From Hoeflea sp. (GTDB taxonomy: Bacteria; Pseudomonadota; Alphaproteobacteria; Rhizobiales; Rhizobiaceae), in assembly GCA_002707605.1 (NCBI GenBank), contig PANK01000001.1, positions 1,537,376-1,571,851 on the forward strand: a stretch of DNA of 34,476 bases. The letters are read 5' to 3'. The notes under the pieces were generated by a model. It was given only the letters and a program-made list of their open reading frames with translations. It was not told the DNA's origin and searched no databases. The first letter of the stretch is position 1. Each line of letters opens with the position of its first letter. A program made the translations under genes and the position numbers. Positions 1 to 34,476 of the stretch are shown here, in pieces.

Positions 1-723
1 AGGCAGCACCCGGTGGCGCGCGCCCGAAAGCGAGCTCACACCCTCGATACGGATGGTGGGTGTGCCGGCGCCGGTGATCCTGGCGCCCATTGCCGTGAGG
101 CAGGCGGCGAGATCGGACACTTCCGGCTCGCAGGCCGCGTTCTCGATGACGGTTTCGCCGTCAGCGAGCGTTGCCGCCATCAGAAGCACATGGGTCGCGC
201 CGACGGAGACCTTCGGGAAGACGAAATGCGCGCCCTTGAGCCCCTTGGGCGCCCGGGCATTGGCATAGCCCCCATCGATCTCGATCTCGGCGCCGAGCGC
301 GCGCAGACCGTCGATGAAAAGATCCACCGGCCGGGTGCCGATAGCGCAGCCGCCGGGCAGCGAGACCTTGGCCTCCCCCATGCGGGCGAGAAGCGGACCG
401 ATGACCCAGAAGCTCGCGCGCATGCGCGAAACCAGCTCATAGGGCGCGGTGGTATCGACGATCGTCCGGGCTGTGAAATGAAGCGTCCGGGCATAGCCGG
501 CATCCTGGCGCTCGCGGCGGCCGACCACGGAAATGTCAACGCCGTGATTGCCGAGAATCCGCTGCAACTGCTCGACGTCGGCCAGGTGCGGCACGTTTTC
601 GAGCGTCAGCGTGTCGTCGGTGAGAAGCGACGCGATCATCAGCGGCAGAGCCGCGTTCTTCGCGCCGGAAATCGGAATGGTGCCGTTGAGCTGATTGCCC
701 CCGACGATCCTGATGCGATCCAT
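1..723 (-). CDS. murA: UDP-N-acetylglucosamine 1-carboxyvinyltransferase, N-terminal part (window-edge partial)
   Basis: First committed step of peptidoglycan synthesis: transfers enolpyruvate from PEP to UDP-GlcNAc in the cytoplasm; target of fosfomycin. The minus strand reads without interruption from ATG at 723 to the window edge, giving 241 of roughly 430 residues. The N-terminus MDRIRIVGG...[10 protein letters not shown] is the family hallmark (the KN pair binds substrate), and [10 protein letters not shown] holds the catalytic Cys, here residue 126. The frame is still open at base 1, so the missing C-terminal part is an edge effect and not a truncation. A GAGGA ribosome site lies 5 bases before the ATG. 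Very secure. Confidence 0.97.
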
Positions 724-870
724 GAAATCCTCGCAAGGTTGCTGCGATTGGTAGGTGGTGCGTGGGCGCACCCGGTGACCGGCCGGAATGCCGGCGCTTT
801 GTGGCGCTGTTTAGACGATACACGCAGCGGCGGCAACTCGGCAGAGAGACCACGCGCGCGCAGGCCCGTT

Positions 871-1047
871 TCAGTTCTCGGACTTCCTGTCCTTTCGCGG
901 AGATGCCGGCAGCCCTTCGGTTTCATCGGCCTCGCCCGAACGACGCGCCCGCACCTGCGCCTTGCGGCGCTGCAGGTTGGCACGCAACTGCTCGGCCAGC
1001 CGCCGCGCCCGCGCATCCTTGCCGTCGTTTTTCTTGTCCTCGGTCAT
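871..1047 (-). CDS. 58-residue basic conserved hypothetical protein upstream of murA
   Basis: A small frame from ATG 1047 to TGA 871, ending 147 bases before the murA start on the same strand. The product MTEDKKNDGKDARARR...RKDRKSEN is rich in Arg, Lys, Asp and Glu, with no signal peptide, membrane segment or cysteine. Residues about 11-38 (ARARRLAEQLRANLQRRKAQ) should form an amphipathic basic helix. I recall a similar short basic protein ahead of murA in Rhizobiaceae, but cannot confirm this here. Function unknown; nucleic-acid binding would be a guess based on charge only. The ribosome site is weak (GAAAAG). Confidence 0.7.
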   Translation of the reverse strand: MTEDKKNDGKDARARRLAEQLRANLQRRKAQVRARRSGEADETEGLPASPRKDRKSEN

Positions 1048-1332
1048 CCGTTTTTCTTTTCACCCGTCATACCGGGCAGATAGCGCAGAAATGCGCGGAC
1101 GGAAAGCGCGAAGGCCGGGATGCCAAGTCGTTGAAAGGAATTGCGCCCAGACTACGTTTTCCCCACCCCGGGAGAAATCGGCGGCATGGACGCGAAAAGC
1201 ACGACAGGCGGGCTTGCGCTTGCGGAAAAGCTATGGCAATAGCGGGCCGCCTTCAGCAGGTCAGCGATTTTCGACACACGTCAATCGCAAACGGGACGCG
1301 CCAAGCGCTCCGCAAACCGGCCGGACGCACGG

Positions 1333-1407
<75 letters not shown>

Positions 1408-1463
1408 GTTTCAAGCCTGATATATCAATAACTTGTTGGTTTCGAAGAGCATTTTCTTCGCGC

Positions 1464-1491
1464 TGCTCCATCAGACTGCTACAGTGGAGCA
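1464..1491 (+). promoter_or_regulatory. Inverted repeat with possible integrase arm-type site before the integrase start
   Basis: TGCTCCA (1464-1470) and TGGAGCA (1485-1491) form 7-bp inverted arms around ACTGCTACAGTG (1475-1486), itself a small ACTG-CTA-CAGT palindrome. The 12-mer recurs exactly at 13954-13965 near the other island end. It may be an integrase arm-binding site, an operator for the integrase gene, or both. The GGAG inside the right arm also serves as a plausible ribosome site for the ATG at 1501. Confidence 0.5.
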
Positions 1492-1500
1492 ATGGAAAAC

Positions 1501-3189
1501 ATGCCCGGACATCCACGCCTATTCCGCCGTGGTGCAACGTTCTACCACCGCGCAGCTGTGCCGGTTGACATCAAGGATACCTACCCAAAGGCAGAGGAGG
1601 TATTCTCGCTCAAGACGAAGGACTACCGAGAGGCCGTCCGCCTTGTCCGTATTCAAGCTGCCCGCGTGGACCGCCTTTTCGAGAAGCATCGCCAAGAGCA
1701 GGCCAGGACAAACGCCCCATCGCTCGCGGAGCTTTCTGCGGCCCAGATCCTGCACATTGAGAATGTCTATTTCGCCCATCTCCTTGATGAAGATGAGGAT
1801 CTACGCCTTGAGGGCTTCGAAGATCGCAGCTTCGAGGAGTACGAACAGGACATCGGAGATCTCGATGCCTTCAACCGGTACTGCTTCGCGAGGGGCACCG
1901 CCGACGCCTTCTTCAGGGACGAAGCCGAGGAAGTGCTCGGATGGCAGAACATAGATCTGAAGCTTGCAGCGGACTCGCCAAGCTGGCGCAAGGTCGTTCG
2001 TGCGCTCCAAGCCGCGACGATCAAGGCGTCCCGAGCGAAGCAGCAACGGAATGCCGGGGAAGTCGTCGAAACTCCGATCATACCGGCGTCCAATGAGGTA
2101 CCCTCCGGGGATACTCCTCTGCTCTCGGTCGCGCTGGCGGAATGGATTGCGGAGAAGCGCAGAACAACGTGGGTCGCAAAAACAGCCGACGACCACCGAA
2201 TCTGGACGGACCGGTTTCTTGTCATCTGCGGCGACAGGCCAATCGAGACCTATCGGAAATCAGACGCACGAGAGTTCAAAGAAGCGCTGATGGCCATTCC
2301 CGCAAACTGGACGAACAATGCGGACCTTCGGGATCTGAGGTTCGACGCAGCCGCGAGACGGGCGAAGGAGCTCGAACTCCCTCCGATGTCGATCTCCAAC
2401 ATCAACAAGGTTATCGGATTTGTGGGGGCATTCTGGAATTGGGCGAAAGCCAACTACGATGACGTGAACGGCAATCTCTTCGAAGGCATGAAGCTCGCGC
2501 GGAGCTCCCGGGCTAGGGATGAGCGCAATCCGTTTTCGGCTGAGGAACTATTGGCGATTTTCCAAAGCCCCCTGTTCACCGGGTGTCACTCTTCGAGAGC
2601 GTGGCGAACTCCGGGCACCTTCATTCCACGAGATAGCGGCCTGTACTGGGTGCCTCTGATAGCGCTCTACACTGGCGCAAGAGCCGGTGAAATCATCCAG
2701 CTCCGCACGGAGGATGTGGCGCTCCAAGACGAGATCCTCAGGTTCGAACTGACGGACGAAGGCGAAGAGCAGAACCTCAAGACGGCGACCTCCCGTCGGC
2801 TCATTCCTGTCCATCCGGCCCTCAAGGAACTCGGCTTCAATGATTTTCTGGAGCGATGCCGCAAGCGCAAACAGGAGCGCCTGTTCCCGGAGATGTCAAA
2901 GGGAAAGGACGGCTATTATTCGTCCTCGTATTCACGCCAGTTCCGCCGTCTGCTCGAAGCTACCGGCATCAAGCACTCGAAGATCTCATTTCACAGCTTC
3001 CGCCATAGTTTCGAGGATGCCTGCCGTAACAGCGGCATCCCGACGGACATCATGAACGCGCTTCAAGGTCACGCCGAGCATGGCATGGCAGCTCGATACG
3101 GCAGCGGTCACAGCCTCCAACGCCTGTCGGAAGAATTGGGGAAGCTAAACTACGAGAAGCTCGACATATCGCATCTCCTATACCGTTAG
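1501..3189 (+). CDS. Tyrosine-type site-specific integrase (island integrase)
   Basis: Integrates and excises the island at tRNA-Thr. The 562-residue product starts with a region like DUF6538 (LFRRGATFYHRAAVP, then SLKTKDYREA), common in proteobacterial island integrases, followed by a long linker, a core-binding domain near residues 200-330 and a catalytic domain. Catalytic residues visible: R394 (TGARAGE), K427 (NLKTATSRR), H498 and R501 (HSFRHSF), H524 (LQGHAEHG) and nucleophile Y533 (ARYGSG). The set is complete, so it should be active. ATG 1501 is preferred because GGAG at 1486-1489 is 11 bases away; ATG 1492 would leave only 2 bases. The gene sits next to attL and reads inward. Confidence 0.93.
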   Translation: MPGHPRLFRRGATFYHRAAVPVDIKDTYPKAEEVFSLKTKDYREAVRLVRIQAARVDRLFEKHRQEQARTNAPSLAELSAAQILHIENVYFAHLLDEDEDLRLEGFEDRSFEEYEQDIGDLDAFNRYCFARGTADAFFRDEAEEVLGWQNIDLKLAADSPSWRKVVRALQAATIKASRAKQQRNAGEVVETPIIPASNEVPSGDTPLLSVALAEWIAEKRRTTWVAKTADDHRIWTDRFLVICGDRPIETYRKSDAREFKEALMAIPANWTNNADLRDLRFDAAARRAKELELPPMSISNINKVIGFVGAFWNWAKANYDDVNGNLFEGMKLARSSRARDERNPFSAEELLAIFQSPLFTGCHSSRAWRTPGTFIPRDSGLYWVPLIALYTGARAGEIIQLRTEDVALQDEILRFELTDEGEEQNLKTATSRRLIPVHPALKELGFNDFLERCRKRKQERLFPEMSKGKDGYYSSSYSRQFRRLLEATGIKHSKISFHSFRHSFEDACRNSGIPTDIMNALQGHAEHGMAARYGSGHSLQRLSEELGKLNYEKLDISHLLYR

Positions 3190-3196
3190 TTGGATG

Positions 3197-3232
3197 TTGT
3201 AACTTTTGCACCCATGGCTTAGCACTTGTAAC
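3197..3232 (+). promoter_or_regulatory. Paired TTGTAAC repeats upstream of hsdR
   Basis: TTGTAAC occurs at 3197-3203 and again at 3226-3232 in the 72-base gap between integrase and hsdR. Spacing of 29 bases, about three helical turns, would suit a dimeric regulator, but no regulator gene is recognised in the island. I see no clear -35/-10 pair. Weak, reported because it is the only region that could hold an hsd operon promoter. Confidence 0.25.
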
Positions 3233-3261
3233 GACATTCATTTCTGTTGTTCGGTGGCGTC

Positions 3262-6200
3262 ATGCGCTCTACCAATTTTGACCATTTAGAACCGCTCAGT
3301 CCGGAATTACATAGGCTTGCGGTTCTGGCCGAACGGTTCTTCTCCGCTGATGCGAACACCTCGCTGATCAAGAGCCGGCAGTTTGCCGAGTACATGGTCA
3401 AGGAAATCGCCGCGCTCTCGGGAAATTATGATGAACAGCGGCGAGAGACGACGAACGAGCTGCTCCGCCGTTTGTCGCGTGAACAGGTGCTCACACGCGA
3501 TATCGCGAGCCTGTTTCACGCGATCCGGATCAAGGGGAACGAGGCCACCCACGACTTCACGGGCACACCATCGGATGCTCTGAGTGCGCTCAAGTTCTGC
3601 AGGACGCTGGGGGTATGGTATCGGCGAACTTTTGGCCGCGACCCAAACTTCAAGCCCGGCCCCTTCGTCCCCCCGCAAGCCCCCTCGGAAGCGGATGATG
3701 CCGTACGGGCGGAGCTGGAAGATCTGCGCGAGAAAGTGCGGCATACGGAAGCCCGCTTGCGGGAGGCTCAGGCGTCCGCCGAGGAGCAGGCAAAAGCGCG
3801 AGAGGCCGCCGAGGAACTGGCGCGGCAATCGGTCGAGGAAAGCACGGTTTGGGAACAGTCAGCGCTGGAGCTCGAAGCCGATCAGGCCAAACTGCGTCGA
3901 AAGCTTGAAGAGCTTCAATCGCAAGCCAAGGCAAAACCCGAGCACTTCATTGCCGAGTTCAAACAGGCAGCCCAGGAAGCGGCCAATCATCTCGATCTCG
4001 ACGAGAGCGACACGCGCGTCCTGATCGATGTGCAACTAATGGACATGGGATGGGAAGCCGACTCCAAGGAACTGCGCCATTCGCGAGGATCGCGGCCCGA
4101 AGAAGGACGCAACCGTGCCATTGCCGAATGGCCGACCGTGACTGGTCCGGTCGATTACGCCCTCTTCGTTGGACTGGTGTGCGTCGGAGTAGTCGAAGCC
4201 AAGCGGGAATCGATTGATGTGCCGTCCACCTTGCTGCAGGCGGAACGCTATGCCCGATCAATCCGGCTCACGAAAGCCGAACTGCACTCCGAGGGGCCAT
4301 GGCAGGACGGACTGGATGAACCCTACCGGGTGCCCTTCGTCTTTGCCACCAATGGCCGTCCCTATCTTCGGCAGTGGAAATCCAAATCGGGCATCTGGTA
4401 TCGCGACATCAGGCGTCCAACCAATCAGGCGCACCCGCTTTCGCAATGGTTTTCTCCCCGCGACCTGCTCGACAAACTCGAAACGGATGTGGATGCTGCC
4501 GCGCTCGGGCTCGCCGAAGAGAACTATGGCAGGGGCCAACTGCGCCCTTATCAGGAAGAGGCGGTGGAAGCCGTCGAAAAGGCCATCGAGACCGGACAGC
4601 GCGACATTCTGGTTTCCATGGCGACCGGCACCGGAAAAACCCGGACAAGCATCGCGCTCATGTATCGGCTGCTGAAGCACAAGCGCTTTCGCCGCATCCT
4701 GTTCCTGGTCGACAGGAAGGCACTCGGCAAGCAGACGAAGGACGCCCTTGAGACCACCGAGATGGAAGGGCTGCTGAATTTCGCGCAGATCTACAAGGTG
4801 GCCGGGCTGGACCAGAAGGTCCCGGAACCGGAAGATCAGGTGCAGGTGGCGACCGTTCAATCGCTGATCGCGCGGATCACGAACGAGCCGGATGTCAGCA
4901 GCCGCCCCACCCCAGCAACATTTGACTGCATCATCGTGGACGAAGCCCATCGCGGCTACACGCTCGACGCGGAACTGTCGGAATCGGAAGCGGGCTACCG
5001 CAACCTGCAGGACTATCAGTCGGCCTACCGGCAGATTCTCGACTACTTCGATGCCGTCAAGATCGCCTTGACCGCGACACCCGCCCTTCACACACGTGAG
5101 ATCTTCGGCCACCCGGTCTATCACTACGGATACCGTCAGGCCGTGGTGGAAGGCTATCTCAACGACCATCTGCCTCCGAGGCGCATCACCACGGCGCTGG
5201 CGGAAGCGGGCATCCATTTCGATGGCGGCGAGGAAGTGGAGATTGTCGACCGAAAGACCGGGCAGATTGAGCTGTTCGATCTGCCGGACGACGTCGATCT
5301 CGATTACGATCTGGCGGCGTTCAACCGGAAGGTTTACTCCGAGGCCTTCAACAAGATCGTCTGTCGCGCCATAGCCGCAGAGATTCCCACGAGCGCCCCC
5401 GGGAAAACCCTGATCTTCGCCGCGCGGGATACCCATGCAGACGACGTGGTGCGGCTGCTCAGGGAAGAGCTGATCGACGAATACGGCGCTTCGGCAGTTC
5501 CGCACAACATGGTGATGAAGATCACCGGAAGCGTGGACAAGACAGAGGAGTGGATCCTCAAGTTCAAGAACGATCCGTTCCCGAAATACGTCGTCACGGT
5601 CGATCTGCTCACCACCGGCATCGACGTTCCGTCGATCTGCAATCTGGTTTTCCTGCGCCGCGTGAAAAGCCGCATCCTCTACGATCAGATGATCGGACGG
5701 GCCACTAGGCTCTGTCCGGAAATCGGCAAGGACCATTTCCGGATCTTCGACGCCGTGAACCTCTATGCCGAACTGCAGGAAATATCCGACATGCGGCCCG
5801 TCGTGGTCCGGCCTGACATATCACTGGGGCAACTGGTGGGCGATCTCTTCCGGGCAAGCGAGGCGGAGGACAAGGACTGGGTTGCCGGTCAGGTCGTGGT
5901 GCGGATGCGTGGTCTGGCGTCGAACATAGACGCCGAGACGCGGGAGAACTTCGAGCGACACACCGGACAGTCACCGGAGGATGCCATCAAGGCCGCATCC
6001 ACCAAAACCGGGGAGCAACTGGAGGCGTGGCTGAGAAGCTATCCTCGCGCCGTCGAGCTTCTGCAACGCCGCCCGGTTTCCAGAGGCGACCGCCGGGATG
6101 GCGTGGTGATCTCCCATCACGAGGACGAACTGCTGCGGATCGAGGAGGTCTTCGGCAAGAACACCACGCCCGAGGACTACATCGAGAGTTTCGAGCGCTA

Positions 6201-6675
6201 TGTCCGCGAGAACATGAACGTGGTTCCGGCGCTGATTGCCGTGACGCAGAAGCCGCGTGATCTCACCCGCAAGGAATTGTCGGAACTCGCAGGGTTGCTC
6301 GACGAGAAGAACTATTCGGAATCCATGCTACGCGCCGCCTATGGCAAGGCGCGGAATGCCGATATCGCCGCCCACATCATCGGCTTCGTCCGACAGGCCG
6401 CCCTCGGTGACCCGCTCGTTCCCTATGCCACTCGGGTGGAACAGGCGATCGCCGCAATCGAAGCCTCAAAGCCTTGGACCACCAAACAGAAGGACTGGCT
6501 TCGCCGCATAGGCCGCGCCCTGAAGGACAAGCCGGTCGCCGATCCGTCGCTTCTCGACCAGGGCGTCTTCGCCGATAAGGGCGGGTTCAACCGGATCTCG
6601 CAGGAGTTCGACGGCGAACTCGATGCGGTCCTCAAGCAGTTCAACGAAACCATCTGGAACACGCCGGCAGCCTAG
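3262..6675 (+). CDS. hsdR: Type I restriction endonuclease subunit R
   Basis: Motor and nuclease subunit of a type I restriction system: cleaves unmethylated DNA after ATP-driven translocation. The 1137-residue protein has an N-terminal DUF4145-like region (about 10-115), a charged coiled coil (about 150-225), an HSDR_N nuclease fold with D298, E312 and K314 (GPVDYALF...VEAKR), then SF2 helicase motifs: Walker A GTGKT (456-460), DEAH at 560-563, TATPA, and motif VI QMIGRATRL. The C-terminal region resembles the EcoEI type. All nuclease and ATPase residues are present. ATG 3262 is preferred (GGTGG 7 bases upstream); an in-frame TTG at 3247 is the alternative. First gene of the hsd operon; hsdM follows after 64 bases. 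Confidence 0.96.
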   Translation: MRSTNFDHLEPLSPELHRLAVLAERFFSADANTSLIKSRQFAEYMVKEIAALSGNYDEQRRETTNELLRRLSREQVLTRDIASLFHAIRIKGNEATHDFTGTPSDALSALKFCRTLGVWYRRTFGRDPNFKPGPFVPPQAPSEADDAVRAELEDLREKVRHTEARLREAQASAEEQAKAREAAEELARQSVEESTVWEQSALELEADQAKLRRKLEELQSQAKAKPEHFIAEFKQAAQEAANHLDLDESDTRVLIDVQLMDMGWEADSKELRHSRGSRPEEGRNRAIAEWPTVTGPVDYALFVGLVCVGVVEAKRESIDVPSTLLQAERYARSIRLTKAELHSEGPWQDGLDEPYRVPFVFATNGRPYLRQWKSKSGIWYRDIRRPTNQAHPLSQWFSPRDLLDKLETDVDAAALGLAEENYGRGQLRPYQEEAVEAVEKAIETGQRDILVSMATGTGKTRTSIALMYRLLKHKRFRRILFLVDRKALGKQTKDALETTEMEGLLNFAQIYKVAGLDQKVPEPEDQVQVATVQSLIARITNEPDVSSRPTPATFDCIIVDEAHRGYTLDAELSESEAGYRNLQDYQSAYRQILDYFDAVKIALTATPALHTREIFGHPVYHYGYRQAVVEGYLNDHLPPRRITTALAEAGIHFDGGEEVEIVDRKTGQIELFDLPDDVDLDYDLAAFNRKVYSEAFNKIVCRAIAAEIPTSAPGKTLIFAARDTHADDVVRLLREELIDEYGASAVPHNMVMKITGSVDKTEEWILKFKNDPFPKYVVTVDLLTTGIDVPSICNLVFLRRVKSRILYDQMIGRATRLCPEIGKDHFRIFDAVNLYAELQEISDMRPVVVRPDISLGQLVGDLFRASEAEDKDWVAGQVVVRMRGLASNIDAETRENFERHTGQSPEDAIKAASTKTGEQLEAWLRSYPRAVELLQRRPVSRGDRRDGVVISHHEDELLRIEEVFGKNTTPEDYIESFERYVRENMNVVPALIAVTQKPRDLTRKELSELAGLLDEKNYSESMLRAAYGKARNADIAAHIIGFVRQAALGDPLVPYATRVEQAIAAIEASKPWTTKQKDWLRRIGRALKDKPVADPSLLDQGVFADKGGFNRISQEFDGELDAVLKQFNETIWNTPAA

Positions 6676-6739
6676 GCTGCATCCCCGGCGGAATCAGCTA
6701 CAAGGCCAGCGCCACACACGATCAGGAAGCAGTTGATCC

Positions 6740-8284
6740 ATGAATGCGAATACCATCGTCCAGAAGCTCTGGCGCCTCTGCGCCGTTCTCCGCAAGGACG
6801 GCATCACCTATCAGCAGTATGTCACCGAACTGACTTATCTCCTCTTCCTGAAGATGATGGCCGAGCGCAACCGGGAGACCGGAAGCCTGCCGAAAGGCCT
6901 GCGCTGGGAGAACCTGCGGGCCGCTTCCGGCCTCCCCCAGCTTGAACTCTATCGCCACATGCTGGTGACCCTCGGCGCGACCAGCACCCGCATCGGCAAG
7001 GATGACGAACTGCTCACCCCGCCGGGCGAGAACGCAAGCGCGGACGACCGCAAACGCTATGCCGATACGCGGACACTGCCGGTCATGGTGCAGGCCATCT
7101 TCGACAACGCCTCCACCTTCATCCGGGAGCCGCAGAACCTCGCCACGCTGGTTTCGGCGATCGACGACCTCGACTGGTTCTCCGACGAGCGCGACCAGTT
7201 CGGCGATCTCTACGAAGGACTGCTGCAGAAGAACGCCGAGGAAACCAAGCGGGGAGCCGGGCAGTATTTCACGCCGCGCGTTCTCATCGATGTTCTGGTC
7301 CGCCTGATGCAGCCCCAACCGGGCGAGATCATTCAGGACCCGGCTGCAGGCACCGGCGGCTTCCTGATCGCGTCGGATCGCTACATGAAGGCGCGGACGG
7401 ATGAGTATTTCGATCTGGCCGATAGCGGGGCTTGGCAAAAGAAGAACGCTTTTCACGGCATGGAGAACGTGCCGGGCACCCATCGCCTGCTTCTGATGAA
7501 CCTGTACCTGCACGATCTCGACAGCGATCACGTGGATCTCGGCGACACCCTGTCCGACAAGGGCAAGGGGCTGGGCAAAGCCGACCTCATCCTCACCAAT
7601 CCGCCCTTCGGCCCGGCTGGCGGTGCGCCGACGCGGGACGACCTGACGGTCACGGCCTCCGTCTCATCCTACCAGCTGCCCTTCGTCGAGCACTGCATCC
7701 GGTCGCTCAAGCCCGGCGGCCGGGCGGCGATCGTTGTGCCGGACAACGTGCTGTTCGAGGACGGGCGCGGCAAGGCGCTACGCCAGATGATGATGGACTG
7801 GTGCGACCTGCACACCATCCTGCGTCTGCCCACCGGCATCTTCTATGCGCAAGGCGTGAAAACCAACGTCATCTTCCTCACGCGCGGTAAGAAAGAGACC
7901 GCGAACACAAGCGAAGTCTGGATCTACGACCTCCGCGCCCAGATGCCGAAATTCGGCAAGACCAACCAGTTGACGGACGCCCATTTCGAAGGCTTCGAAA
8001 CCGCCTTCGGCGCCAATGCGCTGGGCCATGAGCGCGGCCCTGATGAAGGCGAAGACGGCCGCTGGCGTTGCTTCACGCGCGAGGAGATCGCCACACGAGG
8101 CGACAATCTCGACATTTCCTGGCTGCGGGAGGCCGAAGAGGAAGCCGAGGAGGGCCTGATTGAACCCGAAGATATCGCAGCGGCGATCCTCGGGCATCTG
8201 CAAGCGGCCATGGTGGAGATCGAAGCGCTGAGCGCGGAGATGGAGGAAGTGGCGCCGGTGGATGCGCCGGAGGCGGCGCAATGA
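6740..8284 (+). CDS. hsdM: Type I restriction-modification DNA methyltransferase subunit M
   Basis: Methylates adenine N6 in the target sequence chosen by HsdS, protecting host DNA; also part of the restriction complex. The 514 residues contain the HsdM N-terminal helical domain (about 1-150), the SAM-binding motif DPAAGTGGF from D200, and the catalytic motif NPPF at 287-290. Length is normal for the family. The C-terminal tail is rich in Glu and Ala (EEAEEGLIEPEDIAAAI). The start at 6740 has AGGAAG upstream. Its stop overlaps the hsdS start as ATGA, indicating translational coupling that would keep subunit ratios fixed. Confidence 0.97.
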   Translation: MNANTIVQKLWRLCAVLRKDGITYQQYVTELTYLLFLKMMAERNRETGSLPKGLRWENLRAASGLPQLELYRHMLVTLGATSTRIGKDDELLTPPGENASADDRKRYADTRTLPVMVQAIFDNASTFIREPQNLATLVSAIDDLDWFSDERDQFGDLYEGLLQKNAEETKRGAGQYFTPRVLIDVLVRLMQPQPGEIIQDPAAGTGGFLIASDRYMKARTDEYFDLADSGAWQKKNAFHGMENVPGTHRLLLMNLYLHDLDSDHVDLGDTLSDKGKGLGKADLILTNPPFGPAGGAPTRDDLTVTASVSSYQLPFVEHCIRSLKPGGRAAIVVPDNVLFEDGRGKALRQMMMDWCDLHTILRLPTGIFYAQGVKTNVIFLTRGKKETANTSEVWIYDLRAQMPKFGKTNQLTDAHFEGFETAFGANALGHERGPDEGEDGRWRCFTREEIATRGDNLDISWLREAEEEAEEGLIEPEDIAAAILGHLQAAMVEIEALSAEMEEVAPVDAPEAAQ

Positions 8285-9666
8285 GTGAGTTGCCAAAGGG
8301 GTGGGCGGACGCGGAATTGGGCGACGCTGTTGTTCCGATAGAAACCGATGACCCTCGGAAAAAGCCGGAAAGCCATTTTGTTTACGTAGACATAGGGGCG
8401 ATCGACAACAAGACGCAAAGAATTGTTGAGGCCAGGTCCTTATCAGGAGCGGAGGCACCCTCTCGGGCGCGGCGAGTCATTCGAAATGGGGACGTGCTCT
8501 TCTCGACGGTCCGAACCTACCTGAAGAACATCGCCATGGTCCCTCCCGAACTCGATGGCCAAATAACATCTACCGGTATTGCGGTCTTACGTGCGTCGGA
8601 AGCCGTTGATGCCAGATACATTTTCAATTTGGTTCGCAGTGACGAGTTCATCCGCTCGGTGAGTTTGAAACAGGATGGGACGCTTTATCCCGCGATCACC
8701 GACAACGATTTGTTGACGCATAAAATAAAGCTTCCGCCCCTTGCCGAACAGAAGCGCATCGTCGCCAAGCTGGACAGTCTGAGCGCGAAATCCGCCCGCG
8801 CCCGCATCGAACTTGCCCGCATCGACACCCTCGTCACCCGCTACAAGCAGGCGGTGCTGTCGAAGGCGTTTACGGGGGAATTGACGAAGAAATGGAGAGT
8901 CAAGTCGGTTGCCTTACCAAGACCGGGGTCAATCGACGAAATTCTAAAGATGCCTATCCGCAATGGATTGTCGGTCAAAGGTCGCGAAGCGCCGCCGGGT
9001 GTTCGAGCACTAAAATTGAGCGCTCTCCGGGGACAATCCGTCAACATGAACGACGTGCGATATCTTCCCATAGATAATGACCGAGCTCGACGGTTCCTAT
9101 TAGAGAATGGGGACATCTTGGTCAGCCGAGGAAACGGCACCAAGGAACTGGTTGGGATCTCGTCTCTGGTACCTTCACACAGCGAACCGACGATTTTTCC
9201 CGATACAGCATTCCGCATTCGCATCAATATCGAACAAGCTCTGCCAAACTGGCTTGCGCACATCTGGAATGCTCCTCAATGTCGTTTACAGATCGAGAAG
9301 GCAGCAAAAACGACCGCAGGAATTTGGAAGATTTCCCAAAGGGATTTATCCGGTACCAAATTGCTTATCCCAAGTGTCGACGAGCAACACGAGATCGTCC
9401 GCCGCATCGAGAGCGCTTTCGAGAAGATCGACCGGCTGGCGGCGGAGGCGAAACGGGCGCTGGAACTGGTGGGCAAGCTGGACGAAGCCATCCTCGCCAA
9501 GGCCTTCCGGGGTGAACTGGTGCCCCAGGATCCGAATGACGAACCCGCCAGTGTCCTGCTCGACCGCATCAAGGCCGAACGGGCGGCAGCGCCGAAGACG
9601 AAACGTGGTCGGGGAAATAAGCATACTACATTGGAAACAAGGCCATCAGCGCATGGCAAGACATAA
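8281..9666 (+). CDS. hsdS: Type I restriction-modification specificity subunit S
   Basis: Chooses the bipartite DNA target for both methylation and cleavage. The 461 residues show the usual two-fold layout: target-recognition domain 1 (about 1-150), a conserved helical spacer (about 151-205, LPPLAEQKRIVAKLD...SKAFTGEL), target-recognition domain 2 (about 206-360) and a second conserved spacer (about 363-420, VDEQHEIVRRIES...AKAFRGEL). The two spacers are clearly homologous. The recognition domains are visibly more A/T-rich than the spacers, as expected where domains are exchanged. The stop at 9664-9666 lies inside the next gene, which starts at 9653. Target sequence cannot be predicted by eye. 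Confidence 0.96.
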   Translation: MSELPKGWADAELGDAVVPIETDDPRKKPESHFVYVDIGAIDNKTQRIVEARSLSGAEAPSRARRVIRNGDVLFSTVRTYLKNIAMVPPELDGQITSTGIAVLRASEAVDARYIFNLVRSDEFIRSVSLKQDGTLYPAITDNDLLTHKIKLPPLAEQKRIVAKLDSLSAKSARARIELARIDTLVTRYKQAVLSKAFTGELTKKWRVKSVALPRPGSIDEILKMPIRNGLSVKGREAPPGVRALKLSALRGQSVNMNDVRYLPIDNDRARRFLLENGDILVSRGNGTKELVGISSLVPSHSEPTIFPDTAFRIRINIEQALPNWLAHIWNAPQCRLQIEKAAKTTAGIWKISQRDLSGTKLLIPSVDEQHEIVRRIESAFEKIDRLAAEAKRALELVGKLDEAILAKAFRGELVPQDPNDEPASVLLDRIKAERAAAPKTKRGRGNKHTTLETRPSAHGKT

Positions 9667-10606
9667 GGCTAGGCAACAGTCAAATGAGATCGTGGACGTT
9701 ACGGATTGGCCGGTTGATCCGGAGAACCCCTATTATCCCGAAGGCAAACAGCCAAAGCGACTTCTGATCTCCCCCGGAGAACCCTCTCAGCCATTTTTAT
9801 TGCCGGATCACAAGTATCTCTTCAAAACACCTTCAGGCTGGCAAGAGCGGCAAGTTTGGTCAGAGTTAATTGCCTATGAACTATCCCGGATTGTTGACCT
9901 TGATGTGCCACCTTGTTTTCTGGCCGTGGATCATCGAACGGGGGAGACCGGCGTTCTTGTAGAGTTCTTCTACGGATATGCTGGCGAAGCGCAAATGCGC
10001 TTTATACCCGGTAGTGATCCTACACACGCATGGCTGAAACACGGCTACGACCGTCGACGCGGGCGCCCGCATTTGGTGCGTCAGAACTTGACCCTCTCAC
10101 GGGCTCTTGGGATTGATCGGCCTCGGGAGTGGTGGGCGCGAGCATTTCTCTTTGATGCGCTGATTGGCAATGTTGATCGTCATCCGGATAATTGGGGTTT
10201 TCTAGTGAGGCCAACGGCGGGCCGAAATTTCACCTCGCAGATGGCACCACTATTCGATAATGGCTCTAGCCTCAGTTACGGTGAGACCGACGAGCACCTA
10301 GGACGGCTTACAGATTTGGACGCGTACATTCGACGTGGGCGCCACCACTGTGGATGGCAAGGATCGGACTCCAAAGGCGCTCGACACCTAGAACTTTGTG
10401 AGATGTATCTCACTTCGTACAAACCCACTGGCAATCTAATGGATTTTGTGATTCGATTCACAGATGATGCTATATCTGAGGTGCTGCTGTGGTGCGGCGC
10501 TTTTGACAGCTCAATTGAATTTTCGGAACTTCGTGCAAACTTTCTTCGTTCGCTCCTGATACGTCGTCGCAACCACCTCGCCGCACTATGTGGACCCAAT
10601 GGCTAA
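9653..10606 (+). CDS. Short HipA-like serine/threonine kinase, lacking the classical HipA N-terminus
   Basis: Probable protein kinase of the HipA family, whose characterised members phosphorylate aminoacyl-tRNA synthetases and arrest growth. The 317 residues carry the HipA catalytic core: GNVDRHPDNWGF at 172-183 (catalytic D175, N180) and the DFG-like PLFDNGSSL (D202). Classical HipA has about 440 residues, so the N-terminal subdomain seems absent. No HipB-like DNA-binding gene lies nearby. ATG 9653 overlaps the end of hsdS by 14 bases; the frame is open further upstream but that stretch is inside hsdS. The next gene starts 8 bases before this stop. Base composition is more A/T-rich than hsdR or hsdM. 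Target and partner unknown. Confidence 0.85.
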   Translation: MARHKARQQSNEIVDVTDWPVDPENPYYPEGKQPKRLLISPGEPSQPFLLPDHKYLFKTPSGWQERQVWSELIAYELSRIVDLDVPPCFLAVDHRTGETGVLVEFFYGYAGEAQMRFIPGSDPTHAWLKHGYDRRRGRPHLVRQNLTLSRALGIDRPREWWARAFLFDALIGNVDRHPDNWGFLVRPTAGRNFTSQMAPLFDNGSSLSYGETDEHLGRLTDLDAYIRRGRHHCGWQGSDSKGARHLELCEMYLTSYKPTGNLMDFVIRFTDDAISEVLLWCGAFDSSIEFSELRANFLRSLLIRRRNHLAALCGPNG

Positions 10607-11342
10607 TCTGATCCGACATACAGTTGAACCGAAGAGGCTGCTGCTAACGTGGCAATCTTCCGATGAGAAGGCCACGCGTACCCGTTTTGCTGTAGGAGAA
10701 CTGAAAAATCAGAACCCTCCGTCGTTTCGATATTTTGATGCAACGGAATTTGAAGAGGTCAATGGCACGAATCTAGCCTCGATTCACGACATCGGATTCA
10801 AGCAATATCCAGCCTTTGACCCAACGCGAGCTGAGCACAACGATGGTGTTCTAGGCGCCTTCATGCGTAGACTACCTCCGCGAGGACGTAAGGATTTCGA
10901 CCAATATAAGCATCATTTCCGCATTTCTCCCGACCTGTCGGTGTCCGATTTCCAATTGCTCGCAATGACAGAAGCCAAGCTTCCGAGCGACGGATTCGCC
11001 CTCGTAGATCCTTTGGATCAGACTTGTTCCGCCCGCGATCTCTTAGTTGAGGTCGTAGGACATCGCCACTACGCTTCAGAGTGCGATTTGAGCAACGGCA
11101 TGGGGAGGCAGGTTGAGCTGTCCTCAGAACCTGAGAATCCCAAAGATCCCAACGCCGTAGTCGTGATGCTGTCTGGTCAGAAGCTCGGATATATTAACCG
11201 CTTTCAGGCCAAATCTTTCCTATTGTGGCTGCGCGAAAATCGAGTGCTTGCGACCGTGGAGCGCTTGAATGGCGAGCCCGGCTATCCACGCCTCTACATC
11301 TTCGCCAGAGTTGCTGCAAAGGAAGGGGTGATCGCAGCCTGA
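10599..11342 (+). CDS. HIRAN-domain protein, partner of the HipA-like kinase
   Basis: The 247 residues end in a HIRAN domain (about 148-240: VEVVGHRHYASECDL, then ENPKDPNAVVV, LGYINR), a fold known in other proteins (HLTF, Rad5) to bind DNA 3' ends or damaged DNA. The N-terminal 130 residues (TRFAVGELKN, SFRYFDATEF, GFKQYPAFDP, GAFMRRLPPRG) look to me like the VGxL/FxY start of the HipA N-terminal subdomain; this is inference from pattern. ATG 10599 overlaps the kinase stop (10604-10606); GTG 10590 is an alternative. The tight overlap suggests the pair works as a complex. In bases 10681-10740, 26 of 60 are G/C, against 42 of 60 in hsdM 7561-7620. Confidence 0.8.
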   Translation: MANLIRHTVEPKRLLLTWQSSDEKATRTRFAVGELKNQNPPSFRYFDATEFEEVNGTNLASIHDIGFKQYPAFDPTRAEHNDGVLGAFMRRLPPRGRKDFDQYKHHFRISPDLSVSDFQLLAMTEAKLPSDGFALVDPLDQTCSARDLLVEVVGHRHYASECDLSNGMGRQVELSSEPENPKDPNAVVVMLSGQKLGYINRFQAKSFLLWLRENRVLATVERLNGEPGYPRLYIFARVAAKEGVIAA

Positions 11343-11556
11343 GACATTTCCGAGAATCGCAATTGAAACCGCAGTAGCCAGAAGCTCAAGATCGGCAAAG
11401 TCTTCTCAGCCGAAGACGTATAACCCGCGACCATTTTCGCGAAAAATCTGTAAGCCCGATTTGATATATTGCAGTGGGATTTACCCCCCCGCCCCCCCAA
11501 GGGTCTTCGCGAATTTTTCTTCGGCACTCATGGCCCCGACTGCACCAAGCGACGGA
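11343..11556. other. Non-coding stretch between the defence operon and the recombinase module
   Basis: No convincing gene. It contains a 12-bp palindrome TTTTCGCGAAAA (11434-11445), whose core TTCGCGAA recurs at 11506-11513, and a C7-G-C7 tract at 11484-11498. No clear rho-independent terminator with a T-run follows the HIRAN gene. The next 105 bases hold the res-like repeats described separately. Confidence 0.5.
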
Positions 11557-11659
11557 CGTTCAACAACGTATACAATCATGACCGCAACGACTGCCCATTG
11601 ACACGGCGGTCATTTTTCGTTCAACAATTAATGGTCACAAACCTGTAAAGAAAGTTGAA
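11557..11659 (+). promoter_or_regulatory. Res-like repeat region upstream of the serine recombinase
   Basis: Contains the direct repeat CGTTCAACAA at 11557-11566 and 11618-11627, the inverted repeat ATGACCGC/GCGGTCAT at 11578-11585 and 11606-11613, and GTTGAA (11654-11659), the inverse of TTCAAC in the second direct repeat. About 100 bases of paired repeats directly before a resolvase gene is what a res site with several subsites looks like, and such a site often also represses the gene. Subsite boundaries are not established. Confidence 0.5.
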
Positions 11660-11661
11660 AG

Positions 11662-12222
11662 ATGGCTCTTGTCGGTTATGCGCGTGTGTCCTCAGTGGGG
11701 CAGTCTCTCGAAGTTCAGCACGACAAGCTGAATGCGGCCGGCTGCGAGGAGATCTTCTCGGAGAAGCGGTCTGGACTGGAAGCGGATCGGCCAAGGCTCA
11801 CCGAGTGCCTCCGCTATGTCCGCAAGGGTGACATTCTCGTCATCTCGCGTATCGATCGGCTCGCCCGGTCAGCCGAGCACCTGCTCTCGCTCATCCGGCA
11901 ACTTGAGGACAAGGGCGTGGCCCTCAAGGTTCTCGACCAGAACCTCGACACCTCCGACGCCCCTGGTCGTGCCTTCCTCGGGATGCTTGCGGTCTTCGCC
12001 CAGTTCGAGGCGGACATCCGCCGGGAGCGCCAGATGGACGGGATCGCGAAAGCCAAGACCAATGGCGTGAAGTTCGGGCGCAAACCCCGCCTCACCCCTG
12101 ATCAGGAAGCTGAGGCTATCCGTCTGCGAACGCAAGAGGGCTGGTCGGTGCAACGCATTGCCGATCACTTCGGGATTTCCAAGGGTCTGGCTCACCGGGT
12201 CACCACCGCGAACGTAGCTTAG
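11662..12222 (+). CDS. Serine recombinase (resolvase/invertase family)
   Basis: Small serine recombinase that cuts and rejoins DNA at res-like sites. The 186 residues begin ALVGYARVSS with catalytic S10, continue through ISRIDRLARS (active-site arginines), and GMLAVFAQFEADIRRERQ (the long E-helix), and end in a helix-turn-helix of the Hin/resolvase type (SVQRIADHFGISKGLAHR, about 160-180). Length and motifs match Tn3-type resolvases and DNA invertases. The likely target is the repeat region just upstream. No transposase is present, so it may be a plasmid multimer resolvase remnant that came with the RNase HI and ParB-like genes. The ribosome site is weak (GAAAG). Confidence 0.93.
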   Translation: MALVGYARVSSVGQSLEVQHDKLNAAGCEEIFSEKRSGLEADRPRLTECLRYVRKGDILVISRIDRLARSAEHLLSLIRQLEDKGVALKVLDQNLDTSDAPGRAFLGMLAVFAQFEADIRRERQMDGIAKAKTNGVKFGRKPRLTPDQEAEAIRLRTQEGWSVQRIADHFGISKGLAHRVTTANVA

Positions 12223-12413
12223 TTGGCGCTGCTGCAGTAGTCGTTACCGGTCCGAAAATCTGAAACGGCTTCATATAGCACACGCGAACACCTCGGGCCG
12301 CTGCCCGGCACCACCCGGATTGGGATCGGATGTGTTTGCACGAAAGCTGTCGCGCCGATGGCTACTGCCCTCCCCCTATACCGATTTTCCACAGCATCGA
12401 AGGAGTTCACGCG

Positions 12414-12863
12414 ATGAACCCACCACGACAAATCACGATTTACACCGACGGATCCTGCAAGGGGAATCCCGGACCCGGCGGCTGGGCTGCCGTCCTGACG
12501 GGCAGGAAGAGCCCGAAATGTCTCTCCGGAGGCGTCCCGGCGACCACAAACAACCGGATGGAACTCATGGCGGCCATCGAGGGGCTAAAGGCTCTGTCCC
12601 GACCATCGGAGGTCCTGATTGTCTCCGACAGTGAATACCTCGTCATGGGCGCACGGGATCGTCTCGGCAATTGGAAAGATCGCAACTTCCGGAACGTCAA
12701 GAACACGGACCTGTGGCTTCGGCTCCTGGAGGAAATGGAGCCACATCTCGTCAGCTGGCATTGGACACGCGCTCATGCCGGCGATCGCTTCAACGAGATT
12801 GCAGACAGCCTTGCGAAGAAGCAGGCGGCTATGCAGTCGCGCCACCTGGAGGCCCATGCATGA
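12414..12863 (+). CDS. rnhA: Ribonuclease HI, island-borne copy
   Basis: Degrades RNA in RNA-DNA hybrids. The 149 residues carry the full catalytic set: D12 (YTDGSCKGNPG), E50 (NNRMELMAAI), D72 (VSDSEY) and D131 (EIADSLA), plus H121. ATG 12414 has AAGGAG at 12400-12405, an optimal ribosome site. An extra RNase HI on an island beside a resolvase and a ParB-like gene suggests plasmid origin; such copies may help replication-primer removal or R-loop control. The host's own copy is not in this window. The stop TGA at 12861-12863 overlaps an ATG at 12860 in another frame. Confidence 0.93.
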   Translation: MNPPRQITIYTDGSCKGNPGPGGWAAVLTGRKSPKCLSGGVPATTNNRMELMAAIEGLKALSRPSEVLIVSDSEYLVMGARDRLGNWKDRNFRNVKNTDLWLRLLEEMEPHLVSWHWTRAHAGDRFNEIADSLAKKQAAMQSRHLEAHA

Positions 12864-12893
12864 GGAAACCGTTCCGCCCCGCCTCTCCCGGCA

Positions 12894-13709
12894 TTGACAC
12901 CGTCACGACGGATGCCAGACCCCGGATGCCGCATGTTGCCTGTGGCGCAGGTCCGGACGATGCCGGAGGTCTTCCAGCCGCGAATGTCAGCCGTCTTCGA
13001 GAAGCACGTCAGCGACCTCCGCACTGCGCTACGCAACGCCGGGGAACTCGCCTCCATTCTCGTGATGCCAATCGATGATCATGCCGTGGTGATCGACGGG
13101 CATCATCGCCTCGAAGCATATCGGATGGAAAATCGATCGACGATCCCCGTTGAATTCTTCGTCGGTTCGGTATTGGACGCTCTGCTTCGCTCAGGTTCAG
13201 AGAACAGCAAGGTGACGCTGCCTCTCAGTCTGGAGCAGCGCGGGAACTTCGCATGGAGACTGGTGCAACTGAGAAACGCCGTCGACGTCCCCGGCTGGAT
13301 TTACAGTCGCCGGGAAATCAGCATCTCCGCAGGGATCTCCGAGGGTACCGTCGCGAACATGAGGCGAGCGGTCCACAAGCTCGGAGATGAAGCCTCCACC
13401 CACATCACTTGGCGATCAGCTCAAGAAGCTGCCGCCGGCCTCGAACCACCGGACCTCAAACCATTCGGAGAAGAAGAACTGGAACACCGTGCACAGATGG
13501 TCGCCGATCGGTTGGCGAAGTCACTCGGGACGCACCGAGCTCAGCATCACGAAATCATGGCAAGGGGTCTCACCAAGTTCCTGGGTCGCAACACGCCGGA
13601 GGTGATCATGGAGATGATCGCACAGTGCGAGGCCGACCCGGCGCTCGCCGAGTTTGTCCCGCGTCTCCATGGGCACCCGGAGTGGGACGATGTGGATGCC
13701 GACTATTGA
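12894..13709 (+). CDS. ParB/Srx-fold protein, ParB-like N-terminal domain
   Basis: Starts almost directly with a ParB N-terminal domain: LPVAQVRTMPEVFQPRMS, then VVIDGHHRLEAYR, the GHHR box that in ParB binds CTP or phosphate. Residues about 140-160 (REISISAGISEGTVANMRRA) look like a helix-turn-helix. No ParA is nearby, so a classical partition role is doubtful; a regulator or enzyme of the ParB/sulfiredoxin superfamily is equally possible. The start is uncertain: the coordinates give the longest frame (TTG 12894), with ATG 12912 and ATG 12933 as alternatives, none having a good ribosome site. RNase HI ends 30 bases earlier in the same frame. Confidence 0.78.
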   Translation: MTPSRRMPDPGCRMLPVAQVRTMPEVFQPRMSAVFEKHVSDLRTALRNAGELASILVMPIDDHAVVIDGHHRLEAYRMENRSTIPVEFFVGSVLDALLRSGSENSKVTLPLSLEQRGNFAWRLVQLRNAVDVPGWIYSRREISISAGISEGTVANMRRAVHKLGDEASTHITWRSAQEAAAGLEPPDLKPFGEEELEHRAQMVADRLAKSLGTHRAQHHEIMARGLTKFLGRNTPEVIMEMIAQCEADPALAEFVPRLHGHPEWDDVDADY

Positions 13710-13855
13710 TCTAACTCCTCGGTCCAACGAGGGAGCTTTCAAGGCCCCTAGGTGTTCACGGGGGATCATTCCCTAGGCTGTGCAAATTGCACAGAGTGAG
13801 CACCCATCGACCCATCGGCGGCAACTCATAGTCGACAAACTGACCCGAATAGACG

Positions 13856-13879
13856 CCTCGCCGCTTCCAAGCGGCGGGG
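13856..13879 (+). terminator. GC-rich hairpin after the ParB-like gene
   Basis: CGCCGCTT (13859-13866) pairs perfectly with AAGCGGCG (13869-13876), and CCT/GGG extend the stem with one T-G wobble. The loop is only CC. No T-run follows, so it is either a weak terminator for the rightmost island transcript or a structural element of the island end. Confidence 0.4.
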
Positions 13880-13953
13880 TATCGCCTTTGCCGAGCGCGA
13901 ACTCACGACACTTCGTGCCTCCTCCCACATTTTTTGGCTGGCGGTCGATTGAA

Positions 13954-13975
13954 ACTGCTACAGTGACCTGCTACA
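13954..13975 (+). repeat. Candidate integrase arm-type sites, right end
   Basis: ACTGCTACAGTG at 13954-13965 is an exact copy of 1475-1486; a further CTGCTACA lies at 13968-13975, 13 bases after the first. The 12-mer lies 76 bases inside attR and its twin 59 bases inside attL, distances typical of integrase arm sites. Role inferred from placement. Confidence 0.45.
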
Positions 13976-14040
13976 TTTGCCCTCGGAGTAGCGACAATAA
14001 AGCATTGATATATAAAGCTTTACGGCGCCAGGTGAGAATT

Positions 14041-14072
14041 TTCAAATCTCTCCGGCAGCACCAGTTTCAAGC
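14041..14072 (+). repeat. attR: 32-bp direct repeat, tRNA-Thr 3' fragment
   Basis: Exact copy of 1385-1416, containing the last part of the T-arm, the acceptor stem 3' half and CCA of tRNA-Thr with no tRNA body before it. It marks the right end of the island; the host sequence resumes with ATGTAAG at 14073. Confidence 0.95.
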
Positions 14073-14153
14073 ATGTAAGTCCAAGAATTCCGTGTTCTTC
14101 TCAAGCCAGCTGCAAATCTCGCTCGCCGCTGTCGTGCACGGGAGATTGCCTTT

Positions 14154-15005
14154 CTACCGCAGCAGCAGGACGTCTCCGTCCTTTCGGGGCAGGTCGCTTA
14201 ACGGAACAATCGTATCCGGCTGGGAAAAATGGATGGATCGTGCGTAGCGCGCGGCGAGATGTTCGATCATGCGGTCGGTCTTTTCAGGCCCCATGAACGA
14301 CGGAGAATATTCCATAAGGATGGGAATACCGAGCGAAGTCAGCGGCTCCATGGCCGTCAGCGCTTCATATTCCGCGCCTTCGATATCCATCCAGACGAAA
14401 CCGATCTCCGACGGATTCACGCGCAACTCTGAAAGCAGCGAATCGACGCGCCTCAGGGCCACGGTCACGGTTCTCACCGTTCCGTCGGTCGGCATCAGCC
14501 CACCACGGCCGTGATTGATATCATCGACATGGAAGGTGGCTTCACCATCCCTGTCGCCAGCGGCGACAGGGATGACGATTGCGCGCTCCGAAAGATCGTT
14601 GTCGGCGAGATTTCTGCGCAGGAGACGCAGGTTTCTTTCGTCGGGCTCCAGACAGATGATCCGATCGAAATGTCCCGAGAGCATCAGATAGATAGTTTGT
14701 GTCCCGATATTGGCGCCGATTTCGAGAACGGTCGGACCGCCAATCTGGCCGTGATCTTCCAGAATTTTCACAACGCGGTCAGTCAACCCACGCTGGAAAC
14801 CGCCATCCCTGTAAATCGACTTGCCGACGACTTCATGCGGCGAAAACGTCACCATGTGATCGGAAAAGACCCGCGTCATCCACAATATGTCCGGATCGAG
14901 ACGACGCAGCGTCTCGCGACGATAGCGCTTGTTACGGTTCAAACGAGCATACACGCGTGATCGCAGCCGATGAAAGGCGTGCTCGACACCGACAAATATC
15001 TTCAT
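14154..15005 (-). CDS. FkbM-family methyltransferase
   Basis: SAM-dependent O-methyltransferase of the FkbM family; in Rhizobiales such enzymes often act on cell-surface sugars, but the substrate here is unknown. The 283 residues have a basic N-terminal extension (about 1-60), the SAM-binding motif VLEIGANIGTQT (93-104), ICLEPDE (acidic end of strand 2, about 117-123), and the family motif WMDIEGAEYE (D207, E209, E212). No signal peptide or membrane segment. The first host gene to the right of the island; its stop lies 81 bases beyond attR, so integration did not damage it. Confidence 0.9.
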   Translation of the reverse strand: MKIFVGVEHAFHRLRSRVYARLNRNKRYRRETLRRLDPDILWMTRVFSDHMVTFSPHEVVGKSIYRDGGFQRGLTDRVVKILEDHGQIGGPTVLEIGANIGTQTIYLMLSGHFDRIICLEPDERNLRLLRRNLADNDLSERAIVIPVAAGDRDGEATFHVDDINHGRGGLMPTDGTVRTVTVALRRVDSLLSELRVNPSEIGFVWMDIEGAEYEALTAMEPLTSLGIPILMEYSPSFMGPEKTDRMIEHLAARYARSIHFSQPDTIVPLSDLPRKDGDVLLLR

Positions 15006-15057
15006 GCCCGGAAGTATTGCTTAATAATGCAATTCTGCAACCAGTAATTGCTGGCCG

Positions 15058-17202
15058 TTACTCGTAACTTGCTTGCTTGCGTCTCAAGGCTGCTTGCGCC
15101 TCCGAGGCGCGGATCGCTTCGCCGAGCGTTGAAACGCCGGTTGCGGCCAGCGGGCCGAGAAGAGCCAAGAGGACTTTTGCCGTGGCAAGCGAATCGCCCA
15201 GGGCGGTGTGGCGCACTTCATCGGGCAACTCGACACGATAAATCTCGGCCAGCCTGTCGAGGGTGAGGCTGTCGCCTGTGCCGTGAACATGGGCGGCAAG
15301 CAGAACCGTGTCGAGAACCGGGTTGTGAAACTCCTGACCCGCCGCCTCGCCCGCCATGGTCAGGAACCGCATATCGAAGGGCGCATTGTGGGCCACCAGC
15401 ACCGCACTCTCGGCAAAGCGGGCAAAACGCTTCACCACCTCGCCGGCCGGCGCTGCATCGGCGACCATATCGTCGGTGATGCCATGCACCTCGGTAGAGC
15501 GGCGCGGAATGGCGCGACCGGGATTGACCAACTCGTCAAATAACTCGTTGTCCAGAAGCCGCCCGTTGACGATCCGGACGCCCGCGATCGACACCATCCT
15601 GTCGCCGCGGGAGGGCTCAAGGCCAGTGGTTTCGGTATCAAAGACCACCATCGTGAGGTTCCTGAGCGGGGTATCAGCCAGTTCCGCGGGAGGCTTCTCA
15701 TCGAAAATATCGAAGTCATAGACCGGCATGCGCTCGATGTGGCGCGCGGTGATCACCGGTAGTCGCGACATGTCCCGCATCTGCAGCGGAATGCGGAAGC
15801 GCGCGCGACCCGGCGCATCGGGCACCCGGTCGGACCAGATGTCCGAGCCATGGCGGGCAAGCACATCGGCGGCCGTCACCGGTCCGAGATCATGATCGAG
15901 CGCGGAGCGGAGCCAACGATCGATCGAGCGGATGGAGACGGGCTCGCCGGTCCATTCGATATCGAGAAAGCCGATATCCTCACCGTGGTCGGCCTTCAAG
16001 AGCAATGCCGTGCCACCACGCTTGGCCACCCACTCGCACAACCGCGCCGAGAGAGCCGCGATGGCGGCGCTGTCGCACAAGATCGCAATCTGCTTCGGGC
16101 AACGGGTCTCAGGCAGTGTCTTCATGCGCACGCGATCGAGGACGAGGGCAAACAGCGTGGACCCCAGTACCGGCCCCATCGGCCAGGTGCGCGAGAGTTC
16201 ATCGATGGCGAGACGGTCAAGTTCGTCGCTGGTTTCCGCCAGCAGAGCGATCTCGTCCATGATCGAGCCGGTCAGATCGCGGGCACGACCATCGAGCGCA
16301 GGAACCGATGCCAGCAGTTCGCCCACCAACTGCAGCGAACCGGCGTGTTCGCGAATGCGCTCGGCAAGCGCCACCACCTTGCGCTCCGCTTCCGCCGAGG
16401 CGGCCAGCATGTCCGTCTCGTCGCTGAAGGCGAGCACATAACCCTGCGATTCCTGGCTGCCCGGCACCAGCGTCAGCGTCATCGTCGCCTCGAGCATGGT
16501 CCTGCCATCGGCACCGAGCGCGGCGAAAGGTTGCGACAGGCCCAGATCGTGGTTTTCGTGGCGGTCGTCGCGTACCCGCTTTTCCAGCCGCGCCAGGTTG
16601 TGACGCACCGGTTCGGGGGCAAGCACCTCGAAGACCGAGCGTCGGAGTCCGATCCGGCCAATGTCCGAAAGGATTTCGACGGAAGCCGGATTGTAGAGCA
16701 GTACCTCGTGCTCTCGATTGCAGATCAGGATGCCGTCCGAGAGATCCTGCAGGATGAATTCGAGCCGGGCCTTTTGTCGCTCGGCTCGTGCGGTCGCTTC
16801 CTCCACGGCTGTCTCGCGCTCTCCACGCGCCTTTTCGAGCGAGCGGGAAAGATCGCTGAGAGCGGGCGCCAGATAGCCGAGATAGCGTGCCTCGGGCATG
16901 GCGGCAGAAGACAGCCCTTCGCCATGGGCCGTGGCCCGCGCATAGCGCCCCAGCCGCTCGATGGGACGGGCAATGTGACTATCGAACTGGTACCAGATCG
17001 CGGTCAGGATGCCGAGAATTCCGAAACCCGAAAAAAGGCCGGCGCGAAGGACGAAAGTGCGATCCTCCGGGCTCGTCGCCATCAGCGCGAAATAACCGGC
17101 AATCCCGATCAACGCGATCGAGGCAAGGGCCGCCAACGCGAAGAAGAGAAAGATCCTGAGCCGCAGTGAAAATTTGCCGGCGAGCCGGTCGACGATGCTC
17201 AT
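15058..17202 (-). CDS. Membrane PAS/degenerate sensor-kinase protein fused to a DnaQ-type 3'-5' exonuclease
   Basis: A 714-residue protein with two N-terminal membrane segments (about 11-36 and 45-66), a HAMP-like linker (HIARPIERLGRYARA), a coiled coil, a PAS domain (about 140-265, SDGILICNREHEVLLYNPAS), a region shaped like a histidine-kinase dimerisation and ATPase module but without recognisable N, G1 or G2 boxes (about 270-450), and a C-terminal DEDDh exonuclease: D522/E524 in FDTETTG, NAPFDMRF, H665 and D670 in RHTALGDS. The nuclease residues are complete. ATG 17202 overlaps the preceding regulator's stop as ATGA; ATG 17214 is an alternative. Such epsilon-like proteins accompany acetate-symporter and DUF294 genes, which fits here. 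Confidence 0.88.
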   Translation of the reverse strand: MSIVDRLAGKFSLRLRIFLFFALAALASIALIGIAGYFALMATSPEDRTFVLRAGLFSGFGILGILTAIWYQFDSHIARPIERLGRYARATAHGEGLSSAAMPEARYLGYLAPALSDLSRSLEKARGERETAVEEATARAERQKARLEFILQDLSDGILICNREHEVLLYNPASVEILSDIGRIGLRRSVFEVLAPEPVRHNLARLEKRVRDDRHENHDLGLSQPFAALGADGRTMLEATMTLTLVPGSQESQGYVLAFSDETDMLAASAEAERKVVALAERIREHAGSLQLVGELLASVPALDGRARDLTGSIMDEIALLAETSDELDRLAIDELSRTWPMGPVLGSTLFALVLDRVRMKTLPETRCPKQIAILCDSAAIAALSARLCEWVAKRGGTALLLKADHGEDIGFLDIEWTGEPVSIRSIDRWLRSALDHDLGPVTAADVLARHGSDIWSDRVPDAPGRARFRIPLQMRDMSRLPVITARHIERMPVYDFDIFDEKPPAELADTPLRNLTMVVFDTETTGLEPSRGDRMVSIAGVRIVNGRLLDNELFDELVNPGRAIPRRSTEVHGITDDMVADAAPAGEVVKRFARFAESAVLVAHNAPFDMRFLTMAGEAAGQEFHNPVLDTVLLAAHVHGTGDSLTLDRLAEIYRVELPDEVRHTALGDSLATAKVLLALLGPLAATGVSTLGEAIRASEAQAALRRKQASYE

Positions 17203-17573
17203 GATGCCTCGCATCGTGCTTTGAGAAGGTCATCCAGCTCAGACAGTCTGAAGGGCTTGGCGATATAGGCATCGGCGCCGGCGGCGAGCGCCTTCAGCCG
17301 CGCGACATTTCCGGCCCGGGCCGAGGCGCAGATGATGAAAATGCCCGGCAGCTGCTTGCGGATATCCTGGATCAGCGCGAAACCGTCGCCCTCGCCCAGA
17401 ACGGCGTCGATGATCGCGGCATCCGGCGGGGTTTCGGTACGCGCCTCCAGGGAGGCCAGCGCGGATGCCTCGTCGCCAGCGCGGATCACATCCCAGCCAT
17501 CGGCTTCAAAATGGCCGGGCAACCACCTGGCCGTCACCGTTTCATCGACGACGATGAGCATCCGCTTCGCCAT
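17199..17573 (-). CDS. REC-only response regulator
   Basis: A 124-residue receiver domain with no output domain. Phosphoacceptor D56 (AAIIDAVLG), acidic D10, and conserved lysine in YIAKPFR; the usual pair of acidic residues near the N-terminus is reduced to D-E. ATG 17573 is chosen over TTG 17576. It overlaps the PAS/exonuclease gene by ATGA, so the two products are made together. The partner protein has a degenerate kinase-like region, so this receiver may get phosphate from elsewhere, such as the hybrid kinase at 24480. Confidence 0.9.
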   Translation of the reverse strand: MAKRMLIVVDETVTARWLPGHFEADGWDVIRAGDEASALASLEARTETPPDAAIIDAVLGEGDGFALIQDIRKQLPGIFIICASARAGNVARLKALAAGADAYIAKPFRLSELDDLLKARCEAS

Positions 17574-17627
17574 CAAGCCTTCTCCGCGGGCCGGAGACTG
17601 TGAGATGGAGAGCGACCGGCCATCAGA

Positions 17628-18158
17628 TCAGCCGCCCGTCCGGCAGAGAGAGGCAAAGAGGGGTTCGTCCGGGCTGACATCGGACCAGCTGACGTTTTCC
17701 GGCAGACCGTCGTCGGCAAACTTCGTATCCGGCGCCAGGGCGGCAATACGGTCGCTCTCGCAATCGGCCACCTGAAGGATCCGCGCCGTCGGCGTGTGGC
17801 GCTGAAACAGCAAGATCTCGCCGATCTTCATGCCGGGCAGGGAGGAATTGGTCTGGATCGAATTGCGGTCGATTGCGGCAAAGCGGACAATCTTCGGGAC
17901 GACGAGGGTCCAGGGCTCGAGAACGCTTTTCGAGGTTCCGGTCCGGATCACCTCAACACCCTGCGGCAGGCGCGCCTCGAAACGGTCGAACCACGTGTAT
18001 TCATTGTAGAGATAGGCGGCGAGCATGCCGATCGCAGCACCCGCCGGCAGTGCCCAACGTGGCAACGGCACGCGCAGCACGCGCTTGGCAAACAGCAGCA
18101 TGCCGGCAACGGCGATGCCGAAGAGAACCGGGCCGAGAAGATTGAGGATATTTGCCAT
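17628..18158 (-). CDS. Conserved hypothetical membrane-anchored protein
   Basis: A 176-residue protein with two membrane segments near the N-terminus (about 5-23 and 36-52), then a soluble domain of about 120 residues (FEARLPQGVEVIRT, GEILLFQRHTPTARILQVADC). I do not recognise a family. It lies between the DUF294 protein (32 bases downstream of that gene's stop) and the REC regulator, all on the minus strand, so co-transcription is likely and a role in the same uptake/signalling block is plausible. Confidence 0.75.
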   Translation of the reverse strand: MANILNLLGPVLFGIAVAGMLLFAKRVLRVPLPRWALPAGAAIGMLAAYLYNEYTWFDRFEARLPQGVEVIRTGTSKSVLEPWTLVVPKIVRFAAIDRNSIQTNSSLPGMKIGEILLFQRHTPTARILQVADCESDRIAALAPDTKFADDGLPENVSWSDVSPDEPLFASLCRTGG

Positions 18159-18190
18159 TCAGAGTGTCCGTTACGCGAATTACATTTTGA

Positions 18191-20020
18191 TCAGACGCGG
18201 CCATAGCCGAGACTGGACTGCAGGGATTTGACGACGGCAAACGCGTCGCGAAGATGGTTGCGCTCGAGAGCCGAAAGCGTCGAGGGAACGAGAAAATTGT
18301 CCGGGTCCACGCCCTCGCGGACCTGTCGGGCCTGATGCTGCAGGCGAACCATGGAGATCAGGTCGAACGCGTCGAGCAGATCCGCGCCGCCGGAATCCGA
18401 AAGAACGTTGCGGCGGGTCGCCTCGATCAGGCGTTCGCGGGTGCCGACCGCCTCGATCGCGCCTTTGAGCGCGTAGACCCGCCCGAGATCGACGATCGGC
18501 ACGACGCCCGAATGCTTCATGTCGATGGTGTTCTTGTGCTCGCCGCCCCGGATCAGCGCGAAACCGCGGAACAGGCCCAATGGCGGCTGGTGCTTCAGTG
18601 AGTTTCCGATCATGTGCGACTGGAAGATCGAATCCTGTCGGGCCATGTCGAGCGTCTGCGCCTGAAGTCCCTCGTGCAGGGAGAAATCACCGTCGATGGG
18701 CCTGAGATCGAACATCACGCTGGCGAGCATCTGCGCCATCGGCTCGGGCACGCGGATCCATTTCTCGAAGTAGCCGCGCCAGACGGAAACGGGCTGCCGC
18801 CAGCGCGGATTGGTCGCCATCATGTCGCCGGGACAATAGACATAACCGGCGGCGTTCAGTCCGTCGGAGACATATTGCGCGAATTCGGTGAAATAGGCGC
18901 CGTGCTTCGTCTCGTCGTAGTCGTCCGAGAGAAAGAGACAGTTGTCCTGGTCTGAGACGCCGGTCTGCTCGCGCCGTCCTTGGCTGCCGCAGGCAAGCCA
19001 CAGCCACGGCACCGGTGCTGGGCCGAGCTTCTCGATCGCCATCACGATCAGACGGCGGGTCACCGCATCCGCGATAGACGTGATCATGTGGCCGACCTGA
19101 TGAGCGGGCACGCCCGCGCCCACCAGATGGGCAAGCAAGCTCGGAATATTGGCGGTGATTTCAGCCAGGCCTTCGTAGTCGAACTTCTGCGCGATATCGC
19201 GAATGAGAAAGACTGCAGAAACAGAGTGTCGTCGAACGAGATCGGTCTGGGTCAGAACGCCGACAGGCTTTCCATCCACCACAACCGGCAAATGCCCGAA
19301 GCCGCGCTCGCTCATGGCGACGACGGCATCGAAGCCGGTCTGATCGGGGGAGAGCGCAAAGGGATCGCGCGTCATCACTTCGGAGACCGGCGCATCGCCG
19401 GACCGGCCAGCGGCCACGAGACGCGTCATGTCGCGCGCTGTGAGAATCCCTTGGAGCGTTCCATCGGGACCGACAGCAAGAACGCAGGAAAAGCCGCGCT
19501 CGTCCATCTGGGCGGCCGCCTCGCGCACCGGCATGTCCGCCGGGCAGGTTGAAGCCGGTTTCGACATCAGGTCTCCGAGAGGGCGGGCCAACCAGCCTTC
19601 TGCCACGGTCGACGCGCCTGGCGATGCGGTGCGCCGTTTTCCGGCACGATTGAAAAAGGCGTCGACCACCTGATGGTCGCGCACCAAACCAAGAAACGCC
19701 TCCCCGGGAATATCGAAGAGGACAAGGTCGCTAGCCGCTTCGACCGAGTTGACTGCATGGCCATCGCCGAGCAGCGCAAGCGCACCATAATAATCGCCCT
19801 CGCGAAGCTGCGAGATCAGCGTCCCTTCACGCGAGACGAGATCGATCGTGCCTTTGACGATAAGCGTAAATTCCGAAACATGTTCGCCGACGGCTATAAG
19901 GGTCGCGCCAGCTTCGACCTCGCGCCGGGTCACAATGTCGGCAAGCCGGTCGATGGTTTCTTCGCCGAGCGCATCGAAAGGATGAAGCCGGCGGACAAAT
20001 CCGGTGAACGCTTCACGCAT
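18191..20020 (-). CDS. cNMP-binding / CBS / DUF294 nucleotidyltransferase-like protein
   Basis: The 609 residues show a cyclic-nucleotide-binding-like domain (about 10-125, VGEHVSEFTLIVKGTIDLV), two CBS domains (about 155-270, GILTARDMTRLV and GVLTQTDLVRRH), a DUF294 nucleotidyltransferase-like domain with GSQGRREQTGVSDQDN (GS...DxD pattern, about 345-365) and the DUF294 C-terminal helical domain. The arrangement resembles GlnD-like signal-transduction proteins; the actual reaction is unknown. It follows the symporter gene on the same strand. GGGAG precedes ATG 20020. From memory, this family travels with acetate symporters and epsilon-type exonucleases, as here. Confidence 0.93.
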   Translation of the reverse strand: MREAFTGFVRRLHPFDALGEETIDRLADIVTRREVEAGATLIAVGEHVSEFTLIVKGTIDLVSREGTLISQLREGDYYGALALLGDGHAVNSVEAASDLVLFDIPGEAFLGLVRDHQVVDAFFNRAGKRRTASPGASTVAEGWLARPLGDLMSKPASTCPADMPVREAAAQMDERGFSCVLAVGPDGTLQGILTARDMTRLVAAGRSGDAPVSEVMTRDPFALSPDQTGFDAVVAMSERGFGHLPVVVDGKPVGVLTQTDLVRRHSVSAVFLIRDIAQKFDYEGLAEITANIPSLLAHLVGAGVPAHQVGHMITSIADAVTRRLIVMAIEKLGPAPVPWLWLACGSQGRREQTGVSDQDNCLFLSDDYDETKHGAYFTEFAQYVSDGLNAAGYVYCPGDMMATNPRWRQPVSVWRGYFEKWIRVPEPMAQMLASVMFDLRPIDGDFSLHEGLQAQTLDMARQDSIFQSHMIGNSLKHQPPLGLFRGFALIRGGEHKNTIDMKHSGVVPIVDLGRVYALKGAIEAVGTRERLIEATRRNVLSDSGGADLLDAFDLISMVRLQHQARQVREGVDPDNFLVPSTLSALERNHLRDAFAVVKSLQSSLGYGRV

Positions 20021-20066
20021 CGAATACTCCCCCCTCTGCTGCAGTCATCCTCTCCAGAAACAATGA

Positions 20067-20085
20067 ACCCCGGCAAGGCCGGGGT
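20067..20085 (-). terminator. Hairpin downstream of the symporter gene
   Basis: ACCCCGGC (20067-20074) pairs with GCCGGGGT (20078-20085) across a 3-base loop, in the 110-base gap between the symporter stop and the DUF294 start, both on the minus strand. Read on that strand it is followed by TCATTGTTTCT, only a weak T-rich tail. It may attenuate transcription from the symporter into the DUF294 gene. Confidence 0.5.
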
Positions 20086-20130
20086 CCATCTTTTTCGGGT
20101 TCGGCCCACATGTGGTCCCTGAAAGGGGAC

Positions 20131-21909
20131 TTAGTGGGTGGTGGCAGCTCCGGCACCGCGCGGGACGCGGACCGATTCCACCAGATCCTTGATCTCCTGC
20201 GGAGGCTCTTCCGTCGCATTGGAGACGAAATAGGCGACCACGAAGTTGATGATCGCGCCGATCGCGCCGAACGAGGTCGACTTGATCGAGAGCAGCAGCG
20301 GATCGGCATCGGTGAAGGAGTTGGTATCCGGAATGAAGAACCAACCCTTGTGCAGGAAGATGTAGATCACAGTGATCAACAGACCTGCCAGCATACCGGC
20401 CACAGCGCCCTTGTTGTTGATGCGCGTCGAGAAGATGCCCATCATCAGCGCCGGGAAGATCGATGCTGCCGCGATACCGAAGGCGAGTGCCACCGTCTGC
20501 GCCGCGAACCCCGGAGGATTGAGACCCAGATAGGTTGCTACCGCGATTGCCACCGCCATCGCGACACGTGCGGCCATCAGTTCGCCCGCTTCCGAGATGT
20601 TCGGGTTGATCGCGCCCTTGATCAGGTCGTGACTGATCGCCGAAGAGATGGCGAGAAGCAGACCTGCGGCGGTCGACAGAGCGGCGGCGAGACCACCGGC
20701 CGCGACCAGTGCGATGACCCAGCCCGGAAGGTTTGCGATTTCCGGGTTGGCGAGGACGAGAATGTCACGGTTGAACGTGGTCAGCTCGTTGCCCTGCCAG
20801 CCGCGTTCCGCAGCGGTCTGCATGATCGGCGAATCCGCCGGTGCAGCATCGTTGTAGAACTGGATCTTGCCGTCACCATTCTTGTCTTCGACGGCGAGCA
20901 GACCCGTCACCTGCCAGTTGGCGAACCACTGCGGCAGATCGGCTTCCGAGATCGCTTCACCCTGCACGCCATTCGGCCACATGGTGGTGTTGATGTTCAG
21001 GCGAGCCATGGCGCCGACAGCCGGAGCGGTCAGGTAGAGCAGCGCAATGAACACCAGCGCCCAACCGGCCGAGGTACGGGCGTCAGCCACGCGCGGCACG
21101 GTGAAGAAGCGCACGATCACGTGCGGAAGGCCGGCGGTACCGATCATCAGCGACATGGTGAACAGGAACATGTTCAGCATCGAATCGTGGCTCTGCGTGT
21201 AGGTCGAAAAACCGAGATCGGCGAGCGTACCTTCAAGCGTTGCCAGGATCGGCTGGCCGCTGCCGACATGGTCGGAGAACAGGCCGAGCGGCGGGATCGG
21301 GTTGCCGGTGAGCTGCAGCGAGATGAAGATCGCCGGAATGGTATAGGCGAAGATCAGCACGCAGTACTGGGCGACCTGGGTGTAGGTGATGCCCTTCATG
21401 CCGCCGAGAACCGCGTAGCAGAACACCACGGCCGCGCCGATGAACAGGCCGGTCGAGTTTTCAACTTCGAGGAAGCGGGAGAAGGCCACGCCGACGCCGG
21501 TCATCTGACCGATGACGTAGGTCACCGAGGCAACGATGAGGCAGAGCACGGCCACCATGCGTGCGGACGACGAGTAGAACCGGTCGCCGATGAATTCGGG
21601 AACGGTGAACTTGCCGAACTTGCGCAGGTAAGGTGCGAGCATCATGGCGAGCAACACATAGCCGCCGGTCCAGCCCATCAGGTAGGCCGATGCGTCGTAG
21701 CCAAGGAAGGCGATGAGGCCGGCCATGGAAATAAACGATGCCGCGGACATCCAGTCAGCAGCCGTTGCCATGCCGTTCATCACCGGGTGAACGCCGCGAC
21801 CCGCAGCGTAGAATTCCGCCGTCGAGCCCGCACGGGCCCAGATGGCGATGCCGATGTAGAGCGCGAAGGACGCGCCGATCACCAGCAGGTTCAGGGTATA
21901 TTGGTCCAT
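20131..21909 (-). CDS. Sodium:solute symporter, ActP-like (probable acetate/short-chain acid uptake)
   Basis: Inner-membrane SLC5-family transporter of 592 residues with about a dozen membrane helices; family signatures include GRGVHPVMNGMATAADWMSAASF near residues 35-57 (split here as two motifs, GRGVHPVM and DWMSAASF) and GLPHVIVRFF. It is longer than E. coli ActP because of an insert around 330-400 that carries an EF-hand-like loop from D342 (DKNGDGKIQ). This matches the longer, DUF4212-associated subgroup. The start lies 9 bases after the DUF4212 gene stop, with GGGGGAG as ribosome site. Substrate inferred from context; acetate is most likely, other monocarboxylates possible. Confidence 0.9.
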   Translation of the reverse strand: MDQYTLNLLVIGASFALYIGIAIWARAGSTAEFYAAGRGVHPVMNGMATAADWMSAASFISMAGLIAFLGYDASAYLMGWTGGYVLLAMMLAPYLRKFGKFTVPEFIGDRFYSSSARMVAVLCLIVASVTYVIGQMTGVGVAFSRFLEVENSTGLFIGAAVVFCYAVLGGMKGITYTQVAQYCVLIFAYTIPAIFISLQLTGNPIPPLGLFSDHVGSGQPILATLEGTLADLGFSTYTQSHDSMLNMFLFTMSLMIGTAGLPHVIVRFFTVPRVADARTSAGWALVFIALLYLTAPAVGAMARLNINTTMWPNGVQGEAISEADLPQWFANWQVTGLLAVEDKNGDGKIQFYNDAAPADSPIMQTAAERGWQGNELTTFNRDILVLANPEIANLPGWVIALVAAGGLAAALSTAAGLLLAISSAISHDLIKGAINPNISEAGELMAARVAMAVAIAVATYLGLNPPGFAAQTVALAFGIAAASIFPALMMGIFSTRINNKGAVAGMLAGLLITVIYIFLHKGWFFIPDTNSFTDADPLLLSIKSTSFGAIGAIINFVVAYFVSNATEEPPQEIKDLVESVRVPRGAGAATTH

Positions 21910-21918
21910 GTCTCCCCC

Positions 21919-22176
21919 CTATTCCTCGTCGACGCCGTATTCCCGGTCCATCTTGTTCATGCGGAAAGCATAGAAAAAGATCAGAACCAGGAAGACCAGG
22001 ATCGAGCCCTGCTGGGCGAACCAGAATCCGAGATCGGTGCCACCGATCGGAATTCCGGCAAGAAGCGGCCGCAGCACAATGCCGAAGCCGAACGATACGA
22101 GCGCCCAGATGACCAGCAGCGTGATCATAAGGCGCACGTTGGCCTTCCAGTAGGCCTCACCATTACCGTTATTCAT
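21919..22176 (-). CDS. DUF4212 small membrane protein, symporter partner
   Basis: 85 residues with two membrane segments (about 16-37 and 55-72), AYWKANVRLM at the N-terminus and FRMNKMDREYGVDEE at the C-terminus. This small protein is regularly encoded just before ActP-like symporters and is thought to be a transporter subunit. ATG 22176 has an excellent GAGGAGG ribosome site; longer in-frame starts lack one. First gene of the symporter operon. Confidence 0.92.
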   Translation of the reverse strand: MNNGNGEAYWKANVRLMITLLVIWALVSFGFGIVLRPLLAGIPIGGTDLGFWFAQQGSILVFLVLIFFYAFRMNKMDREYGVDEE

Positions 22177-22565
22177 GTGTTCCTCCTCGACACTCCGATG
22201 GCGGCAGGAAGCCACCTGGAGCGAAGTTCCAAAAAAGATGCGGAATGGGCATGAGACCCGAAATTCATGGAGAACCCGACGGCGCTCCAGCACGGAATGC
22301 CGTGCCTAACCTCCCCACATCTCCCCCGGCTGCCAGGCTCTTTGAACAAGCGCTCCGCGTCTGCCGCCCGGTTCCTCACCCGGTTCGATTGCGACGTCGG
22401 CGGGGCACTTAAACCCATTCAACCGTAGCGAACGGTATCTCAATAATGGCTGATCTCAAACGGGATATTGGCGCAATCCCATGATAACTTCGGAGTACAA
22501 CTAAAGTCGTACAAGTGCTGTCGGAAGCTATACTTTAACCGCCGGAGAAAGCCCTGAAACTGTTC
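22177..22565. promoter_or_regulatory. 389-base region upstream of the symporter operon
   Basis: No gene seen. It probably holds the promoter of the DUF4212-symporter operon and the 3' end of the aminotransferase transcript. Visible structures: hairpin GCACGG-AATG-CCGTGC (22290-22305) in the likely 5' leader, and imperfect inverted repeats near 22460-22480 (GGGATATTG/CAATCCC) and near 22494-22512 (GTACAAC/GTCGTAC). These are candidate terminator or regulator-binding sites; I could not pick a -35/-10 pair. Confidence 0.4.
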
Positions 22566-23744
22566 TCAGAGGCTGGAAATGTAGGCTGCAAGACGACCTG
22601 CAGCATCCTCGACCTGATCGATGCGACGGAGGAAACAGGCGCGCATGAATTCCTCGCCGCCGGGACCGAAGGCGGTCCCCGGCGCGAGCCCGACATTGGC
22701 GCGGTCGACGATATCGATCGCGGCGGGACGAGTGTCCGTCAGCCCGTCGATCTTGAAGAAGGCGTAAAATGCGCCCGCCGGCTTTTCGATCACCACCCGG
22801 TTGGTCGATTGAAGGATATCGCAGAAGACATCGCGTGCCTTGTTGGCGAGGGCGACTTGCTCATCGACGAAGGCATCGCCGTCGGTGATCGCCTTGAGCG
22901 CACCCTTTTGCATGAATTGCGCTACACCCGAGGTGGAATACTGAACGAGGTTTTCGAGCGCCTGACCGATCGCCGGAGGCGCGACGATCCAGCCGACACG
23001 CCATCCGGTCATTGCCCAGTTCTTCGAGAAGGAATTGACGTAGAGAATGAGATCGTCGTCCTCGGACACATCGAGGAAGGACGGTGCACGGGTGCCCTCG
23101 TAGAAGAACCGCGAATAAATCTCGTCGGCGATGATCCAGAGATTGTGCTTGCGGGCAATCGCCAGGATGGCCTTCAGATCATCCTTGGTCGCAACCCACC
23201 CCGTCGGGTTCGACGGCGTATTGATGAAGAGCGCGCGAGTGCGCGGCGTCACCGCCGCTTCGAAACGATCCATGTCGATCGACCAGCGGCCATCCTCGAC
23301 ATCCATGACGAAGGGCACCGGCTTGCCGCCGGACAGCGCGAAGGCCGCCGGCAGGTTCGGCCAGGAGGGGGACAGGTAGAGGATCTCGTCGCCTGGTCCG
23401 GAGACGGCTTCGATGGCGAGCTTGATCGCCTGCATGCCGGATCCGGTCACGGTGAAGGCATCGAGCGGACGCCTGACGCCGAACTGGCGCCCGTAATAGT
23501 CCGCAAGCGCCTGACGCAACTCGGTGATGCCCCGCTGCTGGGTGTAGAAGGTTTCGCCCGCCATCAGCGCATCGGCGCCCGCCTGACGGATGAAATCCGG
23601 CGTCGGACGGTCGCCCTCACCCGCCCAGAGCGGAATGAGCCCCTCCTTGCCCCAGCCGTGATTGAGCACCTCGACGATGCCGCTCTCGGGGGCAAGACGA
23701 GTGCGTTCGGATAGATGATCGAATGCAGAGGAAGCGGTGGACAT
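22566..23744 (-). CDS. PLP-dependent class I/II aminotransferase
   Basis: The 392-residue product belongs to the aspartate-aminotransferase fold type I group. Visible are LWAGEGDRPTPDFI near the N-terminus, TPSNPTGW (substrate-pocket strand), IIADEIYSRF (cofactor-binding D and Y), and SFSKNWAMTGWRVGW with PLP lysine K241. ATG 23744 has AAGGAG 7 bases away; TTG 23750 is the alternative. Substrate cannot be fixed from sequence alone; aspartate or another amino acid with 2-oxoglutarate is usual. It stands alone, with intergenic gaps on both sides. Confidence 0.92.
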   Translation of the reverse strand: MSTASSAFDHLSERTRLAPESGIVEVLNHGWGKEGLIPLWAGEGDRPTPDFIRQAGADALMAGETFYTQQRGITELRQALADYYGRQFGVRRPLDAFTVTGSGMQAIKLAIEAVSGPGDEILYLSPSWPNLPAAFALSGGKPVPFVMDVEDGRWSIDMDRFEAAVTPRTRALFINTPSNPTGWVATKDDLKAILAIARKHNLWIIADEIYSRFFYEGTRAPSFLDVSEDDDLILYVNSFSKNWAMTGWRVGWIVAPPAIGQALENLVQYSTSGVAQFMQKGALKAITDGDAFVDEQVALANKARDVFCDILQSTNRVVIEKPAGAFYAFFKIDGLTDTRPAAIDIVDRANVGLAPGTAFGPGGEEFMRACFLRRIDQVEDAAGRLAAYISSL

Positions 23745-23846
23745 GGGCAAACTCCTTCACCTAAGGGCGATACCGGAATTTGCCGCGCTGTCCAGCCGTT
23801 CCGAGCGATGGATCAATCGATTTTTGTGATGGATGCCTGTCCGTGC

Positions 23847-24263
23847 TTACTTCTTCAGGATATCGCGGATCTCTGTCAGCAGGCGCACGTCGGCGGGCGG
23901 TTCGGCCGGCGTCGGATCCGGTTTGGCCTTCTCTTCCGCACGGATGCGGTTAACCGCCTTCACCATGAGGAAAATGATCCAGGCCAGAATGAGGAAGTTG
24001 AGGACCACGGTGATGAAATTGCCGTAGGCGAAGACCGCGCCCTGCTCGCGGGCAGCTTCGAGTGTGTCGGCGGTCACCGACGAGGACAAAGGCAGGAAGT
24101 AGTTCGAGAAATCGAAGCCTCCGAAGATCGCTCCCACGATCGGCATGATGATGTCGTCGGTCAGCGACTTGACGATCAGCCCGAAGGCGCTGCCGATGAT
24201 GACGCCCACTGCCAGATCCATGACATTGCCCTTGGCAATGAACGCCTTGAATTCTTCGATCAT
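23847..24263 (-). CDS. mscL: Large-conductance mechanosensitive channel
   Basis: Homopentameric inner-membrane valve that opens under hypo-osmotic stress. The 138 residues begin [24 protein letters not shown], with the amphipathic N-terminal helix and the glycine/alanine-rich pore helix (about 13-35), a periplasmic loop and a second helix (about 72-97, [16 protein letters not shown]), and a C-terminal helix with [12 protein letters not shown]. Length and motifs are standard. Divergently arranged with the hybrid kinase gene, sharing a 216-base upstream region. Confidence 0.97.
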
Positions 24264-24479
24264 GATACTTGTCTCCCGGGGCGCATAGAGCGGCAGGCGG
24301 CTGGCGCACCCCATTTTTCCAACCTGTTGTTCGACGATGAATTACAGGCGAATTTTAAGCAATCGCGATTTTCCGGTTATCTCCACCAAAAGTCCGAAAC
24401 ATTTCCGTTTGGGGGATACTCTCCGCCTCGTGTAAAACGACCCTGAAAGGCCTCGGACGGGGCTGAGGGAGGACACACA

Positions 24480-27400
24480 ATGCTGCCTGGCTGGCTGATC
24501 TTCGGATCGGCGCTGTCATATATGCTGCTTCTGTTCGTCATCGCCGCCTATGGCGATCGCGCCGGCACGCGGCGTCTGAGGCAGAGCGTCGGGCGGCCGA
24601 TCATCTATTCGCTCAGCCTCGCGATCTATTGCACCTCCTGGACCTATTACGGCGGCGTCGGCTTGGCCGCGAGCCAGGGATGGGAGTTCATCGGCATCTA
24701 TATCGGCCCGGTGCTGATGTTCACGCTCGGCATGCCGCTGATCACCCGTATCGTGACCCTCGCCAAGGCCGAACGCATTACCTCGATCGCCGACTTCATG
24801 GCCGCACGCTACGGCAAGAATCCCGCGGTCGCGGCCATCGTGGCGCTGATCGCGGTGATCGGCTCGGTGCCCTATATCGCGCTGCAGCTGAAGGCGGTTT
24901 CGAGCTCCGTTTCGACGATGATCAATATCGAGGCGTTCGAGCTTCTCACGGACAACTTCCTGTTTGCCGACATCTCCCTGTTCGTGACCTTCCTGCTCGC
25001 AGCCTTCGCAATGATCTTCGGCACACGCCACACGGATGCGACCGAGCACCAGGACGGTCTCATTCTCGCCGTTGCGATGGAATCACTCATCAAGCTCGTC
25101 GCATTTACGGCAATCGGGCTTGCGGTGGTCTTCCTTCTGTTCGACGGACCGATAGATCTTTTCAATGCGGCACGCGACAATGCGGACGTTCAGCGCTCGC
25201 TGGCCTATGAGACCGGGCCGACTCGCTGGGCGCTTCTGATCGGATTGTCGGCGGTCGCGATCATCCTTCTGCCGCGGCAGTTCCACGTGATGGTGGTCGA
25301 AAACCGCACCGCAGCCGAACTCAAGCTCGCACGCTGGCTGCTGCCGCTTTATCTCGTCGCGATCAATCTCTTCGTCCTGCCGGTCGCAATGGCGGGGCTG
25401 ATGCAGTTCGGACCGGAAGGCACGAGCGATCTGTTCGTTCTGTCCATACCGCTCAACAACGACATGCCGCTTCTGGCGCTGGCTGCGTTCCTCGGCGGCT
25501 TCTCCGCAGCCACCGCCATGGTCATCGTCGCCTCGGTCGCGGTCGCCATCATGGCGTCGAACGACCTCATCGTTCCGCTGGTATTGAGAAACCGCGACAA
25601 GCGCATGCCGGGCGGCGATTTCCCGCAGACGATCCTCTGGATCAGACGGACCGCGATCGCCGGCGTGCTGTTTCTGGGGTTCGCCTATTACCGCTCCATC
25701 GACACTAATGCCGGGCTCGCATCCATCGGTCTTCTTTCATTTGCGGCCATTGCCCAACTTGCGCCTGCCTTCTTCGGCGGCCTGTTCTGGCGGCAGGCTA
25801 ACGCGCGCGGCGCAATTGCAGGCCTTGTCAGCGGCATTCTGGTCTGGGGCTACATCCTGTTGCTCCCGAGCCTCGGCGGGCCGGACAACTCGCACATCGC
25901 GGACGCGGTTCTTTCCTTCCTGATCCCCGGCATCGACAATACCGGCGTCAGCGGCGACCCTCTGTTCACCGCGGTACTTCTCAGCCTCATCGTCAATACG
26001 GTCTGCTACATCGTTGGCTCGCTGTCGCGCCGCGCCCGATCGATCGAGCGTGTGCAGGCCGCAGTCTTCATCCCCGAAGGCCGCCGGCAGAAACTGCCCC
26101 GGTCGGGCTGGAAGACCAAGGTTACCGTCGGCAACCTCAAGCAGACGATCGGTCGCTATCTCGGCCATGAACGCACCGAGCGCTCGTTCCATTCCTACGA
26201 GCGCTCGCTCGGTCACTGGATCCGCGACGAGGACCCGGCCGACATGGGGCTGCTGCGCTTCGCCGAGCAATTGCTCGCGAGCGCCATTGGCTCATCGTCG
26301 GCGCGGCTCGTACTCACGCTTCTCTTCCAGCGCGCCGACGAACTGCCGGGCGACGCCGCCCGCCTTCTCGACGAGGCATCGGACGCGCTGCAGTACAACC
26401 GCGACCTCCTGCAGACAGCGCTCGGCCAGCTCGATCAGGGCATTACGGTCTTCGACAGTTCGAACCGCCTCACGGTCTGGAACAGGCGCTTCCGCGCGCT
26501 CTTCGACCTGCCCGAGCAGGTCGGCCAGGTCGGCACTTCGCTCGAAAGCATCCTGCGCATTCTGGCCGACCGCGGCGACATTGAGGAGGGGACGGAAAGC
26601 GATACGCTCAAGCGCTTCCTGACCATGGACACGCCCTTCACGATCACCGCGGGCACTCCGCAGAGGATCATTGAAATCCGCTCGAACCCGATGCCCGACA
26701 ACGGGTTCGTGACGACCTATGCCGACATCACCGAACGGGTGGCGGCGGATATTGCCCTCAAGCAGGCCAATGAAACGCTGGAACAGCGGGTAGCCGAACG
26801 CACCGGCGAACTGACACGGGTGAACAAGGAGCTGGAAAAGGCCCAGCAGGCCGCCGAGGATGCCAATATCGGCAAGACTCGCTTTCTCGCGGCAGCCGGT
26901 CACGATATTCTCCAGCCGCTCAACGCCGCGCGGCTCTATTCCTCGACGCTGGTTGAACGGCTCGGAGATTCCGACAATCAGGACGTGGTGCGCAACATCG
27001 ATTCCTCACTTGAATCGGTGGAGACCATTCTCGGCGCGGTGCTCGACATTTCGCGGCTCGATACGGGTGCCATGAAGCCAAGGATGGCGAGCTTTCCGCT
27101 GCAGGACGTGCTCAACCGCGTGCTGACCGATTTCGCCCCGGTTGCGCGAGAGAAGAACCTGCGCTTCACCGTCGTTCCGACGAGCGCCTATATCCGCACC
27201 GACCCGAACCTTTTGCGACGGCTGATCCAGAACCTCGTCTCCAACGCCATCAAATATACCCGCGAGGGCCGTGTGCTGATAGGCGTGAGACGCCGCGGCA
27301 ACACCGCCGTGCTCCAGGTCCTCGATACCGGGATCGGCATCCCCTCGACCAAGTTCCGCACCGTGTTCCGCGAATTCGCCCGGCTGGACGAAGGTGCACG

Positions 27401-27965
27401 CACCGCGTCGGGCCTCGGCTTGGGCCTTTCGATCGTCGATCGCATTGCACGCGTTCTCAATCTCAATGTGGAGATTTCCTCGGAACCCGGACGGGGCACG
27501 CAGTTCCGGGTCGCGCTGCCGATCGAAACCAATGTCAAACGGCTTCAGGCGATCACACAGCCTGCCGATACGAAGCCGGCCAAACCGCTCGACGGCATTC
27601 GCGTGCTCTGCATCGACAACGAACCGAAAATCCTCGAGGGAATGGAACTGCTGCTGACTGGCTGGGGCTGCAGGGTGACAACCGCCGCCTCGCTGGAAGA
27701 GGCGCTGAAATGCGAAGCTTTGCCTGACGCCATCCTTGCCGACTATCATCTCGATGAAGGCTTCGGTACCGACGCGATCATGGCGGTCCGCGCGAGCTTC
27801 GGCGCGGATATTCCTTCGCTTCTCTTGACCGCCGACCGGACGCCGGAGGTTCGCGCCATCGCCGAAGCAGAACGCATCGCGATCCAGAACAAGCCGGTCA
27901 AGCCCGCTGCACTGAGGGCATTTCTCAACCAGGTGGCAGCCGTCAGGAAGGCGGCGGCAGAATAG
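24480..27965 (+). CDS. Hybrid sensor histidine kinase with N-terminal sodium:solute-symporter domain (NahK/ErcS, CrbS-like)
   Basis: 1161 residues: an SLC5-like membrane domain with about 12-13 helices (about 1-515), a linker, a PAS domain (about 640-765, GQLDQGITVFDSSNRLTVWN), a coiled coil, a HisKA domain with H808 in AAAGHDILQPLNAARLY, an ATPase domain (NLVSNAIKYT, DTGIGIP, SGLGLGLSIV), and a C-terminal receiver with D1088 (LADYHLDEG). All kinase boxes are complete. The architecture is that of CrbS-type kinases, which control acetate use in Pseudomonas and Vibrio, and a symporter operon of that regulon type lies nearby. GAGGGAGG precedes ATG 24480. The ligand is not provable from sequence. 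Confidence 0.95.
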   Translation: MLPGWLIFGSALSYMLLLFVIAAYGDRAGTRRLRQSVGRPIIYSLSLAIYCTSWTYYGGVGLAASQGWEFIGIYIGPVLMFTLGMPLITRIVTLAKAERITSIADFMAARYGKNPAVAAIVALIAVIGSVPYIALQLKAVSSSVSTMINIEAFELLTDNFLFADISLFVTFLLAAFAMIFGTRHTDATEHQDGLILAVAMESLIKLVAFTAIGLAVVFLLFDGPIDLFNAARDNADVQRSLAYETGPTRWALLIGLSAVAIILLPRQFHVMVVENRTAAELKLARWLLPLYLVAINLFVLPVAMAGLMQFGPEGTSDLFVLSIPLNNDMPLLALAAFLGGFSAATAMVIVASVAVAIMASNDLIVPLVLRNRDKRMPGGDFPQTILWIRRTAIAGVLFLGFAYYRSIDTNAGLASIGLLSFAAIAQLAPAFFGGLFWRQANARGAIAGLVSGILVWGYILLLPSLGGPDNSHIADAVLSFLIPGIDNTGVSGDPLFTAVLLSLIVNTVCYIVGSLSRRARSIERVQAAVFIPEGRRQKLPRSGWKTKVTVGNLKQTIGRYLGHERTERSFHSYERSLGHWIRDEDPADMGLLRFAEQLLASAIGSSSARLVLTLLFQRADELPGDAARLLDEASDALQYNRDLLQTALGQLDQGITVFDSSNRLTVWNRRFRALFDLPEQVGQVGTSLESILRILADRGDIEEGTESDTLKRFLTMDTPFTITAGTPQRIIEIRSNPMPDNGFVTTYADITERVAADIALKQANETLEQRVAERTGELTRVNKELEKAQQAAEDANIGKTRFLAAAGHDILQPLNAARLYSSTLVERLGDSDNQDVVRNIDSSLESVETILGAVLDISRLDTGAMKPRMASFPLQDVLNRVLTDFAPVAREKNLRFTVVPTSAYIRTDPNLLRRLIQNLVSNAIKYTREGRVLIGVRRRGNTAVLQVLDTGIGIPSTKFRTVFREFARLDEGARTASGLGLGLSIVDRIARVLNLNVEISSEPGRGTQFRVALPIETNVKRLQAITQPADTKPAKPLDGIRVLCIDNEPKILEGMELLLTGWGCRVTTAASLEEALKCEALPDAILADYHLDEGFGTDAIMAVRASFGADIPSLLLTADRTPEVRAIAEAERIAIQNKPVKPAALRAFLNQVAAVRKAAAE

Positions 27966-27973
27966 CCGGGATC

Positions 27974-28006
27974 AGGACCTGTCATTCAATTAAGTTGACA
28001 GTTCCT
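27974..28006. terminator. Convergent (bidirectional) terminator hairpin
   Basis: AGGACCTGTCA (27974-27984) and TGACAGTTCCT (27996-28006) pair with one mismatch around an 11-base loop, exactly between the tail-to-tail hybrid kinase and LuxR-regulator genes. No long T-run, so efficiency is uncertain. Confidence 0.55.
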
Positions 28007-28010
28007 GCTC

Positions 28011-28667
28011 CTACTCGCCGGTTGCGAGAACTTCCGCGCCGATCTTCTGAAGCTGGATAACCGCCTGGGTTCGGCTGTCGACGCCGAGCTTCTGCAGGAC
28101 CGCCGAGACATGCGCCTTGATGGTGGCTTCCGAGACAGAAAGCTCATAGGCGATCTGCTTGTTCAACAGCCCCTCGGCGAGCATGTTGAGCACCCTGCCC
28201 TGTTGCGGCGTGAGCGTATTGAGACGCTTGATCAGCGCCGTGACTTCCGGATCGTGCTCGGCACCCAGATCGATTCCGTCCGGCGTGTAGACATCGCCTT
28301 CGAGGACGGCACGCACGCCGGTGCGGATTTCCTCGATGCTGGCAGATTTGGAGATAAAACCCGAGGCGCCCAGTTCCAGCGCACGGCGGATGGTGGAGGA
28401 ATCGTCTGTCGCCGAGACCACGACGACCGGCAGGCTCGGGAACTCCGCCCGGAATGCAATCAGACCGGACAGGCCGGAAACACCGGGCATTGTGAGATCA
28501 AGCAGAATGAGATCGCAGTCGGGATGATCGGCAGCAGCCTTGCGGGCGTGGTCGAGATCGCCCGCCTCGATAATGGCCGCCTCTTCGCCCGTTCCTTCCA
28601 GCGCCTGTCGCATGGCGCCCCGGAAAAGCGGGTGATCGTCGGCGATAATGAACGTTTGTTGCGTCAT
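28011..28667 (-). CDS. LuxR/NarL-type response regulator (CrbR-like)
   Basis: A 218-residue regulator: receiver domain with D10/D11 and phosphoacceptor D57 (LILLDLTMPG), then a LuxR helix-turn-helix (about 152-205, LTPQQGRVLNMLAEG, NKQIAYELSVSEATIKAHV). ATG 28667 is preferred because the G-rich ribosome site is about 9 bases away; ATG 28676 would be too close. It faces the hybrid kinase tail-to-tail, and NahK/CrbS-type kinases typically signal to this regulator class. Likely activator of the symporter and related carbon-uptake genes; binding sites not identified. Confidence 0.93.
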   Translation of the reverse strand: MTQQTFIIADDHPLFRGAMRQALEGTGEEAAIIEAGDLDHARKAAADHPDCDLILLDLTMPGVSGLSGLIAFRAEFPSLPVVVVSATDDSSTIRRALELGASGFISKSASIEEIRTGVRAVLEGDVYTPDGIDLGAEHDPEVTALIKRLNTLTPQQGRVLNMLAEGLLNKQIAYELSVSEATIKAHVSAVLQKLGVDSRTQAVIQLQKIGAEVLATGE

Positions 28668-28750
28668 GTCTCGCATTCCCCCCGTCTTTCGGAATAATCC
28701 GGAAATACAGGCTTGGCAAGAAATTGCTGCATCCTGCTACCGCAGCGTGA

Positions 28751-29062
28751 TCAAGCGATTGCTCGCAGACGACGGGCCATTTCGGGCAATCGCACAACGA
28801 ACCAGACAGCCGTCCAGACATTGCCGAGAAAAGGGATCGGCAGGATCCACAGCGCCGCCACCCACCATTTGCGCTCGAAGAAGAAAATCACGGTCGCCAA
28901 CAAGAGAAAGCCGAGATAGAGGTCGGCCATGCTGACCAGCCCCCACGGCTCGCTCATCAGCCAGGCGCCGGCTTCCGAAAACGTGCCAGTCCCGATCGCC
29001 CATACGATAAGGATCGCAAAAGCGATTGCGAGAGCCGCGATGACGAGGCGCAAAAGTGTCAT
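28751..29062 (-). CDS. Small multi-pass membrane protein
   Basis: 103 residues with about three membrane segments (about 3-25, 43-63, 67-90), motif SMADLYLGFLLLATVIFFFE followed by a Trp-rich stretch (RKWWVAALW) and a basic end (RLPEMARRLRAIA). It reminds me of DUF1475, but only weakly. Function unknown. Alone between the LuxR regulator and a secreted-protein gene on the same strand. Confidence 0.78.
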   Translation of the reverse strand: MTLLRLVIAALAIAFAILIVWAIGTGTFSEAGAWLMSEPWGLVSMADLYLGFLLLATVIFFFERKWWVAALWILPIPFLGNVWTAVWFVVRLPEMARRLRAIA

Positions 29063-29123
29063 TCATTGTCTCCAGCTAAGTCATGTCGACCAAACGGCGC
29101 GAAAATTCCTTGTGTTCCGACCA

Positions 29124-29609
29124 TCACGTCTTTCGCGGGATGTCATCCCCATCCGGGTCGAGCGGCTTGGGCTCCGGTGGTCTTTCCTTGCGCTCGTCGA
29201 GATCCTTGAAGACATCGAAGAAGTGGTAGATGAATTTCTCCATCATGTTGAAAGCTTCATCGAGCTCCTCGTCGCTCGGCAGCGCGTTCTTCTCACTCCC
29301 CTTGCCGGGTCCGGTTTCCAATGCTGCCACGCGATCTTCCAAAGCGTCGATCCTGGCTTCGAGATCGGCGATATGCTCGTTGACCGCACGGCGCTCATCG
29401 GCAGGCAGTTTGCAGACCACCTGTCCCGATTTCTGTTCACAGACGGTCATCTCTCCGGTGAGCGTATCGAGACGGACAAGCCCTTCGTCGGACTTTTCGA
29501 GAACGTAACGGCCCGAAGCCGGATCGGCGCCGTCCTGAGCGGAAACCGGCGCGGAGCCGCAAGCAAGCACCGCGCCTGCAAACAGCATGGGGACAAATGT
29601 CCTGTTCAT
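29124..29609 (-). CDS. Exported protein with coiled coil, unknown function
   Basis: 161 residues. A signal peptide is clear (MNRTFVPMLFAGAVLACGSA, cleavage near PVSAQD, about residue 25). The mature part has a small domain with two cysteines (CEQKSGQVVC), which could form a periplasmic disulfide, then a coiled coil (HIADLEARIDALEDRVAALE) and an acidic/proline-rich tail (EPKPLDPDGDD). ATG 29609 has GGGAGG upstream; longer frames add residues before the signal peptide and are rejected. I do not recognise the family. Confidence 0.82.
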   Translation of the reverse strand: MNRTFVPMLFAGAVLACGSAPVSAQDGADPASGRYVLEKSDEGLVRLDTLTGEMTVCEQKSGQVVCKLPADERRAVNEHIADLEARIDALEDRVAALETGPGKGSEKNALPSDEELDEAFNMMEKFIYHFFDVFKDLDERKERPPEPKPLDPDGDDIPRKT

Positions 29610-29710
29610 GGCAACCTCCCGTTTGAATCGCCTCACTCTCCCATGCAATCCTGCCGGAAATCGGGTAAGGCCCATTACCGAAAACATAGCAGGCAATCAC
29701 GGGCGGACAA

Positions 29711-30058
29711 ATGAACCCCATCATCTACAAGATCGCGACGCGCGAACTCTGGCGCGAAGCCGAGGAAAAAGGCGTGTTCGACGGCGCACCGATCGATCAT
29801 GCCGACGGTTATATCCATTTCTCGACGGCCGAGCAGGCGCAGGAAACCGCTGCCAAGCATTTCAGGGGGCAGGACGATCTGCTGCTGATCGCGATCGATG
29901 CAGATCAGCTCGGAGAAAAGCTCGTTTATGAGCCCTCACGCGGCGGCCAGCTGTTCCCGCATCTCTATGCGCCTCTGCCCCTTTCCGCGGTCCGCTGGGT
30001 CAAGCCGCTTCCGATGAACGAGGACGGCAGCCACACTTTCCCGGAGTTCGACACGTGA
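29711..30058 (+). CDS. DUF952 family protein
   Basis: 115-residue cytosolic protein with the DUF952 signatures IYKIATRELW, DGYIHFSTAEQ and LYAPLPLSAVRWV. Biochemical role unknown. Its TGA overlaps the GTG start of pyrD (GTGA), so the two are translationally coupled, an arrangement I recall from Rhizobiaceae. Confidence 0.92.
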   Translation: MNPIIYKIATRELWREAEEKGVFDGAPIDHADGYIHFSTAEQAQETAAKHFRGQDDLLLIAIDADQLGEKLVYEPSRGGQLFPHLYAPLPLSAVRWVKPLPMNEDGSHTFPEFDT

Positions 30059-31137
30059 GCAGTTCATTCTACGATTTCGGCCGCGATCTTCTCTTCGCCT
30101 TGCCGCCGGAACAGGCCCACAACCTGGCGATCAAGGCCCTTTCTTCCGGCTACGGACCGCGCCCCGACATTCCATCCGATCCGCGACTGACGACCACCGT
30201 CGCAGGGCTCAAGTTCGCCAACCCGCTCGGCATGGCAGCGGGCTTCGACAAGAACGCCAAGGCGGTTTCGGGGCTCTTCCGGCTCGGTTTCGGCGCAGTC
30301 GAGATCGGCTCGGTGACGCCAAGGGCACAGGACGGCAATCCGGCACCGCGTCTTTACCGGCTGCCCGGTCATCACGGCATCATCAACCGCATGGGCTTCA
30401 ACAATGAGGGCCATGCCGAGGTGCTTTCGCGGCTCAACGGTCGAAGCTACAAGGGTGTGCTCGGCGTCAATATCGGCGCCAACAAGGACAGCGACGACCG
30501 GATCGGCGACTATGTGACGGGCATCAAAGCCTTCAACGATGTGGCCGACTATTTCACTGCCAACATCTCCTCGCCCAACACCCCGGGGCTCAGAAGCCTG
30601 CAGACCCGCGAAAGCCTCAGCGAACTCTTCGAGCGTGTGCTCGAGGAACGCGATCGGCATCCGGTCCGCCGTCCGGTCTTTCTGAAGATTGCACCGGATC
30701 TGAGCGAGGAGGAAATCGATGCAATCGCCGAGGAATGTGCGGTTCACGAGATCGACGGTATCGTGATCTCCAACACCACGCTGTCGCGCCGGGAAGTCGA
30801 AGGCGCACGCAATGCGGACCAGGCCGGCGGGCTGTCGGGCCGTCCGGTCTTTCTGCGGTCGACCATCGTGCTCGCCAAGATGCGTGAGCGCGTCGGCCCT
30901 GACATGCCGCTGATCGGTGTCGGCGGTATCGAGAGTGCCGAGACGGCGGCAGAGAAAATCCGCGCGGGCGCAAACCTTATCCAGATCTATTCCGGTTTCA
31001 TCTATGGCGGGCCACTCCTGGCCGTGCGCATCCTGGAAGGGCTGAAAGATCTCTGCACCACCGAAGGGCTCGCAAGCCTGTCCGATCTGCGCGACACGAA
31101 AACCGCCGACTACGCCGGGCGCTCGCTGCTGGCATAG
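30055..31137 (+). CDS. pyrD: Dihydroorotate dehydrogenase (quinone), class 2
   Basis: Oxidises dihydroorotate to orotate in pyrimidine synthesis, passing electrons to quinone at the inner membrane. 360 residues with an N-terminal membrane-associating helix (FYDFGRDLLFALPPEQAHN), GMAAGFDKNAKA (FMN site), INRMGFNNEG, the catalytic serine in NISSPNTPGLRSLQ, ISNTTLSR and the C-terminal FMN-phosphate motif GVGGIESAETA/IQIYSGFIYGGP. GTG start at 30055, overlapping the DUF952 stop. The 3' end overlaps the MATE gene tail-to-tail by 28 bases. Confidence 0.97.
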   Translation: MSSSFYDFGRDLLFALPPEQAHNLAIKALSSGYGPRPDIPSDPRLTTTVAGLKFANPLGMAAGFDKNAKAVSGLFRLGFGAVEIGSVTPRAQDGNPAPRLYRLPGHHGIINRMGFNNEGHAEVLSRLNGRSYKGVLGVNIGANKDSDDRIGDYVTGIKAFNDVADYFTANISSPNTPGLRSLQTRESLSELFERVLEERDRHPVRRPVFLKIAPDLSEEEIDAIAEECAVHEIDGIVISNTTLSRREVEGARNADQAGGLSGRPVFLRSTIVLAKMRERVGPDMPLIGVGGIESAETAAEKIRAGANLIQIYSGFIYGGPLLAVRILEGLKDLCTTEGLASLSDLRDTKTADYAGRSLLA

Positions 31138-32486
31138 CCTTCGCCGAAGTGTTCCCGGGTTCTGCGCGGCAGGACCGCCAGCAGAAACAGACCGCGACCG
31201 GCGAGGAAGATGTTGAGTGCCGCCCAGAGGCCGTGATTGCCGTAGGCGTAGCCCAGATAGTGCGCCGAGGCGATGAAGAGCGCCAGGACCAGCACCATCA
31301 TGTTGCGCATGTCGCGCGACCAGGTCGCGCCGATGAAGACGCCGTCCATCTCGAAGGCCAGCGCGCCGGTCAGTGCCGTGACTGCTGCCCAAGGCAGGAA
31401 GATGTCGGCCATGCGCCGGACTTCCTCGACGGTGGTCAGCATCGCGATCACCCACTCGCCGAACGCCAGGAAGAAGAGCGTGGTCAGCCCGGCGAGGAGG
31501 AAACTCCAGAAGGTGGTGAGCTTGATCGCGCGGATGAAGGCCGGGCGGTAATGCGCGCCAATGGCACGCCCGACGATCTGTTCGGCGGCCGTGGCCAGAC
31601 CGTCCATGTAGTAGCCTGCGACCAGAAAGATGTTCATCAGGATGGCGTTGGCGGCAAGCTGGAGTTCCCCGAGCGCCGCGCCCAATCGTGTGAACCAGAG
31701 AAAGGCGAACATCAGTCCGAGACTGCGGATCATGATGTCGGTGTTGAGCGAAAGGAGCCGTTTCAGCGAGGCGATGTCGCGGATGCGCGCGAGAGAGGGG
31801 CGCTCCGTGGCGTCGAAGCCGGAAATCACGATGACCAGGCCCACGGCGCAACCGACAACTTCGGAAATCACAGTTGCCCAGGCAACGCCCGGCAAGCCCC
31901 ATCCGAGGAGAAGACCGAACCAGACGGAGAGAACGATGTTCGTGCCGTAGATGACGGTTTGCAGGAGGAGCCCGAGACCCGAACGGCCCTTGCCCAGCAC
32001 GAAACCCAGAAGCACGTAGTTGGCAAGCGCGACCGGCGCCGAGAACACGCGGATCTCCAGATAGGTGCGTGCCGCCCGACTCACAGCCTCCCCGGGGTTC
32101 ATGAAGATCAGTCCACCCCAGATGAGAAGCGGACTGATGAGGATGACCACCGCGCCGAGAACGACCGACGTGATCAGCGCGCGCCAGAAGATCGCCTGCT
32201 GCTCGACGGCATCGTCACGACCGATGGCTTGGGCGACCAGACCCGTCGTCGACGAGCGGAAGAAATTGAACGCGGCAAAGATGATATCGAACAGCGTGGC
32301 GGCGACTGCCAGACCGCCGATCAGTGCCGGGTCGCCCAGTCGCCCGACCACAGCGGTATCCACAAGACCGAGAATTGGCGTGGTCAGAAACGCAAGCGTC
32401 ATCGGCACAGCGATCGCGAAAACCATGCGATGCGTGACTTCAAAGGCTTTGCCGGCCGTGCGCGGCTGTTCGGAGAGTTGGTCCAT
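31110..32486 (-). CDS. MATE-family multidrug/cation exporter (DinF-like)
   Basis: Inner-membrane antiporter of 458 residues with about 12 membrane helices in two homologous halves; typical elements are LVDTAVVGRLGDPALIGG near residues 40-57 (family motif with D), RSSTTGLVAQAIG, and FEMDGVFIGATWSRDMRN in the second half. Substrate unknown; the DinF subgroup expels organic cations or bile-salt-like compounds. ATG 32486 has no obvious ribosome site, but longer frames lack homologous sequence. Lies divergent to the deacetylase-like gene and convergent with pyrD. Confidence 0.92.
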   Translation of the reverse strand: MDQLSEQPRTAGKAFEVTHRMVFAIAVPMTLAFLTTPILGLVDTAVVGRLGDPALIGGLAVAATLFDIIFAAFNFFRSSTTGLVAQAIGRDDAVEQQAIFWRALITSVVLGAVVILISPLLIWGGLIFMNPGEAVSRAARTYLEIRVFSAPVALANYVLLGFVLGKGRSGLGLLLQTVIYGTNIVLSVWFGLLLGWGLPGVAWATVISEVVGCAVGLVIVISGFDATERPSLARIRDIASLKRLLSLNTDIMIRSLGLMFAFLWFTRLGAALGELQLAANAILMNIFLVAGYYMDGLATAAEQIVGRAIGAHYRPAFIRAIKLTTFWSFLLAGLTTLFFLAFGEWVIAMLTTVEEVRRMADIFLPWAAVTALTGALAFEMDGVFIGATWSRDMRNMMVLVLALFIASAHYLGYAYGNHGLWAALNIFLAGRGLFLLAVLPRRTREHFGEGYASSERPA

Positions 32487-32625
32487 TAGGAGAATCCGGC
32501 GGAAGGAAGACTGGCTTCCTACCTGCGCCTTTCGCCTCCCGCTGTAAAGAGCACCGACTGTTGGGTTCCGAGTTCTGCTGACACGTCTCGACGGCAGGGG
32601 TGACAGGATACATATACTGGCGACG

Positions 32626-33531
32626 ATGCCGAAGCCGCCGATCATTCATATCCCGCATTACGACGCGCAGTTCGATCCCGAACATCGCTTCCCAATGAGC
32701 AAATATACCCGCGTCTTCGAGCTGATCGTCGATCGTGGACTGGCGCTGCCCGAAACCGTGATCCGCCCGGCTCCGGCGCCCGCAGCCTGGCTGTCGCTCG
32801 CACACAGCCCGACCTATGTCGATCAGGTTCTCTCGCTCAACGTGCCGCGCGAGATCGAGCGGGAGATCGGCTTCGAAGTCACCGAACGCGTTTCCCTGCG
32901 CGCGCAACTCGCTTCCGCGGGAACGGTGCTTGCCGCCCGGCTGGCGCTGGAAACGGGCGTGGCCTGCAACACGGCCGGCGGCAGCCATCATGCGCGGCGC
33001 GAATCCGGTGCCGGTTTCTGCACCTTCAACGATGTGGCGGTGGCCGCAAATGTCCTGTTGGCGGATCGGTCCATCGATCGGGCGCTCGTTGTCGATCTCG
33101 ATGTGCACCAGGGTGACGGGACAGCAAGGATCTGTGCGGGCGATCCGCGTATCCGGACAGTCTCGATGCACGCGGCGAAGAATTACCCCGTGCGCAAACC
33201 CGCGTCTTCCATCGATGTAGAATTGCCCGACGGCGTGCGCGACGAGGCCTATCTCGAAATGCTCGACTGGCTGCTGCCGCAGACGATGGACGCTTTCACA
33301 CCCGATATCGTCTTCTACAATGCAGGCGTCGATCCCCATTGCGAGGACCGTCTCGGTCGGCTGGCGCTCAGCGATAGGGGCTTGCGCGCCCGCGACCGGG
33401 CCGTGTTCGCCTATTTCCGGGAGCGCAACCTACCGGTGGTCTCGGTTATGGGCGGCGGTTACTCGCGCGACGTCGATGCGGTCGCCCGCCGCCACCTCAT
33501 CACGTTCGAGACAGCGGCGGAGTTCACCTGA
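32626..33531 (+). CDS. Histone-deacetylase-like amidohydrolase
   Basis: Zinc hydrolase of the arginase/deacetylase superfamily; bacterial members remove acetyl groups from polyamines, acetoin-related or protein substrates, undetermined here. The 301 residues show GGSHHARRESGAGFCTFND (the double-histidine catalytic box), VDLDVHQGDGT (zinc ligands D and H), YNAGVDPHCEDRLG (third zinc ligand) and the closing VMGGGYS. Complete catalytic set. The start ATG 32626 is close to the promoter region shared with the MATE gene. Confidence 0.94.
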   Translation: MPKPPIIHIPHYDAQFDPEHRFPMSKYTRVFELIVDRGLALPETVIRPAPAPAAWLSLAHSPTYVDQVLSLNVPREIEREIGFEVTERVSLRAQLASAGTVLAARLALETGVACNTAGGSHHARRESGAGFCTFNDVAVAANVLLADRSIDRALVVDLDVHQGDGTARICAGDPRIRTVSMHAAKNYPVRKPASSIDVELPDGVRDEAYLEMLDWLLPQTMDAFTPDIVFYNAGVDPHCEDRLGRLALSDRGLRARDRAVFAYFRERNLPVVSVMGGGYSRDVDAVARRHLITFETAAEFT

Positions 33532-33535
33532 GCCC

Positions 33536-33805
33536 TCAGCGGCGGTAATTCAGAAGCCGGATGATGATGAAGGCGGGGATCACGATCGTCGCACCGAGTA
33601 CGAGGTAGCTGCCGAAACGGCCGAGCGCTGCAAAGCCCATGTTCCACAGGTTCACCACCGCATCGCGGATCCAGTAGAACACATCTTCGGGGTACCAGTT
33701 GAAGGCGCTCATGATGACGCCGACGATAAAGGACACCACCAGAAGCTTGAGGATGGTGCGCAGAACTGAATCGCCCAGAAAACTGTTCGCCCGGTCGGAC
33801 ATCAT
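33536..33805 (-). CDS. Small membrane protein (DUF6460-like), unknown function
   Basis: 89 residues, two membrane segments (about 18-36 and 62-82) around a Trp-rich loop (NWYPEDVFYWIRDAVVNLW), ending RLLNYRR. ATG 33805 has GGAG 5 bases away; ATG 33802 and GTG 33811 are alternatives. Its 3' end lies 4 bases after the deacetylase-like gene's stop, convergent. Confidence 0.82.
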   Translation of the reverse strand: MMSDRANSFLGDSVLRTILKLLVVSFIVGVIMSAFNWYPEDVFYWIRDAVVNLWNMGFAALGRFGSYLVLGATIVIPAFIIIRLLNYRR

Positions 33806-33868
33806 TGTCACTCCGTTGATCGTGCCTTCCAGATAAGGATTTGCGCGACCGGGAGCAAGTCTCGTGCG

Positions 33869-34476
33869 TCAGGCATCGACCGCAGGGCCGGTTATCAGAG
33901 CCTCCACGGCCTCCAACGTGTCAGCCTCCGCCGGTGGCTTGTCCCAGCGCAGCCGGCTGATGCGAGGGAAACGCATGGCGACACCCGACTTGTGACGGGT
34001 AGAGCGGTTCACGCCCTCGAAGGCCACCTCCAGCACCAGCCCCTTCTCTGCATCCGCGCGTACCGAGCGGACGGGCCCGAACCGCTCGATCGTGTTGTTA
34101 CGGACATAACGATCGATCTTCTTCAACTCCTCGTCGGTGAAACCGAAATAGGCCTTGCCAACGGGAACGAGTTCGCGCGCGCCATCTTCCTCGCGCCAGA
34201 CGCCGAAGGTGTAGTCGGAATAAAATCCGGAGCGCTTGCCGTGACCGCGCTGGGCATAGAGCAGCACTGCATCGATCAGGAACGGATCGCGTTTCCACTT
34301 GAACCATTCGCCACGCGGACGGCCTGCCAGATAGGGCGCCTCCCAGCGCTTGATCATCACACCCTCGATCATCGGCAGCGGCGGTTCGGCGCGATGGACG
34401 GCGAGATCATCCCAGCTTGCGAAATCCACCAGCGGCGACAGATCGAAACGGCGCGGGTCGAACTGTTCGACCAGTT
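33869..34476 (-). CDS. ATP-dependent DNA ligase, C-terminal part (window-edge partial)
   Basis: About 202 C-terminal residues; the frame is open to the window end, so the adenylation lysine motif (KxDG) lies outside. Visible are motif IV (EGVMIKRWEAPY), motif V (WFKWKRDP), DAVLLYAQRGHGKRSG and an OB-fold domain ending ITGPAVDA. The RGHGKRSG stretch marks the ligase type that bacteria keep in the DNA-repair cluster with an MBL-fold exonuclease and an Lhr-like helicase, rather than LigD of end-joining. Neighbouring repair genes would lie beyond 34476. Confidence 0.93.
   Translation of the reverse strand, partial: LVEQFDPRRFDLSPLVDFASWDDLAVHRAEPPLPMIEGVMIKRWEAPYLAGRPRGEWFKWKRDPFLIDAVLLYAQRGHGKRSGFYSDYTFGVWREEDGARELVPVGKAYFGFTDEELKKIDRYVRNNTIERFGPVRSVRADAEKGLVLEVAFEGVNRSTRHKSGVAMRFPRISRLRWDKPPAEADTLEAVEALITGPAVDA

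Follow-up and report, generated by a model that had tools for sequence, protein, structure and literature searches.

A predicted hipIN kinase-HIRAN module behind type I restriction genes on a tRNA-Thr island of Hoeflea sp.

Why would a HipA-type kinase gene follow directly on the genes of a type I restriction system, and what might the HIRAN-domain gene behind it do there? The window, as we call the whole stretch of 34,476 nucleotides of Hoeflea sp. contig PANK01000001.1 analysed here, carries hsdR, hsdM and hsdS in the same direction as the kinase gene hipI and its partner hipN, and thus a complete type I restriction-modification (R-M) set (Table 1). The end of hsdS overlaps the start of hipI by 14 nt, and hipI, the first gene of the pair, overlaps hipN directly downstream on the same strand by 8 nt. 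A previous sequence-only reading had placed the pair inside a type I restriction operon, which this layout bears out, and from the overlaps and short gaps we infer that the five genes share a transcript. All five lie within an island of 12.7 kb at tRNA-Thr that carries 32-bp repeats; the tRNA was the sole Rfam match in positions 1-14500.

Table 1. Features of the island and of the hipI-hipN pair (positions in the window).
Feature	Position	Strand	Evidence or remark
tRNA-Thr (GGT), presumed integration site of the island	1333..1407	+	
32-bp direct repeat, presumed left attachment site	1385..1416		
Site-specific integrase of the island	1492..3189	+	DUF6538 and phage integrase
hsdR, type I restriction subunit	3247..6675	+	ResIII 5e-36, EcoEI_R_C 2e-33
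hsdM, type I methyltransferase	6740..8284	+	N6_Mtase 7e-74
hsdS, type I specificity subunit	8281..9666	+	Methylase_S 1.5e-10
hipI, HipA-type kinase core without N-subdomain-1, 317 aa	9653..10606	+	K35, K58, D175, N180, D202; PDC-M03A E 9.6e-30
hipN, HipS-like and HIRAN domains, 247 aa	10599..11342	+	PDC-M03B E 1.8e-29; fold model
Predicted HipS-like / HipA N-subdomain-1-like domain, HipN residues 11-139	10629..11015	+	3tpv Z 8.8, 4pu4 Z 8.0
HIRAN domain, HipN residues 142-247	11022..11339	+	R156, N180, D183 align with HLTF R71, N91, D94
Serine resolvase in the island, about 320 bp 3' of hipN	11662..12222	+	Resolvase 1e-40
32-bp direct repeat, presumed right attachment site	14041..14072		

The residues D175, N180 and D202, in which the sequence-only reading had recognised the HipA core, are invariant together with K58 and H177 in 15 of 15 rows of an alignment of the kinases (A2). 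Pfam HipA_C matches HipI marginally (E = 6e-7; 29.8 bits, just below the cut-off of 30.5). With 440 aa, E. coli HipA exceeds HipI by 123 residues, in agreement with the roughly 120 residues estimated earlier; the core motifs of HipI start near the N terminus and, unlike in the HipBA kinase, N-subdomain-1 is absent. As also claimed before, no gene for the HTH antitoxin HipB adjoins hipI, which is flanked by hsdS and hipN. NCBIfam matched no family for either protein. We considered and rejected an ordinary HipA with a wrongly predicted start: an in-frame extension to 9107 would run within hsdS in a different frame, and the length of 317 aa is shared by the closest homologue found. The Gly-rich loop, which we take from the HipA motif to lie at Y28-PEGKQPK-R36, contains no Ser or Thr, the next Ser being S40. 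As a stand-in for the pair, a natural one-chain fusion of 547 aa was folded (pLDDT 91.1, pTM 0.88); this pTM is a hint that the HipS-like domain may dock on the kinase. The nearest solved relative of its kinase half is CtkA (Z 27.7), whose chain has no N-subdomain-1-type domain, followed by HipT(Lp) (Z 19.5), HipA (Z 18.3) and HipT O127 (Z 17.7). A mixed alignment of split and fused proteins (A3), in which the split kinases were stretched across the HIRAN half, was set aside.

In the AlphaFold2 model of HipN (pLDDT 94.8, pTM 0.91), residues 11-139 superpose on residues 1-105 of HipA (3tpv) with Z 8.8 and an rmsd of 3.1 Å over 101 residues at 18% identity, and on S. oneidensis HipA (4pu4) with Z 8.0. 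Among the structure matches listed, HipA chains were the only ones restricted to this N-terminal half. Because the comparison tool warns that Z 7-8 can mean a common arrangement, and 8.8 is near that range, a match of another kind was needed beside the fold match; it came from a fused homologue, on which the Pfam HipA N-terminal domain (Couple_hipA) scores above its cut-off (E = 8.3e-6). These matches support a predicted fold like that of HipA N-subdomain-1, or HipS, for the N-terminal half of HipN. The likeness to HipA proposed from the sequence was recovered by this superposition but not by Foldseek, which with HipN gave no HipA among the 50 matches listed. Three kinase-seeded genome loci encode a HipS-type partner without HIRAN (one HipS alone, two with weak HTH matches below Pfam cut-offs), which suggests that HipS is the constant and HIRAN the exchangeable part of the partner.

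The C-terminal half matches Pfam HIRAN above cut-off (E = 2.7e-8), and its fold matches the HIRAN domains of HLTF (Z 11) and Rad5 (Z 9.4); the Pfam and structure matches rule out a chance hit. The gene overlapping hipI does, as had been described, join a HipA-N-like segment to a HIRAN domain. Across 36 HipN rows, N180 is conserved in 34, D183 in 35 and R156 in 25. According to the available text of the sources, the R71E substitution abolishes binding of 3'-OH ends by HLTF (PMC11366124), and the duplex-binding residue of HLTF is mostly missing from bacterial HIRAN domains (Gerdes et al., 2021; PMC8262856). Judged from these residues, the HIRAN half may be a DNA-end sensor, with which the conservation of HLTF-type end-binding positions fits.

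The window pair is a hipIN module, a published predicted toxin-antitoxin type. In the excerpts available, Gerdes et al. (2021; PMC8262856) named hipIN, predicted that HipN neutralises the toxic kinase and proposed that HIRAN detects phage DNA ends and thereby activates it; the idea of a kinase governed by a DNA-end sensor matches their prediction and is not new. The window shares with these excerpts the order of the genes (kinase first, HipN with HipS-like and HIRAN domains downstream) and a small kinase with core motifs and without N-subdomain-1 (279-321 aa for HipG/I/J/M, 317 aa here). It differs in that published HipI mostly has Ser/Thr near the Gly-rich loop, whereas the putative loop of the window has none, and in that the pair closes a type I R-M operon, a setting unmentioned in the available text. 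The two adjacent proteins also match PADLOC PDC-M03A and PDC-M03B over most of their length, although PDC-M03 is a candidate label without description. A literature search of open-licence papers found neither this name nor an experiment on a hipIN pair.

Several other systems invite comparison. HipL has kinase, HipS and HIRAN in identical order, but in one chain and not in two overlapping genes; in the P2-type fused gene, the part that resembles HipN shares 37% identity with the window HipN. HipBST (hipB-hipS-hipT) likewise has a kinase without N-subdomain-1 and a separate small protein supplying it, whereas the window lacks HipB and its partner lies downstream of the kinase and is extended by HIRAN. 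HipBA does not describe the pair, which has neither an adjoining HipB gene nor an N-subdomain-1 in the kinase. In diDNase-HipA-HIRAN clusters (available text of PMC11706625), too, a gene with a HipA domain adjoins one with a HIRAN domain close to defence genes, but no DEDD nuclease stands beside the window pair; one is found in P2-type loci. Arrest devices inside a type I R-M locus (PrrC/EcoprrI) or triggered by DNA breaks (RloC) are likewise on record (excerpts of PMC3874168). PrrC and RloC are tRNases, however, whereas the effector of the window is a HipA-type kinase with a HipS-HIRAN partner, and no PrrC-like anticodon nuclease is present.

A kinase-seeded scan of viral contigs gave 60 loci, 53 of them with a HipI-type kinase; of the remaining seven, six have kinases that are of another kind or match weakly, and in L101 a kinase in two pieces lies beside a complete HipN. 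All 53 had a HipN partner (16 fused, 36 complete and adjacent, one cut by the contig end). This constant pairing and the one-chain fusions, together with the fold and Couple_hipA matches, uphold the interpretation of the pair as a split HipA. Among 34 HipN-seeded genome loci, in a search that by design cannot reveal kinases without HipN, seven kept a complete HipN while the kinase was broken, truncated or missing, and two of the broken kinases (L145, L193) could be sequencing errors. Kinase loss beside intact HipN (7/34) thus exceeded HipN loss (0/53; Fisher p = 9e-4) in a comparison of HipN-seeded genome loci with kinase-seeded viral loci. Loss of the kinase with retention of HipN is expected for a toxin and its antitoxin, and the pattern supports these roles. 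The nearest relative found, L002, has a HipN 59% and a kinase 66% identical to the window proteins. Plasmids gave no hipIN match, a phage search returned two matching records, and single fused proteins searched against viral contigs yielded little. Many hipIN copies sit in viral contigs.

We lean towards a mechanism in which, on this tRNA-Thr element, HipN restrains HipI until HIRAN engages DNA ends, upon which growth is arrested. HipN would supply HipA N-subdomain-1, joined to HIRAN, in trans to HipI and keep the bound kinase inactive as HipS does HipT, whose Gly-rich loop or ATP site it obstructs (available text of PMC10627512 and PMC9325769). HIRAN would engage free DNA 3' ends, whether these belong to phage genomes, to replication intermediates or to the products of restriction, and this would loosen the hold of HipN. 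The freed HipI would phosphorylate a translation component, growth would stop and the infection would be aborted. Inhibition by HipN is suggested by the fold and the decay pattern, DNA-end sensing by the HIRAN residues and growth arrest by the kinase family; of all the steps, a link to the adjacent restriction enzyme has the least support. HipN might conversely be the missing structural half and a targeting subunit, HipI being active only when bound and HIRAN bringing it to DNA ends, where a DNA-bound substrate would be phosphorylated. HipA is a functional kinase with N-subdomain-1 in place, and since one-chain fusions exist the two halves can function joined. Yet we consider this alternative unlikely, as HipS, the characterised separate N-subdomain, is inhibitory (excerpts of PMC10627512 and PMC9325769), the kinase CtkA has no such domain in its chain, and HipN is retained where the kinase is lost while the reverse was not seen.

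The new part of the finding is that hipIN recurs beside restriction genes. We laid out 45 genome loci (L159 and L205 having been removed earlier as copies of L002 and L003) in a survey set built from matches that reach beyond the HIRAN half, and counted 40 after excluding L155, L157 and L158 (no HIRAN) and L188 and L191 (HipN incomplete). hsdS lay directly upstream of hipIN in 5 of the 40 and in 0 of 40 control loci (p = 0.055 alone). R-M or defence-helicase genes occurred within 5 kb of hipIN in 13 of 40 loci versus 3 of 40 canonical hipA loci (p = 0.010), where the controls come from the window's class and the hipIN loci from the phylum and beyond, the control stretches are shorter and some stop at contig ends, and the R-M exemplars, taken from the window and the test loci, bias the count toward the hipIN set. 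The 13 include L189, where hsdS has the opposite orientation and does not count towards the 5, and leave out a REase_I at L200 seen only in a PADLOC scan, which covered 16 neighbour proteins of 11 loci and undercounts other defence systems. The expected defence neighbours were thus present in part of the survey, while 27 of 40 loci showed none of these genes within 5 kb. Loci in which hipIN is placed within R-M genes or immediately after them, several with overlaps or short gaps, are spread over separate regions of the HipN tree. On this tree, built by a quick method without bootstrap, the five hsdS-linked rows need five changes over all 72 rows, and three among the grouped rows, a number that was equalled or undercut in 40 of 500 shuffles; starred branches force two of these three. 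The scatter disfavours a single ancient hsdS-hipIN operon, and because several changes are needed, more than one capture beside hsdS is likely.

How far does this recurrence tie the kinase to restriction? Tentatively, hipIN could be a general end-sensing arrest cartridge acquired several times by restriction systems: ends that arise or become exposed when restriction is overwhelmed or miscarries would be read by HIRAN and the kinase freed, with HipS as a lock that stays constant and the domain that follows it as an exchangeable key. hsdR-hsdM-hsdS-hipI-hipN and its type III and helicase-methylase counterparts would then be two-tier operons that cut and then arrest the cell. The earlier proposal of a back-up to restriction meets a mixed outcome, as the excess of neighbours over controls is circumstantial, 27 loci showed none and many other copies lie in viral contigs; given those 27 loci, functional coupling to hsdRMS is plausible but optional. 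The same loci and viral copies, carriage on a tRNA-Thr island and the failure to find hipIN in 100 further genomes from the kin sample would suit an ordinary addiction module that stabilises its island or prophage, HIRAN only tethering the complex to DNA and the R-M genes being unlinked co-cargo. We find this improbable, because such genes are commoner beside hipIN than beside canonical hipA and the placement within or behind R-M genes returns in separate HipN lineages. A linked type I enzyme keeps PrrC silent until a phage anti-restriction factor sets it free (available text of PMC2610378 and PMC3874168). A similar scheme, with the type I enzyme silencing the kinase, a phage anti-restriction protein disturbing the complex so that it fires, and HipN as adaptor, would agree with the PrrC-like place of the pair in an hsd operon and with hsdS upstream in separate lineages. 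However, most surveyed loci have no type I neighbour, therefore silencing cannot generally depend on that enzyme, and L002 has no hsd match within 16.7 kb of surrounding sequence, which makes this scheme very unlikely.

To what was published on hipIN our analysis adds a fold match in support of the HipS-like domain, fusions that occur naturally, counts of pairing and decay, and the repeated location next to restriction genes. Should DNA ends switch the kinase, as our preferred mechanism has it, HipA-type growth arrest and DNA-end sensing would be joined in defence. The recurrent hsdS-hipI-hipN order offers a ready natural test, since the presumed maker of the trigger (the restriction enzyme), the sensor (HIRAN), the lock (HipS) and the effector (the kinase) share one gene set.

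Directly behind the hsdRMS genes of a type I restriction operon, the window carries two overlapping, co-oriented genes, as the sequence-only reading had described. The first, hipI, encodes a HipA-type kinase without N-subdomain 1, whose catalytic core residues D175, N180 and D202 were invariant in 15/15 rows of a kinase alignment, and the second, hipN, encodes a HipS-like domain joined to a HIRAN domain. Pfam detected HIRAN in HipN (E 2.7e-8) and, just below cut-off, HipA_C in the kinase (E 6e-7). PADLOC matched the kinase to PDC-M03A (E 9.6e-30) and HipN to PDC-M03B (E 1.8e-29), so the pair, hipIN, is already in PADLOC as a phage-defence candidate. These data confirm the observation of a split kinase/HIRAN pair. 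The interpretation attached to it, a kinase restrained by a DNA-end sensor, is partly supported, and the core of the idea is already published as hipIN. Gerdes et al. 2021 (PMC8262856) use this name for a HipI kinase gene with a downstream gene for HipN, in which a HipS-like part is joined to HIRAN; HipL is the one-chain form, and HIRAN is suggested to recognise phage DNA ends, whereupon the kinase is activated and infection aborted. The window pair has the same gene order and the structural features of hipIN so defined. Among open-licence papers searched for later work, we found no experiments on hipIN.

Features of the island and the hipIN operon (window coordinates)
Feature	Position	Strand	Remarks
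tRNA-Thr 3' end	1385-1416		32 bp
hsdR	3247-6675	+	upstream of hipIN
hsdM	6740-8284	+	upstream of hipIN
hsdS	8281-9666	+	upstream of hipIN; 3' end overlapped by hipI
hipI, HipA-type kinase	9653-10606	+	317 aa; start within last 14 nt of hsdS
hipN, HIRAN protein	10599-11342	+	247 aa; start within last 8 nt of hipI
Serine resolvase	11662-12222		~320 bp downstream of hipN
RNase H gene, putative	12330-12863		by eye only
Exact repeat of tRNA end	14041-14072		32 bp

Over residues 142-247, the predicted structure of HipN (36 sequences; pLDDT 94.8, pTM 0.91) resembled known HIRAN domains, that of HLTF at Z 11 and that of Rad5 at Z 9.4. Residues 11-139 resembled HipA residues 1-105 (3tpv: Z 8.8, rmsd 3.1 Å, 101 residues, 18% identity; 4pu4: Z 8.0; more HipA chains at 7.0, 6.6 and 5.6), although the comparison tool warns that a Z of 7 to 8 may reflect a common arrangement. 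No family other than HipA matched this segment alone among the matches listed; HipA was absent from the 50 matches listed by Foldseek. We also modeled L071, a natural kinase-HipN fusion of 547 aa from a viral contig (pLDDT 91.1, pTM 0.88). Its kinase half matched CtkA (Z 27.7), Legionella HipT (19.5), HipA (18.3) and E. coli O127 HipT (17.7), and Pfam placed the HipA N-terminal domain in its middle part above cut-off (E 8.3e-6). The HipA-N-like segment that had been proposed for HipN finds support in the predicted fold combined with the sequence profile. In the HIRAN domain, R156, N180 and D183 align with HLTF R71, N91 and D94 (counted along the chain) and are kept in 25/36, 34/36 and 35/36 rows of a HipN alignment, respectively. 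The HLTF mutation R71E prevents binding of 3'-OH ends, according to PMC11366124.

Because the kinase stretch Y28-R36, which by the HipA motif we take to be the Gly-rich loop, lacks Ser and Thr (the next one being S40), the kinase seems unlikely to autophosphorylate its loop in the manner of HipA or HipT, and its control would rest on HipN. Two structural studies (PMC10627512, PMC9325769) describe how HipS inhibits HipT by acting on its Gly-rich loop or its ATP site.

Scanning viral contigs with a kinase profile gave 60 loci, 53 with a HipI-type kinase (40 clusters at 90% identity). The other seven were left out: six had other or weakly matching kinases, and in L101 a complete HipN lay beside a kinase in two pieces. 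HipN accompanied the HipI-type kinase in 53/53 viral loci (16 fused, 36 complete and adjacent, one cut by a contig end). Besides the window, six genome loci were kinase-seeded (kinase family E < 1e-15); three had HipN, one HipS alone, and two HipS with weak HTH matches below Pfam cut-offs. At L157 (1430-2963) and L158 (7806-10398), HipA-type kinases adjoin HipA N-terminal-domain proteins (213 and 573 aa) with weak HTH matches in place of HIRAN. HipN was complete in 40 of 45 genome loci; excluding the window, three kinase-seeded loci and two that lie at contig ends left 34, with L185, which lacks ~30 profile positions at the kinase C-terminal end, scored intact and L188, damaged in both genes, left out. 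The kinase was broken, truncated or absent beside complete HipN in 7/34 (L145, L149, L151, L183, L184, L193, L197) vs 0/53 viral loci (p 9e-4), a comparison between different collections in which the HipN-seeded search is blind to HipN-less kinases and sequencing errors may account for the broken kinases of L145 and L193. Loss of the kinase with retention of HipN is the direction that a harmful kinase would predict.

We compared the 40 genome loci with complete HipN to 40 canonical hipA loci using the same exemplar-based profiles. Restriction-modification (R-M) or defence-helicase genes lay within 5 kb in 13/40 hipIN vs 3/40 hipA loci (p 0.010), and within 3 kb in 12 vs 3 (p 0.020). hsdS was found directly upstream on the same strand in 5/40 loci (window, L183, L184, L195, L202), which are scattered over a HipN tree built by a quick method. 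The upstream genes of L202 further include hsdM, a partial hsdR and PDC-S02; in L184 the kinase is broken, and in L183, where it is gone, HipN is retained behind hsdM, hsdS and a gene for a type I REase. In three loci (L144, L145, L150), genes for a DruE-like and then a DpdE-like helicase precede hipIN and one for an Eco57I/DrmMI-type methylase follows it; this recurring arrangement appears related to DISARM or Dpd systems. In L147 a type III mod-res pair lies downstream of hipIN. Against a link to restriction, 27/40 loci, including the nearest relative L002, had no R-M or defence-helicase gene within 5 kb, and many further hipIN copies reside in viral contigs. At L186, a TmcA/NAT10-like helicase–acetyltransferase (6353-7954) adjoins the pair.

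The tRNA-Thr 3' end recurs without mismatch over 32 bp, and this repeat, together with an integrase gene directly inside the left end, defines a 12.7-kb integrated island carrying hsdRMS, hipIN, the resolvase and the putative RNase H gene. In two congeners (G002, G003) only ~1.2 and ~2.0 kb separate the tRNA end from the right-hand chromosomal match, and the island is therefore absent from both; a third (G001) has the tRNA, with no match to the right flank. HipN occurred in 0/100 other genomes of the kin sample and in two genomes of the order sample besides the window (3/297 with the window's own). As PMC8262856 ascribes a resolvase-like antitoxin to another Hip kinase family, the serine resolvase adjoining hipN may be there beyond chance.

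The fused gene was present in 61/5,426 complete E. coli genomes, chromosomal every time. The one region inspected is a P2-type prophage, where the genes for the replication endonuclease and the portal flank it, at the tin/old defence site of P2. A DEDD 3'-5' exonuclease (Pfam Rv2179c-like) lay directly 5' of the kinase in 20/52 viral loci, near-copies counted; all 20, among L060-L082, have a P2-type gpA nearby. Another such exonuclease lies at L010 (2483-3034). PMC11706625 links such nucleases to HipA-HIRAN pairs in Gram-positive bacteria.

What is new here is that hipIN recurs beside and inside restriction operons, in the window as hsdR-hsdM-hsdS-hipI-hipN on a tRNA island. The pair would likely work as HipBST does, with a DNA-end input added, and our guess is that hipIN may be coupled to restriction.
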